Source: Ignavibacteriales bacterium
Lineage (GTDB): Bacteria > Bacteroidota > Ignavibacteria > Ignavibacteriales > Melioribacteraceae
Reading direction: 5' to 3'
Length of the DNA stretch: 64,000 bases
Assembly (NCBI GenBank): GCA_016177735.1
Contig: JACOUS010000003.1
Coordinates: forward strand, 62,001-126,000
The notes under the pieces were generated by a model. That model ran no database searches. It had not been told where the DNA came from and was given only the letters and a program-made list of their open reading frames with translations. Numbering within the stretch: the stretch's first letter is position 1; each line of letters opens with the position of its first letter. The position numbers and the translations under genes are program-made. Shown here one piece after another: positions 1 to 64,000 of this stretch.

Positions 1-372
1 GAACGCGAAGGACTTTTCATTCCATACAAAAAAGATTCGAACCAGCGGCTCTATTCCAAAGCAGATATAGAAAGAATCGAATGTATCCGCAGTGCAATTA
101 ACGAATCAAAGATTAGCATCAACGGAATCAAAACAATTTATTCGCTCATTCCGTGCTGGGAAGTTGTGAAATGTTCTGATGAAGATAGAGCAAAGTGCCG
201 CGGATATAACAGTCACAGCCAGCCGTGCTGGAGTATCAAACATCCCGGTACAATTTGCGAAAATAAAAATTGCAGAGAATGCGGTGTGTACAAAAATTTT
301 TCGGAATGCGGAAAAGTAAAAGAGCTTATTAAAACTATGCATCAAAAACCGGATTCAACCATTACACTATAA
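1..372 (+). CDS. MerR-like regulator with Cys-rich C-terminal domain (5' truncated)
   Basis: The reading frame is open from base 1, so the start lies outside the window. The first ~35 residues (ERDGLFIPYKKDSNQRLYSK, then ADIERI) look like the second half of a MerR-type winged-helix DNA-binding domain. It is followed by a short linker and a Cys-rich region with CWEVVKC, CRGY, PCWSI, CENKNCRECGVY and SECGK, similar to the 'two-CW' domains found on some regulators of redox cytochromes. The Cys pattern suggests a metal, Fe-S or redox-sensing module. The gene ends 18 bases before the octaheme cytochrome gene on the same strand, so it is probably the local regulator of the sulfur/cytochrome operon. 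MerR assignment is fairly safe; the ligand is unknown. Confidence 0.7.
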   Translation, partial: EREGLFIPYKKDSNQRLYSKADIERIECIRSAINESKISINGIKTIYSLIPCWEVVKCSDEDRAKCRGYNSHSQPCWSIKHPGTICENKNCRECGVYKNFSECGKVKELIKTMHQKPDSTITL

Positions 373-390
373 AAAAAGAGTAAAACAAAC

Positions 391-1968
391 ATGAGAAAAA
401 TTATCCTAATACTGCTTGCTGCCGGGCTGCTAATAGTTGTTGCAATCAACACATTTTCGGGAAGCGGATTTGAACCGACCGAATTTATGAAAGTGAAGGA
501 AAAATATTCGCAGAAAGAAAAACCGTCTGTAGATCATTCCAAGTTTGCGGTACTTCAACAGAAATTTTCTTCTCCGCAAAAAGTTACCGAAGCTTGTATT
601 TCTTGCCACAACGGAAGACAAGCGGAAGTGATGAATTCCAACCACTGGAATTGGGAACGAGAAGAATATATTGAAGGACGCGGAATTGTTTATGTCGGTA
701 AAAAAAATGCGATAAATAATTTTTGTATCGGTGTACAAGGCAATGAAAAAAGCTGTGCCAAATGCCATGTTGGTTTGGGAATGACGGAGAAGGGATTCAG
801 TTTTACAGACCCGTCAAACATTGACTGCTTGATTTGTCATGATAATTCCGAAACGTATGCGAAAGCGCCCGAACAAGGTGGTGCACCGGATTCTAAATTA
901 GATTTTAGCAACATTTCACAACATGTCGGCAAACCGAAACGCTCAAACTGCGGTGTCTGTCATTTCTTCGGCGGCGGCGGTAACAACGTTAAACACGGCG
1001 ATCTTGAAAAATCGATGTTCGAACCGGCGCGCGATGTTGATGTGCACATGGCTGTGGAAGATTTAAATATGGAATGCGTTGACTGTCACACAACAGACAA
1101 ACACAACATTTCCGGCAAAATCTACTCGCTCTCTTCGATGAATCATAACCGCGCAACTTGCGAGCAATGCCATACCAACACTCCGCATGAAAAAGATATT
1201 CTCAACGAACACACCTTAAAAGTTGCATGCCAAACATGTCACATTCCGGTTTATGCAAAAGTTAATGCAACAAAAACTGCATGGGATTGGTCAACTGCCG
1301 GCAAATTGAAAAACGGCGAACCGTACGAAGTTGATGATGCCGACGGCAACCACACTTATCTCTCAATCAAAGGAAGTTTTGAGTGGGGTAAAAATTTAAA
1401 ACCGGATTACGTTTGGTTCAACGGGACTGCATCGCATTATTTGCTTGGCGATAAAATTCAAGACACGACCAAGCCGCTTGTTTTGAACGAGCTTCACGGA
1501 AGTTATCACGATACAGAATCTAAAATAGTTCCGGTAAAAATTCATAGAGCAAAACAACCGTACGATCCAGAAAACAAAATTTTAATTCAGCCGAAACTTT
1601 ATGCAGATAAAAAAGGCGAAGGTGCTTTCTGGAAAGATTTTGATTGGACAACCGCTTCAAAAATCGGAATGGATGATGTAAAACTTCCGTTCAGCGGAAA
1701 AGTTTCTTTCATCAAAACGGAAATGTACTGGCCTGTCAATCATATGGTATCAACTAAAGAAAACACTGTTCAATGCAATGAATGCCACACCAGAGAAAAC
1801 AGCCGTCTTGCTAAACTTACGGATTTCTATATGCCGGGCAGAGACTACAATAACATAATTGAAATCTTCGGGCGGACACTGTTAGTTCTCACATTAATAG
1901 TTGTAGCCGCGCACGGTACAGTACGAATTGTCGTAAGCAGAAAATCAAAATCGAGAGGTACAAAATGA
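391..1968 (+). CDS. Octaheme c-type cytochrome, tetrathionate reductase (OTR) family
   Basis: The 525-residue protein has an N-terminal membrane anchor or signal (residues ~3-21) and a C-terminal hydrophobic helix (~488-513). Between them are eight CxxCH heme motifs, with first Cys at about residues 69 (CISCH), 122 (CAKCH), 146 (CLICH), 187 (CGVCH), 229 (CVDCH), 257 (CEQCH), 280 (CQTCH) and 462 (CNECH). Eight hemes with one widely separated final motif and a C-terminal anchor fit the periplasmic OTR family, which reduces tetrathionate and, in vitro, nitrite or hydroxylamine. The stop codon overlaps the start of the cytochrome b gene (ATGA), and two YeeE-type sulfur transport genes follow, supporting a role in sulfur oxyanion reduction. 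The physiological substrate is inferred. Confidence 0.88.
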   Translation: MRKIILILLAAGLLIVVAINTFSGSGFEPTEFMKVKEKYSQKEKPSVDHSKFAVLQQKFSSPQKVTEACISCHNGRQAEVMNSNHWNWEREEYIEGRGIVYVGKKNAINNFCIGVQGNEKSCAKCHVGLGMTEKGFSFTDPSNIDCLICHDNSETYAKAPEQGGAPDSKLDFSNISQHVGKPKRSNCGVCHFFGGGGNNVKHGDLEKSMFEPARDVDVHMAVEDLNMECVDCHTTDKHNISGKIYSLSSMNHNRATCEQCHTNTPHEKDILNEHTLKVACQTCHIPVYAKVNATKTAWDWSTAGKLKNGEPYEVDDADGNHTYLSIKGSFEWGKNLKPDYVWFNGTASHYLLGDKIQDTTKPLVLNELHGSYHDTESKIVPVKIHRAKQPYDPENKILIQPKLYADKKGEGAFWKDFDWTTASKIGMDDVKLPFSGKVSFIKTEMYWPVNHMVSTKENTVQCNECHTRENSRLAKLTDFYMPGRDYNNIIEIFGRTLLVLTLIVVAAHGTVRIVVSRKSKSRGTK

Positions 1969-2615
1969 AAAGAGTTTATGTTTATAAAGCATTCAATCGT
2001 TTCTGGCATTGGACACAAGCGGCATTGATTTTATTTCTCGCGTTAACCGGTTTTGAAATTCACGGTTCGTACACTTTCTTCGGCTTCGATAATGCGGTTC
2101 AGTATCATAACGTTGCCGCTTATTCTTTGATGATACTAATTGTGTTTGCAATTTTCTGGCACTTTACAACCGGCGAGTGGAAACAATATATACCAACTTT
2201 TGACAATGTGAAAACACAGCTCAATTATTATGTGTTCGGAATTTTTAAGAACGCACAACACCCGACTAAAAAAACAGTACTCAGCAAATTAAATCCTTTG
2301 CAGAAGTTAACTTATTTCGGATTGAAGATACTTGTAATTCCGGTGATAGTCAGTTCCGGTTTGTTATACATGCTTTACCGTTATCCGCAAAGACACGGTG
2401 TAGAAGCACTTAATATCGAGTCGCTCGAAATTGCAGCGGTTGTGCATACACTTGGTGCATTCTTACTTCTCGCATTTATTATTGCTCATCTCTACTTAAT
2501 TACAACCGGAGAAAAAGTCACATCAAATCTTAAAGCGATGATTACCGGTTTTGAAGAGATGATACACGAAGAAGAAAAGAGTGCTGAAAATTTATCGTCA
2601 CAAAAAATTGAATAG
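1965..2615 (+). CDS. Cytochrome b/b561-type membrane subunit
   Basis: A 216-residue membrane protein with about four transmembrane helices (roughly residues 12-32, 48-66, 125-143 and 163-185). Candidate heme b ligands lie in FWHW, YHN, FWHF, VVHTLGA and IAHLYL. It resembles the cytochrome b subunits (thiosulfate reductase/formate dehydrogenase gamma/Ni-hydrogenase type) that pass quinol electrons to a periplasmic multiheme cytochrome. Its ATG overlaps the TGA of the octaheme cytochrome gene, which implies translational coupling and suggests a two-protein quinol-oxidising complex. The C terminus is charged and probably cytoplasmic. The exact subfamily cannot be fixed by eye. Confidence 0.8.
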   Translation: MKRVYVYKAFNRFWHWTQAALILFLALTGFEIHGSYTFFGFDNAVQYHNVAAYSLMILIVFAIFWHFTTGEWKQYIPTFDNVKTQLNYYVFGIFKNAQHPTKKTVLSKLNPLQKLTYFGLKILVIPVIVSSGLLYMLYRYPQRHGVEALNIESLEIAAVVHTLGAFLLLAFIIAHLYLITTGEKVTSNLKAMITGFEEMIHEEEKSAENLSSQKIE

Positions 2616-2623
2616 AGGTTTTT

Positions 2624-3139
2624 ATGGAAGCTAAAAAATATATGAATCCTTATTACGCCGGATTTTTTCTCGGCTTACTTTTGCTTGCAACAATTTATAT
2701 AACCGGAAGAGGTTTGGGTGCAAGCGGTGCTGTTAAAAGTGCAACTGTTGCCGCTGTTGAGACAGTTGCGCCTTCGCACGCAGAGAATCAAAAATTTTAT
2801 AAAGAATATTTGAATGAACATGCCGGAAGCCCCTTGAAAAACTGGCTCGTGTTCGAAGTAATCGGTGTTGTTATCGGAGCGTTTCTTTCCGGGTTAATTT
2901 CCCACCGGCTTACTTTTAAAATGGAATACGGACCGCACTCAACATCTCGTATCAGAATTGTTACGGCGCTTATAGGCGGTGCATTGTTCGGATTCGGTGC
3001 GCAGTTGGGAAGAGGATGCACAAGCGGCGCGGCTTTAAGCGGAATGGGTGTTCTTTCAACCGGCGGAATAATTACGATGTTTGCAATCTTCGGCGGCGCG
3101 TATGCTTTCGCTTATTTCTTTAGAAAACTTTGGATATAG
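2624..3139 (+). CDS. YeeE/YedE family membrane protein (sulfur transport), first copy
   Basis: 171 residues with an N-terminal transmembrane helix and a hydrophobic C-terminal half containing the family signature FGFGAQLGRGCTSGAALSG. In YeeE/YedE (TsuA-like) proteins the conserved Cys in GRGCTSG passes thiosulfate or another sulfur species across the membrane. This is a half-size protein, as commonly found in pairs of short DUF6691/YeeE genes. It sits eight bases after the cytochrome b gene and directly ahead of a second YeeE gene, so the two halves may form one transporter. The substrate (thiosulfate, sulfite or sulfane sulfur) is inferred from the family. Confidence 0.8.
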   Translation: MEAKKYMNPYYAGFFLGLLLLATIYITGRGLGASGAVKSATVAAVETVAPSHAENQKFYKEYLNEHAGSPLKNWLVFEVIGVVIGAFLSGLISHRLTFKMEYGPHSTSRIRIVTALIGGALFGFGAQLGRGCTSGAALSGMGVLSTGGIITMFAIFGGAYAFAYFFRKLWI

Positions 3140-3147
3140 GAGAATTT

Positions 3148-4338
3148 ATGGGACCATTAGTTCCTGATCTTATTGGAAATGAATTAAACTTTATTGTTGC
3201 TCTTGTAGTTGGAATTTTCTTCGGCGCAATTTTAGAACAAGCCGGCTTTTCTACTACTAAAAAATTAGTCGGATTGTTTTACGGCTACGATTTTACAGTG
3301 CTTCGCGTTTTCTTTACTGCCGGCGTTGTTGCAATGATTGGAGTGATTGCGCTTGTACATTTTGGTCTGCTCGATATTAATCTTGTTTACATCAACCCGA
3401 CATTCCTTTGGTCTGCAATTATCGGCGGATTAATAATGGGACTTGGATTTGTGATCGGCGGATTCTGCCCGGGCACAAGTGTTTGTGCGGCGGCAATCGG
3501 AAAAATTGATGCAATGATTTTTGTTGCCGGTTCATTTATCGGAGTACTGATTTTTGCTGAAGGCTACCCGCTTTTTGAAGGTTTGTACAAAGCTGAAAAC
3601 TGGGGCTTTGTTAGAATCTTCGATACACTCGGAATGTCCGAATCTGTTTTTGCATTTCTATTAACTGCAGTAGCACTCTTTGCTTTCTGGGCTGTTTCTA
3701 TTATAGAAAACAAAGTTAACGGTGTTGAAATCAAGCCGGTCAGACTTACTCCTTATTACATCGGCTTGGCGGCAGTCGGTTTTGTAATTGCTTTCTCCGC
3801 GTTCTTTTTGCCGGAAAGAAAAGATGTAATTATGCAGAATGTTGATGACAAAGAATTTGTGCAATCCTACAATCTGAAAGTTATGACGATTGATGAATTT
3901 GCTTACCGTTTGATTGACAGCGATAAAAAATTACAAGTGATCGACTTCAGGCCGGAAAAAGAATATGAAAAATTAAGACTTCCGAAATCTTCTTCACTTA
4001 CGGTAGATAATTTATTCGAAAAAGAACCGAACAAAATTTTGTCGCTCCGTCATAAGATTAATGTGGTAGTTGCTGAAGATGAAATGACAGAAAGAAAAAT
4101 TGCGGTCATTGCAAACGAACTCGGTTATGAAAATGTCATGATATTAAAAGGAGGATTGAAGGAATTCAAAGCTCAGATTTTAGAGTTTGGGAAAAATGAT
4201 CAAGCAGCTTCCGGATTGAACGATGACACGATACGTTTTAGAACAAAGGCAAACAAGATAATTCCCGAGTTGATAGCGGCGAACAAAGATAAAGGAACGG
4301 TAAAGAAAGAATCCAAACGTGTTATTGGCGGATGCTGA
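3148..4338 (+). CDS. YeeE/YedE family transporter fused to a Cys-less rhodanese-like domain
   Basis: I place the start at ATG 3148, preceded by ATAGGAGAA; an upstream TTG at 3130 is in frame but overlaps the previous gene. The 396-residue product has a membrane part (residues ~1-225) with two YeeE-type blocks, including the signature GGFCPGTSVCAAAIGK. A soluble C-terminal domain (~240-345) has a rhodanese fold pattern (LQVIDFRPEKEYEK, then ENVMILKGGLKEF). Where an active rhodanese has its catalytic Cys loop this one reads NVVVAEDEMTERK, with no Cys, so it is probably a binding or regulatory domain and not a sulfurtransferase. The protein ends KRVIGGC. Last gene of the apparent operon. Confidence 0.83.
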   Translation: MGPLVPDLIGNELNFIVALVVGIFFGAILEQAGFSTTKKLVGLFYGYDFTVLRVFFTAGVVAMIGVIALVHFGLLDINLVYINPTFLWSAIIGGLIMGLGFVIGGFCPGTSVCAAAIGKIDAMIFVAGSFIGVLIFAEGYPLFEGLYKAENWGFVRIFDTLGMSESVFAFLLTAVALFAFWAVSIIENKVNGVEIKPVRLTPYYIGLAAVGFVIAFSAFFLPERKDVIMQNVDDKEFVQSYNLKVMTIDEFAYRLIDSDKKLQVIDFRPEKEYEKLRLPKSSSLTVDNLFEKEPNKILSLRHKINVVVAEDEMTERKIAVIANELGYENVMILKGGLKEFKAQILEFGKNDQAASGLNDDTIRFRTKANKIIPELIAANKDKGTVKKESKRVIGGC

Positions 4339-4686
4339 GTTAACATTAAAGAAAAATCGATTAGAAGTAAAAATAAATTTCTTGTTCATTGATTCACTGA
4401 AGAAATGCAAATTGCGGCTAAAGCCGTTTCTTATTACTCTAAATAATCCACGAGATATCACCTTGAGCGGGATCCAGTTTACACGGAAAATCTTGCGGCA
4501 ATTTTTTGATTACAAAGAGTGTAATTGCCACTATCCCGCTTACCAGCGTGCAAGCTTTAGATAGTGGAATAAAGCGAACCCTACTTTATGGACTTTAGTC
4601 CCCATTTGTTAGTTCAGTTATAAATAATAATTCTTTTTCACTAACTGATTCTTACAAACAAAAACGGATGTAACAAAGGAGTTACA
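4339..4686. other. Intergenic region between sulfur operon and porin gene
   Basis: About 350 bases without a convincing gene. A small open frame (4319-4564) has no ribosome-binding site and no recognisable sequence. Two weak inverted repeats can be seen: CCACTAT (4528-4534) with ATAGTGG (4561-4567), and TCAGTTA (4614-4620) with TAACTGA (4642-4648). Neither has a clear U-tract. The promoter of the downstream porin gene must lie here; its ribosome-binding site AAAGGAG is at about 4676-4682. Confidence 0.4.
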
Positions 4687-5940
4687 ATGAAACTTATTAA
4701 AGTATTTACGGTGATGATGATTTGCGTATTATCATTCAATTCAATTTATGCAACCGGCGGATATTTCCGCCACGGTTACGGAATTAAATATTCTGCAATG
4801 GCTGGTGCCGGTTCGGCGTTGTCGTTAAGTTCAATCGGAGCCGCGACAAATCCGGCTGGATTGGCTTCGCTCGGAAATCGTATCGATATCGATTTTGCGG
4901 TTTTCAGTCCGTCACGTGAATTTACAGTTACCGGAAATCCAAGCGGATATCCCGGAACTTTCGGTTTAATGCCCGGCACGGTAGAAAGCGAGTCAAATTA
5001 TTTTTACATGCCAACGTTCGGTGTTAATTACAAGATCAACGAAACGATGTCTGCCGGTTTTGTTTTTTACGGCAACGGCGGAATGAATACGGATTACCCC
5101 TCTGCAATTTTTTATGATCCTACTTCTCCCGATGCCGGTGTTAATCTTGAACAAATGTTTGCCGGTGCAACATATGCGGTTAAGTTTGCAGAAGATCAAG
5201 CAATCGGTATTACCGGCTTGTTCGGTTTCCAAAGATTTGCCGCAAAAGGTTTGGCGGCTTTTTCAATGTTTTCAAGCGATGCAATGAATTTGACCGGTAA
5301 CAAAGTCAGCACATCAACCGGGTTTGGCGTTCGTGTTGGTTATCAAGGAACATTTGCAAAACATTTTATGCTCGGTGCATCATATCAAACAAAAATGAGC
5401 ATGAGCGAGTTTGAAGAATACAAAGGTTTGTTTGCAGAAGAAGGTGATTTTGATGTTCCGGCGAACTGGGTTGCCGGTGTTGCAACTGATTATATCGAAA
5501 ATTTTGTTATCGCAGTTGATGTTCAACAGATACTTTACAGCGGTGTTAAATCAATTAACAATCCATTGATGCCGAATATAATGACGACCCCCCTCGGTAC
5601 AGAAAACGGTGCCGGCTTCGGTTGGGAAGACATGACAATTGTTAAACTTGGTTTGATGTACAAAGGTGTTGAAGGATGGCAGTTCATGGGTGGATTTTCA
5701 TACGGCAAACAACCAATTCCCGAAAGCGAAGTGTTGTTTAATATTTTAGCTCCCGGCGTTATCGAAAGTCATCTTACTTTCGGTGCATCAAAAACGATCG
5801 GCACTAATGAATTGACCGTTGCTTTCATGTATGCTTTGCCGAAGGAAGTTACCGGACCAAATCCGATGGATCCGTTTCAGCAGATTGGTTTAAAGATGAG
5901 TCAATGGCAGCTGGAAGTAGGATATTCATTTAGTTACTAG
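4687..5940 (+). CDS. Outer membrane transport protein, OmpP1/FadL family
   Basis: The 417-residue protein starts with a signal peptide (residues ~1-22, ending SIYA) and continues with GGYFRHGYGIKYSAMAGAGS, IGAATNPAGLA and many alternating amphipathic strands. The early NPAGLA block and the C terminus ending in an aromatic strand (WQLEVGYSFSY) are typical of OmpP1/FadL/TodX outer-membrane barrels, which take up long-chain fatty acids or hydrophobic compounds. A good ribosome-binding site (AAGGAG) precedes the ATG. It is monocistronic: a palindromic repeat and convergent genes follow. Substrate unknown. Confidence 0.8.
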   Translation: MKLIKVFTVMMICVLSFNSIYATGGYFRHGYGIKYSAMAGAGSALSLSSIGAATNPAGLASLGNRIDIDFAVFSPSREFTVTGNPSGYPGTFGLMPGTVESESNYFYMPTFGVNYKINETMSAGFVFYGNGGMNTDYPSAIFYDPTSPDAGVNLEQMFAGATYAVKFAEDQAIGITGLFGFQRFAAKGLAAFSMFSSDAMNLTGNKVSTSTGFGVRVGYQGTFAKHFMLGASYQTKMSMSEFEEYKGLFAEEGDFDVPANWVAGVATDYIENFVIAVDVQQILYSGVKSINNPLMPNIMTTPLGTENGAGFGWEDMTIVKLGLMYKGVEGWQFMGGFSYGKQPIPESEVLFNILAPGVIESHLTFGASKTIGTNELTVAFMYALPKEVTGPNPMDPFQQIGLKMSQWQLEVGYSFSY

Positions 5941-5950
5941 AAAGCATTAA

Positions 5951-6026
5951 TCTTTGCGAGCCTTGCGCCCTTGCGAGAAAAGAATTTCACGCAAAGACTG
6001 CTAAGAATGCGCAAAGTTCGCAAAGA
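5951..6026. repeat. GCAAAG-family intergenic palindromic repeat
   Basis: The sequence is built from inverted copies of CTTTGCG and CGCAAAG: TCTTTGCGAGCCTTGCGCCC on the left, CGCAAAGACTGCTAAG in the middle and GCGCAAAGTTCGCAAAGA on the right. It lies between two convergent genes. Elements with this wording are dispersed in many Bacteroidetes/Ignavibacteria genomes (recollection; copy number here not tested). It could form a hairpin and act as a bidirectional terminator. Confidence 0.6.
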
Positions 6027-6046
6027 TAAATAATGTTTAACGGCAT

Positions 6047-6517
6047 CTACAATCTAATCAACTCGTAATCATCTTCGATGTTGTAATGCTCTAAAAAATT
6101 TTTCAACAAATCTTCACGAACTACAAAAAGAATTTTTCCCGGGAAACTTTCTCTTTCATTTATAATTTTTGTGATTACCGGTTCCAATCCTTTCCCGTCA
6201 AGTTCAAGCGGACCGACCTCATCAACAATCAGCCAGTCAAAATTATTTCTCAGCGCTTCATCAAGAATATTTTTTGCCCACTCAAAAACATCTTTGTTGA
6301 ATTGAAACTTGCCCACAGAAACTATTTTATCTGATGAAGTTTGTTTGTGTGCTTCAAGAAGTTTTAATGATTTTGACGAGATATGATAAATGAATCTTTT
6401 GCCTTCAATAACGGGTTGAAAAATTCCGTCTATATTTTTTTTATCGGCAGCCCATTGCATCAGCCGGGTTGTTTTACCCGACTGCCTCGGTCCGTTCAAG
6501 ATACAAATTTTTTTCAT
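6047..6517 (-). CDS. NTPase of the THEP1-like family
   Basis: A 156-residue P-loop protein. The Walker A motif is GPRQSGKTTRLMQW at residues ~9-22 and the Walker B-like segment is WLIVDEVGPLELDGKG (~95-110), the arrangement seen in the THEP1 nucleoside-triphosphatase family (DUF265). The 5' end overlaps the 3' end of the upstream membrane-protein gene by 44 bases, so the two are co-transcribed and probably work together. The hydrolysed nucleotide and the cellular role are unknown. Confidence 0.75.
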   Translation of the reverse strand: MKKICILNGPRQSGKTTRLMQWAADKKNIDGIFQPVIEGKRFIYHISSKSLKLLEAHKQTSSDKIVSVGKFQFNKDVFEWAKNILDEALRNNFDWLIVDEVGPLELDGKGLEPVITKIINERESFPGKILFVVREDLLKNFLEHYNIEDDYELIRL

Positions 6518-7541
6518 CGGAGATGTCTAAAGTTAACAGAAGCAAAAGCGTACTCGAAAGAAAAACTCTAATTCTTTTTAAACCACGCAGCTGATGTGTA
6601 ATTGCCCAGCTATAATTTATGATGTTATTGATTTCAGGGAAGAGTGAAGTAATTGCATTGACTTCACCGGCATGTTTATATTTTTTCTTTTCAATAAAAT
6701 TTTTAAACGTGTTTGCAACATATGGTGATATAACCGAAAACCAGACAAACGAAATCACAAACGAGCGGATAATCATTATCAAAATTTCTATCGATTGATT
6801 TTTCCCTATCTCTTCGGAGAAGTAAGAGATTATCATTAGTAAAGCCGAGGCAGACAGAATAAAAATACCCGAAGGACGCTTCCACCATCTTTTTCTCTTT
6901 CGAAGATTATTTCGTTTGATATTTTCTAACAACGCTTCGCTGCTGTCATTTCTAAAATGTAATCTGCTCTTATTCTTTATTAATAATGCCGGAATGTTGC
7001 CGGCTTTGATACCGACACAAATTCCGACAAAAATGTGTGCGGCAATGTAAACTGCGGCAATTATTAAACTGATGTTAGAACCGGTGTAACCGATTGATAT
7101 GCCAAACTGATTTATGATAAATATTATAAACAGATCAAACGCTTCCCAAAATTTATTTCCGAATAAAATTGTAAGCACAATCAATTTTTGAAGTGATGAA
7201 AAAAGCAGAGAGAAAAAACCAAGCAATAATGCGGCGGCTTCGGTTATTCTAATTACGGAAAAGAAAATGAATCCGAGTGTACCTTGCAAAGCAACAGCAA
7301 AGTATGCGGCAATAGGGCTTTGGGGACTTACGACTGCTTTGGCAAGTATAACCAGCAAAGTTGCTTTTAGTATTATATTTTTTTGTTCGGCATTATGCGC
7401 AATGATTGTAATAAAAATTACAGCTAATCCGCCGACGAACATTCCGGTGAGAGGTATTTTTAATGTATGTAAAATACCTCCGAGTGTAGCTTCGCTAAAT
7501 GCCCAAAGAGCTGTTGCTCTTCTAATGTCGATATTATTCAG
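6474..7541 (-). CDS. Polytopic membrane protein of unknown function, probable CTG start
   Basis: The ATG usually called (at 7442) would cut into a conserved-looking segment. In frame upstream are LWAFSEATLGGIL and LKIPLTGM, and the frame stays open to a TAA at about 7574. No ATG, GTG or TTG occurs there, but a CTG at 7541-7539 lies nine bases after AGAAAGG, so I propose it as the start (355 residues). The protein has about eight to nine hydrophobic helices and a basic loop (RNNLRKRKRWWKRPSG). I do not recognise the family. It overlaps the THEP1-like NTPase gene, suggesting an ATP-dependent membrane system, but this is inference. Confidence 0.6.
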   Translation of the reverse strand: MNNIDIRRATALWAFSEATLGGILHTLKIPLTGMFVGGLAVIFITIIAHNAEQKNIILKATLLVILAKAVVSPQSPIAAYFAVALQGTLGFIFFSVIRITEAAALLLGFFSLLFSSLQKLIVLTILFGNKFWEAFDLFIIFIINQFGISIGYTGSNISLIIAAVYIAAHIFVGICVGIKAGNIPALLIKNKSRLHFRNDSSEALLENIKRNNLRKRKRWWKRPSGIFILSASALLMIISYFSEEIGKNQSIEILIMIIRSFVISFVWFSVISPYVANTFKNFIEKKKYKHAGEVNAITSLFPEINNIINYSWAITHQLRGLKRIRVFLSSTLLLLLTLDISDEKNLYLERTEAVG

Positions 7542-7574
7542 TGGTAACTGCCTTTCTGCAATTTTTATAGCGGG

Positions 7575-7635
7575 TTATTGTCAATCTGCAAAGCTTTCTC
7601 TTTGGATGAAAGCACAAAATGGAAATTGACAATAA
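7575..7635. repeat. 11-bp inverted repeat upstream of divergent genes
   Basis: TTATTGTCAAT (7575-7585) and ATTGACAATAA (7625-7635) are exact reverse complements 39 bases apart. They lie between the divergently read membrane-protein gene and galE, so they may be an operator or paired promoter elements (each arm contains TTGACA in one orientation). Confidence 0.45.
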
Positions 7636-7770
7636 TTTTGTATTGCAAAGACTTTGTTATAAAACCGATTTCTTCAGGCAAATTAATTTAAAAGTAGAGT
7701 TATCGCAAATGTGCGGGTATAAATATCGGACTAAATTTATATGTTTAAAAACAATAATTATGGAGTTTTC

Positions 7771-8745
7771 TTGAAAGTATTGGTTACCGGCGGTGCCGGC
7801 TATATCGGTTCTCATTTTGTTAAATTGCTTTGTGATAAAGGCTTTGAACCGATTGTAATTGATAATCTATCACGCGGTCATAAAGAAGCAGTGCCTTCCA
7901 ATGTTCCTTTCGAATTGGTTGACATATTGGATTTCTCATCTGTAATAAACACGTTTGAAAAATATAAACCGGAAGCAGTGGTTCATTTTGCGGCGTTTGC
8001 TTATGTAGGCGAATCGGTAGAAAATCCTGAACTTTATTACACAAACAATGTTGCCGGAAGTTTAAAACTTATCCGCGCTTGCGCAGAGTTTGGTATTAAA
8101 AAATTTGTATTCTCATCAACATGTTCAATTTACGGGAACCCTTTGCAAATTCCGATTTCTGAAAACGAGGCTTCCAAACCGATTAATCCATATGCGAATA
8201 CAAAACTTATGATTGAAATGATGCTGAGAGATTTTGAAACCGCGTACGGAATTAAGTCGGTTGCACTTAGATATTTTAATGCCGCCGGTGCCGATCCCGA
8301 TTCAAATATTGGAGAGAGCCACGAACCGGAATCGCACTTAATACCTTTGGTTCTTTATACTGCTCAAAAGAAACGCGGGAAAGTTTTAGTGTTCGGAAAT
8401 GATTACGATACACACGACGGCACATGCATCCGCGATTATATTCATGTGATAGACCTTGCAGATGCACATCTCAAAGCCATTAATTATCTTGCTAACGGAG
8501 GCGAATCAACTGTAATTAATCTCGGAACCGGCAGCGGCAACTCCGTACTCGAGATAATTAATAAAGCAATGGAAGTTACCGGAAGACAAATCAATTATGA
8601 AATTGTTGGAAGAAGAGCCGGCGACCCGGCAAAACTTGTAGCGGATAATAAAAAAGCCAAAGAAATTCTCGGATGGTCACCGAAATATTCTATTGAAGAT
8701 ATTTTAAAAACTGCCTGGGGCTGGCATACGAATCCAAAATATTAA
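7771..8745 (+). CDS. galE: UDP-glucose 4-epimerase
   Basis: I choose the TTG at 7771, which follows GGAG at 7762-7765 and gives the standard N terminus MKVLVTGGAGYIGSHFVKLL; an in-frame ATG at 7741 lacks a ribosome-binding site. The 324-residue product is an extended short-chain dehydrogenase with the NAD-binding GGAGYIGSH, the catalytic FSSTCSIYG and YxxxK as YANTK, and GalE-specific ALRYFNAAGADP. It interconverts UDP-glucose and UDP-galactose in the cytoplasm for cell-surface polysaccharides. It is the first of three adjacent nucleotide-sugar genes (rfbC-like and ugd follow within 20 bases of each other). Confidence 0.9.
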   Translation: MKVLVTGGAGYIGSHFVKLLCDKGFEPIVIDNLSRGHKEAVPSNVPFELVDILDFSSVINTFEKYKPEAVVHFAAFAYVGESVENPELYYTNNVAGSLKLIRACAEFGIKKFVFSSTCSIYGNPLQIPISENEASKPINPYANTKLMIEMMLRDFETAYGIKSVALRYFNAAGADPDSNIGESHEPESHLIPLVLYTAQKKRGKVLVFGNDYDTHDGTCIRDYIHVIDLADAHLKAINYLANGGESTVINLGTGSGNSVLEIINKAMEVTGRQINYEIVGRRAGDPAKLVADNKKAKEILGWSPKYSIEDILKTAWGWHTNPKY

Positions 8746-8754
8746 GGAGAAATT

Positions 8755-9303
8755 TTGCTTTTCGAAAAAACATTTATAAAAGGATTGATTGTAATTCAAC
8801 CGGATATTTTTCCCGATGAACGCGGATATTTTTTTGAATCATTCAACAAACAAAAATATCATGATAACGGAATCGATCTTGATTTTGTTCAGGATAATAT
8901 TTCCAAATCTAAAAAAGGAACCGTGCGCGGACTCCACTATCAAATCGGGGAATCTGCTCAAGGGAAATTGTGCACTGTAATTTCCGGCGCCGTGCTCGAT
9001 ATTGCTGTTGATATCCGTTTCGGTTCGCCGACCTTTGGAAAATATTTTTCTTGTGAACTTAACGATGAAAGTAAATTACAATTCTGGATTCCACCCGGAT
9101 TTGCGCACGGATTTTCTGTCCTTTCCGATGAAGCAATTTTTTCTTACAAATGTACCGCTTTGTACAATAGATCTTCGGAGCGCTCTATTTTATTCAACGA
9201 CCCGGATTTAAAGATCGATTGGAGAATAGCGAACCCGATTGTTTCCGAAAAAGATTTGCAAGCGAAAAAGTTTTCTGAGATCGAAAAAGATTTTATTTAT
9301 TAA
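8755..9303 (+). CDS. rfbC: dTDP-4-dehydrorhamnose 3,5-epimerase family protein
   Basis: Starts with TTG at 8755 after AAGGAG. The 182-residue cupin protein contains ERGYFFESFNKQKY, FVQDNISKSKKGTVRGLHYQ, GAVLDIAVDIR and FWIPPGFAHGFSVLS, the hallmark segments of RmlC/RfbC, including the catalytic His in RGLHYQ. It epimerises dTDP-4-keto-6-deoxyglucose toward dTDP-L-rhamnose. It is nine bases after galE and 18 before ugd. An RfbD-like reductase lies 4 kb away at 13345; rmlA and rmlB are not in the window. Confidence 0.88.
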   Translation: MLFEKTFIKGLIVIQPDIFPDERGYFFESFNKQKYHDNGIDLDFVQDNISKSKKGTVRGLHYQIGESAQGKLCTVISGAVLDIAVDIRFGSPTFGKYFSCELNDESKLQFWIPPGFAHGFSVLSDEAIFSYKCTALYNRSSERSILFNDPDLKIDWRIANPIVSEKDLQAKKFSEIEKDFIY

Positions 9304-9321
9304 AAATTTTGAGGAGGGCGT

Positions 9322-10647
9322 ATGAATATTTCAGTCATCGGTACCGGCTATGTTGGACTTGTAAGCGGAACATGTTTTGCCGAAATGGGCAACAATGTTA
9401 TCTGCGTTGACAACAATCTTGATAAATTAAAGAAGTTGAGCGAACGCGTTATTCCGATTTATGAACCGGGTCTCGATATTTTATTCCAGCGTAACATTGA
9501 TAAGAAAAGATTAATCTTTACCGATGATCTGAAAAAAGCAGTGCTCGAAACGGAAATAATTTTTCTTTGCCTTCCTACTCCGCAAGGAGAAAACGGCTCT
9601 GCAGATTTGAAACACGTTTTTGAAGTATCGAATAAAATCGGAATAATATTAAAAGAGAGCGGCGCGCAAGATTTTAAAGTGATTGTTAATAAAAGCACTG
9701 TGCCGGTTGGAACGAGCAGAGAAGTAACAAAAATTTTGGAAAGTTACGGATTGAAAAATTTTGAAATTGTTTCCAATCCCGAATTTTTACGCGAAGGATT
9801 TGCAGTTGAAGATTTTATGAAACCCGACAGAATAGTAATCGGTGCGAAGAGCGCATATGTGTTTGAAAAAATGCGTGCATTGTACGAACCGTTTGTGCGG
9901 CAAGGCAATCCGATATTTGAAATGGATCCCGAAAGTTCCGAAGTAACAAAGTATGCCGCTAATTCCTATCTCGCGATGCGGATAACTTACATGAACGAGC
10001 TTGCAAACTTCTGCGAACAAGTTGGCGCCAATGTAGAAATGGTGCGCAAAAGTATGGGGGCGGATACAAGAATCGGAAAAAGATTTTTGTTCCCCGGAAT
10101 CGGTTACGGCGGTTCGTGTTTCCCGAAAGATGTTAACGCACTTATCAAAACTTCCGATGATTACAACTCACCGATGAAAATTTTGAAAGTTGTTGATGAA
10201 GTGAACAAAGCGCAAAAACTTATAATCGTTAAAAAGATTTTGAAACATTTTAATAATGATATCAAAGGGAAAAAATTTGCTGTGTGGGGGCTGGCATTTA
10301 AACCGAACACGGATGATATGCGCGAAGCACCGGCGATAGTAATTATTAAAGAACTTGTAAAACTTGGTGCAGTTGTTACCGGCTACGATCCGGCGGCAAT
10401 GGGAAATGCAAAATTTTATTTGAACGATATTCTCGAATACGCTTCCGAGCAGTATGAAATGTTGAACGGTGCCGAAGCGCTTTTGATTTTAACAGAGTGG
10501 AATGAATTTAGAAATCCTGAATTCGACAAAATAAAATCAAATCTGAAAACCCCGCTGATCTTTGACGGCAGAAATATTTTCGATACGAAGAAAATGGAAG
10601 AACTTGGTTTCGCTTACCACAGCATCGGACGACTCCCTGTCCATTAA
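9322..10647 (+). CDS. ugd: UDP-glucose 6-dehydrogenase
   Basis: 441 residues with the N-terminal NAD-binding motif MNISVIGTGYVGLVSGTCFAE, the STVPVGTS and NPEFLREGFAVEDF segments, and the active-site region GYGGSCFPKDVNAL with the catalytic Cys. The C-terminal domain has WGLAFKPNTDDMREAPA. This is a full-length UDP-glucose/GDP-mannose dehydrogenase that oxidises UDP-glucose to UDP-glucuronate for extracellular polysaccharide. A strong ribosome-binding site (GAGGAGG) precedes the ATG. It is the third gene of the galE operon. Confidence 0.93.
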   Translation: MNISVIGTGYVGLVSGTCFAEMGNNVICVDNNLDKLKKLSERVIPIYEPGLDILFQRNIDKKRLIFTDDLKKAVLETEIIFLCLPTPQGENGSADLKHVFEVSNKIGIILKESGAQDFKVIVNKSTVPVGTSREVTKILESYGLKNFEIVSNPEFLREGFAVEDFMKPDRIVIGAKSAYVFEKMRALYEPFVRQGNPIFEMDPESSEVTKYAANSYLAMRITYMNELANFCEQVGANVEMVRKSMGADTRIGKRFLFPGIGYGGSCFPKDVNALIKTSDDYNSPMKILKVVDEVNKAQKLIIVKKILKHFNNDIKGKKFAVWGLAFKPNTDDMREAPAIVIIKELVKLGAVVTGYDPAAMGNAKFYLNDILEYASEQYEMLNGAEALLILTEWNEFRNPEFDKIKSNLKTPLIFDGRNIFDTKKMEELGFAYHSIGRLPVH

Positions 10648-10651
10648 TTCT

Positions 10652-10690
10652 GAGGAGCCCCGATGAAATCGGGACGACGAAGAATCTCCT
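10652..10690. repeat. Left flank of GIY-YIG cassette: CCCGAT/ATCGGG hairpin plus inverted repeat arm
   Basis: GAGGAGCCCCGATGAAATCG forms a small hairpin (CCCGAT with ATCGGG) and is followed by GAAGAATCTCC (10679-10689), which is the exact reverse complement of GGAGATTCTTC at 11043-11053 on the far side of the GIY-YIG gene. Confidence 0.6.
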
Positions 10691-10715
10691 ACTAAATCGT
10701 GTAAAAGATACAATA

Positions 10716-11021
10716 ATGGAAAAGCATTACGTGTACATAATGAGCAGTAAAGGTAAAGTACTATACACCGGTATGACCAACAATCTTGCCCGAAGAGTTT
10801 ACGAGCACAAAAATAAAATCAACCGCGGTTTCACTGCTCAATATAATGTTGATTCTCTAGTTTATTATGAAGAGGTTGACAACGAAGCAGTGGCAGCGAA
10901 ACGTGAAAAACAAATTAAAGCATGGTTGAGAGAAAAGAAAATAAAATTGATAGAACAACGAAATCCTGAATGGGAAGATTTAAGTGGAACATGGATGAAC
11001 AAAATTCTTGGGGATGATTAA
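10716..11021 (+). CDS. GIY-YIG domain endonuclease-like protein
   Basis: A 101-residue single-domain protein of the YhbQ/UPF0213 kind. It opens with HYVYIMSSKGKVLYTGMTNN, where VYI and YTG are the GIY-YIG core; LARRVYEHK supplies the Arg and His, and VAAKREKQIKAWLREKK supplies the conserved Glu-containing helix. Such free-standing proteins are predicted nucleases and are very often present in several copies per genome in this bacterial group. The gene is bracketed by an 11-bp perfect inverted repeat and two GC-rich hairpins, with no operon partner, which suggests a small repeat-bounded cassette. Confidence 0.85.
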   Translation: MEKHYVYIMSSKGKVLYTGMTNNLARRVYEHKNKINRGFTAQYNVDSLVYYEEVDNEAVAAKREKQIKAWLREKKIKLIEQRNPEWEDLSGTWMNKILGDD

Positions 11022-11042
11022 ATTGTTGCACGCAAAAAGTTT

Positions 11043-11076
11043 GGAGATTCTTCCCCCGACTACGTCGGGGGAAGAA
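11043..11076. repeat. Right flank of GIY-YIG cassette, hairpin and terminator-like
   Basis: GGAGATTCTTC (11043-11053) is the inverted partner of 10679-10689. It runs into a hairpin CCCCCGAC-TAC-GTCGGGGG followed by AAGAATT. It lies between the GIY-YIG gene and the convergent bshA gene and could end transcription from either side. Confidence 0.6.
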
Positions 11077-12204
11077 TTAAAGGGCAAGCACTTTCTCGTA
11101 ATACTCAACGTACTTCGGAACGATGATATCTTTATCGAAAAATTTTACTGCACGTTCACGCGCATTGTTTGAAAACGATCTGTATTTTTTCTCGTTCGTT
11201 AAAAGATCAATTGTGTATTTCGCCATTCTATCAATATCACCGATCTCCGCAATAAAACCGGTCTCGTTGTGAATGTTGAGTTCGGGTAAACCGCCGACAG
11301 AGGAACTGATTACCGGAATTCCGCACGACATTGCTTCGAGTGCCGAAAGCCCGAAACTTTCCGATTGAGAAGGCATAATAAAAATATCCGACGCATTTAA
11401 AATTTCCGGCAGTGCATCTTGCTTCCCGAGAAACACAACATCTTTTTGCAAATCGAGTTCGCGAGCCAATCTTTCGCATTCGGAGCGGTCGGGTCCATCG
11501 CCAACCAGCACCAACTTTGTAGAAATTTCTTTTTTCACTTTACTTAAAACGCGGATAGCATCCGTAACGCGTTTAACAACTCTGAAGTTTGATGTATGCA
11601 CAATAACTTTTTCACCGCACGATGCAACACGTTTTCTGTAGGGACAGTCTTCGGTCGGACTAAATTTTTCGATATCGATAAAATTGTAAATCACTTCAAT
11701 CTCTTTTTCGATATTGAAGTTTGTCAATGTTTTCTCTTTCAAAAATCTTGAAACGGCAGTAGCACCGTCGCTCTCTTCGATGCTGAATTTTACAAGCGGC
11801 ATGAATGAAGGTTCGAGCCCCATCAATGTAATATCCGTTCCGTGAAGTGTTGTAATAAACTTAATCGGCTTGTTGGCTTTTTTGCGGACTTGCTTTGCAA
11901 GATACGCGCTCACTGCATGAGGAATTGCATAATGAACGTGCATCAAGTCGAGGTTTTCGTATTCAATCACTTCGAGCATCTTGCTTGTAAGCGAGAGATC
12001 GTAAAGCGAATGTTCGAACAGCGGATATGTGCTTGTCTCAACTTCGTGAAAGAAAACATTTTCAACAAAGCGGTTGAGCCGGTGCGGCATTGCATAACTT
12101 ATAAAATGTACTTGATGACCGCGCGAAGCCAATTCCAAACCGAGTTCCGTTGCAACTACTCCGCTGCCGCCGTAGGTGGGATAACAGGTGATTCCAATTT
12201 TCAT
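11077..12204 (-). CDS. bshA: N-acetyl-alpha-D-glucosaminyl L-malate synthase BshA
   Basis: The start is taken at ATG 12204, giving MKIGITCYPTYGGSGVVATE, the characteristic BshA N terminus; an upstream in-frame start at 12264 would add a non-conserved tail. The 375-residue GT-B/GT4 glycosyltransferase contains YAMPHRLNRF, HVHYAIPHAVSAYLA, TLHGTDITLMG and the donor-site segment MPSQSESFGLSALEAMSCG. It joins UDP-GlcNAc to L-malate in the first step of bacillithiol synthesis, the low-molecular-weight thiol made by several Bacteroidetes/Chlorobi relatives. bshB and bshC are not visible nearby. Confidence 0.9.
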   Translation of the reverse strand: MKIGITCYPTYGGSGVVATELGLELASRGHQVHFISYAMPHRLNRFVENVFFHEVETSTYPLFEHSLYDLSLTSKMLEVIEYENLDLMHVHYAIPHAVSAYLAKQVRKKANKPIKFITTLHGTDITLMGLEPSFMPLVKFSIEESDGATAVSRFLKEKTLTNFNIEKEIEVIYNFIDIEKFSPTEDCPYRKRVASCGEKVIVHTSNFRVVKRVTDAIRVLSKVKKEISTKLVLVGDGPDRSECERLARELDLQKDVVFLGKQDALPEILNASDIFIMPSQSESFGLSALEAMSCGIPVISSSVGGLPELNIHNETGFIAEIGDIDRMAKYTIDLLTNEKKYRSFSNNARERAVKFFDKDIIVPKYVEYYEKVLAL

Positions 12205-12310
12205 AAATTTTGTTTTTACCCTTTGTGATTTGTGCTTGTTATTTTGTAACTCAACAAATAACATCTATCGCCCGGTTCAAAATACAGCATTTTTTTCAGC
12301 TATGACATAG

Positions 12311-12474
12311 CCGTCCCAAACTTTTTCATATCATTCTGATTTAGCTGCTCATTAGTAAGTAACTATGGCAATAAAAAATATTTTTTGATTTTATTCTTTA
12401 GAAAAAGAAAATATTTTAAAACGGCATCTTCTATAAGTTTTTTTATTATTGTCAAAAAAGTTTGGGATAGCGGT
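12311..12474. repeat. Inverted-repeat-bounded intergenic element
   Basis: TCCCAAACTTTTT (12314-12326) and AAAAAGTTTGGGA (12455-12467) are perfect 13-bp inverted copies, flanked outside by CCG and (with a two-base gap) CGG. They enclose about 128 bases of very AT-rich sequence without an ORF. The layout resembles a miniature inverted-repeat element; the right arm ends only six bases before the start codon of the kinase gene. Confidence 0.5.
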
Positions 12475-12479
12475 GAGCT

Positions 12480-13355
12480 GTGAAAATTTTATTAATCGGT
12501 CACTCGATAGTTGATCATATCATTGAAGCCGGTAAAGAAATTATTAAACCGGGTGGAATATTCTATTCCGTGCTCGGAATAAATTCCCGGAAGAAAAATG
12601 AAGACAAGATTTTTCTTTTAACCGGATGGAATAAAAATTCTTTTCGTCTATTCGAAAAAATTTTTGCCGGAACAGAAATGATTTACAGCAGCGCAATTGA
12701 AGAGATGCCCGAAGTATACCTGAAAATTTATAACGACAAAGAACGGGATGAGAATTACAAAAATCTTTCTTCGGGATTGTTGATCGGCAAAATAAAAGAT
12801 TGGAATCAATTTGACGGAATTTTAATAAACATGATTACCGGCTTCGATATAACATTGGAACAGCTGAAGCAGATTAGGAAAAATTATGAAGGAACGATCT
12901 ACTTGGATTTGCATACGCTTTCGCGCGGAGTTGATGAAAATATGAAACGTGAATTCCGACCGGTTCCGGAAATTGAACAATGGCTTGCGAACATTGATAT
13001 ACTTCAGTGCAACAAAAACGAATTGAGAACAATTGTTGAAAATGATGACGAAAAAAGTTCGGCTCAGTTTGTTTTGTCGTGCGGCGTTAAAAATCTTTTA
13101 ATAACAAAAGGCGCGGAAGGCGCAGTCGTTTATTTCAAAAAAGAAAATGAGACACAAAAATTTTCTGTTGATGGAGAAAAAGTTAACACGGTAAATACAA
13201 TCGGCTGCGGAGATATTTTTGGGACGGTCTTTTTTTATTCATATCTTAGCCGCGGAAATATCTTTGATTCTTTGAAACTTGCTAATCACACTGCCGGCAT
13301 TGTTGTTTCCAACGATATTGTAAAAAATCCCGAAGTACTTAAAAATGCAGACTAA
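12480..13355 (+). CDS. PfkB-family carbohydrate kinase
   Basis: Begins with GTG at 12480 (MKILLIGHSIVDHIIEAGKE). The 291-residue protein has the ribokinase/PfkB layout: N-terminal sugar-binding part with KPGGIFYSVLGI, and a C-terminal ATP site with LLITKGAEGAVVYF and NTIGCGDIFGTVFFYSYL, where the usual GAGD anion hole reads GCGD and retains the catalytic Asp. The substrate could be a sugar or nucleoside; placement next to nucleotide-sugar genes hints at ADP-heptose or related chemistry but is not proof. The 3' end overlaps the next gene by 11 bases. Confidence 0.78.
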   Translation: MKILLIGHSIVDHIIEAGKEIIKPGGIFYSVLGINSRKKNEDKIFLLTGWNKNSFRLFEKIFAGTEMIYSSAIEEMPEVYLKIYNDKERDENYKNLSSGLLIGKIKDWNQFDGILINMITGFDITLEQLKQIRKNYEGTIYLDLHTLSRGVDENMKREFRPVPEIEQWLANIDILQCNKNELRTIVENDDEKSSAQFVLSCGVKNLLITKGAEGAVVYFKKENETQKFSVDGEKVNTVNTIGCGDIFGTVFFYSYLSRGNIFDSLKLANHTAGIVVSNDIVKNPEVLKNAD

Positions 13356-14274
13356 CGATTTGATAAAAACACGAATACTTATAATCGGTTCCAACGGAAT
13401 GCTTGGGCAGCGATTGACTGAATTTTACTCGGACTGCAGTAACTGCCAGCTTTTGTGTGTATCTGCCGAAGAAAAATCTTTTTTTGATAATGTTGAATAC
13501 AGAACGCTCGACATTACGAACAAAAATAGTGTCCGCGAAGTTATGCTCGATTTTTTTCCGGACTACGTAATTAACACAGCCGCATTCACTAATGTTGATA
13601 AATCCGAAACCGAAAAAGAAGCCGCGTGGAAAATAAATGTTAACGGTGTCGAAAATATTTCTTTGTACAGCTGGACAATCGATGCACATCTGATTCATAT
13701 TTCTTCCGATTACATTTTCGACGGCAAAAACGGTCCGTACACGGAAGAAGACAAACCTTGTCCAATCGGTTATTACGGAAGAACAAAACTTGCAAGTGAA
13801 AATGCAATTAGAACGAGCGGCGTTCGGTTTACCATTGTTCGAACAAATGTTTTGTACGGTCCGGCAAAATTCGGCAGACCCGATTTTGTTAAATGGGTTT
13901 TCAATTCATTGAGGGAAGGCAGACAAATCAACATCGTAACAGACCAAATTAATAATCCCACTTACATTGATGATCTCGTGAATGCACTTCATAAAATTAT
14001 CGAGTTCAAAAAGGAAGGCATTTACAATATCGGCGGAGAAGAAATTCTTTCGAGATATGATTTCACTTTGCGCATTGCGGATTTTTTCAAGCTCGATAAG
14101 TCACTAATTGTTCCGATCAAAACAAAAGAGTTGAACCAGCCGGCACCGCGCCCGCTAAAATCCGGTTTGATTACCTTAAAAGCCGAAACAGAACTTGGTT
14201 ACCGCGCAACAGATTTCGAAGAAACTTTCGCCCTCATCAAAAAAGAGTTGAACATTAGCGAGAACAATTTATAG
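13345..14274 (+). CDS. dTDP-4-dehydrorhamnose reductase-like NAD(P)-dependent oxidoreductase
   Basis: A 309-residue extended SDR of the RmlD type: RILIIGSNGMLGQRLTEFY at the N terminus, PDYVINTAAFTNVDKSE, HISSDYIFDGKNGPYTEEDK, and catalytic YYGRTKLASE. RmlD reduces the 4-keto group to give dTDP-L-rhamnose, which would complement the RfbC-like epimerase 4 kb upstream. Other RmlD-like proteins make different sugars, so the product is not certain. It overlaps the PfkB kinase gene, indicating one transcript. Confidence 0.8.
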   Translation: MQTNDLIKTRILIIGSNGMLGQRLTEFYSDCSNCQLLCVSAEEKSFFDNVEYRTLDITNKNSVREVMLDFFPDYVINTAAFTNVDKSETEKEAAWKINVNGVENISLYSWTIDAHLIHISSDYIFDGKNGPYTEEDKPCPIGYYGRTKLASENAIRTSGVRFTIVRTNVLYGPAKFGRPDFVKWVFNSLREGRQINIVTDQINNPTYIDDLVNALHKIIEFKKEGIYNIGGEEILSRYDFTLRIADFFKLDKSLIVPIKTKELNQPAPRPLKSGLITLKAETELGYRATDFEETFALIKKELNISENNL

Positions 14275-14275
14275 A

Positions 14276-14345
14276 CTGCGGATAAAACTGATTATCGCTG
14301 ATCAAATCTGAGATAATCAGCGTCATCCGTTTTATATGTGGTCTA
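14276..14345. repeat. Dispersed GATAATCAGCG-type palindromic repeat
   Basis: ACTGATTATCGCTGATC on the left and GAGATAATCAGCGTCATCC on the right form an imperfect inverted repeat, with GATTATC/GATAATC as the core. The wording matches a repeat common in intergenic regions of this bacterial group (from memory). It directly follows the reductase stop codon and may help end transcription. Confidence 0.5.
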
Positions 14346-14495
14346 TTTCATTTCAGACTTTCAAAAAAAATATAAGAGTAATTATCCCTTTGAACCCATG
14401 GCACCGCTTTGTTGTTTAGTGAGCATTGGTTTGTTTTTAGAAACCATTAGAACTAAATTTCGTCTAAACTTTGCAGAAATTTTAAAAATACTTTT

Positions 14496-16430
14496 ATGAT
14501 TGAAGGCAATATACGGCTGCTTGCGGCGATTATGTTTACCGATATGGTTGGATTTACAGCCTTGATGCAAGATGATGAAAACCACGCAATAACACTCCGC
14601 AACAAACACCGGCAGATACTCGAAAGAGAGATTCCTCTGCATCAGGGAAAAATTCTTCAGTATTACGGCGATGGTACGTTAAGCATGTTCGGTAGTGTAA
14701 TCGAAGCCGTACGGTGCGCCGTTAATGTTCAAAACGAGATGACGAAAGAACCGGGAATTCCTTTGCGGATCGGTATTCATCTCGGTGATATTGTTTATTA
14801 TGATGAAGGCATTTACGGCGACGGAGTTAATGTTGCCAGCAGAATTGAATCACTCGGTGTGCCGGGTGCTGTGCTTATTTCCGATAAAGTTTTCGATGAG
14901 ATAAAAAATCATAATGAATTTAAAACCGCATCTGTTGGTACTTTTGAATTGAAGAACGTGCGGCGCCCTATCGAAGTCTTTGCGCTTTCCAATCACGGAC
15001 TTGTTGTTCCAACCGCAAATGAGATTAGATCGAAGACGACCACAAGTTATAAAAGTGTAGCTGTTCTTCCTTTTGTTAATATGAGCAGCGATGCCGAGAA
15101 CGAATATTTCAGCGATGGAATAACGGAAGAAATTTTAAACTCGCTCTCGAAAGTTGAGGGACTTCAAGTTACTTCACGCACTTCGGCTTTTGCGTACAAA
15201 GGAAAAAATCTTGATATCCGCGAAATCGGCGATCAGCTAAACGTGAATGCTGTTTTGGAAGGAAGCGTTCGCAAAGCCGGCAGCCGTGTTAGAATTACTG
15301 CGCAGTTAATCAACACCTCTGACGGTTATCATATTTGGTCGGAATCATTCGATAGAAATTTGGAAGATATTTTTGAAGTTCAGGATGAAATCTCGCGGAG
15401 AATCTCCAATATACTTCGAGAAAAACTTGCACGCAGCGATATCAACAAACCGATTGTTAAATCATACAAAGCAAATGTTGATGCTTACAACAATTACTTG
15501 AAAGGGCTTTATCATTTTAACAAGTTTTTGCCCGGCAGTATGAAAGAATCTATTCAGTATTTCGAAAAGGCAATTGAGCTTGAACCGAAATTTCCGCCGG
15601 CATATGCAAGACTTTCGGGTTGTTATGTTTATCTCGGCGCAACCGGGTTGATGCGTTCCGAAATTGCTTACCCAAAAGCAAAAGAGTTTGCTTACATTGC
15701 ATTGAGCATGGATGAAAGCGACAGCGATTCGCATTTGGGACTTGCGATGGTGCGGTTGTTTTTTGATTGGGATTGGAATGGTGCAGACAGAGCTTTTAAA
15801 CGCGCGTTTGAGATTAATCCAAGTTCATGCAGCGCTTATCATTATTACGGAAAATATATGATGGCGATGAACAGATTTAACGATGCGCTGGATACTTTGA
15901 AGAAAGCACAAGCTCTCGATCCTTTATCCGTGTTAATTAATTGCAGTCTCGCGGAAGCATATCTCAATCTCGAAATGTTTGACGAAGCAAAAGCGCATTA
16001 TGAAAGAGTGATCGATCTCGATCCTTCTTTTAAAAATGCTTTGTACGGATTAGGATGGTATTACATTCTTACAAAACAATACGATGAAGCGTACGATATC
16101 TTTCAAGAGATAAAGTTACAAACACATCATCCGCTCAAAGGAATTACGCCGCTCGGTTACCTATACGGAATAACCGGAAAAACGGCCGAAGCGCAAGACT
16201 GTCTGAATAAATTATCGGAGCGGCAGAAATCGGAACCGGATGTTTCTGTTAATGTTGATTTTGCAGTTGTTAACATGGGGCTTGGCAATTATGATAAAGT
16301 GTTTGAATATCTCGATCACGCTTACGAAGAGCGGTCGGGCGCTTTAATCTTTTTGCGTAATATTTATTGGCGTGCAATTCATAACGATCCGCGTTTGCAC
16401 AAACTTCTCAAGAAAATGGGATTGGAATAA
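14496..16430 (+). CDS. Class III nucleotidyl cyclase fused to FlgO/TolB-like domain and TPR repeats
   Basis: Residues ~8-165 are a class III adenylate/guanylate cyclase catalytic domain: IMFTDMVGFTALMQ (metal-binding Asp), YYGDGTLSMF (second metal Asp) and GIYGDGVNVASRIESL. Residues ~185-300 (KSVAVLPFVNMSSDAENEYF, then SDGITEEILNSL) match the FlgO-like/TolB N-terminal domain often paired with such cyclases. The rest (~320-640) is a series of TPR helices (YNNYLKGLYHFNKF, FEKAIELEPKFPPAYARLSG, LKKAQALDPLSVLINCSLAE). No signal peptide or membrane helix is evident, so it probably acts in the cytoplasm, making cAMP or cGMP under control of a TPR-bound partner. It stands alone between unrelated genes. 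Confidence 0.87.
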   Translation: MIEGNIRLLAAIMFTDMVGFTALMQDDENHAITLRNKHRQILEREIPLHQGKILQYYGDGTLSMFGSVIEAVRCAVNVQNEMTKEPGIPLRIGIHLGDIVYYDEGIYGDGVNVASRIESLGVPGAVLISDKVFDEIKNHNEFKTASVGTFELKNVRRPIEVFALSNHGLVVPTANEIRSKTTTSYKSVAVLPFVNMSSDAENEYFSDGITEEILNSLSKVEGLQVTSRTSAFAYKGKNLDIREIGDQLNVNAVLEGSVRKAGSRVRITAQLINTSDGYHIWSESFDRNLEDIFEVQDEISRRISNILREKLARSDINKPIVKSYKANVDAYNNYLKGLYHFNKFLPGSMKESIQYFEKAIELEPKFPPAYARLSGCYVYLGATGLMRSEIAYPKAKEFAYIALSMDESDSDSHLGLAMVRLFFDWDWNGADRAFKRAFEINPSSCSAYHYYGKYMMAMNRFNDALDTLKKAQALDPLSVLINCSLAEAYLNLEMFDEAKAHYERVIDLDPSFKNALYGLGWYYILTKQYDEAYDIFQEIKLQTHHPLKGITPLGYLYGITGKTAEAQDCLNKLSERQKSEPDVSVNVDFAVVNMGLGNYDKVFEYLDHAYEERSGALIFLRNIYWRAIHNDPRLHKLLKKMGLE

Positions 16431-16534
16431 TTTTCAATCTTCTGCATACATCATATCTGATTTGGTGCACTCAAAAATCTATTTTGTTTTAAAATTGAGT
16501 TCGTTAATTTTTAAGGGAACTATCGAGGGCTTTT

Positions 16535-19084
16535 ATGAAACTTTGTAAAGTATTCTGCTTTTCATTTATTCTCGTACCGTTTTTGATCTCTCATTCGCAG
16601 ACTCAAAAATTTAGTGTTGAAGAGTACAAATCATTTCTCGTAAACAACAAAAATATGTCGTACGATCAACTTGCCGCGATGTACGATGCCGGAAAATTTT
16701 TAAAGTCGGTTCCCGGTTTTACGAATGATGCGAAATATCTCGATTCAATTGAGATTAAATATGCTTTCACGGATGATGAAAAATCTTTGCTTGCCAAAAA
16801 TGGTTTTGTTGTAACCGAACGGGTGAGCCAAACCGATTTTGTTCAAATGTATCTTGATATTTTTCATAAAGATTTGCCCATCTTTGTTTCAACCGATGCT
16901 ATCTTGAATGCTTTACACAAATCCTACGATGCAATACTGAAAAATGTCGAGCTGGAATATCTGATTCCAAAGTTGAAAGAATTTCTGAATTTAATTCACG
17001 GCAAATTTTCTCAGCTTGAAATGAAATATTCGAACAACACAGAGTTACGGCAAATGTTGAAAGATGCCGATTTATATTTAACCGTTGCACGGTATCTTCT
17101 CGATAAAAGTTCACAGCCGTATTATCAGGAAAACTCGCCCGAACTTTCGAGAATTATTCAAAATATAGAAGCGTTGAGATACCGAGAAGAGCCACTGTTC
17201 AGTACGGAAGAAAGAAAATATGATTACAGCCAATTTAAAGTGAGAGGTCATTACACGGATGAACGTTTTCCGCAATTGGCAGATTATTTTAAAGCGATGA
17301 TTTGGCTTGGCAGAACGGAACTTTATTTAATTGCACCAAAATCAGCCGACACCGATCAAGAAAAAATTTTCAAAGATGTGCAAAGGCAGATTATCGACTC
17401 GTATTTCATTTCCGAATTGATTGAGATTGCTTCTGCCGAAGAAATCTACAACGAGTTTGAAAGTGTGATTACAGCTTTTGTAGGAGATCAAGATAACGTA
17501 ACATTGCCGCAGTTAAGGTCTGTGTTTGATGCCGCCGGTGTTGCAGCCGCAGATGAATTAATAAACGTTGATAAAATTGATCAGTTCACAGACGCTCTAG
17601 CAACCGAACCATTTTCAGAGCAAAAAATTCTTTCGCAAATATTGATGAGCGATCCGGCTAATCTCGAGCAGATTAAACCGGCTTCTGCGTTTTTAATTTT
17701 CGGACAAAGATTTGTTGTTGATTCCTACGTTACCGGCAGTGTCGTTTATGATAAAATAATTTCAGAGAATGCTAAGGTAAAAAGGATGTTACCTTCATCT
17801 CTCGATATTTTATTCGCGCTCGGCAATTCAGCCGCCGCACAGCTTCTCAAAGATGAATTGGAAAAATATAATTACTCTTCCAACTTGAGTGCGCTCAGAT
17901 ATTTAATCGATGTGTACGATGAAAATTTCTGGACGCTTTCCATTTACAACACATGGTTGAATTCAATAAAAAGTTTGAATCCTCCCGATGATAGAACAAG
18001 CCTTCCTTCATTTATGCAGACTGCAGCGTGGTGGCAGCAAAAAATTAATACGCAATTATCATCATGGATTGAACTGCGCCACGATAATCTTTTGTATGCA
18101 AAACAATCTTACTCAGGCGGATTCACATGCTCGTTTCCATATGGATACGTTGAACCGGTGCCGCAATTTTATGGTTCGTTAAAATTGCTTGCGGAAAAAA
18201 CGATGGAAAAATTTATCGGCTTGCCGGTTGATTTAACTTACGAGATCGGCTACTTCAAAAATTTTGCAAGCTGCATGGATACTCTGCAAACAATTTCACA
18301 AAAAGAATTGGATAAAGTTGAACTTGACGAAACGGAAAAACATTTTCTGCAAACATTTCTCTATGAAACTCATCTGGGCTGCGGTACCGAGATTGACGGC
18401 TGGTTTGACAGACTTCATTACGAAAACCCAATTCAAGATATTGTTGATCACGTTACTGCTGATTATCACACAGCGCCTACCGATGAGTTTGAAAATATGG
18501 TAGGCTGGGTGAAACATGCCGGAACCGGCAATAGAAATCTTTGCGTTGTAGTCGCAGAAATAGCCGGTGTTGGAAATGTCGCTTTTGCCGGAGCTGTAAA
18601 TAGTTTTTACGAGATTACAACAGAAAGTTTTTTGAGATTATCCGACGAGCAATGGCGGGAAACTTATATCGCGCAATCTCTTCGTCCAGATTGGACAAAT
18701 ATTTATTTGGCAGACGGTAACGGACATGTGAAAAGCGGCGGTGCAAATCTTGTAACGAGTGTTGAAGAAAATAATTCGAGCGGAGACACTGTTCCGGCAT
18801 CGCATTTATTAGTCCGCAATTACCCGAATCCGTTTAACCCGGAAACAATTATTAGCTTTGCAGTTCCTTCCGCATTAACAAATTCACTTGTTGAGTTGAA
18901 CATTTATAATGTGCAAGGCGAACTTGTTAAAAAATTATTCAAAGGAGAACTGCAATCCGGCAATTACTGGCTGCGGTGGGACGGCAGTAATGATTACAAT
19001 CAGATTGTTAGCAGCGGCGTCTATTTTTATGAACTTCGCGCCGGAACTTCACACGCGGTGGGCAAGATGAATTTGGTGAAGTGA
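16535..19084 (+). CDS. Secreted DUF3160 protein with T9SS type A sorting domain
   Basis: 849 residues beginning with a signal peptide (~1-22, ending SHSQ). Most of the chain matches DUF3160 in style: KDLPIFVSTDAILNALHKSY near residue 110-130, FGQRFVVDSYV, WIELRHDNLLYAKQSY and a late VVAEIAGVGNVAFAGAVN. Residues ~770-849 form a type IX secretion sorting domain: VRNYPNPFNPETIISFAVP, a LNIYNVQGELVKKL strand, GNYWLRWDG and a final GVYFYELRAG...GKMNLVK. The function of DUF3160 is unknown. The protein should be exported and anchored or released by T9SS. Another T9SS substrate follows 17 bases later, apparently in the same transcript. Confidence 0.85.
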   Translation: MKLCKVFCFSFILVPFLISHSQTQKFSVEEYKSFLVNNKNMSYDQLAAMYDAGKFLKSVPGFTNDAKYLDSIEIKYAFTDDEKSLLAKNGFVVTERVSQTDFVQMYLDIFHKDLPIFVSTDAILNALHKSYDAILKNVELEYLIPKLKEFLNLIHGKFSQLEMKYSNNTELRQMLKDADLYLTVARYLLDKSSQPYYQENSPELSRIIQNIEALRYREEPLFSTEERKYDYSQFKVRGHYTDERFPQLADYFKAMIWLGRTELYLIAPKSADTDQEKIFKDVQRQIIDSYFISELIEIASAEEIYNEFESVITAFVGDQDNVTLPQLRSVFDAAGVAAADELINVDKIDQFTDALATEPFSEQKILSQILMSDPANLEQIKPASAFLIFGQRFVVDSYVTGSVVYDKIISENAKVKRMLPSSLDILFALGNSAAAQLLKDELEKYNYSSNLSALRYLIDVYDENFWTLSIYNTWLNSIKSLNPPDDRTSLPSFMQTAAWWQQKINTQLSSWIELRHDNLLYAKQSYSGGFTCSFPYGYVEPVPQFYGSLKLLAEKTMEKFIGLPVDLTYEIGYFKNFASCMDTLQTISQKELDKVELDETEKHFLQTFLYETHLGCGTEIDGWFDRLHYENPIQDIVDHVTADYHTAPTDEFENMVGWVKHAGTGNRNLCVVVAEIAGVGNVAFAGAVNSFYEITTESFLRLSDEQWRETYIAQSLRPDWTNIYLADGNGHVKSGGANLVTSVEENNSSGDTVPASHLLVRNYPNPFNPETIISFAVPSALTNSLVELNIYNVQGELVKKLFKGELQSGNYWLRWDGSNDYNQIVSSGVYFYELRAGTSHAVGKMNLVK

Positions 19085-19101
19085 AAATTTTTAATGCGTA
19101 A

Positions 19102-20541
19102 ATGAAAAAAATAATCATAATAATTTTCATGATTCTAAACTTTTGCAATAATGCATTTGCACAAGTAACGGAAAGAAAAGGGAATCTTTTGCGGATTGAT
19201 TTTACAAAACCGGAAATTGATCTTTGCGACACATTGTGGAGTTGGTTCGATAAAAGGGAAGCTAACACATGGTATTCCGATTACGCCAGAAGGATTTTAA
19301 ATCGCGACGGAGTAGGGTATATTTTTGGTTATGAAAGCGAATTTAACGACTACATAAATTATGCTAATCATGAGTCTTACTATTTTTATAATAGTAGTAC
19401 TCAAACAAAGAAAACTTACTTTGGTCTAGGTTTTCCGACTGATATAATTTGGGAACCTTACACATCAATTTATGATAAGCTGTATCTAGTTAATGAAGGT
19501 ATGTGGTTTCTTTTCGGAGTTTCAGGGAACTGTTTTATTGATTACGCAGATTCTGTTCACTACTTCTCATGGTATTCAAATAACAAACCGTTTTTTACCG
19601 ACATTATCGGTAAGGTTAATAACAATTACTTGCTTGCCGTGAAAGCAGATTCTGCTTTCCCGCCATCTTATGATTATTATATCGCTGATTTGTCCAACTC
19701 ACCAAATGTAGAATTTCTTACCAAAGTTAAACTGGATTACGAATATGATTACTATCATTTACCGGTAAGAATTCAGCAGATAAATGATAGTCTATTTTTA
19801 ATGACTAATGAAAGTTCTTCCAGCATATTTCTTGCTGAACTAAAGGATACATCATTGACGCCGCTAAAAGAACTTAAATATAATTTTGCCTCGGATTGGT
19901 TCGTTGAAAATAATGACATCTATTTTTCAAGCGGCAAGCATTTAATTAAAGAAGAATTTGATTTGGTATCGCAATCATTTACAAATCAAGAAATTTTATA
20001 CTCAGACATAAAAGGAAGTTTCTCTTTCGATTATCAATACTTGGTAATGCTGACTACTGACTCGCTGATCGTATTTGACTACAAGCAGAAAGAATTAAAA
20101 AACTGTTATGACTTAAATAATATTAAGCATCTTGATGCATTTATTTTGAATGCGTCTTTTGTTTATCTGCAGCAAATAAAAACAATCACTGATCTAGAAG
20201 ATCAAAACAAATTACCCGAACAATTTTCTCTTTCGCAGAATTACCCGAATCCGTTCAACCCATCAACAACGATTGAGTACACGATACCCAACGTAGAGAC
20301 GGGATATATCCCGTCTCTACAGCATGTTACGTTAAAAATTTACGACATTCTTGGTAGAGAAGTAGCAACACTTGTGAACGAAGAACAATTACCGGGGAAA
20401 TATGTTGTGCGTTTTGATGTAACACAGATTTCAAATATGCGTTATGATTTACCATCCGGGATATATTTTTACACATTAAGAGTTGATGATTCTTCGCTTC
20501 GCTCAGAATTACAGACACGAAAAATGGTGTTAACAAAATAA
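19102..20541 (+). CDS. Hypothetical exported protein with T9SS sorting domain carrying an in-frame repeat insertion
   Basis: 479 residues with a signal peptide (~1-21, ending NAFA). The middle is rich in Tyr, Asp and Ser with no family I recognise; recurring short strands suggest a beta-propeller-like or beta-sandwich domain. The C-terminal ~95 residues are a type IX sorting domain (LSQNYPNPFNPSTTIEYTIP, LKIYDILGREVATLVNE, GKYVVRFD, SGIYFYTLRV, TRKMVLTK). Between the first and second strand of that domain a perfect 28-bp palindrome (20293-20320) is inserted in frame and adds about nine to ten residues (VETGYIPSLQ). It follows the DUF3160 gene by 17 bases. Confidence 0.78.
   Translation: MKKIIIIIFMILNFCNNAFAQVTERKGNLLRIDFTKPEIDLCDTLWSWFDKREANTWYSDYARRILNRDGVGYIFGYESEFNDYINYANHESYYFYNSSTQTKKTYFGLGFPTDIIWEPYTSIYDKLYLVNEGMWFLFGVSGNCFIDYADSVHYFSWYSNNKPFFTDIIGKVNNNYLLAVKADSAFPPSYDYYIADLSNSPNVEFLTKVKLDYEYDYYHLPVRIQQINDSLFLMTNESSSSIFLAELKDTSLTPLKELKYNFASDWFVENNDIYFSSGKHLIKEEFDLVSQSFTNQEILYSDIKGSFSFDYQYLVMLTTDSLIVFDYKQKELKNCYDLNNIKHLDAFILNASFVYLQQIKTITDLEDQNKLPEQFSLSQNYPNPFNPSTTIEYTIPNVETGYIPSLQHVTLKIYDILGREVATLVNEEQLPGKYVVRFDVTQISNMRYDLPSGIYFYTLRVDDSSLRSELQTRKMVLTK
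20293..20320. repeat. GTAGAGACG-family palindrome inside a coding sequence
   Basis: A perfect 28-bp palindrome: GTAGAGACGGGATA followed by TATCCCGTCTCTAC. It lies within the T9SS sorting domain of the 19102-20541 protein and does not break the frame. A related hairpin (GAGACGCATC/GATGCGTCTC) occurs in the prophage at 56561-56587. Confidence 0.8.
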
Positions 20542-20645
20542 CACCAGACAAACTTTCAAGATCGAAAATCATTCCCTATTAATTCTCGCCGTTTATTAAT
20601 AATTTCGCATCAGAAATTAAATCCATTCTGTTTCAGGAGGTTTGA

Positions 20646-22028
20646 ATGATTAGTCTTCTCGTAAAACCTGAAATCATCGAGTTGATTCACAATAGACAAT
20701 TCACCGATCTCAAAGAAATTCTTATAGATTGGACTCCGACTGATATTGCCGATCTTGTTTTGTCTCTTTCGGATGAAGAGCAGTTTCTGCTTTTCAGACT
20801 GCTGCCGAAAGAACTTGCTGCGGATGTTTTTGAATATCTCGATTTCGATACTCAATTGATTCTCTTTCGCTCGATGAGCGGTGAAAAAATTTCGGAAATA
20901 TTAAACGAGATGTCTCCCGATGATCGTACGGCTTTGTTCGAAGAGATGCCGCCGAATGCCATCAAACAAATGATGGAATATCTCACTGCCGACGAAAGGA
21001 AAGTTGCATTGCAATTGCTCGGTTATCCTGAAAACAGTGTCGGCAGATTGATGACACCCGACTACATTGCAATCAAAGAAAACTGGTCTGTTCAGGAAAC
21101 ACTCGATTATATCCGCCAATACGGTCAGGACAAAGAAACGCTCAACGTTATTTATGTTGTTGACGACAACAGAAAATTAATTGACGATATTAGAATCAGA
21201 GAATTTCTACTTGCCCCTCTTGACACTGTTGTTTCCGATTTGATGGACGGCAATTATATTTCTTTGAAAGTTAATGACGATCAGGAAGCGGCAATTGAAT
21301 TATTCAAGAAGTATGATCGAGTTGCTATTCCGGTTACAGACAGCTCCGGCGTGCTTGTCGGCATTATAACTGTCGATGACGTTTTAGATATAGTTGAAGA
21401 AGAAACTACCGAAGACATTCATAAGATTGCCGGTATTCAGGCACTTGAAGACAGTTACACATCAACATCGATTTTTCAAATGATAAAAAAGAGAGCCGGC
21501 TGGCTCAGTATATTATTTGTAAGTGAAATGTTCACGGCAACTGCGATGGGATATTTTGAAAGAGAGATAGCGCAAGCAGTTGTTCTCGCATTGTTTGTGC
21601 CGATGATAATTTCGAGCGGCGGCAATTCAGGCTCGCAAGCATCAACATTAATCATCCGCTCGCTCGCACTCGGTGAAATTAGTTTGAAAGATTGGTTCTA
21701 TGTTTTCAGACGCGAGATTTTTTCCGGCTTGCTGCTCGGATTAATTTTAGCGGCAATCGGATTTTTACGAATTTCAATCTGGCAGATGGCAGATTCAACT
21801 TACGGAAGCGACTGGCTGCTGGTTGCGGCAACTGTTTCTATTTCATTGATTGGTGTTGTTACATGGGGAAGTTTAATGGGTTCGATGCTTCCGTTCATTT
21901 TGAAAAAACTCGGATTTGATCCGGCAACTTCATCCGCGCCTTTCGTTGCAACTTTAGTGGATGTTACCGGAATAGTAATTTATTTTACGGCGGCACATTT
22001 TATTTTGATTCGCGTTTTGTTGAAATAA
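20646..22028 (+). CDS. mgtE: Magnesium transporter MgtE
   Basis: 460 residues with the full MgtE layout: an N-terminal helical domain (~1-130) with repeated EMSPDDRTALFEEMPPNA-like helices, two CBS domains (~135-255; GRLMTPDYIAIKENWSV and GIITVDDVLDIVEEE), and a C-terminal membrane domain (~285-460) with ERE, LFVPMIISSGGNSGSQASTL and SSAPFVATLVDVTGIVIYF. It is a Mg2+-gated Mg2+ channel of the inner membrane. A strong ribosome-binding site (AGGAGG) precedes the ATG. Mg2+ sensing is by the protein itself in this family; no leader riboswitch was seen. Confidence 0.95.
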   Translation: MISLLVKPEIIELIHNRQFTDLKEILIDWTPTDIADLVLSLSDEEQFLLFRLLPKELAADVFEYLDFDTQLILFRSMSGEKISEILNEMSPDDRTALFEEMPPNAIKQMMEYLTADERKVALQLLGYPENSVGRLMTPDYIAIKENWSVQETLDYIRQYGQDKETLNVIYVVDDNRKLIDDIRIREFLLAPLDTVVSDLMDGNYISLKVNDDQEAAIELFKKYDRVAIPVTDSSGVLVGIITVDDVLDIVEEETTEDIHKIAGIQALEDSYTSTSIFQMIKKRAGWLSILFVSEMFTATAMGYFEREIAQAVVLALFVPMIISSGGNSGSQASTLIIRSLALGEISLKDWFYVFRREIFSGLLLGLILAAIGFLRISIWQMADSTYGSDWLLVAATVSISLIGVVTWGSLMGSMLPFILKKLGFDPATSSAPFVATLVDVTGIVIYFTAAHFILIRVLLK

Positions 22029-22049
22029 CAACTAATCATCGGTGAGTAA

Positions 22050-22754
22050 ATGAGTTCGGAACAATTTGATCTGTTTTTAATTTTGCTGAGATTAAAATCT
22101 TATCTCGTAAGTTTGATTGATAATCCGACAGCCGCGGAAGATTATTCTTACACGGAAGAATTTTTGGAAAGAAAATATCCGGAAAGAAAAGAAGAAATAT
22201 TGGAATTGCTCGTCAATTATAATATTCAAAGTGATGCCGAAATTGCGTTCAACGAAAAGATCCATTACAAATTCAGAGATATGGTTCGCGGCAGAGAAAA
22301 AGCTTCCGGGTTAACAAACATTTTGGAAAAATTTCATATCGATAATATTGAAAACACTGTGCGTGAGAAAGCTTTTGAAGAACTCAAATCGGCGCGAGAA
22401 CAAAAACTTAAAGAGATTGTCAGTGTACTGCTTCAATTAGCTCGGGTGTGGACTCAAAGAAGCGGGCTCGAAGAAAATGTAGATAATTTTTTACTTCTCG
22501 AAGAAGAAGATGTTATTCGTCCCGAAGAAGAAAAAGAACTCGGCAAACTCGATTCCGATACGATGATTTCATACAAAACGATTTCGAAACTGACCGAACT
22601 TTACCTTGAACAATTGATCGAATATTACTTCAGATTTGGCGGAGATATCGAATTATCAGGTTTCATCAAAGAGCTTGATGAATTCAAAGAAATTGTAAAA
22701 GCTAAATACAACGAGTTGTTTAAAAAATCCGGTTTGGATCCACAGAAAATTTAA
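22050..22754 (+). CDS. Hypothetical cytoplasmic alpha-helical protein
   Basis: 234 residues, rich in Glu, Lys and Leu, predicted almost entirely helical, without signal peptide or membrane segment. Notable stretches are FLERKYPERKEEILELLVNY and the acidic LLLEEEDVIRPEEEKELG. I do not recognise a family. It starts 21 bases after mgtE on the same strand, so it is likely co-transcribed; no functional link can be shown. Confidence 0.65.
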   Translation: MSSEQFDLFLILLRLKSYLVSLIDNPTAAEDYSYTEEFLERKYPERKEEILELLVNYNIQSDAEIAFNEKIHYKFRDMVRGREKASGLTNILEKFHIDNIENTVREKAFEELKSAREQKLKEIVSVLLQLARVWTQRSGLEENVDNFLLLEEEDVIRPEEEKELGKLDSDTMISYKTISKLTELYLEQLIEYYFRFGGDIELSGFIKELDEFKEIVKAKYNELFKKSGLDPQKI

Positions 22755-22932
22755 TAACTGCAAGTCATATTATCCTTAGTCATGCCAGCCAACAAACGGC
22801 GGGTAAACTCTTGTTCATAATCTTGATCAAGAAAGGACAAAACTAAAATCATGAGCAACGCAAAAAACTGAATTCACGAAGAAAACATTTTTCAAATTGT
22901 GCTGTGGAAGATGAAAAGCTAAAAAAAAAAAT

Positions 22933-23211
22933 TCAGCTTTCGAAGCTCTTCCGCCAGCTTCTCATTAAAAATCCGGTAATAATTAACGCAATACCAATTA
23001 GTGCAACTTTTACGTACGGATCGGGATAGTAGTAGTAACCACCAATTGCTACGGGCACATTTTGAATCTCAAGAGTATTCAAGCCTTCGCCGCGTACAAC
23101 TTCTACTTTGTAATTAAAATGAAAGAGTGCGTATGCAAGTATAACACTGCCTTGCACAAAACAAACAATATCAACAAGTGCAAATACAAGAACCGACATT
23201 AATCTTTTCAT
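22933..23211 (-). CDS. Small two-helix membrane protein of unknown function
   Basis: 92 residues with one transmembrane segment at ~5-28 (VLVFALVDIVCFVQGSVILA) and one at ~68-85 (VKVALIGIALIITGFLM), separated by a Tyr-rich loop (VAIGGYYYYPDPY), and a basic C terminus. TAAGGAACTAAAA upstream provides a weak ribosome-binding site. No family recognised. Confidence 0.55.
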   Translation of the reverse strand: MKRLMSVLVFALVDIVCFVQGSVILAYALFHFNYKVEVVRGEGLNTLEIQNVPVAIGGYYYYPDPYVKVALIGIALIITGFLMRSWRKSFES

Positions 23212-23294
23212 TTTTAGTTCCTTATAATGTGTAACACAAAAGAACTTGCTTGCTCATTTGTAAGAAAAATTTTTTGAATTCAGAGATGATCAAA

Positions 23295-23333
23295 ATCTCC
23301 TTTCAGTCTGCTGGGATTAGGAGATGTTTTTTT
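23295..23333 (-). terminator. Hairpin terminator downstream of tRNA-Arg (possibly bidirectional)
   Basis: ATCTCCT and AGGAGAT form a 7-bp stem around an 18-base loop. Read on the minus strand the stem is followed by TTTTGATC, and read on the plus strand by GTTTTTTT, so it may serve both directions. It lies about 65 bases past the 3' end of the tRNA. Confidence 0.5.
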
Positions 23334-23396
23334 GCCCTCGCAGATTAATCAAATTCTTCCAACTCCCAATTCCATTTTACATCTTGCAGTATTTTG

Positions 23397-23470
23397 TACC
23401 CCGGAGAGGATTCGAACCTCCGACCTACGGTTTAGGAAACCGACGCTCTATCCTACTGAGCTACCGGGGC
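23397..23470 (-). tRNA. tRNA-Arg (anticodon CCT)
   Basis: The minus strand folds into a 74-base cloverleaf. The acceptor arms are GCCCCGG and CCGGGGT with discriminator A, and CCA is not encoded (the next bases are CAA). The D arm is GCTCAGTAGGATAGAGC, the T arm GGAGGTTCGAATCCTCT, and the anticodon loop TTCCTAA gives CCT, which reads AGG. The outermost anticodon-stem pair appears to be T-T. It lies downstream of the DUF190 gene on the same strand. Confidence 0.93.
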
Positions 23471-23531
23471 GTTTTTAAAATTAATTTACGGAAGAAATAT
23501 AAAAATTCGGTTTTGCGTACACAACAAAATA

Positions 23532-23873
23532 CTAATGAGTGTATTTGATAATCTCTGCACGTTCAATTGTAATCAATCCGCCGCATTGTGCTTCGTTAAA
23601 AATTGATTCGACTGCGGGAATAAATTTTTCGATCTTTTCAATCTCGTCAACAATTTCAATTATGAGCGGCAAGTCTTCGGAGAGCCGTAAAATTTTTGAC
23701 GAGTGAATTCTGCTTCTTCCACCGTATCCCATAATTCCTCTAAAAACAGTTGCGCCGGCAAGTCCTTCTTTGCGCGCTTCCATTACTATTCTTTCGTAAA
23801 CGTTGATCGAATTAATCTTATCTGATTCTCCCAAAAAAATCCTGAGCAGTTTTGCTTCCCCTTTAATTTCCAT
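23532..23873 (-). CDS. DUF190 domain-containing protein
   Basis: 113 residues of the DUF190 family, a ferredoxin-like/PII-related fold: KLLRIFLGESDKINSINVYE, ARKEGLAGATVFRGIMGYG, LPLIIEIVDEIEKIEKFIP. DUF190 proteins are commonly encoded next to crcB fluoride exporters, as here (the crcB stop is 13 bases upstream), and are thought to modulate fluoride export, though the mechanism is not established. Confidence 0.88.
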   Translation of the reverse strand: MEIKGEAKLLRIFLGESDKINSINVYERIVMEARKEGLAGATVFRGIMGYGGRSRIHSSKILRLSEDLPLIIEIVDEIEKIEKFIPAVESIFNEAQCGGLITIERAEIIKYTH

Positions 23874-23886
23874 TTTCAGTCTCCGT

Positions 23887-24258
23887 TTATTTTTGTGAGA
23901 GCAATGACGCGATATACACAGCAGTCAAACACAAAATTACATTTAACAAAATGTTCAACAATGCAAAAAAGAATTCCGAGTGACGCAGCAGATTCACCGT
24001 TTCAAAAGAGAAAGTAGAAAAAGTTGTAAAGCCTCCGCAGAAACCGATTGTAAGAAAAATTTTCATTTGATGCGAAAGCATCTGCCGGCTGTCTAAAAAG
24101 AATATTATTAACCCGAGAAGAAAGCTTCCCAAAACATTTACGCTTAACGTTCCGTACGGAAAAGATGCCGGTAAAAATTTATGAACAAAACCGGAAAGCC
24201 AGTATCTTAAAGCACCTCCGATTGCGGCGCCGAGTGAAACGATCAAATAATTAATCAT
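23887..24258 (-). CDS. crcB: Fluoride efflux protein CrcB
   Basis: 123 residues with four transmembrane helices. It contains GAAIGGALRYWLSG at the N terminus, YGTLSVNVLGSFLLG, and the Fluc signature GFCGGFTTFSTFSFE that binds the central Na+ and lines the fluoride pore. Fluc channels work as antiparallel dimers in the inner membrane. Co-transcribed with DUF190. I looked for a fluoride riboswitch in the 149 bases before the gene and did not find the usual conserved core. Confidence 0.93.
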   Translation of the reverse strand: MINYLIVSLGAAIGGALRYWLSGFVHKFLPASFPYGTLSVNVLGSFLLGLIIFFLDSRQMLSHQMKIFLTIGFCGGFTTFSTFSFETVNLLRHSEFFFALLNILLNVILCLTAVYIASLLSQK

Positions 24259-24398
24259 AGATAATATATCCTGTAGTTTTATTAGAATACTGCTGCGCGG
24301 CTAAACATAAAAAAAATTCAATAAATAATTCCATATGAATTCATCCTATTTTACTAAATTTGCGGAAGTGAATTATGAACCCAAGATAAAATAAATAG

Positions 24399-25700
<1,302 letters not shown>

Positions 25701-25722
25701 TAGATTGAAATAAACAACAAAC

Positions 25723-25751
25723 AAAAGGGCGCCTTCAACGGGCGCTTTTTT
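25723..25751 (+). terminator. Rho-independent terminator after eno
   Basis: AAAAGGGCGCC, loop TTCAACG, then GGCGCTTTTTT. The GC core of five pairs is extended by G-U and A-U pairs and runs into the T-tract. Confidence 0.9.
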
Positions 25752-25784
25752 GTCTCTAACATTATTAATCTCTTTGAGGTGTTT

Positions 25785-27167
25785 ATGCCCAAACAGACAG
25801 TCCAATCAATCAACTCTCTCATCAAGAAAAACAAAATTGAAGTTATCGATTTAAAAGCTATTGACCTTTCAGGCAGACTGCACCATATTTCATTACCGGT
25901 GAACGACAACATAATTGCAAAACTTGTGAAAGAAGGCGTCGGGTTCGACGGCTCGAGTTACGGATTTAGAAAAGTTGAAAACAGCGATATGATTTTGATT
26001 CCCGATCTCGATACTGCGGTTGTTGATCTTTTCAGAGAAGCACCGGCGTTAAGTTTTTATTCGAATATTATTTTGACTGACGGCGAGCGTGCACGTTTTT
26101 CGCAAGACGGGAGGCATCTTGCCAAACAAGCAGAACAATTATTGAAACAAACAACCGGAGCCGATAAAAGCTGGTGGGGACCCGAATTTGAATTTTATAT
26201 TTTCTCCGATGTCGTTTACGATACGAGAACTTCGACTTCATTCTACAAAGTTGAACATGCCGAAGAATTTTACAAGCGAGCTTATCATGCCGCAAATCCG
26301 TTTGATATTTATGATGATTTTAGAGACGAAGCTTGCAAACTTTTACAGCAGTTCGGCATTAATGTAAAGTATCATCACCACGAAGTTGGCGAAAGAGGAC
26401 AGCAAGAAATAGAAACATATTTTACTGATCTTTTAACAACTGCAGATAATATTATTACAGCGAAGTACGCGCTCTTCAATTTTGCACGGCAGAAAAATTT
26501 ATTTATTACTTTTATGCCGAAGCCGATGTACCAGCAAGCCGGCAACGGGCTGCATCTTCATTTATTTTTAACAAAGAACGGAAAGAATGCTTTTTACAAA
26601 AAAGGCGCATACGGAAATATGAATCAGCTTGGTTTATATTTTATCGGTGGAATGTTGAAACATGCACCGGCACTTTCTGCATTTACAAATCCGAGTACGA
26701 ATTCGTATAAAAGATTAGTGCCCGGTTTTGAAGCTCCGGTTGCTTTAACATACGGACAAGGAAACCGCGCATCGGCAATCAGAATTCCGAAATATGTTTC
26801 GAATCCCGAAGAGACGCGTTTTGAATACCGCCCGCCCGATGCAACAATTAATCCGTACTTATGTTTATCTGCAATGCTGCTTGCCGGCATAGACGGTGTT
26901 GTGAATAAAATTGATCCGGTTAAAGAAGGATACGGACCATATGATAAAAATTTTCTTGATGACGACGGCAAAGATAAAATACCAATGCTGCCGCGGACTT
27001 TAGCAGAAGCACTCGATGCTCTTGAACTTGATCATGATTTCTTGAAACGAGGAAATATTTTTACCGATGAATTGCTCGATCAATGGGTGAAAGTGAAAAC
27101 CGAAGAGATTCAGGCAATCGGCACAATGCCGCATCCGTTTGAATACAAAATGTATTTCAGTTTATAA
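25785..27167 (+). CDS. glnA: Type I glutamine synthetase
   Basis: Start at ATG 25785 after GAGGTG (a GTG six bases earlier is in frame but would overlap the binding site). 460 residues: the N-terminal beta-grasp domain with GVGFDGSSYGFRKVENSDM (active-site Asp loop), the metal-binding WWGPEFEFYIF and HHHEVGERGQQEIE, the ATP/ammonia segment NGLHLHLFL, and NRASAIRIP plus RFEYRPPDATINPYL. It makes glutamine from glutamate, ammonia and ATP. The sequence has the short GSI form without a clear C-terminal adenylylation tyrosine motif, suggesting it is not controlled by GlnE. Confidence 0.93.
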   Translation: MPKQTVQSINSLIKKNKIEVIDLKAIDLSGRLHHISLPVNDNIIAKLVKEGVGFDGSSYGFRKVENSDMILIPDLDTAVVDLFREAPALSFYSNIILTDGERARFSQDGRHLAKQAEQLLKQTTGADKSWWGPEFEFYIFSDVVYDTRTSTSFYKVEHAEEFYKRAYHAANPFDIYDDFRDEACKLLQQFGINVKYHHHEVGERGQQEIETYFTDLLTTADNIITAKYALFNFARQKNLFITFMPKPMYQQAGNGLHLHLFLTKNGKNAFYKKGAYGNMNQLGLYFIGGMLKHAPALSAFTNPSTNSYKRLVPGFEAPVALTYGQGNRASAIRIPKYVSNPEETRFEYRPPDATINPYLCLSAMLLAGIDGVVNKIDPVKEGYGPYDKNFLDDDGKDKIPMLPRTLAEALDALELDHDFLKRGNIFTDELLDQWVKVKTEEIQAIGTMPHPFEYKMYFSL

Positions 27168-27212
27168 CTGGAGTTACACAAGTTTTATTTTTTAATAAGA
27201 AAGAAAAAATCT

Positions 27213-28103
27213 ATGCCGTATATAGGTGAAATCGCCGCATTAATTACAGCACTTTTGTGGTCGGGCACTTCGATTGCTTTTGCAGAAGCATCCAAACGTG
27301 TTGGACCAATGTACGTAAATGTAACACGAATGTTTTTTGCGGTTGTTTATCTCGCAATTACCATCGCTGTAATTGCAGCACCGCTTGATTTATCGTTAAC
27401 TCAATTTTTAAATCTTGCTGTCAGCGGATTTATCGGATTGGTTGTTGGCGATACATTTTTATTCAAAGCATATCGATTGATCGGCGCGAGAATCAGCATG
27501 CTGGTTATGTCTCTTGCGCCGGCAATTGCCGCTCTGCTTGCTTATTTTTTCTTGAACGAAACTCTTTCACTTCTTGGCATTGTTGGAATTTTTGTAACCA
27601 TCTTCGGCGTTGCTCTTGTTGTTCTGCAAAGAAGAGAAGTTCCTACTTCGGATTATAAGATTGATTACACCGGAATTTTTTATGCGTTCATCGGTGCGGT
27701 CGGGCAAGGAGTTGGATTGATCTTTGCAAAGTTTGCAATCAACGAAAGCGAGATCAATGCATTCAGCGCAACACTCACAAGAATTTTATCGGCGTTGATA
27801 ATAATTTATCCACTCGTGAAGATGACAAATCGCTACAACAATCCCGTTAAAGTTTTCAAGGAAAACAAAAAGGGATTAATCTACACGCTCGTTGGATCGA
27901 TCATCGGTCCGTATCTCGGAATTACTTTCAGTCTTATTTCTATCAGCCATACTAAAGTAGGGATTGCATCAACACTGATGGCAACAGTTCCGATAATGAT
28001 GCTGCCGCTTGTAAGGTTTTATTACAAAGAAAAACTTTCGTGGCTGTCTATTATTGGTGCATTTGTTGCTGTTGGCGGAGTAGCAATGTTGTTTATGAGA
28101 TAA
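27213..28103 (+). CDS. EamA/DMT-family transporter
   Basis: 296 residues with ten hydrophobic helices in two homologous halves, each with an EamA pattern (ALITALLWSGTSIAFAEASK at the start of the first; IFYAFIGAVGQGVGLIFAK at the start of the second). These inner-membrane proteins export amino acids or other metabolites. No neighbour indicates the substrate. It is followed by a 13-bp-stem hairpin shared with the convergent macro-domain gene. Confidence 0.87.
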   Translation: MPYIGEIAALITALLWSGTSIAFAEASKRVGPMYVNVTRMFFAVVYLAITIAVIAAPLDLSLTQFLNLAVSGFIGLVVGDTFLFKAYRLIGARISMLVMSLAPAIAALLAYFFLNETLSLLGIVGIFVTIFGVALVVLQRREVPTSDYKIDYTGIFYAFIGAVGQGVGLIFAKFAINESEINAFSATLTRILSALIIIYPLVKMTNRYNNPVKVFKENKKGLIYTLVGSIIGPYLGITFSLISISHTKVGIASTLMATVPIMMLPLVRFYYKEKLSWLSIIGAFVAVGGVAMLFMR

Positions 28104-28115
28104 ATAATTACAGCG

Positions 28116-28142
28116 TTGTGATCGCAAAGTTTGCGATCACAA
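28116..28142. terminator. Strong hairpin between convergent genes
   Basis: TTGTGATCGCAAA (28116-28128), one G, then TTTGCGATCACAA (28130-28142): a perfect 13-bp inverted repeat. It lies between the ends of the EamA and macro-domain genes. It lacks a T-tract, so it may be a repeat-derived bidirectional transcription barrier. Confidence 0.6.
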
Positions 28143-28155
28143 CAAGCTAACCATT

Positions 28156-28674
28156 TTAAGAATTATCTCGGGGTATTTTTTTATAAACCTCACAATCACT
28201 TTTGCTGAAGCACACAAAAATCACTTTCTCAATTGTTGTATCATTCATTAAAAATTTATTAACCGTACTAACGGCAATTTTTGTTGCACGTTCTATCGGA
28301 AAGGAATAAACACCGGTGCTGATTGCCGGGAATGCAACACTCTTAATTTCGTTTTCTGCTGCAAGCCGCAAAGAATTTCTGTAACAATTTGCAAGCAGAT
28401 TATCTTCATTGTTGTTTCCTCCGCGCCACACCGGTCCAACAGTGTGAATAACAAATTTAGCCGGTAAATCGTAACCCTTCGTAATTTTTGCTTCGCCGGT
28501 CGGGCATCCACCAAGAGTTCTACATTCTTCCAAAAGTTTTGGTCCGGCGGCGCGGTGAATGGCACCGTCAACACCGCCTCCGCCAAGCAAAGAAGTGTTT
28601 GCCGCGTTCACAATGGCATCCACTTTCAGCTTTGTGATGTCTCCTTGTACGATTTCAATTTTTGTATCGCTCAT
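28156..28674 (-). CDS. Macro-domain protein (O-acetyl-ADP-ribose deacetylase-like)
   Basis: 172 residues forming a single macro domain: [27 protein letters not shown] contains the ADP-ribose-binding loop with the conserved Asn and Asp; [12 protein letters not shown] and [14 protein letters not shown] complete the signature (YmdB/MacroD type). Such enzymes hydrolyse O-acetyl-ADP-ribose or remove mono-ADP-ribose from proteins. Single gene; no ADP-ribosyltransferase is nearby. Confidence 0.92.
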
Positions 28675-28907
28675 AAATCCCTCGCATTGTTTGGCAGAGT
28701 GTCCTCATTTGATTTCTTAAAATCAGATAAATCGAATTTCCGTGCAACGATTTTTTCTGTGAACATTAAAAAAGGTGTCTTAATTTTTTTCAGATTCTCA
28801 TTGTGATACTCACGGATTTGAGTTTACACTCATTTTTTAGCTCCAATCTGCTTCTTAAGCGGCATCATTATTGCGAATATTGAGCGATAATAAAAAAGAA
28901 TTTTACC

Positions 28908-29321
28908 ATGCAGTTAATAGAAATTATAACCGACGTTCTGCTCTACGGCGGCTTTTTATTACTTATAGTCATTCTCGTTTCATTCTTCCTTTCAAGAACA
29001 AAAAGGGAAGAGCCGGCTGAAATCAAGAGAGTGGTTATTCATCAAAAATTACAAATGCCGCGCGTGATTAATTATGATCAGGCAATGATCCGGAATCAGG
29101 TACCAAATGCACCGCAGATACATTTCATAAATCATCAGAAAGAATTAAAGGTTGTTCGCAAACCTACTGTTACGGAACGGCAAGCACCGGAAAATATTTA
29201 TGAGCGTGAACGCGAGAAAACTTCCCCAAGAGTTACTAACGAAAACGGTCAGCGATACACTATTGTTAATGAAGAGCAGCAGAAGGGAAAGAAAGCGCGC
29301 GTAATAAATTTTTATCTATAG
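28908..29321 (+). CDS. Small single-pass membrane protein of unknown function
   Basis: 137 residues with one transmembrane helix at ~8-29 (VLLYGGFLLLIVILVSFFLS) and a basic, Gln- and Arg-rich cytoplasmic remainder that looks disordered (RQAPENIYEREREKTSPRV). No family recognised. A Rho-independent terminator follows. Confidence 0.6.
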   Translation: MQLIEIITDVLLYGGFLLLIVILVSFFLSRTKREEPAEIKRVVIHQKLQMPRVINYDQAMIRNQVPNAPQIHFINHQKELKVVRKPTVTERQAPENIYEREREKTSPRVTNENGQRYTIVNEEQQKGKKARVINFYL

Positions 29322-29372
29322 TATTTAATATGCCGACCTGAAAATTTTTTTAATGTTTCTTCCATGAAATAA

Positions 29373-29412
29373 AAAATCCCGTGTACTTTTATTGCACACG
29401 GGATTTATTTTT
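29373..29412. terminator. Rho-independent terminator
   Basis: AAAATCCCGTGTAC, short loop, GCACACGGGATTTATTTTTT. The stem ATCCCGTGT/ACACGGGAT ends in a T-rich run on the plus strand and is preceded by an A-run, so it also works for the convergent gene on the minus strand. Confidence 0.85.
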
Positions 29413-29465
29413 TGCCGCGACTTTGAAGGCTGCCAAAACCTTCAAGGTTCGGAAGTTCTAAAAAG

Positions 29466-31166
29466 TTACGCTTTCATTCTTTCGCCTTTTTCTTCTTTGA
29501 TGAAAATCCACGCAACAATTTTACCGATATCAATCGTTTCGAAATTATTCCAATATTTTTTTGTACGCACATGCATTGAGCTAGTATCGATCGGTTCGAT
29601 AGATTCGGCTTCTTTAACAATCGTATTCAATCTTTCTTGCCAAACTTTCATATTCCCTTCGCGCAAATCAAACCAGCCGTCGTGTGCCCACATATTTATA
29701 TTTTGAGGAGTAATGTCCAATTCGTTGTCGCCTCTAAATGGAGGAATTTTTACATCGTTGCCGCGAAGTAAAGATTTTCCATCGGGAAATAGAATCGGAA
29801 TTGCAATCGAAACAATTTCGTTTCTTAATTTGGGATTGTTCTTCAAATATTCGAAACATTTTTCGGAAAGAACTTTCGGAGACTGCTGTAAAATTTCTTT
29901 CATAGATCCGAAATTTAATTTCAGCAGATTAATTTCGTGCAGAAGTTTTGATAATCTGGGCGGACCGAGCAATTCAAAAGCAACGCTGTTTACGTTGTGA
30001 ATCTCTTCGAGTTCGGAAAGTTTTTCTACTGCTGCATGTTGCATAAATCCGGCACGGTAGCTTGGTTCCAAAGTAGCATTATCAAGTGCATTGATAATAT
30101 CATGCCCCGTATTGCCGCCGCGAATTTCTCTGATTGCGTCAACGGCAATTTCTTCCGGTGTAACATATTCCATTTGTCCTTGTGCAGTGATCGCTTCAAA
30201 CTCTCCGCGCGAAAATGTTCCGTTCTCGCCGGTATCAATAAAAACGGATTTCAAAGATTCACCGGTTGAATTAAATTTTTTATTCAGCTTCAATTCTAAT
30301 TTATCTTTTAACGTAACAGCCTGATCGGGAGAGATGTCATAAACTTCAATCGGCTTGCCGTGTTTTTTTATTTCGCCGAACTCGATTCGTTTCCATCCGA
30401 TTGCTGCAGTTGGTTTAATTTCTTTTGTGATTGCTCCTTCGGGCGTTCTTCCCATCAAAAATAAAAGGAGTGTGTGCGCACCGGCTACTGCCGATTTACT
30501 CAAAAGCACACGCGACGGTTTTTCTTCGCTGTGTGTGTAAGGAATGTTCAACCCCATTCCGCCGGTTCCGCTCGTTCCGATCTTTATATAAATTTTTGTC
30601 ATGGCTTCGTTCATAGAGTTATAAAGTATTTGCACGTGCCTGATTAATTGCGGAATGTACATTGTGCAAAGAAGCTTCTCCGTTTCGTCTGCCAATTCTT
30701 CAACGGCAGCTTGTTTTTCAATTGTCTTTTTAATTCTGTGATAAGTAGTGTAAACATCCTGATATGCAATGCCGGTTGCTGAGTTGATGCAGTCGATTAT
30801 TATTTCAGGTTTGTATTCCGCCAAAAGTTTGTAGATTGACGAACAGTGCAGAACTTCTTGGCTCAGGTCTTCCATTGTGTCTTTAATAAGAATTTTTCTT
30901 TTCACCGGATCTTCGAGCAAATCCAACCGGTTCATATCCTTGAAATCGTTACGGACAAAAATATTTCCCCACCACGGCACGAAATAATCATCGGGCAGAT
31001 TTGAAAATTCTTTTTTCAGTCTCTCAACTTCTTCTTCGGCTTCTTCTTTCTTTAATGAAGTAACAACAATTTTCTTCGGTTTTTCTGGAACAAGTTTTCG
31101 TATCACTGCATTTCCTACTAAGCCCCATCCTCCTAATACTAACACAGTTTTGTTTTGAATATCCAT
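29466..31166 (-). CDS. Large NAD(P)-binding protein, SDR-like N terminus
   Basis: 566 residues. The N terminus KTVLVLGGWGLVGNAVIRKL is a Rossmann GxxGxxG motif as in NAD-dependent epimerase/dehydratase proteins, followed by PEIIIDCINSATGIAYQDV and IGTSGTGGMGLNIPYTHSEE. The remaining ~350 residues contain no domain I can name. Proteins of this length and pattern are annotated as short-chain dehydrogenases in related genomes (from memory). No signal peptide. Isolated between two terminator regions; substrate unknown. Confidence 0.7.
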   Translation of the reverse strand: MDIQNKTVLVLGGWGLVGNAVIRKLVPEKPKKIVVTSLKKEEAEEEVERLKKEFSNLPDDYFVPWWGNIFVRNDFKDMNRLDLLEDPVKRKILIKDTMEDLSQEVLHCSSIYKLLAEYKPEIIIDCINSATGIAYQDVYTTYHRIKKTIEKQAAVEELADETEKLLCTMYIPQLIRHVQILYNSMNEAMTKIYIKIGTSGTGGMGLNIPYTHSEEKPSRVLLSKSAVAGAHTLLLFLMGRTPEGAITKEIKPTAAIGWKRIEFGEIKKHGKPIEVYDISPDQAVTLKDKLELKLNKKFNSTGESLKSVFIDTGENGTFSRGEFEAITAQGQMEYVTPEEIAVDAIREIRGGNTGHDIINALDNATLEPSYRAGFMQHAAVEKLSELEEIHNVNSVAFELLGPPRLSKLLHEINLLKLNFGSMKEILQQSPKVLSEKCFEYLKNNPKLRNEIVSIAIPILFPDGKSLLRGNDVKIPPFRGDNELDITPQNINMWAHDGWFDLREGNMKVWQERLNTIVKEAESIEPIDTSSMHVRTKKYWNNFETIDIGKIVAWIFIKEEKGERMKA

Positions 31167-31342
31167 GATGCCTCTTCTCGATTTTTGGATAAATTTGTAT
31201 CAGCAAGTTACAGCTTGCTGTTTTGCTCTGCAAGGAATTTAGTTTAGCCAAAAGCGTGATAATTATGGCTGGTTAATTGATAAAGGAACTCGTCTTTCTT
31301 AAATTTGCACACCAAATTTTTAAAGAAAAATCGGCGGTATAA

Positions 31343-31816
31343 ATGAGAATTTGCGACATCTTAAAACAAGAGAAAATAATTTCTTCGATGAAAAGCAGAG
31401 ACAAGAATGAAATTATTAACGAATTAATTAACATATTTAAAGATGATGAGAGAGTTGTTAACATAGAATCGATGAGAGATGCGGTTCATGAACGTGAGAA
31501 AATCATGTCAACCGGCGTTGGAAAAGGTTTTGCAATACCGCACGCAAAAACAAACAGTGTGAACGATATTGTTGCCGCTTTCGGTAAAATTGATGAGCCG
31601 ATTGATTTCCAAGCTCTTGACGGACAGCCTGTTAATCTTGTTTTTTTACTTGTCGGCAAAGAAAATTTGGTTGGACCGCACATTAAACTGCTGAGCAGAA
31701 TTTCCAGAATGATGAACAAAGAAGAATTTAGAGAATCACTTCTGAAAGCACAAACCGCCGAAGAGATGTACAATCTTTTTGAGAACGAAGAAAAACAATA
31801 CTTTGAATTAACTTAA
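31343..31816 (+). CDS. PTS sugar transporter subunit IIA (PtsN/fructose type)
   Basis: 157 residues of the EIIA-fructose/mannitol fold. The phosphorylated His is in GVGKGFAIPHAKTNSVNDI, and VNLVFLLVGKENLVGPHIKLLSRISR is also characteristic. No other PTS component is nearby, which points to a regulatory nitrogen-PTS role (PtsN-like) more than sugar import. It lies 16 bases ahead of hisS on the same strand. Confidence 0.87.
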   Translation: MRICDILKQEKIISSMKSRDKNEIINELINIFKDDERVVNIESMRDAVHEREKIMSTGVGKGFAIPHAKTNSVNDIVAAFGKIDEPIDFQALDGQPVNLVFLLVGKENLVGPHIKLLSRISRMMNKEEFRESLLKAQTAEEMYNLFENEEKQYFELT

Positions 31817-31832
31817 TACCGGATACTATTAA

Positions 31833-33095
31833 ATGATAAAAGCCGTTACCGGAACAAAAGATATTTTGCCCGCCGATATACCTTACTGGAGACATCTCGA
31901 AAATATTGTTACCGCTACAATGACGAGATTCAACTATAAAGAAATTCGTACGCCGGTATTTGAGGATACATCTCTTTTTGCCCGCGGCATCGGCGAAAGT
32001 ACCGATATTGTTAGCAAGGAAATGTACACATTTATCGATCGGGGTGGCGCGAGTTTAACTCTAAAACCGGAAATGACTGCCGGTGTTGTGCGTGCTTTTG
32101 TTGAACATTCACTCGATAAAAAACAAAGTTTGAATAAGCTCTTTTATATTTCGCCGATGTTCCGGCAAGAAAGACCGCAAGCCGGAAGGTTTAGACAGTT
32201 CCATCAATTTGGCGCCGAAGCATTGGGCAGCAACGATCCCTTGCTCGATGCCGAAATGATAATTATTGCATATGATATTTTTGTTCAGCTTGGCTTGAAA
32301 AATTTGAGCGTTAAAATTAACTCGCTCGGCGTGCCGGAATCGCGCGAGAAGTATAAAAAAATATTGCGCGAATTTTTACTGCCGCATTTCGAACAGTTGA
32401 CAAACGAAAGCAAGAAAAGATTCGATACGAACATTCTTAGAATTTTTGACAGCAAAGAAGGGCAAGATCAAAAAATTTTGGTAAATGCGCCGCTCTTGAT
32501 TGAACATCTCGATAATGAAAGTCTCGAACATTTTGAAAAAGTAAAATCAGCGCTTTTATCTTCGAACATTCCTTTTGAGATTGATCCGAAACTTGTGCGA
32601 GGATTGGATTATTACACTCACACAACTTTCGAAGTTGTAAGCGGCAGTGTCGGTTCGCAAAGCGCACTCTGCGGCGGTGGAAGATATAATTTGCTCGTTA
32701 AAGAATTGGGCGGACCCGATATTCCCGGTGTTGGATTTGCTTCGGGAATTGAACGCGTTTTGCTCGCGTGCGAAAATGAAAAATCTTTACAAACAAGCGC
32801 CGATCAAATCGATATTTATCTCGTAACTATAGAGAAAAACCTTTCTTCATTTGCATACAAAACCGCAGTTGAGCTGCGCAGAAAAGGTTCACTTGTGGAA
32901 ATGGATTATTTATCGAGAAGCGTTAAAGCACAAATGCGCGAAGCAAATAAATTCAATGCAAAATATGTTTTGATGATTGGCGGCGATGAGTTTGCAAAAG
33001 GTGTTTTACTGTTAAAAAACATGTCTTCGGGCGAACAAATGGAAATTATGAAAGAGGATTTTGACAAGATTCTTTCAACAGTGAAAGGAAAATAA
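31833..33095 (+). CDS. hisS: Histidine--tRNA ligase
   Basis: 420 residues, full class II synthetase. Motif 1 region YKEIRTPVFEDTSLFARGIG; TLKPEMTAGVVRAFVEH; motif 2 MFRQERPQAGRFRQFHQFG; the histidine-specific LVRGLDYYTHTTFEVV; motif 3 GVGFASGIERVLL; and a C-terminal anticodon-binding domain (~325-420). It charges tRNA-His in the cytoplasm. The following gene starts at the base after its stop codon. Confidence 0.97.
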   Translation: MIKAVTGTKDILPADIPYWRHLENIVTATMTRFNYKEIRTPVFEDTSLFARGIGESTDIVSKEMYTFIDRGGASLTLKPEMTAGVVRAFVEHSLDKKQSLNKLFYISPMFRQERPQAGRFRQFHQFGAEALGSNDPLLDAEMIIIAYDIFVQLGLKNLSVKINSLGVPESREKYKKILREFLLPHFEQLTNESKKRFDTNILRIFDSKEGQDQKILVNAPLLIEHLDNESLEHFEKVKSALLSSNIPFEIDPKLVRGLDYYTHTTFEVVSGSVGSQSALCGGGRYNLLVKELGGPDIPGVGFASGIERVLLACENEKSLQTSADQIDIYLVTIEKNLSSFAYKTAVELRRKGSLVEMDYLSRSVKAQMREANKFNAKYVLMIGGDEFAKGVLLLKNMSSGEQMEIMKEDFDKILSTVKGK

Positions 33096-33608
33096 TTGTC
33101 GTTACGCAGACCAAAAGAAATTCCTAAAATTCCGAAAACCAGAAAGAAGAAAGCACACGCTGCTTTAACGGCGATCCCGCTTAAAAAACCCGATAAACTT
33201 GAGTACATCTGCAAAGCTTATTACAAGTATGATGAAAAACTTCAGAAGCAGTTTTGTGTTTTTGAAATAGAAACTGTTGTAGAGTTTACAAGTTTTGCAT
33301 ATGAAATTTCTGTTGATCTAATCCGCGAAAAAAATATTTTCTATTTCATCATTACCGGCTTGAAAGCAAAAATGGATGCCGTGCCGAATATCCAGCCGGC
33401 ACGCCAGGAATTGTTTTTCGAAGATTTGATCGGAGATTACACAATCAATGTTTTGAAACAAGATGGCGCAATCAATTCTGCCGATTATCATTTCAACATT
33501 TTCAAAAAAGAAATTCTGCTGAAAAAAGAATACAAACCCAAAAAGAAAAACAACCGCCTCTTTTGCAAATTTGAAGTTGCAAACGATGAGTTTACATTTT
33601 CGGAATAA
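33096..33608 (+). CDS. Hypothetical protein directly after hisS
   Basis: 170 residues beginning at TTG 33096, the base after the hisS stop. The N terminus is very basic (RRPKEIPKIPKTRKKKAHA) and the rest forms alternating strands (FCVFEIETVVEFTSFAYEIS, YTINVLKQDGAINSADYHFN) with a basic C-terminal patch. It could bind nucleic acid, but no family is recognised. The coupling to hisS and the rlmB gene 35 bases downstream suggest a translation-related transcript. Confidence 0.62.
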   Translation: MSLRRPKEIPKIPKTRKKKAHAALTAIPLKKPDKLEYICKAYYKYDEKLQKQFCVFEIETVVEFTSFAYEISVDLIREKNIFYFIITGLKAKMDAVPNIQPARQELFFEDLIGDYTINVLKQDGAINSADYHFNIFKKEILLKKEYKPKKKNNRLFCKFEVANDEFTFSE

Positions 33609-33643
33609 AATTCTGTCCGTGCTAAATACGGAAAGAGGAAATT

Positions 33644-34372
33644 GTGAATAAAATTTACGGACGTAAATCAGTACTTGAAGCAATTAATGCCGGTGTCGAA
33701 CTCGAAGTAATTTATGTTGCCTTCGGGCAGCACGGAGATGTTATTCACAAAATTTTTTCTGCCGCAAAAAAAAATGAAATTAAAATCACACAACTTTCCC
33801 AGCAGAAATTCGAGCCGCTTGCCGAAGGCTTGAACTCGCAAGGCGTCGTTGCTATAAAGATTTCCCACAAATATTTTGATGTTGATGATTTAATTGCCTC
33901 ATCAAAAAAATCAAAATACCCTTTATTGTTACTGCTCGATTCAATTCAAGATCCGCACAATCTTGGCGCAATTTTAAGAACTGCAGAATGTGCCGGAGTT
34001 GACGGCGTAATCGTAACAACAAATCAAAGTGCGCCTATTACCGGAACAGTAGAAAAAATTTCTGCCGGCGCAGTTTCACATCTTAAAATTGCCAAAGTAT
34101 CCAATCTCAATAATCTTATCCGCGAACTTAAAGAAAACGGATTCTGGATGATCGGAAGCTCACTTCAAAATGCAAAAGAATATCAGCAAGTCGATTACAA
34201 AATTCCGACTGCGCTTGTTTTGGGCAATGAAGAAAAAGGAATCCGCAGATTGATTGCCGAGAATTGCGACATGCTTGTAAAAATTCCAATGCACGGCAAA
34301 GTTGATTCACTCAATGTTTCTGTTGCCGCCGGCGTTTTACTCTTTGAAATTGGACGGCAGCGACTTATCTAA
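33644..34372 (+). CDS. rlmB: 23S rRNA (guanosine-2'-O)-methyltransferase RlmB-like (TrmH/SpoU family)
   Basis: Starts with GTG at 33644 after AGAGGA. 242 residues: an N-terminal L30e-like RNA-binding domain (MNKIYGRKSVLEAINAGVEL) and a SPOUT methyltransferase domain with motif 1 LLDSIQDPHNLGAILRTAEC, motif 2 LVLGNEEKGIRRL and motif 3 IPMHGKVDSLNVSVAAGVLLFE, which form the SAM-binding knot. RlmB methylates Gm2251 in 23S rRNA. It is the last host gene before the prophage. Confidence 0.92.
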   Translation: MNKIYGRKSVLEAINAGVELEVIYVAFGQHGDVIHKIFSAAKKNEIKITQLSQQKFEPLAEGLNSQGVVAIKISHKYFDVDDLIASSKKSKYPLLLLLDSIQDPHNLGAILRTAECAGVDGVIVTTNQSAPITGTVEKISAGAVSHLKIAKVSNLNNLIRELKENGFWMIGSSLQNAKEYQQVDYKIPTALVLGNEEKGIRRLIAENCDMLVKIPMHGKVDSLNVSVAAGVLLFEIGRQRLI

Positions 34373-34388
34373 GCGTTTGAACGACCAC

Positions 34389-34430
34389 TACTATAAATAT
34401 GTTACTCAAATAATACTATAAATGAGTAAT
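34389..34430. repeat. Direct and inverted repeats at the host/prophage junction
   Basis: TACTATAAAT occurs twice (34389-34398 and 34414-34423). TTACTCA (34402-34408) is matched by its reverse complement TGAGTAA (34423-34429). The cluster sits immediately after rlmB, in the 185 bases before the first phage gene. It could be a terminator-like hairpin for rlmB or part of the prophage end; the sequence alone does not decide. Confidence 0.4.
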
Positions 34431-34557
34431 AACCGGCGCGAAAAACGAGAAAAATTTCCATTTGGATAGAGAACTGATCTGCTACCTAAAGTCTGCCTTT
34501 AAAGCATACTTTATTAACTCGCAATTAAGAGCCTTTTAACCGACCTAAAAACTCCAT

Positions 34558-34791
34558 TTATTCTACAAGTGTACCCAGTCCAAGATTGTTAAGTTGGGTT
34601 ATTACGTTTGCTGGTGTATCGGTGAAGTTATATGTGTCGGTCACAGTTTGTGTTGCCGGATTAGTTGGTAGGTTAATATTTCTGCTAACATTTACATGTA
34701 AGCTAATCTTTCCGCCATCAACTGCAGTAGCGTTGATATTTGCGGAAAGATTACCTGAACCAAGTGAAAGGTTTGTTAAATCTAATTTCAT
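34558..34791 (-). CDS. Small phage protein at the end of the tail operon
   Basis: 77 residues, preceded by GAGGAG at a proper distance. The sequence (MKLDLTNLSLGSGNLSANIN, later NLPTNPATQTVTDTYNFTDT) is rich in Thr, Asn and Leu, like beta-structured virion or fibre accessory proteins. No family recognised. Last gene of the leftward late operon. Confidence 0.6.
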   Translation of the reverse strand: MKLDLTNLSLGSGNLSANINATAVDGGKISLHVNVSRNINLPTNPATQTVTDTYNFTDTPANVITQLNNLGLGTLVE

Positions 34792-34838
34792 TTTTTTTAC
34801 TCCTCTTCTAAACGATTATTGAAACTGTCTTAACTCCC

Positions 34839-35057
34839 TCAAAAACTCTCATTAACCGGCGTAACAACTTCGCGGGTTTTCGAGTTGTTGAACACGGCTT
34901 TCACGACCTCTCTTTGTTCGGCTTCTGGCTTCAGCAAGTTTTCTGCTCCGATACCAACTTTATGAATAGTCCCGTCATCTTCAACAATCCTGTAAATAAT
35001 GTCAATCAGTTCATTGTTGGAATTGTAGTATTCTTTGCGCTCTGTTATTGTTGCCAT
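34839..35057 (-). CDS. Small hypothetical phage protein
   Basis: 72 residues after an AGAGGA ribosome-binding site. The sequence ATITERKEYYNSNNELIDII and VEDDGTIHKVGIGAENLL suggests a small beta-rich domain. It lies eight bases after the fibre gene and is likely co-expressed with it; function unknown. Confidence 0.6.
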   Translation of the reverse strand: MATITERKEYYNSNNELIDIIYRIVEDDGTIHKVGIGAENLLKPEAEQREVVKAVFNNSKTREVVTPVNESF

Positions 35058-35065
35058 AATTTCCT

Positions 35066-35875
35066 CTAAATTTTATACAACCGTAAATATGAACCTTTGA
35101 ATAATATTGTACCTGTTGTATTTGCTGCATATTGTGCCCATTTAATTTGCAGATTCATTGTCCCATAAGTTCCAGTGGTTAGCACACCTCTAATCCTAAA
35201 GGTGCGTCCGGTTTGCATTATCGATGAATTCCACCAGTTCCAGTTTGGGATTGAACTACTGCCAATAGCAGTGGTTAAATCTCGATAATATCCATAATTG
35301 GAATCATTTTCTAAAGCCACACCAGAAATGGTTGAAACACCCTTGAACTGTGCGTCACCACCAGGTAAATCCCAATTAACTTGTAAACCATTTTGCACAG
35401 ATTGCCCATACAAAAATAAATCAAAACAATAACTTGTCGAGAACGGCAAGTTAGTTAATAATAAATGATCATCGTTTTGTAAAGTAGCGCTGTTTGTGAC
35501 AGTTTCATCTACGATTTTTATTTTTTCTAACGGCAGCCCTGCTAAGCCGCCGAGTACCGTTAGCTGGTTTACGATCTCAACATTATTACCCGGTTTAATA
35601 CGCAAAGCATCTGCACCTTGCAAGCCGAAAGCAATCATTGTATTAGTAGATGTTGTTAACAACGCTTTCTTTGTTGCCGCACCGGGTGCAGAGATATTGA
35701 CTTTAAGATCTTGATCAATGCCGTTCGAACAATTTAGAATATCGCCTTCGCCGCGTGCATCTATTACCGCCAATGGATTATCTGTTCCGATACCGATTGC
35801 AGTACCGATCGGTGAAAGCAGAGACTTGATCTTTGCAAGCGTTAGATTAATCCATTTGTCATTAAGTAGGGACAC
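35066..35875 (-). CDS. Probable tail fibre protein
   Basis: 269 residues starting with GTG at 35875 after GAGAGG. The N terminus SLLNDKWINLTLAKIKSLLS resembles the virion-attachment helix of fibres, followed by GTAIGIGTDNPLAVIDARGE, a phrase common in trimeric fibre shafts. The C-terminal half (~130-269) is beta-rich with many aromatic and Asn residues and is likely a receptor-binding head. It is the second of two fibre-like genes. Confidence 0.65.
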   Translation of the reverse strand: MSLLNDKWINLTLAKIKSLLSPIGTAIGIGTDNPLAVIDARGEGDILNCSNGIDQDLKVNISAPGAATKKALLTTSTNTMIAFGLQGADALRIKPGNNVEIVNQLTVLGGLAGLPLEKIKIVDETVTNSATLQNDDHLLLTNLPFSTSYCFDLFLYGQSVQNGLQVNWDLPGGDAQFKGVSTISGVALENDSNYGYYRDLTTAIGSSSIPNWNWWNSSIMQTGRTFRIRGVLTTGTYGTMNLQIKWAQYAANTTGTILFKGSYLRLYKI

Positions 35876-35893
35876 TATAACCTCTCATTATGC

Positions 35894-36634
35894 CTATGCA
35901 AGTTTCGAATAACTAATTCGCAACACATCACCGGCTTCGAGCAGTACATCAAGACCGAGACCAGACCAGCTTACTTCCTTCGTCGCAGTATTAACCGAAA
36001 AATCTGCACCGTTATCTTGTGCACATCCGCCGACTACATCGAGCTTAACATAACTTGCATTCACGGGTGTGTATGTCATTGTCACTTTTTTGTCTGTAAT
36101 GTTCTGCGCTGTTAGCGTGAATTCTTCAACTACATCTTGTTCCGACTGTGCGATACCACCTATATCGAGCCATGTTGTTGTGGTCGGGTCGTAGGTGTAT
36201 GTTCTGTCGTTCGACTTCAGCACAAGTGTCCACCCGTCTTCCGGCGGTGTGTAAGTTGTAACTCCATCCTTATACTGATAAATGTAATTTTGATTCACAC
36301 CATCAGTTACAATGTAACGATCACCGCTCAGCGGAGTAAGCAAATTTATTTCTGCTTGCGTTTTGAAATCGATCGCCGGTTCTTTCCATTTCAAACCGGC
36401 TATTGCATTGTCAACATAAGTAATAGATGCTTTTTGCGAAAGCTCATTTGATACCTTTGATGAACTCCAAAGATTGTCAGCCGCAGTGGTTGTATCGTTT
36501 ACTTTCACTTCAAGACCGTCAACTGTTTTCTGCATTACACCGCCGCTTTTTATCTTTACTTCCACTTCTTTTGAGGCGTTGGTTTTCAGTGTTTCTGCGT
36601 TCTTCTTTACGAACCTTCCATCAATGATCGACAT
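35894..36634 (-). CDS. Tail fibre/baseplate adaptor-like protein
   Basis: 246 residues after AAGGAG. The segment DGLEVKVNDTTTAADNLWSS and VSNELSQKASITYVDNAIAG is typical of fibre proteins with a short coiled-coil trimeriser. A middle domain (~80-165; GDRYIVTDGVNQNYIYQYKD, PPEDGWTLVLKSNDRTYTYD) looks like the DUF2793-type carbohydrate-facing domain. The C terminus is a beta strand-rich cap. Likely part of the host-recognition tip. Confidence 0.65.
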   Translation of the reverse strand: MSIIDGRFVKKNAETLKTNASKEVEVKIKSGGVMQKTVDGLEVKVNDTTTAADNLWSSSKVSNELSQKASITYVDNAIAGLKWKEPAIDFKTQAEINLLTPLSGDRYIVTDGVNQNYIYQYKDGVTTYTPPEDGWTLVLKSNDRTYTYDPTTTTWLDIGGIAQSEQDVVEEFTLTAQNITDKKVTMTYTPVNASYVKLDVVGGCAQDNGADFSVNTATKEVSWSGLGLDVLLEAGDVLRISYSKLA

Positions 36635-36648
36635 GATTTTTCTCCTTC

Positions 36649-37011
36649 TTAATAGTAAACTTTTATTTTATCACCAACTTGTAATTTGCTTTCCAGTTCG
36701 AGTCCGTTCCAGATTAGTTTACTGCCGTCAACAATATCGTAATCAATTCCGTATTCAATTGCGATGCCCACATTTTCAACAAGGGCTAAAATCTTTTGTT
36801 TATTTGAAACGGTTGAAAGCCCGCTAATGATGATGAACTTATTGTCAATATCCACTTGCGAAAGTGTATGTGAATAAATATCCCCAAAACCGGCATAGAT
36901 GTTAACGTCACCGCTAACGGCTTCCAGTTGGATTACTTCCTCTTTTGGGAATTCCAGAACGATCGGTTCTTCTTCTATCGTTAAGTCAATATTAAAATCT
37001 GTTTCAGCCAA
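36649..37011 (-). CDS. Hypothetical tail-tip protein
   Basis: 120 residues beginning with TTG at 37011 after AGAGGA. Acidic N terminus (DFNIDLTIEEEPIVLEFPKE) followed by a beta-rich domain ending DKIKVYY. It overlaps the preceding gene by eight bases, so its synthesis is coupled. The final strand pattern resembles the C-terminal strands of the neighbouring fibre protein. No family recognised. Confidence 0.58.
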   Translation of the reverse strand: MAETDFNIDLTIEEEPIVLEFPKEEVIQLEAVSGDVNIYAGFGDIYSHTLSQVDIDNKFIIISGLSTVSNKQKILALVENVGIAIEYGIDYDIVDGSKLIWNGLELESKLQVGDKIKVYY

Positions 37012-37369
37012 GTTTAATTCCTCTCGTCATCACAGTGCATTTACCATCGAACCATAATTTCGGTTTAGTGTTTGAATATACTATCAACAATTCTATACTT
37101 TTATATTCGCCGGCTTTAATATCGGTTTTGGAACTGGGTATATGCCATGTCATTTGTCCGGGGCTTATTTCAATCTCGCCGGTTGAAAGTTTTAGTTCTA
37201 TTATTTTCTCGGTTGATTTTTTTGTCTCCTTCACCTCGAGAATTATCTCCGTAACATTCACCCAGTCAAAACTAACACCGTTTTTCTTGACGATGAACAC
37301 TCTGTCGTAATGGTCACCTTGCCTGAGTACAAGATGAACAGATAACGAATTATCGAAATCTAAAACCAT
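37004..37369 (-). CDS. BppU-like baseplate upper protein domain
   Basis: 121 residues. The pattern SVHLVLRQGDHYDRVFIVKK, then WVNVTEIILEVKET and GEYKSIELLIVYSNTKPKLW, resembles the N-terminal domain of BppU (PF10651), an immunoglobulin-like adaptor joining fibres to the tail tip in siphophages. Assignment is by general pattern only. AGGA precedes the ATG. It overlaps the following gene. Confidence 0.5.
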   Translation of the reverse strand: MVLDFDNSLSVHLVLRQGDHYDRVFIVKKNGVSFDWVNVTEIILEVKETKKSTEKIIELKLSTGEIEISPGQMTWHIPSSKTDIKAGEYKSIELLIVYSNTKPKLWFDGKCTVMTRGIKLG

Positions 37370-37377
37370 GTTTATTC

Positions 37378-37917
37378 CTATTGTAAATCATCCGTTATAA
37401 AATCGTCCAACACACCAAAGTCAATCTCAGCCGGTAAACATTTTTCTTTATCGAGTTTACTTAGTTTTATCGGGTTACATTCAAGTTCAATTTCAAGATT
37501 GAGCAGCTCAATTAACCTTTTGTTGAATTCTTCCTTCTTATCACCGAGATCATAAACCACTCCAATTATTTTTTCACCTTTTACCGTTGTTCCATCTATC
37601 TCGGCAATTATCTCATCAACTTTGCTTTGTTCCGTTGCATTGATAATTTCCATTTTTGTTTCTAACTCATCACCGGATTTGAGTTTTATTTTTTTGTTCG
37701 TTGATAGTTCCTCTAATAAACTTTTATGCTCTGCACTAAAATCACTCAAAGCTTTTTCGATTGATTTGCTCAATTTCCTTTGTATATCATAACGCAGAGA
37801 TACACCTTCGGCTTTATGGGTTAACAATGCTTGCAATGCCGGGTTCTTTTCGCTTATTTCTATTCCATTTGCTGTATGCTTGAATAGTTGATAATGCTTG
37901 ATTTTAATGTTGCTCAT
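37378..37917 (-). CDS. Hypothetical phage protein, charged and helical
   Basis: 179 residues, rich in Lys and Glu and predicted helical (LRYDIQRKLSKSIEKALSDF, FNKRLIELLNLEIELECNPI). No signal peptide. It lies between the giant tail-tip gene and the BppU-like gene; possibly a tail-tip chaperone or structural component, but no family is recognised. Confidence 0.6.
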   Translation of the reverse strand: MSNIKIKHYQLFKHTANGIEISEKNPALQALLTHKAEGVSLRYDIQRKLSKSIEKALSDFSAEHKSLLEELSTNKKIKLKSGDELETKMEIINATEQSKVDEIIAEIDGTTVKGEKIIGVVYDLGDKKEEFNKRLIELLNLEIELECNPIKLSKLDKEKCLPAEIDFGVLDDFITDDLQ

Positions 37918-37942
37918 GTTTGTTCTCTCTCTTTTTTTTTTT

Positions 37943-37977
37943 ATTCTGTGTTCTTCGCTCTATGTTCTACTCTCAGA
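37943..37977. repeat. Word-like intergenic repeat (TTCT/CTCT words)
   Basis: ATTCTGTGTTCTTCGCTC followed by TATGTTCTACTCTC: short T- and C-rich words repeated with small changes, filling the gap after the 1812-residue gene. Confidence 0.55.
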
Positions 37978-40900
37978 AACCTGTAGTTTGTGTTGCTTGA
38001 CTAAAGGCGTTTCTTCCCGTTGTTAAAATGATATTGTCAACCTTTAATGGATATGTTGCATTATACGTATGTCCTTCCACAGTCCACCTGTACAATTTCT
38101 CTGTACCTAATCCAGTTTGTATTTTGCACACTCCGAACAGAGCATAAGCTTGTGCAACTCCTTTGTTGTGTGAAACAAAACCATCCGCAATGAATGACGG
38201 GTTGCTGCCTGCTTTCATCTTCAGCGTTGCTACCTTCAATTTGCCGGTTTGCTTTTTCACTTCAATGTTTCTCCAAAACAGATTTACTTCATGACATTTT
38301 AGAACACTAATGTCCAATGATTCGAACATCTCCATATCCCGGACCTTCATCCATCCGCCTCCGGAAAGGTTAACAAACAACGGATGCTCACCTGTGACTC
38401 TTGTAATGCCATTAAGCAAAAAATATTCTTCCGCTTCGGCAGTAATTATCTCATCAATTTCCGAAATCTCAATACATCTTTTTTCTTCATTAAAGGAATA
38501 AACTTGATTATTTTTTTTTAGTTCATACAAAAATTTCTCGCCGGCTGGCGTTGAAATAATTGTATGGTAATAATCGAAACAAGATGTTGAGCCGTCACCA
38601 ACAGTAACAACGTTCGAATAGGTTGCTGTCTCGTAATTACCAATTGTACTGTTGTTATCAGGATATTGATTTGTGCGCTCCAACTTCAAACGCACATTGC
38701 CGGTAGTAGTTGCAGTGCCGCTTATCCATGCTCTATAAATTAATTGAACGGTTGTTTCGTTCGGTAAAAAGAAAACCGAACCTTGTTTTATAGTTGAATA
38801 CGAAGTAGCGGTGATTGTATTAACAGCGTGGTCACTAAAAAATACACGACCGATATTTTTCATGTCAGCATAAACTTGATCGCTGTTAAAGAGTGTATTT
38901 CCGGCGGCATCAGTCGCAACTATCTTCCCATCGGCTTGCACATAGAATCTCGAATTGTTCCCAATGCTGTCGGTTGCGCCAGCAAAAAAACATTTCGTCG
39001 TTAACGCTGAAGGTTTTTGCATGCCCGTATATTTTGAACTGTTCATACCATATAAAGTAGTAGTATCAAAATTCCAACCGGCAATCATCGCGGTCAAAGT
39101 ACCACTGGACATATTTTTTGTCACCTGGAATAATGGTTCGGTTGCACTGTTGAAAGGATCGTGAGCAAACGCAATCCCGAATTCACTTTTGAAACCAGCT
39201 TTAAAATAAACATGACCCATCGATACGAACATCGGGAACTGGTTATCTGCGATTGCAATTGTCGGATAATTACCGCCACTCCCAGAGATAGAAATGCTCC
39301 GTGCGGCGAGCGATAAATATTTTGTATTCGGTGATGTACCGATTGTCTTTGTCATCGAGTATTGGTTGATTAACCACTCACTGATCGATGCCGCGCCGGC
39401 AGCATCCCATGAGATATTATTGTTAGCAAGGAATCCCGAACCGTCAGTGTTTAACTGAATCTTCGCTGTTGTGCCAACTCTCAATTGGATCGCTGTTGAA
39501 GTGATGTTCACATTTGCATCGCTCACACCGGTCTTGCCAATTGTTGTTGTTGCACCGTATGTTGCAAGTACTGTTGAAGCTGTTCTAATTGATAAAGAAG
39601 TTGAATCAATTAATGTGTTATATCCACTTGCATTACCGATCGTAACTGAATCAGAAATCGGATCGATAATTATCCTATCGAAAGTGTTATTCCTGAATCG
39701 AAGTGCAGTTCCGTCAAAGTACATGTTTGCTTTGGACGCTGATAAAAATCCGACACGCAGTATTCCACTTGAAGATGTAAAATCAAAACTTGTTGTTGCC
39801 GCACCGCCGATATTCGTTCCAAGTTTCATATCGCCCGATGTTGTGATATTCACTGTTGTTGTACTGCCGTCATAAATATCAAATGGAATATTATGGAGTT
39901 GGAAAGTTTGATTAGATGCGCGCAAGTATTTGTCATTTATTCCAATACCCGAACCGAGAATAATTCCGTATTCATTTGCAACGCCGGTGATGCCTCGCAG
40001 ATTTCCGGTTCGTGAATGTATCGTGTAATTACCCGGCGTTGAGTTCCATGTTGCAATTTGTGTGTAAGGACTGTTCTGCCCCCAGCTCCCATCGATAGCA
40101 TTTGATTCAACAAAACCATTTCCTGATATACCATAATCAAGTGCAAGCGTCCCGGCTTTAATCGTTCCGCTTCCTGTCCCGGGCACCGATGAATGTCTCG
40201 TAAATGTGTACGCTTGTGTTTTTGTCGAAGTATCAAAACCACTCGCGCCGTAACTCGTATCGAGATTAACTGTACCCCATGCATCACTTATTGTTAAACT
40301 TCCGCTTGTGCGTGAAAATTGTCGTAAGCGAATTAAGTCACCGTTCTGAAATACTGCGGCAGTTTCAAATCCGGCAAACGACTCAACTATCAGTCTCGAA
40401 GAACTACCGGCAGTTGGCAGCGAATAATCGCTCGCAACTTTTGCAACACTCTTACAAATTATTTGGCTGCCAGCGAGTGCTTGTTCTAGGTCCGCAATGA
40501 AAGCTTTCGCGTGCATCTCATCCACGTACAAGTATCTGAAATCTGCTTCGCCGGAATTGTTGATCTTCCACTTCGATAATTGAGATATATAATTCGGATG
40601 CTGAAGATCTGACGAGATGTTACTTGTGCCGGTCCCTTGAATCGTTGCAACACCCGACAAGGTTAAATTTGCAAATTGCGGGTTCGCGCTTGTGTGTATA
40701 TCTTGTATTGTATTCAGTGCGTTTATGGTTACCCTCAGATTCGTTGCACTGTAATTCAATCCTAATGTTAAATTCGCTGTAAGATTTCCGCCGCCGGAAA
40801 GTGGGACTGTTGTGTTAATAGTTCTATCAGCTCTCACTGCATCGGTTGGCAGCGTTGCTTGATTTGATAGAGTGAGTTGTGCAAATGTTGGCGCCGAAGT

Positions 40901-43411
40901 ACTTGCAATATCTTGTATTGTGTTCAGCGCGTTTGCGGTTACCTTCAGATTCGTCGCGTTGTAATTGATGTATTGCCCGTTGATAGCCGTTGCGTTCCAT
41001 GTACCTTGAGTCAGCGTTGCAACTTTTGTAAGCGAAGAATTTATAACAGTCACTCCAAGCGTAGTCGAGGAGAGAAGTTCAACGTTGTTAATCTTAAACA
41101 GTCCGCCGGCTTGCAAACTAATGTGTTGATTAAACGACCAGTTTGTACCGTCATAGATAATTGTAGCGAGATCTGAACCGCCCGAACCGGAAACCGATAT
41201 TCCGGAGTTAATTGCTGTTGTGTTGTCACCGCCGACATTTAGATTAATAATTTTATCAACCACATTTAACTCTGTAACATTAACTTGATTGATATTCCCG
41301 CCAATATAAATATCGCCATCAACAGTTAAGTTACCCGTTATTTTTTGGTTACCGTAAACCTTCTGCATGAAACTTGCATCAATCGCTCCTCCAATTGCAG
41401 AATAACCGTCTATCTTTTGATTTCCGGTCAACCACGAATCACCGTAAATTTTTTGTTTATACAATGCGTCAACTTCACCGCCGATTGCCTGAACACCGTC
41501 TATCTTTTGATTTCCTAAAATCCATTCATTTCCGTAGTTCTTTACTTTATAGATTAGATCCGGTGCCCCGCCAAAACCGATCCGCGCAAACTCGGTTGTG
41601 GTACTTGTTTTTTTAATATCTTGAATCGTCTCGAGTTTATTATCAAGAGAGAGCTTGAAGTTATCCGAGTAGTTTAGTTGGACAACAGAGCCGGCTAATT
41701 CAATCGGTTGTTGTGCAGTTATCGAAATTGTTACACCGCCTCCGGAAGAGGAACTTGTGCTGTAGGCTGATATTGAGTTATATTTTTCTAAACTCAAAAC
41801 AGCGCGCGCTTGTTGATAATCATAATCGTATCCGGTAACACTCACTAATTCAAAATTTGCAGCCGCATTCGTTTCGTTTATTTCACTGCTTAATATAAAA
41901 TACCGCTCACCGTTCAAATCTATTAAATCGAGTAGTTCCCACTCGTACATGTCATCTTGAAGTCGTGTTGAAAGATTAAAATAGAAATGTCGCTTGCCGT
42001 AAAAGTCCATTACTTCAGTTGCAACTGTGAGCGCATAAGAATCAAGAGCAGTTTGTGTAAACTCAACAGTGCTCGGTGCTACAATCTCTATTTTTATTTC
42101 GTTACGTGGCTGAATGCCCGGGTATTTTTTTACAGTTGCTTTACCTTCGAGAGTAATCCCATTAACAAGCTTCCCACTCTTTACGGTTACAGTTACTGCG
42201 TCTGCAAGTTTATCCCAAAAATATTTTTTCTTGCCACCGCTCTTCTTCGCAACTGGAGTAAATGATCGAACAGTACCGGAAGAGATTGTACTCTTTTTTT
42301 GTAAAACTAATTCGCCGTTCTTATTGAAGAAAACATAACACTGCATCGAACCGGCTAACATTCTCAAAGCATCGAGCGGATGCATTCCGAAAGGATTTTC
42401 GTCAAGTAATACTGAAAAATAGTCGAGAGAAATTGGGAAGGTAGTCCCACCGGTTTTATTAACAATTGTAATATTCCCCCAAACCTTTTCTACTATGGCT
42501 TCTATTATTTTAAGAGCATCGTATGCGACAATTTCCCAACCGGCGACATATTGAGTGATTCTGCCGGGGAACTGATATTTAGTAATTGGAAAATCTGTTC
42601 GATACTGCTTTATGTAAATATCCTGTGCATTGAACAGATCGCTCCACCAGGTTGAATTTGTTTTATTGATTGAATCAACTGTTCCACTTTTGTCCTGGTC
42701 TGTTGTTGCTGCGTACCAGTTCTGATAATTAGTTCTTATTCCATAAAAAACTTTTCCATCCTGAAATGTTGGGTCGAAATATTTGAACGTGATTAATCCT
42801 TGTGCATATTCACTTTCTTGCTGACCTCTTAAAAAGTGTATCTGAATTGTTTCGCCAAGTTTGGGAGTATTCGTGTTAATAGTTTGTCTTACTAATCCAC
42901 CGCTATTTGTGTAATACAAACTAAAATCATTTGCATCCCAAAACTTTTCATAAGTAATCTGATTGCATTGCGAATCTGTGTTTACATCATAAAGGACATT
43001 TCCGCTCGTTCTAACTGCTGTCTGTGTGATAAGACTAAGTGAAGATAATTTATCCAGCACATTGAAACTGATTTTCTTTTCTAAGTCGGGCCACTCAATT
43101 GTTGAAAAATCACAAAGACCCTCAAATAATTTTGATGTACTTCGATCAGACTTTATCCCGTGCAATTCAAAGATGTACCGTTGGACTGCAGAAAGGTTGC
43201 CGCCAAATGCATTGTAAACCGGATTGCTGCCACCTTCATAATCAAGTGTTAAACCAAGTTTATCGAACACTATAATACCGGCTTCACCCGGGTTCTTCGA
43301 TTCGATCCGTCTCTTCACACTGCCGACATTGAACAGCGCCGTTTGTGGTGTCCAAGTTTCAAGCGTTCCGTTAATTCCGTTTCTAAATTTCAGCTTCGGC
43401 ATTCTAATCAT
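37973..43411 (-). CDS. Giant tail-tip/central fibre protein with C-terminal Hint (intein-like) domain
   Basis: 1812 residues. Residues ~1-560 look like a tail-hub domain (KLKFRNGINGTLETWTPQ, LDKLSSLSLITQTAV). Residues ~640-720 carry repeated units (GNQKIDGVQAIGGEVDALYK; GNQKIDGYSAIGGAIDASF; GNQKITGNLTVDGDIYIGG), and ~800-920 repeat LNTIQDI and LSGGGNLTANLTLGLNYSA, typical of beta-helical fibre shafts. From ~900 to 1600 is a long beta-rich region. Residues 1611-1749 form a Hint domain starting at Cys (CFDYYHTIISTPAGEKFLYE), with the block-B-like TGEHPLFV and ending in FVSHN, then 63 more residues. The ATG overlaps the tape-measure stop. It probably forms the tail tip and receptor-binding fibre. 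Confidence 0.82.
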   Translation of the reverse strand: MIRMPKLKFRNGINGTLETWTPQTALFNVGSVKRRIESKNPGEAGIIVFDKLGLTLDYEGGSNPVYNAFGGNLSAVQRYIFELHGIKSDRSTSKLFEGLCDFSTIEWPDLEKKISFNVLDKLSSLSLITQTAVRTSGNVLYDVNTDSQCNQITYEKFWDANDFSLYYTNSGGLVRQTINTNTPKLGETIQIHFLRGQQESEYAQGLITFKYFDPTFQDGKVFYGIRTNYQNWYAATTDQDKSGTVDSINKTNSTWWSDLFNAQDIYIKQYRTDFPITKYQFPGRITQYVAGWEIVAYDALKIIEAIVEKVWGNITIVNKTGGTTFPISLDYFSVLLDENPFGMHPLDALRMLAGSMQCYVFFNKNGELVLQKKSTISSGTVRSFTPVAKKSGGKKKYFWDKLADAVTVTVKSGKLVNGITLEGKATVKKYPGIQPRNEIKIEIVAPSTVEFTQTALDSYALTVATEVMDFYGKRHFYFNLSTRLQDDMYEWELLDLIDLNGERYFILSSEINETNAAANFELVSVTGYDYDYQQARAVLSLEKYNSISAYSTSSSSGGGVTISITAQQPIELAGSVVQLNYSDNFKLSLDNKLETIQDIKKTSTTTEFARIGFGGAPDLIYKVKNYGNEWILGNQKIDGVQAIGGEVDALYKQKIYGDSWLTGNQKIDGYSAIGGAIDASFMQKVYGNQKITGNLTVDGDIYIGGNINQVNVTELNVVDKIINLNVGGDNTTAINSGISVSGSGGSDLATIIYDGTNWSFNQHISLQAGGLFKINNVELLSSTTLGVTVINSSLTKVATLTQGTWNATAINGQYINYNATNLKVTANALNTIQDIASTSAPTFAQLTLSNQATLPTDAVRADRTINTTVPLSGGGNLTANLTLGLNYSATNLRVTINALNTIQDIHTSANPQFANLTLSGVATIQGTGTSNISSDLQHPNYISQLSKWKINNSGEADFRYLYVDEMHAKAFIADLEQALAGSQIICKSVAKVASDYSLPTAGSSSRLIVESFAGFETAAVFQNGDLIRLRQFSRTSGSLTISDAWGTVNLDTSYGASGFDTSTKTQAYTFTRHSSVPGTGSGTIKAGTLALDYGISGNGFVESNAIDGSWGQNSPYTQIATWNSTPGNYTIHSRTGNLRGITGVANEYGIILGSGIGINDKYLRASNQTFQLHNIPFDIYDGSTTTVNITTSGDMKLGTNIGGAATTSFDFTSSSGILRVGFLSASKANMYFDGTALRFRNNTFDRIIIDPISDSVTIGNASGYNTLIDSTSLSIRTASTVLATYGATTTIGKTGVSDANVNITSTAIQLRVGTTAKIQLNTDGSGFLANNNISWDAAGAASISEWLINQYSMTKTIGTSPNTKYLSLAARSISISGSGGNYPTIAIADNQFPMFVSMGHVYFKAGFKSEFGIAFAHDPFNSATEPLFQVTKNMSSGTLTAMIAGWNFDTTTLYGMNSSKYTGMQKPSALTTKCFFAGATDSIGNNSRFYVQADGKIVATDAAGNTLFNSDQVYADMKNIGRVFFSDHAVNTITATSYSTIKQGSVFFLPNETTVQLIYRAWISGTATTTGNVRLKLERTNQYPDNNSTIGNYETATYSNVVTVGDGSTSCFDYYHTIISTPAGEKFLYELKKNNQVYSFNEEKRCIEISEIDEIITAEAEEYFLLNGITRVTGEHPLFVNLSGGGWMKVRDMEMFESLDISVLKCHEVNLFWRNIEVKKQTGKLKVATLKMKAGSNPSFIADGFVSHNKGVAQAYALFGVCKIQTGLGTEKLYRWTVEGHTYNATYPLKVDNIILTTGRNAFSQATQTTGF
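38165..38581 (-). other. Hint/BIL (bacterial intein-like) domain within the tail protein
   Basis: Encodes residues 1611-1749. It has a nucleophile-type Cys followed by TxxxTPxGxKxLxEL (block A: CFDYYHTIISTPAGEKFLYE), a TxxH motif (block B: VTGEHPLFVNLSGGG) and a C-terminal strand plus His-Asn (block G: SFIADGFVSHN). There is no room for a homing endonuclease. The residue after Asn is Lys, not Ser, Thr or Cys as in a splicing intein, so cleavage at one or both ends (BIL type A behaviour) is more likely than clean splicing. Confidence 0.75.
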
Positions 43412-46053
43412 CTACCTGTTCTTTGTTCGTAATCATAGTATTGACCAACTTTCAAAGCTTCATCATTATCGAAATAAGCTCGTGTTGGTCGTGATGCGAG
43501 ATATTCAATCCTATCACTAAGAATCCTTACTTGCTCTATCAATCTTCCGTTATCATTTCCGGTTCCACCATTGAAATAATTTCTAACTTCAAATGCAGTT
43601 CGTGTAACAAGCTCAGCCATACCGCTTGCATAATCTTCCGCCGGTGCAATAATCTCCATTCCTTTTTCACCAACAATAGCGCCGCCTCGTGCGTAGCCTT
43701 TCATTGTTGTATCTTGTTTCATAATATTTGCTGCGTTCGCTATGCCCGTACCAATTACAGCAGCTGTCATAAATGGAGCGAGTACCGGACCAACACCAAC
43801 CGGTGGTGGTGCATATAAAGCCATTACGCCTTTGTAGGTTTCTATCATCACTTGAGTAGTGGCTAATAGCTTATAGGCTGCTGTGTGCTTACTAAAAAGA
43901 CCTGCAAGTTGGCCAAGCATTTGTGATGTCTGTGAAAGTGTGTTCAGCTGTGACTGCCTGTCAATCGCTTCACGTTGATGAGTATAATAATTATGAATAT
44001 TTGTTTTTTGTTCTTCGGTGGCGCCGTACATTTCTGCACGTTTCACCGACAATTCTTCTTCTACTTTTAATTCTTCTTTTTGTTGTTCGTAAGGGTTAGC
44101 TTCAGCTTTTGCCTTAAATTGATCGAAGAATTTCTTTCCTTCTTCGGTGTTCTTAATACCTTCAATTTGTGCCGCGCCAATTTTTAATTCCAGCGCTGCG
44201 CGTTTCTCCGGATCGGTTTCTAACTCTAATAATTTTTTGTAATGGTCAATTCTAAACTGGAGAATTTCCGCGTTTGTTTTTTTCTCAAGCTGCATCTTCT
44301 GTTCGGCTAACTGAAAATCCAAATCCAGCATTTTATCATCATGGTCTTTCTTCAGCTTTTCGGTCTGAACGTCCGCTTCACCCTGGGCAATCTGTTTTTC
44401 CAATTCTATGTTTTTAATTTTCTGTTCATCAGCCGGTGTTTTTGCTTTCTTGGTCTGTAATGTTTTTTCTTCGGCATCAAGAGCTTCTAACTTCGCGTTT
44501 TTCAATTGCTCAATTATTACTAATTCTTTTTGGTAATCCGAAAGTTCTTTATCTTTCTGAATACCTACTTCAATAATTTTTCCTTTCAGCTCTTCATACT
44601 TTGCTTTTTCACTTGCAAGTGAATTAATGCCGCGTTCTTTATTCTCATTATTCTCGTCGCCGTTTATAAATTTTATCCTATCATCAATTTTCTTTAGTTC
44701 ATCCTGGTATTGTTTTAATAAGTCCAAGCTATACGGAGCAACTAATCCATCATCAATATTTTTCAACTTCTTTATTTTTTCATTTAATTCAGTACGCCGG
44801 TTTTCTAATTTTTCCAGATCGCCCATATTATTTTTTATCGCAATTAAGGTATCAAGCTGTTCCTTTAGCTTTTTCCCACTTTCGGATGTAAATATTTGTT
44901 CGGGTCCAATACCAAATTGAGGAATTCCTTTAGAAATTACGTAAGGTTCTGTAGACAATTTTCCCCGTATTTCCATCTCTTTGGAGTCAAGTTGTTGCTT
45001 GCTTAATTTCTGATATGATTCTCTTAGCTTATCAATTTCTTCTTTTTGCATTTTTACTTCAGCTGTTGAATCACCTGTGAATTTTGCTAATATTTGCATC
45101 GCAAAAACAACAGCATTTATACCCAGCAATATACCGCCCGGTCCTTTTATACTTTGCATAAAAGCTTGACCTAAAGTCATATTAAGCCCGGATGCTTCCT
45201 GCTTTGCATATTGCATGTACTGCACAACCATAGGAATATTATTACCAATACTTCTCAAACCCATTTGGTAATTAACGAGGAACATGTCAGCGTCTGAAAC
45301 CAAATAACCAAATTGACCCATCGCATTATTCATCGAGTTCATACCTGGTATTACTTTTTGTTGCGCGCCGCCGAGTTCATTATGCTGTGTTATTAATTGT
45401 CCGTATGCAGATTTTAGATTTGTTGATGCAGCAACTTTTTGTTTCCACGCTTCGCTGTTTATAGCAAGTGTTTTAACTTCTGAATCTAAAGATTGTATAA
45501 CATCATTTATTGCATCTGCAGAAAGCCCTTGGGTGAGAATATATTGCTTTAATTGTTCTGTATTCTCTTGTGTCATCAAACCATATTTCTGCGCTTCAAC
45601 ATTTAGATTTTGAAAAGCGGGAGTCTGATCGGTTGCTCTTATAACCGCTTGCACCTTTTCAAGTTCGGTTTCAATTTCTTTTATCTGTGCAAGTCTTCTG
45701 GTGTATTCTTCACCGCCGATCGGTACACTTTGGAATTGTGTTTTTAAGTCTCTAAGACGTTCAACTAAATCTTTGATAGTAACATTAACGCCGTCAAAAT
45801 TCTTTCCTAAATTTTGTCCTAGACCGGCAAAGGCGCCAATCTGCGATATTGATTGATTGGCAGTTTTTGCTTCATTACTTATGTCATTAAATTTTTTAGC
45901 AATGTCTTGTATCGATGCTTTTATTTTTTCATTAGTTGCCTCAGCAGCTGCGCCGGTCTCAACGAATTCGCCTTTCGTAAGATCGAGCGTAGCAATAGCT
46001 TCCTTGCCATCGATCATCAACTCAAATATCAATTCATTATTTGCATTTGCCAT
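43408..46053 (-). CDS. Tail tape measure protein
   Basis: 881 residues with long coiled-coil stretches (EKQIAQGEADVQTEKLKKDH, DFQLAEQKMQLEKKTNAEIL) and a hydrophobic patch (GGILLGINAVVFAMQILAKF) around residues 300-325. Near the C terminus are TAAVIGTGIANAANIMKQDT and GYARGGAIVGEKGMEIIAP, common in tape measures. It sits directly after the two overlapping chaperone frames, the invariant order in siphophages. By the usual 0.15 nm per residue, the tail would be about 130 nm long. Confidence 0.9.
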   Translation of the reverse strand: MANANNELIFELMIDGKEAIATLDLTKGEFVETGAAAEATNEKIKASIQDIAKKFNDISNEAKTANQSISQIGAFAGLGQNLGKNFDGVNVTIKDLVERLRDLKTQFQSVPIGGEEYTRRLAQIKEIETELEKVQAVIRATDQTPAFQNLNVEAQKYGLMTQENTEQLKQYILTQGLSADAINDVIQSLDSEVKTLAINSEAWKQKVAASTNLKSAYGQLITQHNELGGAQQKVIPGMNSMNNAMGQFGYLVSDADMFLVNYQMGLRSIGNNIPMVVQYMQYAKQEASGLNMTLGQAFMQSIKGPGGILLGINAVVFAMQILAKFTGDSTAEVKMQKEEIDKLRESYQKLSKQQLDSKEMEIRGKLSTEPYVISKGIPQFGIGPEQIFTSESGKKLKEQLDTLIAIKNNMGDLEKLENRRTELNEKIKKLKNIDDGLVAPYSLDLLKQYQDELKKIDDRIKFINGDENNENKERGINSLASEKAKYEELKGKIIEVGIQKDKELSDYQKELVIIEQLKNAKLEALDAEEKTLQTKKAKTPADEQKIKNIELEKQIAQGEADVQTEKLKKDHDDKMLDLDFQLAEQKMQLEKKTNAEILQFRIDHYKKLLELETDPEKRAALELKIGAAQIEGIKNTEEGKKFFDQFKAKAEANPYEQQKEELKVEEELSVKRAEMYGATEEQKTNIHNYYTHQREAIDRQSQLNTLSQTSQMLGQLAGLFSKHTAAYKLLATTQVMIETYKGVMALYAPPPVGVGPVLAPFMTAAVIGTGIANAANIMKQDTTMKGYARGGAIVGEKGMEIIAPAEDYASGMAELVTRTAFEVRNYFNGGTGNDNGRLIEQVRILSDRIEYLASRPTRAYFDNDEALKVGQYYDYEQRTGR

Positions 46054-46082
46054 TCTTTTCTCTCGCCCTCTCCGTTACAAGG

Positions 46083-46310
46083 TTATTTTTTCTTATTCTT
46101 TTCCATTTTCTTTAACTGTGCTACCATTCCCAAAAGCTCATTCAATTTTTGCAGCCGAACCTGGTAGTAATAATCAAGAACAACTCTGCGTTTTGTTTTT
46201 CGTAATAAATTTCTTTTCGATGCATCCCCATCCGAAATAAAAAAGAGAATTGATTCCGTCTCACTCGTAAACAATTCTCCTTTCCATCTTGCCGCCTTGT
46301 AACCTTTCAA
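46083..46310 (-). CDS. Tail assembly chaperone, frameshift extension (gpT-like)
   Basis: The frame is open from at least 46361 to the stop at 46083. As a separate ORF it would need a TTG at 46310 with no good ribosome-binding site. Upstream of that TTG, however, the same frame reads LFKTLGDREKQASNDFDELK, which looks like real protein and begins at the slippery heptamer T-TTA-AAA (46355-46361) in the preceding gene. I therefore read it as the second part of a G/GT-type pair made by -1 frameshifting, giving about 124 + 90 residues. The C terminus is basic (LLGMVAQLKKMEKNKKK). It lies just ahead of the tape measure gene, as expected. Confidence 0.75.
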   Translation of the reverse strand: MKGYKAARWKGELFTSETESILFFISDGDASKRNLLRKTKRRVVLDYYYQVRLQKLNELLGMVAQLKKMEKNKKK

Positions 46311-46726
46311 TTCATCGAAGTCATTTGAAGCTTGCTTTTCTCTATCTCCGAGAGTTTTAAAAAGCCTGTTGTAATAATCCCTAATATTGCTTTCGATAAA
46401 AAAAAATCTGCCAGAATTTTTACTTGCAAAGATTCACGTGTCTTCCTAAATATTTCCGGGTTACAATATGAGCCGTTTTCATTCCGTAAAAGAATTGAAA
46501 GTGTTTTTAACATCTCTTCCGATGTAAATGAACCGCTTACTTTGTTTTGCTTTTCCTCCCTCTCATTGCCAAGAAGAGGGACCGAGGGTGAGGTCGAGAG
46601 TTTGCCATAGACAATATCAAGCCATTCTTTTTCGTCAAAGTCAAAATCATCCCACAAGTAATAAGTTTTACCCGCGATCTGATATTGCTTCCTCTCAATC
46701 TTTAATTCGTCTATTTCGTTTTTCAT
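46307..46726 (-). CDS. Tail assembly chaperone (gpG-like), contains an absorbed repeat
   Basis: Start at ATG 46726 after GAGAGA; 139 residues, close to the size of lambda gpG. Contains KQYQIAGKTYYLWDDFDFDE, typical of phage tail chaperones that act on a beta-rich target. The segment LSTSPSVPLLGNEREEKQ is encoded by a copy of the GGGAGAGGG/GAGGGTGAGGTC repeat (46555-46595), so part of the protein derives from a repeat insertion. Near the 3' end the codons GGC-TTT-TTA-AAA-CTC hold a -1 slippery site. Expected to bind the tape measure protein during tail assembly. Confidence 0.72.
   Translation of the reverse strand: MKNEIDELKIERKQYQIAGKTYYLWDDFDFDEKEWLDIVYGKLSTSPSVPLLGNEREEKQNKVSGSFTSEEMLKTLSILLRNENGSYCNPEIFRKTRESLQVKILADFFLSKAILGIITTGFLKLSEIEKSKLQMTSMN
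46355..46361 (-). promoter_or_regulatory. Predicted -1 ribosomal frameshift site (T TTA AAA)
   Basis: In the zero frame the heptamer reads T-TTA-AAA; after slipping one base back both tRNAs can re-pair on TTT-AAA. The -1 frame then stays open for 90 codons to 46083. This is the canonical X-XXY-YYZ form used in tail chaperone genes of many siphophages. Confidence 0.7.
46555..46595. repeat. Repeat family GAGGGTGAGGTC, copy inside a gene
   Basis: CTCCCTCTCATTGCCAAG plus GAGGGACCGAGGGTGAGGTC. It matches the intergenic copy at 61628-61667 and here lies within the chaperone coding sequence in frame. Confidence 0.65.
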
Positions 46727-46754
46727 TTTATTTCTCTCGGTATAACTTTGCATG

Positions 46755-46790
46755 AGCCCGATCCCGATCAACAACATTGGGACGGGTTAA
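46755..46790. repeat. CCCGAT/ATTGGG palindromic repeat
   Basis: AGCCCGATCCCGATCAAC and CATTGGGACGGGTT form an imperfect inverted repeat related to the CCCGAT/ATCGGG hairpin next to the GIY-YIG gene (10652-10675). It fills the gap between two tail genes. Confidence 0.5.
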
Positions 46791-46804
46791 GCGGTTGTTA
46801 TACC

Positions 46805-47200
46805 TTATCCGTTCGTTCCTTCTTTCATCGGGACAACCTTAGCAGCTTTGGCATCTTTCATTGCAATCTTTCCACCGAGGACAATTATTTTAGTTCCAAC
46901 TTCAGTTAGCTCAAATCGGTTGCCAACTAACTCTGCTTCCATTCCAGTAACATTGCATTCATAACCTTCTTCTGTTTGCGGCAATGTACCAATGCACACA
47001 GATGCATAAAGTTTTTGTTCATTGTTTTTCCCAAAGACTCTCAATGCTTTGTTAGTTTTATCAGCCGTAAAAGGAATCTTTAATAAACTTTTAATTGTTG
47101 TTTTTTTACCTGTCCCGTCTTTGCTCTTAGCGGGGTCGGCTGATAGCGCTTCTTCAATGAAAACATCTATCGAAACCGCTTCTGTTTTATCCTTTGCCAT
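46805..47200 (-). CDS. Hypothetical phage tail-region protein
   Basis: 131 residues after GGAG. Charged N terminus (AVSIDVFIEEALSADPAKSK), then a beta-rich domain with LYASVCIGTLPQTEEGYECN. Position between the tube gene and the chaperone pair suggests a minor tail protein or tube-associated factor. No family recognised. Confidence 0.6.
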   Translation of the reverse strand: MAKDKTEAVSIDVFIEEALSADPAKSKDGTGKKTTIKSLLKIPFTADKTNKALRVFGKNNEQKLYASVCIGTLPQTEEGYECNVTGMEAELVGNRFELTEVGTKIIVLGGKIAMKDAKAAKVVPMKEGTNG

Positions 47201-47214
47201 TTTACTTCTCCATT

Positions 47215-47262
47215 CTCGATTATTTTATTCTACATTCTTCATTCTACACTCAACACTCAATA
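47215..47262. repeat. Word-like intergenic repeat (TTCTACATTC / CACTCAA words)
   Basis: TTCTACATTCTTCATTCTAC is followed by ACTCAACACTCAATACCC. Similar words with small changes recur across this gap, just before the ATG of the 47200 gene on the minus strand. Confidence 0.6.
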
Positions 47263-48210
47263 CCCAATTTTAATCGTTCCACCGTTTAAGCCACCGTCAT
47301 CGAGAACACCACCGTAAGCCGCACCAAATTGGAAGTCGTATTCGTACGGTCTAACTTTTCCTTCGTACGCAATTTTTAAAAATGTTTTATCATCGCCGTG
47401 TTCTATCTCTTCTACCGGCGTTAGCGCTCCCGGTGCGCAATCAAGAGCATCATAATTGCTTCCGTTGTTGCCTATCTTGATAATCAATTGCTCGTTGATG
47501 TTTTTATTCAACTGCGCAACTACTTTAGCAACTGTGGCGTTGTTTCCGGTGACTTCAATGTGAACGGTTGTATCTTTTACTCCCGGTTGTCCATCTCCAT
47601 TGTCATCACCTTCACTTTTTATCGAGACCTTTACATCATCTCTTTCGTCAAGGTCAAATAACTCTGTATTTAATGGCGATTGTATTGCAAGAATTTTCGA
47701 TCTGCGTTGTAAACTCCAGTCCTCGCCGCCCGGGTGGGTTATGCCAGCAACTGTTACTGCCGTTGCTGTTGAAGCGGAATCAATCAACGTTTTCATTATA
47801 TCATAATCAGCCGCCCCTTTCAACGCTCCTTTCAAGTATCTCTTTTCAAGATCGAAACCGAACTCAAATGAAAGCCCCAATGATAACGTTGCAGCTGTGA
47901 ATTTAAAAACATCTTCACTGCCGGAAGCAAAGCTCTGCTTCTCCGTCATCATCTGCACATCACAGTTACTGTTGATGTAATCGAAGAACGAGCGGAACAT
48001 TTTTAATGTCGGCTGTTTGCTGTCGAATTCTAATGACGCAAGTTTTTTATTTCTGAAAACTCTGCCGCGCACATCTTTCGAAGTTTTGAAGTCGCTGATT
48101 TTTAGTGTTGCCTTTTCTTTCAAACCAATATAACTTGGATTTACCGGCCCACTTGCTAATGTGCCTTTGTTGCACAACAAAATTGATTTTATTCCCGGGA
48201 TTGATCTCAT
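47257..48210 (-). CDS. Probable major tail tube protein
   Basis: 317 residues after AAGGTG, highly expressed-looking beta-rich chain: SIPGIKSILLCNKGTLASGP at the start, SFASGSEDVFKFTAATLSLG, HIEVTGNNATVAKVV, and a Gly-rich end (GAAYGGVLDDGGLNGGTIKI). Position right after gp37 (tail terminator) and before the chaperone pair is the standard place for the tube protein. No sheath gene is present, which supports a non-contractile tail. The identity is inferred mainly from gene order. Confidence 0.65.
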   Translation of the reverse strand: MRSIPGIKSILLCNKGTLASGPVNPSYIGLKEKATLKISDFKTSKDVRGRVFRNKKLASLEFDSKQPTLKMFRSFFDYINSNCDVQMMTEKQSFASGSEDVFKFTAATLSLGLSFEFGFDLEKRYLKGALKGAADYDIMKTLIDSASTATAVTVAGITHPGGEDWSLQRRSKILAIQSPLNTELFDLDERDDVKVSIKSEGDDNGDGQPGVKDTTVHIEVTGNNATVAKVVAQLNKNINEQLIIKIGNNGSNYDALDCAPGALTPVEEIEHGDDKTFLKIAYEGKVRPYEYDFQFGAAYGGVLDDGGLNGGTIKIGY

Positions 48211-48219
48211 TGTATCACC

Positions 48220-48717
48220 TTATTTATTTCTAAAACTTTCTTCTACAAAATCAACCGGTACTGCCATCGTTACAAGATACTTCCACACATAATCTTGTTC
48301 CTCGGCAAGTTCGTCTCGTACCGGGTAAACTTTATTTTCATAACTCGGCAGATGATTGAATATTTCGATGCCGGTAAGTGCATTCACAACAAAGTCAACA
48401 TACTCTGCCGGCATCATCACATTGAATTTTTCTGAAGGTTGGATCGGATTATCGATGAACCGAATTATCGGCGCAACATTAATAAGCATTATTCGTTTCA
48501 TCTGGACAACACTGCTATTAGTGGCACGTTCATAAGTAGAGCCGCCGTAGAGCAATCCTAAAACTCCGCGCGGAAGTTTTAATTTGTAGCCGTCAAGAGT
48601 AGTTAATCTTTCAATACCAACTTTATCTTGTTGTTCCAATTGTTCCAACGCCGGAAGAAGAACGTCCTCAAAAACTTTTATCGCTTCTCTTATATTCTCG
48701 ATTTTCACTTCGCCCAT
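48220..48717 (-). CDS. Mu gp37-like protein (probable tail terminator)
   Basis: 165 residues: IREAIKVFEDVLLPALEQLE at the N terminus, then RATNSSVVQMKRIMLINVA and YVWKYLVTMAVPVDFVEESF. Length and position (after gp36 and the lysis genes, before the tube) match gp37/DUF1834 of Mu-like phages, which caps the tail. The assignment rests on gene order and general pattern. Confidence 0.6.
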   Translation of the reverse strand: MGEVKIENIREAIKVFEDVLLPALEQLEQQDKVGIERLTTLDGYKLKLPRGVLGLLYGGSTYERATNSSVVQMKRIMLINVAPIIRFIDNPIQPSEKFNVMMPAEYVDFVVNALTGIEIFNHLPSYENKVYPVRDELAEEQDYVWKYLVTMAVPVDFVEESFRNK

Positions 48718-48721
48718 TACT

Positions 48722-48785
48722 CTGTGCCCTTTGATCTATGCTCAATGCTCTTTGCTTTTTTACTCATTACTCTACGTTCGTCACG
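48722..48785. repeat. Word-like intergenic repeat (ATGCTCAATGCTC words)
   Basis: GATCTATGCTCAATGCTC and TACTCATTACTCTACGTTCG fill the gap between the holin-like gene and gp37 with slightly varied short words. Confidence 0.6.
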
Positions 48786-49221
48786 CTGCACTATTTTTCG
48801 GTACTTTTAATTTCAGGAACACAAGCAAATCCGAGATGAAGCCCCACGTTGAAAGACCGTTTGCCATAAACGTTGCAGCCAGACCGTAAATCAAGATGTA
48901 GTACCATTTAACCATCGCAAATATTCCAAACCCTAACAGTAATCCGGTACCGCTCAGAATGAAACTGACAATTGCACTCATAACTATTGTTGCAGCGCCG
49001 GCTGTTTTAATTATTTTTTTTGCATACGATGTGAAAAACAAAACTGCTGCAGATAGACCGCTTAACGAAGTGAACATATCGGATAAATCAACCGGTGACG
49101 GCTGATCGATCTGCTGTACTACTTCGTCTGCAGCTTGTGCAATTGACAACGGTGGTAATAAGAACAAACCGATTGCCGCTGCAATTAAAAAAAATGCGGG
49201 TGGAAAAATTTTCTTTTTCAT
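48781..49221 (-). CDS. Holin-like membrane protein
   Basis: 146 residues after GAGGAG. A signal-like segment (~8-28) is followed by three further hydrophobic helices (LSGLSAAVLFFTSYAK, AATIVMSAIVSFILSGTGLL, IFAMVKWYYILIYGLAATFM) and a short basic tail. Size, topology and placement with the M15 endolysin suggest a holin. No specific holin family is recognised. Confidence 0.6.
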   Translation of the reverse strand: MKKKIFPPAFFLIAAAIGLFLLPPLSIAQAADEVVQQIDQPSPVDLSDMFTSLSGLSAAVLFFTSYAKKIIKTAGAATIVMSAIVSFILSGTGLLLGFGIFAMVKWYYILIYGLAATFMANGLSTWGFISDLLVFLKLKVPKNSAA

Positions 49222-49248
49222 TTTTTTTTGCTCCTCTTTGTTATTGAA

Positions 49249-49896
49249 TTATAATTCATAACTGATTCCGATACCGGCATACACATCAAATGTTTTTGTA
49301 AAGGCTCCGACTCCAAACGATACGTTCGGACTAATCTTGAATCGCTCAAAAAAACTTTTCTTTCTTTCAACAATTTCTTTGTTGTTAATTTTTATCGTTG
49401 TCTCTTCCTTTTTGTTGAAAGATTTATGATTAATAACCAGGAGTTGCACAACTTCGGGCAGCGGTTTATTACTAAGAACCGCTGTGTGAACACTGATACT
49501 GTCAATCACAAATCCGGATGAATCTCTCGTCACAAAGTTTGTGTCCATATCACTCACATACGCATATCTTGAATCTGATCCTATGGAATCAGATTGAACA
49601 ACGTCAAGGTCTCGATCTTGCTTTTCGCCCCCTAAGTTAGGTAGATGTGGTGTCTGGAATTTGACCAACAGATTTTTATAGACTGCATCAAGAGAATCAG
49701 CTAATATTTTTTTTATTTTTCCAACATGAACTGCCGTAAAAGTATTTTGCCTAACAGTAATTTTAGTTGTAGTTGTCTCTGTTGTATCTGATTCTGTGTT
49801 GGCAACTTCATACTTACTCGTACATTCTCGCGTTAAGAAAAAAGTAAATAAAGCCGTTATAACAATTGCAATTAATATTTTGTTACTGTCTTTCAC
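49249..49896 (-). CDS. Membrane-anchored phage protein, possible spanin-like component
   Basis: Starts with GTG at 49896 after GAGGA. 215 residues with a single N-terminal transmembrane helix (LIAIVITALFTFFLTRECTS), a helical middle (VGKIKKILADSLDAVYKNLL) and a C-terminal beta-hairpin region ending GAFTKTFDVYAGIGISYEL, which resembles an outer-membrane strand. An inner-membrane anchor, periplasmic linker and outer-membrane-facing end, lying between holin-like and endolysin genes, would suit a unimolecular spanin, but this is speculative. Confidence 0.55.
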   Translation of the reverse strand: MKDSNKILIAIVITALFTFFLTRECTSKYEVANTESDTTETTTTKITVRQNTFTAVHVGKIKKILADSLDAVYKNLLVKFQTPHLPNLGGEKQDRDLDVVQSDSIGSDSRYAYVSDMDTNFVTRDSSGFVIDSISVHTAVLSNKPLPEVVQLLVINHKSFNKKEETTIKINNKEIVERKKSFFERFKISPNVSFGVGAFTKTFDVYAGIGISYEL

Positions 49897-49904
49897 TCTT
49901 TGTC

Positions 49905-49965
49905 CTCTGCTATTTGCTTTTCACTCTTCACTCTACATTCATCACTCTGCACTCTTTGCACTATC
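49905..49965. repeat. Word-like intergenic repeat (CACTCTTCACTCTACATTC words)
   Basis: TTTTCACTCTTCACTCTACA then TTCATCACTCTGCACTCTTT: repeats of CACTCT with small changes before the GTG of the 49896 gene. Confidence 0.65.
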
Positions 49966-50395
49966 CTTTGAACAAATAAATTCCGTTGTGACTGATGTTC
50001 CGGAAATCTATATGCACCCAGCTAACATCCAATTCCATCGCACAGATTTCGTTAAACGGGAATTCGTTCTGATGAGCGATAATATACTTTCTCACTTCGT
50101 CTGCACTCATTTCCCTAACATTGAAATCAACTGCTCTTCCGAAGCGGTGCTGTGAATAGTCTGCGCCGGTTTTGTCCGCCGGTCTTCTTAATCCGCGAGA
50201 ATCATAAGGTCCGCCAACATGCCAATTATTAATCGTGATCGGCTTATTGAAGTGCTCTCGAATTCCGTCGATTGTTTTTAGTAAGCGTACATCGAAGAAC
50301 ATCAACGCGCTTTCGCCGAACGTTGCGAAGGTCTCTTTATCAACAAGTTCTCTTGTCAAAAAATGTTTTGGTTTATAGAATTCTCTCATCGTCAT
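49961..50395 (-). CDS. M15-family peptidase endolysin
   Basis: 144 residues. Contains SQHRFGRAVDFNVREMSADE (Zn ligands His and Asp) and VSWVHIDFRNIS (third ligand His), the peptidase M15A pattern of phage endolysins that cut peptidoglycan stem peptides. PITINNWHVGGPYDSRGLR precedes the catalytic part. The ATG at 50395 or the ATG at 50389, which is better spaced from AGGA, may be used. It overlaps the upstream gene and lies next to the holin-like gene. Confidence 0.88.
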   Translation of the reverse strand: MTMREFYKPKHFLTRELVDKETFATFGESALMFFDVRLLKTIDGIREHFNKPITINNWHVGGPYDSRGLRRPADKTGADYSQHRFGRAVDFNVREMSADEVRKYIIAHQNEFPFNEICAMELDVSWVHIDFRNISHNGIYLFKG

Positions 50396-50564
50396 TTCCT
50401 TTATCTATTTCTTTCAGCAGATTAATCCTCAATTCGATCTGCGTTTTCAAATCGCTCAGTTCTTTAATCGATTCTTCATTGCTTAACCGATCCGATTCAA
50501 ATATTTTGTCAACCGTTACTAACGCATCTTTGTAAAGCCTATCCTTGACACTTCCTTTCGTCAT
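50373..50564 (-). CDS. Small coiled-coil phage protein
   Basis: 63 residues, one long amphipathic helix (EESIKELSDLKTQIELRINL). Overlaps the endolysin gene by 23 bases and starts two bases after the previous stop, so it belongs to the same tightly packed run. Function unknown. Confidence 0.6.
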   Translation of the reverse strand: MTKGSVKDRLYKDALVTVDKIFESDRLSNEESIKELSDLKTQIELRINLLKEIDKGNDDERIL

Positions 50565-50566
50565 GA

Positions 50567-50734
50567 TTAATTATCCAGCTGTTCGTCATCGATTGTAACG
50601 AACCTTTCTTTCGTCTTTTGATTTAACGCTTCGGCAATCTTTTCAGCGATTCCTTTTCTTGCTTCTTCTTTTTTCAAATCGGCATCGCAAAATTGAATTA
50701 ACACTTTTTCTATTTTTTTAGTATCAACTTTCAT
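50567..50734 (-). CDS. Small hypothetical phage protein
   Basis: Start taken at ATG 50734, one base after the stop codon of the gp36-like gene (TGA-T-ATG); 55 residues, helical and charged (KKIEKVLIQFCDADLKKEEA). An upstream in-frame start would overlap the gp36 gene. No family recognised. Confidence 0.55.
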   Translation of the reverse strand: MKVDTKKIEKVLIQFCDADLKKEEARKGIAEKIAEALNQKTKERFVTIDDEQLDN

Positions 50735-50735
50735 A

Positions 50736-51206
50736 TCAGAACATCTTCCAGAAATTGTCACTAAAGTATCTGTCGCTTGCCGTTTTGTTTACTCTGATTT
50801 CTCCGGAAATCCCTTGCGTATCCGGTGCCGCCGGTTCAAGATCGAGAGTTGTTTCGCCGCGCTGTATTTGTTGTAATTGTTTTGTTGAATCGTTGAAAAT
50901 TTTCTGCTCGCTTTCCGGCATACTGTCGCGCATTCTTCGTTTTTTAATATTGTAAATAACCATGTCATCGCTAATCGATTGAATCGTTGTCGAAGTCTGG
51001 CTTAAAGGAAGTTTATATCTCCCTCGTAGTGAGTCGTTAATTCCTTCTGCAACTTCATTTGCTATTTGACTAAACCTCTCAACAACCGGATCAGCCGGGT
51101 CAGTTAAATCGATTAGATCCTGCTGTCTCGATTCATCATCTAATAGTTGAATGAGAATACGCTGATCAATTTTTTTACTTATGCCGTCAACTGTTGAATA
51201 AGCCAT
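50736..51206 (-). CDS. Mu gp36-like protein (DUF1320)
   Basis: 156 residues. VERFSQIANEVAEGINDSLR and GRYKLPLSQTSTTIQSISDD, then VIYNIKKRRM, match DUF1320, the gp36 protein of Mu-like phages that acts at the head-tail interface. Its ATG overlaps the preceding stop codon (TAATG). The C-terminal ~40 residues are extended and polar. Confidence 0.82.
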   Translation of the reverse strand: MAYSTVDGISKKIDQRILIQLLDDESRQQDLIDLTDPADPVVERFSQIANEVAEGINDSLRGRYKLPLSQTSTTIQSISDDMVIYNIKKRRMRDSMPESEQKIFNDSTKQLQQIQRGETTLDLEPAAPDTQGISGEIRVNKTASDRYFSDNFWKMF

Positions 51207-51397
51207 TAGTCCTTACTCGTGATCTTGTTCTTGTTTATACTCTTATTTTTTTTATAGACTTTGAATATTACTTTGAACGCAAAGGCAACCCGGTGAAAAA
51301 TATTTTCCGCACAAACCGTTTCGAGAACGTTACCAAGATTAATTTTATAATTCTTTGTTGCATATTTCCGGAGTTTCTTTACTAAACCGTTGTTCAT
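51206..51397 (-). CDS. Small basic phage protein
   Basis: 63 residues, very Lys-rich at the C terminus (YKKNKSINKNKITSKD). It has a clear AGAGGA ribosome-binding site and its stop overlaps the ATG of gp36, so it is most likely real and translationally coupled. Possibly a minor virion or DNA-binding protein. A GGAGGT/ACCTCC hairpin lies 20-48 bases before its start. Confidence 0.6.
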   Translation of the reverse strand: MNNGLVKKLRKYATKNYKINLGNVLETVCAENIFHRVAFAFKVIFKVYKKNKSINKNKITSKD

Positions 51398-51691
51398 ATA
51401 TTCCTCTTATAAAACTCGGGAGGTAAACCCGTGTCTTAAACCTCCACACAACTTTTCGGATGTACACAGTTTTTATGTTGCTGTCAGCAGATTTTAACCG
51501 CCTCTTCTTGCAAAACATCAGCACTCGAAGAAGTAACCTTTACTGATTGCATACCCTCAGTTAAAACGAATCCGCTATCTCATTGGGTTTAATATTAGTG
51601 TAGCACAAAGTATTGCACTCACTACATTTTTTTTTTAGAACAGAAAGGTGAGATGAAGAACTTCTCACCTTTTACTTTTTACATTTTATTT
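51398..51691. other. Gap between capsid gene and gp36 group
   Basis: 294 bases. It holds the capsid terminator at the capsid-proximal end, a GGAGGT/ACCTCC inverted repeat (51417-51445) and a 22-codon frame (51484-51552, minus) with a poorly spaced GAGG. No gene of normal size is present. Confidence 0.4.
51644..51673 (-). terminator. Hairpin terminator after the capsid gene
   Basis: Minus-strand transcript: AAAGGTGAG, loop, CTCACCTTT followed by CTGTTCT. A nine-pair stem with a modest T-rich tail 20-45 bases past the capsid stop codon; could attenuate instead of fully stopping the late transcript. Confidence 0.7.
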
Positions 51692-52732
51692 CTACGCGAC
51701 CGTGGCGTAAATGTTTGCATCCGGTTGATGACAAACTGGAAGCGGATCCGATTCAACAATCAGATTCAATCCCGCTGGATCATCTTCTGCTTTGTCCTTT
51801 GAGAAATACTTAGCCATTGTTAAAGGGATTTCTTCGATTGCTGCAAAGTGAATTCTATTATCCGCAGAAGTAGAAGCAAGTATTACAACACCATCTGGAA
51901 TAAATTGTTGTTCATTGCCATCAACGTCAGTATATGTAGCATCATACATGTAATGGACCATCCCGTCTAATTCGGCGGTTTTAATAGCTCCCATTTCTAA
52001 AACCAATTGATCAGTCTTAACATCACCAAGATTGATGTTTTTCTTGTCAAGATATTTTAGAACTTCCTCTGCTTTCAAGAACAATTCAAATGTTGTTGAA
52101 TTATAGAGAACGATGGTTGGCACCTTGCCGCTTGCTTTGTATGCCTTGTTTCTCCATGCACGCAAATTGGCGAGTGGCGTACATGTAGTCGGCGCGTCCC
52201 ACTTATTAGTGCCCGTAAGAGTTGGTTTATTCGCAGATGGCATGCCCATATCAATTGAGAATTGTAAATCTGGTTGAGTTATAGTATAACCACCGGTTAG
52301 TGCTTTCATACACATGAATTCGATTGTCCGGTCTATAATATCTTTCAAGTCTTTTTGTTCAATCGCAACTTTTTTCTTTCTTGCTTCTTCAACTGGATTT
52401 TTCCCGGCACTGCCTGGAACGAAAATTGAATCACCCGCAGCTCTCAATCCAAGATCACTCGGTGTCAAAAACTTTTTTAATCTTATTGATGGGGGTTGGA
52501 TTGTTTGCGATTTCAATCCGGTGTTACTCATCATCTTAGCCGGGTTACCACGCTTTACAAACGGCGCAATTTTCTTGCCGCCAACAATTATATCTACAAG
52601 AACCGAAGTTGTCGGATACTCTGGTTCTCTGCCTTTGAAGATTGTACTTCGGATAAAGCTCGGTACTGAGATCATAGAATTGACAGCTTCAGTAAGAGAC
52701 ACATATCCGAAGGTTGGGATTGTGTTTGACAT
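51692..52732 (-). CDS. Major capsid protein (phage capsid protein E family)
   Basis: 346 residues. IPTFGYVSLTEAVNSMISVP at the N terminus, STIFKGREPEYPTTSVLVDI, GGKKIAPFVKRGNPAKM, and VPTIVLYNSTTFELFLKAEE with DGVVILASTSADNRIHFAA near the C terminus. This is the lambda-E-like HK97-fold capsid family (PF03864). It follows the small decoration protein gene, the same order as lambda D-E. Confidence 0.92.
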   Translation of the reverse strand: MSNTIPTFGYVSLTEAVNSMISVPSFIRSTIFKGREPEYPTTSVLVDIIVGGKKIAPFVKRGNPAKMMSNTGLKSQTIQPPSIRLKKFLTPSDLGLRAAGDSIFVPGSAGKNPVEEARKKKVAIEQKDLKDIIDRTIEFMCMKALTGGYTITQPDLQFSIDMGMPSANKPTLTGTNKWDAPTTCTPLANLRAWRNKAYKASGKVPTIVLYNSTTFELFLKAEEVLKYLDKKNINLGDVKTDQLVLEMGAIKTAELDGMVHYMYDATYTDVDGNEQQFIPDGVVILASTSADNRIHFAAIEEIPLTMAKYFSKDKAEDDPAGLNLIVESDPLPVCHQPDANIYATVA

Positions 52733-52771
52733 TTTGTCCTCGCGATTAATTATTATACTTTATATACTTCG

Positions 52772-53125
52772 TTAAAAAACACTGCCAACGAATATCGGTG
52801 TTCCTTCGAAATCGACTTTTGCCGCAGCATCGAGACCGGTTAATGCCGCTTCATTGAAATGACCGCTTGCATATGCAACCGCTTCAACATCGGCGTTTGT
52901 AGCGTCAACATCTCCGGCAAGAATTAATTTTGCTGTTTCGCTTCCGTCGACGGCTCCGTTATTGTATGTAGTATATTTACCTGAAGCAGTTATCTTACCA
53001 AGCACGGTGCCTTTGCCCAGCACACCGGCTCCCGAAACAATTGTGACCGGCTGGAATACTCTCGGAAACTCGCCTGCTAACAGTTGCACGCTGTTGCTGG
53101 TTTGTGTGTTTACTAATTCTTCCAT
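52772..53125 (-). CDS. Head decoration protein (lambda D-like)
   Basis: 117 residues. FPRVFQPVTIVSGAGVLGKG and GTVLGKITASGKYTTYNNGA followed by SGHFNEAALTG match the HDPD decoration family, whose trimers stabilise expanded capsids. It lies directly before the capsid gene. Confidence 0.87.
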   Translation of the reverse strand: MEELVNTQTSNSVQLLAGEFPRVFQPVTIVSGAGVLGKGTVLGKITASGKYTTYNNGAVDGSETAKLILAGDVDATNADVEAVAYASGHFNEAALTGLDAAAKVDFEGTPIFVGSVF

Positions 53126-53157
53126 CTTGATACCTCGTTAAATAATTATTAAAAATT

Positions 53158-53200
53158 CTTTTTGCTCTTTGTGCTTCGTAACTCGTATTTTGTACTTGTC
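53158..53200. repeat. Word-like intergenic repeat (CTTCGTA / CTCGTA words)
   Basis: GCTCTTTGTGCTTCGTAACT then CGTATTTTGTACTTGTCACT fill the gap between the protease/scaffold and decoration genes. Confidence 0.5.
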
Positions 53201-53684
53201 ACTGCTTCTTCGGGTTAACAAAAGCCGCTATCTCCGCACCAACCTTTTGATACTCGGTAAGACTGTGGTCTCCGGCGTTTCGCGTTGTTGCAAACTCGCT
53301 CATTTCTATTTTATCTGGGAGTTGCTTAAGAGTTCCTTTCAGGAAATCAAAAGCATTGAATTGAATTTTTATTGTGGGGTTCTCTGCCGCCGAGAATTCG
53401 AGTGTTCCTTTTTCTTGTGCGGCAAGAAGAAGGTTGACAACTTTCTCTTTTTCTGCGGGTAGTATTTTTAATTTCATTTCCGGCGATTCGCAGAATGCAA
53501 GAACTTCATTTTTGTTTTTCTCAAGCTGCGCCGAAGAAATTGTTTGAGTTGCGGTCTGCAGTTCTGCTTTCGTTGAGCTTAAATCTGTTACTAACTGTTG
53601 ATTCTCATTTTGTAAAGCTTCAAGTGCCGCTTTCAATTGAGGTTCAATTTGACTAAGATCAAACTTGCTTAAATCGATTTTCAT
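53199..53684 (-). CDS. Nested scaffold protein from internal start (Mu gpZ-like)
   Basis: In the same frame as the protease, GGAG followed by nine bases leads to an ATG at 53684 that would give a 161-residue scaffold (MKIDLSKFDLSQIEPQLKAA). Mu and lambda make their scaffold in the same way from within the protease gene. The internal ribosome-binding site is what supports a separate product. Confidence 0.55.
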   Translation of the reverse strand: MKIDLSKFDLSQIEPQLKAALEALQNENQQLVTDLSSTKAELQTATQTISSAQLEKNKNEVLAFCESPEMKLKILPAEKEKVVNLLLAAQEKGTLEFSAAENPTIKIQFNAFDFLKGTLKQLPDKIEMSEFATTRNAGDHSLTEYQKVGAEIAAFVNPKKQ

Positions 53685-54380
53685 TTTTTTTTCTCCGTTT
53701 GTATTTATTGAAAATTGACTCACTTCTGGCTTTCCCGTTTCCGCCTTCTCGAATATTGTTGGTGCGTTCCCCGTCTCGTCAATATCCCATTCAGGGAATA
53801 ACTCGTCTGCTTCTTCTTTACCAAACTTTTCGATCCATTTGTTTTTTAGATTTCTAAAAATGTTTTTGATGTTGCGGAACGGCCATTGTGATACTTCGTA
53901 CTTTTCAAACTCGTATTTGTCATCTTCAATTGCAGCAAAGTGGTTTTCGATCTCTGGCAGCGATAATTGCAGATTTATATTTTTTGCACTGGGCTCTATA
54001 CTAAAACTGTAACTCCCGAGCCCATCAACAGCCGGCGCAATCTCTTTCGGTAAAAAGCCAATGTGGCTTAACGCAAGAGTATTTTCATCTATTGAAACAC
54101 TTCTCCCCGGAAGTTCACCGGCATTGACAGTATTCTTGAACTTCTCTTCTACTTTTTTTGGCAACGCAAATAAATATTTACCTATTCGTTTAAGCTCGCT
54201 TATCGTACCGAAACCAAGTTTATCATAATGCGGATGCTCAACTACGAATTGCGGCTCTTTCGATAGGTCAGTGTTTGCAATAATTTTATCGAGATCCCTT
54301 TCTTCAAACGTTACAAGCTTTCCGTTTTTCGCAGTGAATTTTCCTGTCTTCAGTATCGGCATCCATTTATAATTCTTCAC
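53199..54380 (-). CDS. Prohead protease fused to scaffold (Mu gpI-like)
   Basis: 393 residues. The N-terminal ~160 residues (TGKFTAKNGKLVTFEERDLD, VEHPHYDKLGFGTISELKRI, GRSVSIDENTLALSHIGFLP) have the Mu-I-type protease pattern, in which the catalytic residues sit around VEHP, GRSVS and LSHIGFL. The C-terminal ~160 residues are a helical scaffold (LSQIEPQLKAALEALQNENQ and LQTATQTISSAQLEK). An internal start with its own ribosome-binding site lies at 53684. First gene of the leftward late unit. Confidence 0.85.
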   Translation of the reverse strand: MKNYKWMPILKTGKFTAKNGKLVTFEERDLDKIIANTDLSKEPQFVVEHPHYDKLGFGTISELKRIGKYLFALPKKVEEKFKNTVNAGELPGRSVSIDENTLALSHIGFLPKEIAPAVDGLGSYSFSIEPSAKNINLQLSLPEIENHFAAIEDDKYEFEKYEVSQWPFRNIKNIFRNLKNKWIEKFGKEEADELFPEWDIDETGNAPTIFEKAETGKPEVSQFSINTNGEKKMKIDLSKFDLSQIEPQLKAALEALQNENQQLVTDLSSTKAELQTATQTISSAQLEKNKNEVLAFCESPEMKLKILPAEKEKVVNLLLAAQEKGTLEFSAAENPTIKIQFNAFDFLKGTLKQLPDKIEMSEFATTRNAGDHSLTEYQKVGAEIAAFVNPKKQ

Positions 54381-54531
54381 GTGATTTTCCTCTGCGTAAT
54401 TTCATTTTACATATGCAACTTACTGCGCGGCCCTATGGATACATTTTGAACCTTTCAAAATATTTCTGCCGATTCAATTATTAGTTTGTCATCATGAATT
54501 TTATTTCGTCGACTAACAACGCGAGGGTATA
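54381..54531. promoter_or_regulatory. Divergent late-promoter region
   Basis: The 151 bases between the two oppositely read late units must contain both late promoters. No clear consensus elements were recognised; the plus-strand gene has the ribosome-binding site GCGAGGG. AT-rich stretches with an imperfect symmetry (CATTTTGAACCTTTCAAAAT) occur near its middle. Confidence 0.5.
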
Positions 54532-54918
54532 ATGCTGCTTACATTATTATTCCATCTTATGACGGTGCTGCAAGTTGTACAAAGTGTTCCGCAAAAAACA
54601 ACCGAAAGTTATTTGCTTGAAACTGCTCTCACTAACGGGAGTATCGGTGCTATTCTGTTCGTGATTTGGTTTCTCACTTTCAAATTCACACAACGCCAAT
54701 TCGAGTTTGCACTTAAACAGAATCAAGACCAATTCGATAAAGCACTTAAACAAATTGAAATTCAGCATAGAGAGAATCTCGAGGAAAGCAGACGCACCAA
54801 CGATAAATTGTTTGAAGTGATACGTAAAGATGCGGAATATAAAGAAGTACTCGCCGGTGTTCTTACCGAAATGAAAAAAATTTTAATTGAACATCAAGAT
54901 ATGTATAGGAGAGGTTAG
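54532..54918 (+). CDS. Membrane-anchored coiled-coil phage protein
   Basis: 128 residues with one transmembrane helix (~34-52, GSIGAILFVIWFLTFKF) and a long charged helix with heptad repeats (QFEFALKQNQDQFDKALKQI). Mu-like phages carry a similar small TM/coiled-coil protein near the terminase genes; spanin-like or head-associated roles are both possible. First gene of the rightward unit. Confidence 0.55.
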   Translation: MLLTLLFHLMTVLQVVQSVPQKTTESYLLETALTNGSIGAILFVIWFLTFKFTQRQFEFALKQNQDQFDKALKQIEIQHRENLEESRRTNDKLFEVIRKDAEYKEVLAGVLTEMKKILIEHQDMYRRG

Positions 54919-54919
54919 C

Positions 54920-55171
54920 ATGTTTGAACGTGAACAAGCCATCGGAAGATTTGAGATACTCAAAAAACAAATCTACGAGCTCGGCATAAAGGCTCAGTCT
55001 CTTGTAAAAGATATTCATGAGGAGGTTGAATCCTTTCTCTCGGATAAAGACTTCACCACCATGGATTTTGTGAAAGTCGAAACGCTTGCAAAAGAATTGC
55101 AATCATTACAGATCGACTACAAAGAGAAAGCCGGGAAGATGGAACAGATAAAATCAACCTATAATCTTTAA
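54920..55171 (+). CDS. Small helical phage protein before terminase small subunit
   Basis: Start at ATG 54920 after AGGAGAGG (an earlier in-frame ATG lies inside the previous gene). 83 residues, all helical (IGRFEILKKQIYELGIKAQS, VETLAKELQSLQIDYKEKAG). Starts one base after the previous stop. No family recognised. Confidence 0.58.
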   Translation: MFEREQAIGRFEILKKQIYELGIKAQSLVKDIHEEVESFLSDKDFTTMDFVKVETLAKELQSLQIDYKEKAGKMEQIKSTYNL

Positions 55172-55183
55172 CGTGAGGGCTGA

Positions 55184-55582
55184 ATGCGCGACCCGGCGGT
55201 AAGAGAAAAAGCTAAAGAACTTTTTGTTGAGAATGGTTTCAGTATGGATACGATCCTAACTCTTCTTGATGGCGAGGTATCCAGAAAGACACTTTATAAT
55301 TGGAGGGAACAAGATGGCTGGGGTGAGCTGAGAATTTCACGCGCACAAAGACAGCAGAACCGAAGGCAAAGATTGGAAGCACTGCTCGATAAATTAATGG
55401 ACGAAGCAGAGACCGCCACAAATCCTCGGTTGATTTTTTCAATTGGCAAAATTATAGCGGCTTTGAAATCTATATCGACATTTGAATTCACAGAAGAGAA
55501 ACAAGAAAAGGAGACAACTATTAAAAAAGGATTTACAAAAGATAATCTTGAACTTCTGGAAAAGGAACTTGGCGTTTTGTAG
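55184..55582 (+). CDS. Terminase small subunit-like protein (Mu gp27-type)
   Basis: 132 residues with an N-terminal helix-turn-helix (KAKELFVENGFSMDTILTLL, DGEVSRKTLYNWREQDGW), then a helical dimerisation segment, then a polar end. Position ahead of the large subunit and the HTH match small terminases, which recognise the packaging site. A GAGGG ribosome-binding site precedes the ATG. Confidence 0.68.
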   Translation: MRDPAVREKAKELFVENGFSMDTILTLLDGEVSRKTLYNWREQDGWGELRISRAQRQQNRRQRLEALLDKLMDEAETATNPRLIFSIGKIIAALKSISTFEFTEEKQEKETTIKKGFTKDNLELLEKELGVL

Positions 55583-55600
55583 CTGTCCACTCTTTCTGAT

Positions 55601-55621
55601 TAGGAGGGTAGGGGTAAGGTC
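55601..55621. repeat. Repeat family GAGGGTGAGGTC, degenerate copy
   Basis: TAGGAGGGTAGGGGTAAGGT and following C, just after the small terminase stop; related to copies at 46555, 61628 and 62256. Confidence 0.5.
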
Positions 55622-55809
55622 AAAACGCTCATAAATCGCTTGTACGGCGCGGCATCCTCCAGAAAAAGTACTTTCCACGCCGAAGGTTATTAATCGCTAT
55701 TAAACACGTTTCTGCTAAAATTAAACGCACCATGAACAACAGTTTAGGAATATCCGCTTTGGAACACACGGGAAACAGAAAATATTCTTATTCACAATTC
55801 GGAGTTAAA

Positions 55810-56559
55810 ATGGATTCACTTATTTCCTGGGTGGGCGGCAAAAAACAATTAAGAGAAAAAATAGCAAGCCACATACCTCCTAACATAAACACTTACGTAG
55901 AAGCCTTCGGCGGCGCCGGCTGGTTACTATTCTATAAAAATCGCTGGGCAGAAGTGGAAGTTTACAATGATAAAGACCGGCGGCTTGTTAATCTTTTTAG
56001 AATTGCAAAGTATCATCCGGAGGCTCTCAAAAAAGAAATGGAGTTTAATCTTCATTCGAGAGAAATGTTCAAGGATTTTAGATTACAGGAAGGTCTCACC
56101 GATGTTCAGAGAGCCGCACGCTTTTTCTATTTAATAAAAAGATCGTTCGGCGCAAAGGGAATGCATTTCGGTACATCTGCAAAATCCAACTCTGCCAAAT
56201 CGAATGAAAATATCCTTGCATCGATAATGAATGTTGCTAAGCGGCTCGATAGAGTGACAATCGAAAATCTCGACTATAAAGATATTTTCAAAATCTACGA
56301 TACGGAAGAAACTTTTTTCTTCCTCGATCCTCCATACCGCTACGGACAACAGTACGAAGTCGGCAGAATGAACTACGAAGAATTTCTCTGTAATCTCACA
56401 AAACTCAAAGGGAAATTTTTGCTCACTATTGATGACTGCAAAGAAAATGTCGAGATGTTCAAGCAGTTCAATATAAAAAAAGTATCGCGCGCTAACGGAA
56501 TAAACAGGAAACGGATTGTAAACAACCGCTTCAAAGAATTATTTGTGATGAATTATTAA
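55810..56559 (+). CDS. DNA adenine methylase (Dam/D12 class)
   Basis: Start at ATG 55810 directly after GGAG; an upstream ATG at 55732 would add a tail that is not conserved. 249 residues: ISWVGGKKQLREKIASHIPP (motif X), VEAFGGAGWLLFYK (SAM-binding motif I), FFFLDPPYRYGQQY (catalytic DPPY). Type D12 methylases methylate adenine at N6, mostly in GATC-like sites. Inside a late operon it probably protects the phage genome at packaging time. Confidence 0.88.
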   Translation: MDSLISWVGGKKQLREKIASHIPPNINTYVEAFGGAGWLLFYKNRWAEVEVYNDKDRRLVNLFRIAKYHPEALKKEMEFNLHSREMFKDFRLQEGLTDVQRAARFFYLIKRSFGAKGMHFGTSAKSNSAKSNENILASIMNVAKRLDRVTIENLDYKDIFKIYDTEETFFFLDPPYRYGQQYEVGRMNYEEFLCNLTKLKGKFLLTIDDCKENVEMFKQFNIKKVSRANGINRKRIVNNRFKELFVMNY

Positions 56560-56560
56560 T

Positions 56561-56587
56561 TGTAGAGACGCATCGCTGATGCGTCTC
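56561..56587. repeat. GTAGAGACG-family hairpin overlapping an alternative terminase start
   Basis: GTAGAGACGCATC, loop GCT, then GATGCGTCTC: ten perfect pairs (56565-56574 with 56578-56587). It belongs to the same family as 20293-20320 and contains an in-frame ATG for the following gene. Confidence 0.75.
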
Positions 56588-56602
56588 CGTTTAAAACAAA
56601 AC

Positions 56603-57964
56603 ATGGCTAAAATAACTTTTCTACCATATCAAAAAAAATGGATTACCAACTCTGCTCAATTTGCTTTGTGCGAAAAGAGCAGACGGGTTGGTATTACCTA
56701 TGCAGAAGCTTATCGTGTTACTCGTGATCTATCTACCAAAAATGTTAAAAACAATAAAGTTTGGTTTTCATCTGCGGATCTATCTGCCTCCGAAGAGTTT
56801 ATTGATTATGTAGGTTTCTTCGCAAAGTATCTTAAGACTGCAGCTAAATATATTGGCGAAGTCATAATTGATAAAGACGATGATATTACTGCACACCGGG
56901 TACGCTTCAGCAATGGAGGCGAATGTAATGCCATATCGTCAAACCCGACTCGTTTCCGTTCAAAAGGAGGGGATGTTATTCTCGATGAATTTGCACACCA
57001 CCGCGACCAAGAAAAAATGTTTACAGCATCCAAGCCATCAGCAATGTGGGGTAACCGCGTTAGAATAATTTCTACTCACAATGGAGATGATTCCTTTTTC
57101 AATAGCCTTGTGGCAGAAACGAAAAAAGGCGCAGAAGGAACAATGAAAAATTGGACTCCATTCAGAATTACAATTGAAGATGCTATTAAAGACGGGTTAG
57201 TAAATACTATACTTGGTCATAAAGCAACCAAAGAAGATATAAAACATTTTATGGAAGATGCATTTGCCGGGATGACTCAAGAAGCCATTGATGAAGAGTT
57301 CTACTGTCTGCCGCGTTCAAGTTCTAACTCACATTTATTACCATACGAATTAATTAACCCGATTGAACGCGATAACATTCTTGACGAGTTGCTCGCCGGC
57401 ATTGTTGGTGATATTTATGTTGGTGGTGATATAGGAAGAAAAAAAAATCCGTCTGTATTCTGGATTCTTGAAAGACTTGGTGAGTTGCTTTACACAAGGA
57501 AAATTATTGCTCTAAAAAATGTTCCTTACAGTGAGCAAAGAAAAATTCTGTACGATGTTCTATCTCATAAAAATTTCAGACGTGCTTGTATAGATGCAAC
57601 CGGTATTGGTAACCAACTTGCAGAAGAAGCGCAAGATGCATTTGGGAAACTGCGAGTAGAACCGGTGATGTTCACTCCAAAAGTAAAAGAGGAATTAGCA
57701 TCCCACACTTACGTGATGGTTGAAGGGAAAAAAGTTCTGATCCCTCGTGATAAAACTATTCGAGAAGATTTGTATTCTGTCCGAGCCGTTACAACATCTG
57801 CCGGTAATGTTCGTTATGAAGCAGATCAATCAAAAGACGGCGGGCATGCAGATTACTTCTTCGGGCTTGCACTCGCACTCATGGCGGCTAAATCTTATTC
57901 AGGTCCGCTGATAATTACATCCGGCGCACGCAGACAAATGAATTCAATTTTACAAGGGTATTAA
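56603..57964 (+). CDS. Terminase large subunit (Mu gp28-like)
   Basis: Start taken at ATG 56603 (MAKITFLPYQKKWITN), because the earlier ATG at 56579 lies inside a hairpin repeat. 453 residues. ATPase part: LCEKSRRVGITYAEA (deviant Walker A) and GDVILDEFAHHRDQ (Walker B plus catalytic Glu), DDSFFNS coupling region. RNase H-like nuclease part: DIYVGGDIGRKKNPSVFWIL, RRACIDATGIGNQLAEEAQD and the Asp near KDGGHADYFFGLALAL. It cuts and pumps DNA into the prohead. Confidence 0.92.
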   Translation: MAKITFLPYQKKWITNSAQFALCEKSRRVGITYAEAYRVTRDLSTKNVKNNKVWFSSADLSASEEFIDYVGFFAKYLKTAAKYIGEVIIDKDDDITAHRVRFSNGGECNAISSNPTRFRSKGGDVILDEFAHHRDQEKMFTASKPSAMWGNRVRIISTHNGDDSFFNSLVAETKKGAEGTMKNWTPFRITIEDAIKDGLVNTILGHKATKEDIKHFMEDAFAGMTQEAIDEEFYCLPRSSSNSHLLPYELINPIERDNILDELLAGIVGDIYVGGDIGRKKNPSVFWILERLGELLYTRKIIALKNVPYSEQRKILYDVLSHKNFRRACIDATGIGNQLAEEAQDAFGKLRVEPVMFTPKVKEELASHTYVMVEGKKVLIPRDKTIREDLYSVRAVTTSAGNVRYEADQSKDGGHADYFFGLALALMAAKSYSGPLIITSGARRQMNSILQGY

Positions 57965-57969
57965 AATGT

Positions 57970-58012
57970 TTTCAGTCGTACTTCGTAAATCGTACTTCGT
58001 ACTTTCGCAGAG
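57970..58012. repeat. Word-like intergenic repeat (CGTACTTCG words)
   Basis: AGTCGTACTTCGTAAATCGT then ACTTCGTACTTTCGCAGAGG: CGTACTTCG repeated with small changes between the terminase and portal genes. Confidence 0.65.
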
Positions 58013-58018
58013 GCTTTT

Positions 58019-59650
58019 ATGGGTGTAAAAGGTTTATATGTAAATCCAACAACATTTGTTCCGCTTAATCAAATCAGCGAGAACTTATCAAGTGAAATTG
58101 CGACACGCCAATTTGCACTTGGCGGTTATACCGGCTTCTTCAATTATCTGCCGGACCCTGACCCGATCTTGCGCAAACTTGGTCAAGATCAATCTATCTA
58201 TAAAGATTTGCGAAGCGATGAACAAGTCGGCGCATTGATGGCGCGCAGAAAAAACTTAACAAAAAGTTTGGATTGGGATATTGAACAAGGAGACGCCGGC
58301 GAAAAAGAATTTCAGTTATGCAAACGTTCACTGCAAATTCTTGCCGATAGAAAAAACAAAGTGAAGGATATTATCTCCCAATCTCTCAATCCGATTTTTT
58401 TCGGTTACTCAGTTTTTGAAGTTGTATGGGATCAAATCGATGGCGCTTGGCTCCCGGTGAAGATACAAGAAAAACCGCGCGAATGGTTTCTATTCGATAC
58501 CGAAAACACGCTCCGCTTCCGCACTCAATTCGACTGGAATGGTGTACCGGTTGTTGGCGAAACAGCAGATCAAAAATATTCTTATAAATTTATTTTGCTT
58601 CAGAACGAACCTGAGTACGATAATCCTTACGGTGACAAAGCATTGGCAAGATGTTTCTGGCCGGTTACATTCAAACGCGGCGGCATAAGATTCTTTTCTG
58701 TCTTTATAGAAAAGTATGGAATGCCTTTCATATTTGGGAAACTTCCGCGCGGTGCTAAACCGGAAGACCATTATGACCTTGCAAACAAGCTGTCAAATAT
58801 GATTCAAGATGCAATTGCGACCGGACCTGATGATTCATCAATAACTATCCTTGAAACAAAGTCATCTAATTCAGGTGACCTTCATGAAAAATATTTGCAA
58901 CGTTGCGACAATGCAATTGCCAAAGCGATCCTTACAAATGCGCTCTCGGTAGAGCGTCAAGGAACCGGTTCGTATGCCTCGGCTGAAACCGGCGCAGATA
59001 CTATCGAAGGTAATCTTTCCGAAGAGGATAGAGATTTTCCAACCGAACTTTTTAATCAGCTATTTAAATGGATCGTTGACGTCAATATCGGCAGCGGCTT
59101 ATATCCAACATTCAAACCGTTCGAACTCGAGAGCGTCAATCAAGAAAAATCCGAGCGCGATAAAAACCTGAAAGATGTCGGCATTCGCTTCACAAAAAAG
59201 TATTTTGTTGGCAATTACAATCTCGAAGAAGATGACTTCGATCTCTCAACGAACAGTGAGCCCGGACGAACACCGCTAATCAATCCGGCAGCCAATGTCC
59301 AGCATCCAGTGGTGAGCACTGCAGAACCATCACCAACTAAATTATCCGCCTTTAGAAAATTTGTTAACAACATCATAAACCGATTTGATTTTTCAGATAA
59401 CAATGAAAAACAAACTTTTGCAGAACAAATTACTTCAGCTATTCCCGAGAAGCTTCTTCAATTCGCGGCAGAAGAAACTTTACGCCCGGTTGTTGAGCTT
59501 GCAACAAAATCCAATAGCTATGATGACTTTAGAAATAAGCTCGCGGCTCAATTTCCAAACATGCCGACAGATCAATTCAAAAGTATGCTGACAAAAGTAT
59601 TATTTATCGCTGAGTTAGAAGGAAGATTTGATGCTCAATCTAAAAAGTAA
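58019..59650 (+). CDS. Portal protein (DUF935, Mu gp29-like)
   Basis: 543 residues. LPDPDPILRKLGQDQSIYKD, DEQVGALMARRKNLTKSLDW, FSVFIEKYGMPFIFGKLPRG and TGSYASAETGADTIEGNLSE are characteristic of the DUF935 family, the dodecameric portal of Mu-like phages. The C-terminal ~120 residues (from ~430) are extended and likely flexible. It follows the terminase and precedes the MuF gene, as in Mu. Confidence 0.93.
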   Translation: MGVKGLYVNPTTFVPLNQISENLSSEIATRQFALGGYTGFFNYLPDPDPILRKLGQDQSIYKDLRSDEQVGALMARRKNLTKSLDWDIEQGDAGEKEFQLCKRSLQILADRKNKVKDIISQSLNPIFFGYSVFEVVWDQIDGAWLPVKIQEKPREWFLFDTENTLRFRTQFDWNGVPVVGETADQKYSYKFILLQNEPEYDNPYGDKALARCFWPVTFKRGGIRFFSVFIEKYGMPFIFGKLPRGAKPEDHYDLANKLSNMIQDAIATGPDDSSITILETKSSNSGDLHEKYLQRCDNAIAKAILTNALSVERQGTGSYASAETGADTIEGNLSEEDRDFPTELFNQLFKWIVDVNIGSGLYPTFKPFELESVNQEKSERDKNLKDVGIRFTKKYFVGNYNLEEDDFDLSTNSEPGRTPLINPAANVQHPVVSTAEPSPTKLSAFRKFVNNIINRFDFSDNNEKQTFAEQITSAIPEKLLQFAAEETLRPVVELATKSNSYDDFRNKLAAQFPNMPTDQFKSMLTKVLFIAELEGRFDAQSKK

Positions 59651-59690
59651 CAGATAACTTTCAACTTGTTGACTTTCAACAAAAACAACG
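59650..59690. repeat. Word-like intergenic repeat (AACTTTCAAC words)
   Basis: CAGATAACTTTCAACTTG then TTGACTTTCAACAAAAAC; it provides the TTG codon that makes the downstream frame appear longer than the methylase. Confidence 0.5.
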
Positions 59691-59737
59691 CTTTAAACCA
59701 CATGGCAAAAGATATAATCACTATACTGGTACTCTTA

Positions 59738-60148
59738 ATGTCGATAAATAAAATCTATTGTAGCGATGCCGTGCAGTTTATGAACAAACTTCCCGACAAT
59801 TTTATTGATCTCACAATTACATCTCCGCCTTACGATAATCTCAGAGATTATAAAGGGTTCCATTTTGATTTTGAGAACATTGCAAAACAACTTTGGTTCT
59901 ATAAAGTTGGTTACATGCATAGCTCAAAGAATAAAATTGCTTTTGAACATCCCGCAATCTTCCATGAACAACTCGCGGCGGACCATATTCAAAGTTGGAG
60001 TAACGAAGATGATTTGATTTTCGATCCTTTGTGCGGCAGCGGGACTACAATCGTTCAAGCTAAAAAACTGAACAGAAACTTTCTCGGCTGCGATATAAGT
60101 AAAGAATACGTATCACTCGCTAAACAAAGATTAAGAGCCGTTGAATAA
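59738..60148 (+). CDS. DNA methyltransferase with an internal deletion
   Basis: The natural N terminus is probably MSINKIYCSDAVQFMNKLPD at 59738; ATG 59702 and TTG 59666 are also in frame. 136 residues. It has the catalytic TSPPYDNLRDY, then IAKQLW, and then jumps directly to FYKVGYMHSSKNKIAFEHPA and DPLCGSGTTIVQAKKLNR (SAM-binding motif I). In related N4-cytosine/N6-adenine methylases about 90-110 residues containing the middle motifs separate these parts, so the gene has lost an in-frame central block. Probably inactive, or it works with a partner. Confidence 0.7.
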   Translation: MSINKIYCSDAVQFMNKLPDNFIDLTITSPPYDNLRDYKGFHFDFENIAKQLWFYKVGYMHSSKNKIAFEHPAIFHEQLAADHIQSWSNEDDLIFDPLCGSGTTIVQAKKLNRNFLGCDISKEYVSLAKQRLRAVE

Positions 60149-60152
60149 AATC

Positions 60153-60190
60153 TTATAATCTCCAACTTGGAACCTGGAACTTAAAACCGG
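60153..60190. repeat. Word-like intergenic repeat (CCAACTTGGAACCTGGAAC words)
   Basis: TAATCTCCAACTTGGAACCT then GGAACTTAAAACCGG lies between the methylase and MuF genes. Confidence 0.55.
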
Positions 60191-60191
60191 C

Positions 60192-61448
60192 ATGGATACA
60201 CAATCGCTCAAATATTTATTGACACTTCCTCCCGAACAAATCGTTCGCTGGTATCAATCTAAAGGTTATGCCTTCAGCTGGAACTGGCAAGATGTTTGGC
60301 AAGAAGCTCATGCAAAATCTTTTACCGTTGCGAAAGCTATGCGTCTCGATATTCTGCAAGAGATAAAAGAAGAAGTTGACAAAATATTTTCTCAAGGGAT
60401 TACTTATGAACAGTTTAAAAAAGATTTGGAGCCGATCTTAAAACATCTCGGCTGGTGGGGCAAAGTAAAAGCATCCGATGTACCCGGTTATGGTACGGCT
60501 TCCGGCATCGATCCAAATAAGATTGTTCAACTCGGCTCGCCGTATCGATTGAAAACAATTTACCAAACAAACGCCAACGTTGCTTACTCTGCCGGTCGAT
60601 ACAAAATGATGATTCAAAATGTCAACGAGCGGCCGTACTGGCTCTATCATCAAATCGACCGAAAGAACAAAAGGAAAATACACTCGCGTTATGCCGGCAA
60701 AGTTTTTATATGGAACGATCCTATTTGGGATATGATATTTCCTCCCAACGGATTTGGATGCGGATGCTGGGTCGAAGCACTGACTAAAGAAGAAGTTCAA
60801 TCACGCGGTTTGAAAGTTTGGAAAGGAAGTGATGTGATAATTGATGTTGCCGAAGGATGGGAATATAATCCGGGTAAAACTGCACTCTGGGATACAAACG
60901 GAAGTTTGCCTCCGTGTTCATCGACAATAAATTTTTCTTCATCAGACGAGAAAAAATGCATAAAGATTATTTCTACAAAGATATGGAAAGATTTTAATCG
61001 TCCTGATATTAGAAATCTTCCGCAAGAATATTTTCAACCAGCACCATTGCTTTTAGAGCCGGGGCACGATAAGGAGGAAGCGTTACGGATTATAATCTCT
61101 GCGCTCGGTATTTCAAACGAGAAAAAAATCCTCTCTGTCAAAACACCGATTGAGACTGTACTAATCAAACAAGATTATCTTTCTCATCTCGTTGAAAAAC
61201 GTCTTGATCAGAGAGAACGATTTGCTAACTTCATCATTCCTACGCTTAAAAATCCGTTTGAAATTTATTTGACGGAATATGAGGACGGCTTTAGGAGACA
61301 ATATATTGGTTTATTCGAAAGCAAATACAACATATTGACTGTTGCAAGGTTTAATGATGACGGCTCTTTACTTTTCTGGAATATGATGCATGCAGACAAA
61401 ACAAAAATGAATAAAAATAGGATTGGTGAGTTAATATGGTACAAATAA
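60192..61448 (+). CDS. MuF-family head protein with C-terminal PBECR2-like nuclease domain
   Basis: 418 residues. The MuF part (~1-260) has SLKYLLTLPPEQIVRWYQSK, PYRLKTIYQTNANVAYSAGR, RPYWLYHQIDRKNKRKIHSR and the Cys motif PPNGFGCGCWVEALTKEE, typical of Mu F/SPP1 gp7. From ~270 a separate domain begins with RNLPQEYFQPAPLLLEPGHD, followed by ILSVKTPIETVLIKQDYLSH, RERFANFIIPTLKNPFEIYL, GFRRQYIGLFE and YNILTVARFNDDGSLLFWNM. This matches the PBECR2 (phage barnase-EndoU-colicin-RelE-like) domain of MuF polymorphic toxins. Such toxins are thought to enter the host with the DNA. Confidence 0.87.
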   Translation: MDTQSLKYLLTLPPEQIVRWYQSKGYAFSWNWQDVWQEAHAKSFTVAKAMRLDILQEIKEEVDKIFSQGITYEQFKKDLEPILKHLGWWGKVKASDVPGYGTASGIDPNKIVQLGSPYRLKTIYQTNANVAYSAGRYKMMIQNVNERPYWLYHQIDRKNKRKIHSRYAGKVFIWNDPIWDMIFPPNGFGCGCWVEALTKEEVQSRGLKVWKGSDVIIDVAEGWEYNPGKTALWDTNGSLPPCSSTINFSSSDEKKCIKIISTKIWKDFNRPDIRNLPQEYFQPAPLLLEPGHDKEEALRIIISALGISNEKKILSVKTPIETVLIKQDYLSHLVEKRLDQRERFANFIIPTLKNPFEIYLTEYEDGFRRQYIGLFESKYNILTVARFNDDGSLLFWNMMHADKTKMNKNRIGELIWYK

Positions 61449-61450
61449 AA

Positions 61451-61486
61451 AATGCTCTCCCGTTTTTACGAGAGAGCAATTTTTTT
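61451..61486 (+). terminator. Rho-independent terminator after MuF gene
   Basis: TGCTCTC, loop CCGTTTTTACGA, GAGAGCA, then ATTTTTT. Preceded by an A-run. It should end or reduce the rightward transcript before gpG. Confidence 0.85.
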
Positions 61487-61627
61487 GAAGCGTCTCTCCT
61501 ACAGCACGATTGGACATTGCGTAGGAACTTCCACCAACTTTAGCTCCCAATAGCAGTTGGCTTCTCGACTTCGGTACAAATGTATAAAAGCGGTCTAATA
61601 AATGCAACTTCTTCATACAAAACGCTT
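61487..61627. other. Repeat-derived spacer between MuF and gpG
   Basis: No ORF. It contains GCGTCTCTCCTAC, reminiscent of the GTAGAGACG family, and a weak stem CCAACTTTAGCTCCC/CAGTTGG. With the terminator before it and the GAGGGTGAGGTC repeat after it, the whole 220-base gap consists of short repeats. Confidence 0.4.
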
Positions 61628-61667
61628 CCTCTTCTCCTTGGTAGGGAGAGGGATCGAGGGTGAGGTC
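61628..61667 (+). repeat. Repeat family GAGGGTGAGGTC supplying a ribosome-binding site
   Basis: CCTCTTCTCCTTGGTAGG then GAGAGGGATCGAGGGTGAGG and TC. The final GAGG (61662-61665) is four bases before the ATG of the gpG gene, so the repeat provides its ribosome-binding site. Inverted CCTCT/AGAGGG ends can fold into a hairpin. Confidence 0.7.
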
Positions 61668-61669
61668 AA

Positions 61670-62248
61670 ATGGCAAACAACAATATCGTTCAAATAAATC
61701 TTCTCATTGATAATCTCAAAGCAAAATTTATTCCCAACAAAAAATTGATGACTTCCATCTCCGAAGAGATGCACGCTTCCGTTATGAATGAATTCCACAC
61801 ACACGGTTCTGGAAGCGGCGGCTGGCAGCCTCTCAAAACTTCCACTCTCAAACAAAAAAGAAAAAGAGGGTTAGCCGAAGCTATATTACAAGCGCAAGGG
61901 AATCTTCTTCGTTCAGTTCAATCGTCTTCAACAGAGAATAAAGCGGTTGTATCAACGAATCTGGGTTATGCTTCAATTCATCATTTCGGCGGGGTAATTT
62001 CAATCGCCGCAAGAACACGAACACTCTTTCATCGAACAGATAGAAAAGGAAATCTTCTCAAACAAAAAGGAAATGAAAACTTACTTGTCTTCGCAAAAAA
62101 ATCTCATAAAAATAAATCTGCATACACGTTCGGTCAAAAAAATTATGGCATTACAATTCCGGCTCGTCCATTCATGGTTCTAACAGATACATATAGAGGT
62201 AACATAATCAACATCATCCAAAAACATATTACTTCTTCCATCTCCTAA
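61670..62248 (+). CDS. Phage virion morphogenesis protein (Mu gpG-like)
   Basis: 192 residues. ISEEMHASVMNEFHTHGSGS, GWQPLKTSTLKQKRKR and LAEAILQAQGNLLRSVQSSS, YASIHHFGGVI and ARPFMVLTD match the Mu G/tail completion family (PF05069). It acts in head completion or head-tail joining. The gene begins right at the end of a repeat that provides its GAGG. Confidence 0.86.
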   Translation: MANNNIVQINLLIDNLKAKFIPNKKLMTSISEEMHASVMNEFHTHGSGSGGWQPLKTSTLKQKRKRGLAEAILQAQGNLLRSVQSSSTENKAVVSTNLGYASIHHFGGVISIAARTRTLFHRTDRKGNLLKQKGNENLLVFAKKSHKNKSAYTFGQKNYGITIPARPFMVLTDTYRGNIINIIQKHITSSIS

Positions 62249-62255
62249 ATTAAAA

Positions 62256-62273
62256 GTGGGACAGAGGGTGATG
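62256..62273 (+). repeat. Repeat family GAGGGTGAGGTC, short copy before a small gene
   Basis: GTGGGACAGAGGGTGATG lies between gpG and the next gene; its AGAGGG is eight bases before the TTG start at 62275. Confidence 0.5.
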
Positions 62274-62274
62274 T

Positions 62275-62526
62275 TTGATAAAATTAAATTATCCATACCG
62301 TTGCCGTCATTGCGGCAAAACTTACACCATTATTCGAGGACGTTTTGCGTGGAGTTTTCTGCCCGTGGAAATTATTCAGGGTGGGGAAGTGAACGATATT
62401 GAATTTGATATAACTAAACACACTTCGCATCTCAAGAATTGCACACCGCTTCAAATGCAATGGGAGAGTGTTAAACAGAAGATTATCCGGCAGCAAGCAA
62501 AATTCACTGAAAAACTTTTGAAATAA
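62275..62526 (+). CDS. Small zinc-ribbon-like phage protein
   Basis: 83 residues starting with TTG at 62275 after AGAGGGTG. YPYRCRHCGKTYTIIRGRF carries a CxxC, and a later Cys with two His residues (HTSHLKNC) could complete a zinc site. C terminus is basic. Possibly a regulatory or nucleic-acid-binding protein. A terminator follows. Confidence 0.6.
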   Translation: MIKLNYPYRCRHCGKTYTIIRGRFAWSFLPVEIIQGGEVNDIEFDITKHTSHLKNCTPLQMQWESVKQKIIRQQAKFTEKLLK

Positions 62527-62543
62527 TTTTTACACCTTTGCTT

Positions 62544-62569
62544 TGTGCGAAAATTTCGCGTCTTTTTTC
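62544..62569 (+). terminator. Terminator at the end of the rightward late unit
   Basis: GCGAAAATTTCGC hairpin (62547-62559) followed by GTCTTTTTTC. Confidence 0.75.
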
Positions 62570-62591
62570 TGTTGAATCGACTTGACTTCCC

Positions 62592-62613
62592 GACCACTAT
62601 TGTCGTAATTGGT
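62592..62613. promoter_or_regulatory. Possible operator before the 46-residue ORF
   Basis: GACCACTATTGTCGTAATTG and GTC contain the inverted pair GACCA/TGGTC. A TTGACT hexamer at 62582-62587 could be a -35 element, though no good -10 is seen at the expected distance. Confidence 0.35.
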
Positions 62614-62638
62614 CATAACACAATAAAGGAATTATCAC

Positions 62639-62779
62639 ATGAGAAACAAAGCCGTTAAACTTGCGCACGATTTAGGATGTTCTTCCGAATTTATTCAGTA
62701 TCTGCAGAAATGCAAAATCAACACTCTGAAACAAAGATACCATTCATTATTACACTGTAACCAATTCAGTCATTTATGA
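62639..62779 (+). CDS. Small ORF in the switch region
   Basis: 46 codons from ATG 62639 with the ribosome-binding site AAAGGA, to TGA 62777-62779. Protein: RNKAVKLAHDLGCSSEFIQY and LQKCKINTLKQRYHSLLHC, basic with a possible helix-turn-helix. It ends inside an inverted repeat (62764-62790, one mismatch in 12 pairs). Position beside the repressor suggests a regulatory role. Confidence 0.5.
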   Translation: MRNKAVKLAHDLGCSSEFIQYLQKCKINTLKQRYHSLLHCNQFSHL

Positions 62780-62790
62780 AATGGCTGAAT
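62764..62790. repeat. Inverted repeat between convergent small genes
   Basis: ATTCAGTCATTT and AAATGGCTGAAT pair at 11 of 12 positions around ATG. No T-tract follows; it could be a weak bidirectional terminator or a protein-binding site. Confidence 0.5.
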
Positions 62791-62791
62791 A

Positions 62792-63130
62792 TTAAAAGTA
62801 TATGCTCACCGTCATTCCAGCTTTGGTTTGCCTCTCTAACGCTTTGTATTTTATTTCTTTTGTCGGCAAAAATTCAAATGATCTTTGTTCGTAAAAAGGT
62901 GCAAGCGTTATATTCTTCCCGATCGGTATCTTTAACTTAATATCAAAATTAATTACACTTTCGGAACTATATTGCAACTTACTGTCGGTAAAATATGAGT
63001 TTGAATTAAAAAATGGTGAGACATGCAATGAAATTCGTTCACCGTCCGGATTGTGTCCCGTTTCTTGCGAATAACCTTTATCCACGAATACTATTGATAC
63101 GATTGACATAACGAGAAAAAATTTCTTCAT
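62792..63130 (-). CDS. Small exported protein of unknown function
   Basis: 112 residues with a signal peptide (~1-21, ending GYSQ). The mature part alternates in a beta-strand pattern (ISLHVSPFFNSNSYFT, GKNITLAPFYEQRSFEF) and ends MTVSIYF, like a small outer-membrane barrel or lipocalin-like fragment. In a prophage this could be a lysogenic-conversion or superinfection-exclusion gene. No family recognised. Confidence 0.6.
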   Translation of the reverse strand: MKKFFLVMSIVSIVFVDKGYSQETGHNPDGERISLHVSPFFNSNSYFTDSKLQYSSESVINFDIKLKIPIGKNITLAPFYEQRSFEFLPTKEIKYKALERQTKAGMTVSIYF

Positions 63131-63176
63131 GATGCCCTCTATATTTTTATGTAGTAAAAAAATGTCATCAACTCGA

Positions 63177-63536
63177 TTATTTTTTTTGGAAGTACTTTGT
63201 AATTTTATCGAATACTTTTAAGTCGCTGTTCTGTTTTTGCACTATTGATTCAAGTTCAGCAATTCGAGATTGTTTATCCTTGAGTTGCTTAGTAAGATAA
63301 TTCATAAAGGCACTCGCATCATCGGGAGACGAACTGTAGCCTTCCTCAGGAGAGAAAAACCAGTTAAAAGGTGGTTTATATTTTGCGATGGTGATAAAAA
63401 AATTCAATCCCGGTTTACGCTTCCCGATGATTATCTTACTCAAATCCCCTTGAGCCATACCAAAAGCATCGGCACCTTTTGTGACGGTGCCAAATTCTTT
63501 TACAACCCAGGTTTTTAACTTCTCTCCAAATTGCAT
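63177..63536 (-). CDS. HTH protein, probable prophage repressor
   Basis: 119 residues. N-terminal helix-turn-helix of XRE type (LKTWVVKEFGTVTKGADAFG, MAQGDLSKIIIGKRKPGLNF), then a C-terminal coiled coil (LTKQLKDKQSRIAELESIVQ). Divergently read from the gene at 63647 across a 110-base region with a strong inverted repeat over a promoter. The arrangement is that of a CI/c-type repressor controlling early genes. Confidence 0.75.
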   Translation of the reverse strand: MQFGEKLKTWVVKEFGTVTKGADAFGMAQGDLSKIIIGKRKPGLNFFITIAKYKPPFNWFFSPEEGYSSSPDDASAFMNYLTKQLKDKQSRIAELESIVQKQNSDLKVFDKITKYFQKK

Positions 63537-63646
63537 TTTTTGCTTAGTAATTATTGATTATATGCCGTGATAAAAAATACTTGACAGATTATTGCTAATT
63601 AGCTATTTTTGATTAGCGATAATTTTATTTCTGTTTAATTAAAAAA
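63537..63646. promoter_or_regulatory. Divergent switch region with promoter and operator
   Basis: TTGACA (63581-63586), a 17-base spacer and TATTTT (63604-63609) form a candidate promoter for the rightward gene. ATTATTGCTAAT (63588-63599) and ATTAGCGATAAT (63612-63623) are inverted copies with one mismatch, 12 bases apart, flanking the -10. The centre also contains the perfect palindrome GCTAATTAGC (63594-63603). A dimeric repressor bound here would block the promoter. Confidence 0.65.
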
Positions 63647-63916
63647 ATGAATACCATACAATTTCAAGACTTAGAATTTAATCCGCGGCTGCTGAACATT
63701 TCTGTTATCTCTGCACAGTCTGGTTTTAGCTACGGCTACACGCACGAAATTATCTTCAGCAAAAAGAAGAACCCGCGCTCAGCCGTTAAGATTAGGAATA
63801 CCATTGTATTGCTGTATGGCTCGACAATAAAGTTTGTACCTCTAAAAAAGGATAAAGCTTTCAATGTGGTTTTTAAGCGTACAAAAAGTAATGATTTTCG
63901 CACAACTTGTAAATAA
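63647..63916 (+). CDS. First gene of the early region, unknown
   Basis: 89 residues, basic, beginning MNTIQFQDLEFNPRLLNISV. A region around SGFSYGYTHEIIFSKKKNPR could be a small helix-turn-helix or beta domain. It is the first gene rightward from the operator, where Mu has ner and lambda has cro, so a regulatory role is plausible but not shown by sequence. Confidence 0.6.
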   Translation: MNTIQFQDLEFNPRLLNISVISAQSGFSYGYTHEIIFSKKKNPRSAVKIRNTIVLLYGSTIKFVPLKKDKAFNVVFKRTKSNDFRTTCK

Positions 63917-63958
63917 TAATAAATTACTATCTATTCACTAATTCATGAGGGCAACAAC

Positions 63959-64000
63959 ATGAAAATCTTTCTCTCCTTCTTACTCTCTGTCATTATTTGT
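63959..64000 (+). CDS. Start of a further gene with signal-peptide-like N terminus (truncated)
   Basis: ATG at 63959 after GAGG, coding MKIFLSFLLSVIIC up to the window edge. A hydrophobic N terminus suggests an exported or membrane protein. Cut by the window end. Confidence 0.5.
   Translation, partial: MKIFLSFLLSVIIC

Follow-up and report, generated by a model that had tools for sequence, protein, structure and literature searches.

A Hint domain of the A-type BIL-like kind near the C-terminus of a prophage tail-tip/fibre-like protein

The 64,000-nucleotide stretch of Ignavibacteriales DNA analysed here (the window) encodes a long phage tail protein with an intein-like domain close to its C-terminus, and the question is what kind of domain this is and what it would do to the protein that carries it. 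The original prediction had placed a nucleophilic Cys, a block B TxxH motif and a terminal His-Asn at 38165–38581, with Lys after the Asn and 63 residues remaining. We confirmed these residues and positions, and found that they lie on the minus strand (the prediction gave none), with Lys1750 the first of the 63 residues past the Asn. The parts are laid out as follows:

37973–43411, minus strand: ORF of the tail-tip/fibre-like protein, 1812 aa, adjoining the tape-measure gene
38582–38824, minus strand: segment directly before the Hint domain, residues 1530–1610, 5 strands predicted at low confidence
38165–38581, minus strand: Hint domain, residues 1611–1749, 139 aa inclusive, recognised by sequence, fold and profile score
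38579–38581, minus strand: Cys1611, domain residue 1
38384–38395, minus strand: block B, T1673-G-E-H1676, with T and H both present in 37/37 aligned relatives
38165–38170, minus strand: terminal His1748-Asn1749, the Asn1749 codon being 38165–38167
38162–38164, minus strand: Lys1750, the +1 residue, directly after Asn1749
37976–38164, minus strand: 63-residue C-terminal part past the Hint domain, 3 strands predicted at low confidence

The frame of the domain is open throughout the host ORF, and the tail-protein Hint domain was the sole match when its own genome was searched.

The gene belongs to what looks like a complete Mu/B3-like siphophage prophage. Its main blocks are:

43408–46053, minus strand: tape-measure protein gene (phrog_1506, E 5.6e-12)
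49961–54380, minus strand: endolysin, head-tail adaptor, major head protein, decoration and head maturation protease genes
55184–62248, plus strand: terminase subunits, Mu-type portal, Mu F-like and virion morphogenesis genes

Just past the window lie genes for Gam, an AAA protein and a Mu-type transposase, and TerL is closest to those of Leptolyngbya phage Lsp-JY19 (39.4%) and Pseudomonas phage B3 (37.3%). A defective prophage had been suspected from a minus-strand block without terminase or portal and from PF04860, which found nothing in the genome; this reading was dropped once genes for a Mu-type portal, a terminase and transposition had turned up. Both terminase genes flank a gene for a D12-class adenine methyltransferase (55732–56559, plus strand), and the Mu F-like protein (60192–61448, plus strand) ends in a PBECR2 nuclease-like domain.

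Gene order around the window protein fits a siphophage tail-tip/central fibre protein. The earlier placement of the Hint domain inside a phage tail gene is supported. Against PHROGs, the protein matched families of unknown function only; phrog_1980 ('tail fiber protein') was found in 2/6 N-terminal pieces, the window's piece not among them, and the N-terminal part gave no match in the PDB. The more specific 'receptor-binding tail protein' is a tentative name, drawn from gene order and weak profile matches.

We then considered whether the domain is a Hint domain. The pattern C..TxxHP..HN with the observed spacing occurs once in the tail protein and in 0/2000 shuffles of the same protein. With the window row left out, a profile of 37 relatives, which were reached via searches seeded with the window sequence and are thus not fully independent, scored the window domain at 62.8 bits vs 9.5 for the best of 1000 shuffles. 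The window sequence alone gave weaker signals: the best relevant Pfam family was PF14890 (E 0.032, 14.5 bits; cut-off 35.8), the 283-aa C-terminal piece (residues 1530–1812) matched no Pfam family at E 0.01, TIGR01443 matched weakly (E 0.12), and an archaeal PolII intein was the top Hint chain, also weakly (E 0.035). The window row stayed under the curated cut-off of PT-HINT (PF07591), with no match at E 0.01; 35/38 aligned rows matched this family.

The homologue search proposed with the original prediction returned relatives from three sources. Among 295 related genomes they occurred in one class member (G291, E 2.2e-9), and the two G291 relatives scanned in full were over the PT-HINT and Intein_splicing cut-offs; further relatives then came from IMG/VR, and others from phage records. 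PT-HINT itself matched in 3 of 294 genomes of the class, 2 of them over the cut-off, too few for a survey of the +1 residue. No close sequence relative was returned from IMG/VR by the 208-aa C-terminal piece, nor from phage records by the 151-aa Hint piece at E 1, and no second tail protein with this Hint domain at this site was found in either collection.

Structural modelling, on which the original prediction had staked the fold, was in its favour. The AlphaFold model (residues 1530–1812) has ten-residue means of 84–94 in 10/14 domain blocks, 78, 68, 49 and 71 in the remaining four, and 28–56 in the flanks; the nearest solved folds are BILs, with BIL2 of Tetrahymena BUBL1 the best Foldseek match and the C. 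thermocellum BIL also among the nearest. The tail-protein domain is a real Hint domain, A-type BIL-like, with putative activity.

Several properties align the domain with A-type BILs. Besides the modelled Hint fold, its 139 residues fall inside the 130–155 given for BILs in PMC9185962, and the N-terminal Cys, TxxH and terminal His-Asn are all present. The +1 residue, Lys1750, agrees with the lack of an obligatory Cys, Ser or Thr in A-type BILs and departs from class 1 inteins, which have one of these there. BILs are inserted in variable parts of host proteins (PMC5874633), and the tail relatives' matches likewise end by residue 1356 in six genome regions and three viral loci: the relatives in the six regions share the front or middle of the protein. 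The tail ORFs of these six regions, some of which are broken or short, gave no Hint match; a partial match in L085 lies in a different ORF. In block F, residues usual in the relatives are replaced (N to T, Y to A, H to P).

Structure comparison gave Z-scores of 17.4 for the C. thermocellum BIL and 17.3 for Tetrahymena BIL2, with DnaB mini-inteins tied at 16.5–16.6. A profile of 10 family members, hand-picked among Lys-type relatives, separated BILs from inteins better than Z: the BILs were matched at E 4e-22 and 4e-21, and the next chain, an intein, at E 3e-12.

We hold it moderately probable that this A-type BIL-like Hint domain, set in the variable C-terminal part of a Mu/B3-like tail-tip/fibre protein, processes its own protein in cis, with cleavage dominant. 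The acyl group of Ser1610 would pass to Cys1611, and attack by water or a different nucleophile on the resulting thioester would give an N-side cut; cyclisation of Asn1749 would give a C-side cut before Lys1750. Because +1 is Lys and not Cys, Ser or Thr, cleavage would be expected to prevail, with little splicing, as described for BILs. The BIL-type self-processing domain of the original prediction holds as to Hint fold and BIL-like kinship, and is weakened by the replaced block F, a point that the prediction lacked; the cleavage that it envisaged, with release of the last 63 residues or particle diversity as its effect, is hypothetical. Further papers drawn on are PMC3556154, PMC5259590, PMC4031507, PMC7412058, PMC7664689, PMC7824862, PMC1779556 and PMC7765530.

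The condition of the active site raises a serious rival, which we nevertheless consider rather unlikely: the Hint fold is kept and the chemistry is weak or lost, so that the domain is a relic or a purely structural insert. The N of block F (34/37 relatives) is T in the window domain, the Y (33/37) is A, and the His (28/37; Pro in one) is P, while the residue before the terminal His is Ser where relatives have V (33/37) or A (4/37). Such residues help the C-terminal step in inteins, so this step may be slow in the window domain. The eroded block F is the main evidence against activity. In the sources used, its residues are common in BILs and not defining. The domain also misses Pfam cut-offs that its relatives pass. 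Against this rival, the core residues Cys1 (Cys in 36/37 aligned relatives), TxxH and His-Asn are all intact, the reading frame is uninterrupted and the fold prediction is good. His-Asn-Lys in 37/37 aligned relatives says little here, because the rows were chosen by hand and 23 came from a search pattern that demanded HNK.

Self-excision that joins Ser1610 to Lys1750 through the amino group of the Lys, and so rebuilds a single C-terminal beta domain, is unlikely. The model puts strands before and after the Hint domain, but these flanks have low confidence, and a +1 residue other than Cys, Ser or Thr speaks against splicing. The reviews diverge: BIL cleavage is described as dominant over splicing, one has type A BILs able to splice, and one has A-type BILs unable to ligate. 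Class 1 inteins lie at conserved sites for which intein-free alleles exist; an empty-site search with the joined flanks of the window domain gave no uninterrupted relative at E 0.001: the best E among phage records was 0.3, only the window's own genome fell below E 0.001 among 295 genomes, and IMG/VR gave no match. The weak matches across the junction that were inspected looked, by eye, like unrelated proteins.

An argument for splicing comes from other loci, where a Hint domain ending in HN-K-G splits a lambda gpI-like tail-assembly protein (IMG/VR L094, 3707–4846, phrog_32 E 7e-37; L095, 5611–6726; L101, 3–971). In L095 the halves before and after the Hint domain match phrog_32 at 3–95 and 98–192, so the domain there interrupts a contiguous protein; a J-like gene lies downstream of the gpI-like gene and a JAB/NlpC gene upstream. 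Iyer et al. (2006) describe gpI as a ubiquitin-like domain joined through a glycine-rich linker to a C-terminal domain, and regard cleavage by JAB at this junction as probable. By analogy, the gpI-like/Hint arrangement recalls the ciliate BUBL genes, with their ubiquitin-like domains and BILs, and resembles a phage counterpart of them. In the model of the gpI-like protein, the Hint domain is confident; the blocks before it have means of 31–58, with 74 where the Hint domain begins, and the model thus says nothing on a ubiquitin-like fold in this poorly modelled half.

Hint domains occur in other phage proteins as well, namely a tape-measure protein (L057, phrog_4211 E 3e-85), two proteins in which the Hint portion hits a 'virion structural protein' family (L059, L100), and a 480-aa virion structural protein among the tail genes of Erwinia phage pEa_SNUABM_1 and its Dickeya AD1 counterpart. 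In Vibrio phages 1.082.O (L137, 3048–5174) and 1.266.O (L138, 3048–5171), a split Hint domain with two separate profile matches and an HN-C end lies in the gene between a 'coil containing protein' gene and a neighbour of the major capsid gene.

Other arrangements were also observed. An Ignavibacteria relative (L017, 624–2983; same place in L107) has three tandem genes of 241–256 aa that share a front resembling a peptide leader, a Cys-rich stretch, a Hint domain ending in HN-K and a short Cys-containing tail; they give the impression of modified-peptide precursors that carry their own processing domain. L052 (IMG/VR, 5914–7752) carries three consecutive Hint domains, each ending in HN-K-G, then a low-complexity part and a putative membrane helix. 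Eight cyanobacterial loci (L106, L110, L112, L117, L120, L126, L127 and L129) have a related Hint domain near the front of short ORFs, with HN-K followed by a glycine-rich run.

How common the +1 Lys is was surveyed on Hint domains delimited in the loci by HMM scans. The IMG/VR loci gave 23 distinct full-length matches, 19 of them with a readable HN end, and these had Lys 16 times and Ala, Gly and Cys once each. The survey left out inteins split by inserts, whose matches fall short of the full model, duplicates of a domain already counted (L095 = L094) and the 4/23 viral rows whose HN could not be read. Nine domains in named phage records, from 7/9 records hand-picked out of 125 and 52 matching ones, had Lys in none, with Ala in 4, Thr in 2 and Leu, Ser and Cys in 1 each. 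A universal HN-Lys rule is thereby ruled out: Lys at +1 is frequent among the environmental domains without being universal. All 32 genome relatives have Lys because they were found with a pattern that required HNK. Between 1 and 518 residues come after the Asn in the Lys group; for L062, cut off by its contig end, the tail lengths are minimum values. Only 1 to 9 follow in L093, L096, L097 and L100, where splicing would add almost nothing and the N-side reaction is likelier to matter.

A broader idea, which we regard as quite improbable, is that the HN-Lys Hint lineage is a virion-protein processing device of environmental phages. An amine, supplied by the +1 Lys, by that residue's side chain or by a Lys in another protein, would take the thioester-bound N-terminal part, and release, ligation or cross-linking of tail proteins would then need no separate protease; the window protein and the gpI-like proteins with Hint domains (L094, L095, L101) would be two uses of it.

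An ordinary mini-intein, a selfish splicing element, would share the fold, with the DnaB tie in Z and the PolII intein ranked first for the window sequence alone, but is highly improbable given the lack of Cys, Ser or Thr at +1, a 139-aa length into which a homing endonuclease cannot fit, the variable insertion site, and a family profile whose E-values for BILs are nine to ten orders of magnitude better.

The window domain is a known kind of domain in an unusual host protein. Literature searches among open-licence PMC papers turned up none that describes a phage tail protein with a BIL or Hint domain; public predicted structures and some phage records already carry Hint annotations on phage proteins, so a single case is not very surprising. 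If the domain is active, tail maturation in these phages would include self-processing of the tail tip by intein-type chemistry. The wider phage pattern (gpI-like tail assembly, tape measure, tail tip), together with the frequent +1 Lys, supplies parts that could open a question, and is a more interesting lead than the single window case.

Among known systems, the C. thermocellum BIL (PDB 2lwy) has a like fold (1.9 A over 130 residues) and shares with the window domain its size, Cys1, TxxH, His-Asn, the absence of a +1 nucleophile and a variable site; unlike it, the window domain lies in a phage tail protein, has an eroded block F and is only putatively active. Tetrahymena BUBL1 BIL2 (PDB 6y75, 6tmm), the best Foldseek and profile match, differs in being eukaryotic and lying beside ubiquitin-like domains. 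The S74 chaperone domain cuts itself in tail fibres and spikes with catalytic Ser and Lys; it is not a Hint domain, and the parallel is one of function, not of membership. pEa_SNUABM_1 gp111, like the window protein, is a virion protein encoded among tail genes with its Hint domain near the C-terminus, and differs in having Thr instead of Lys after the Asn and a collagen-like N-terminal part.
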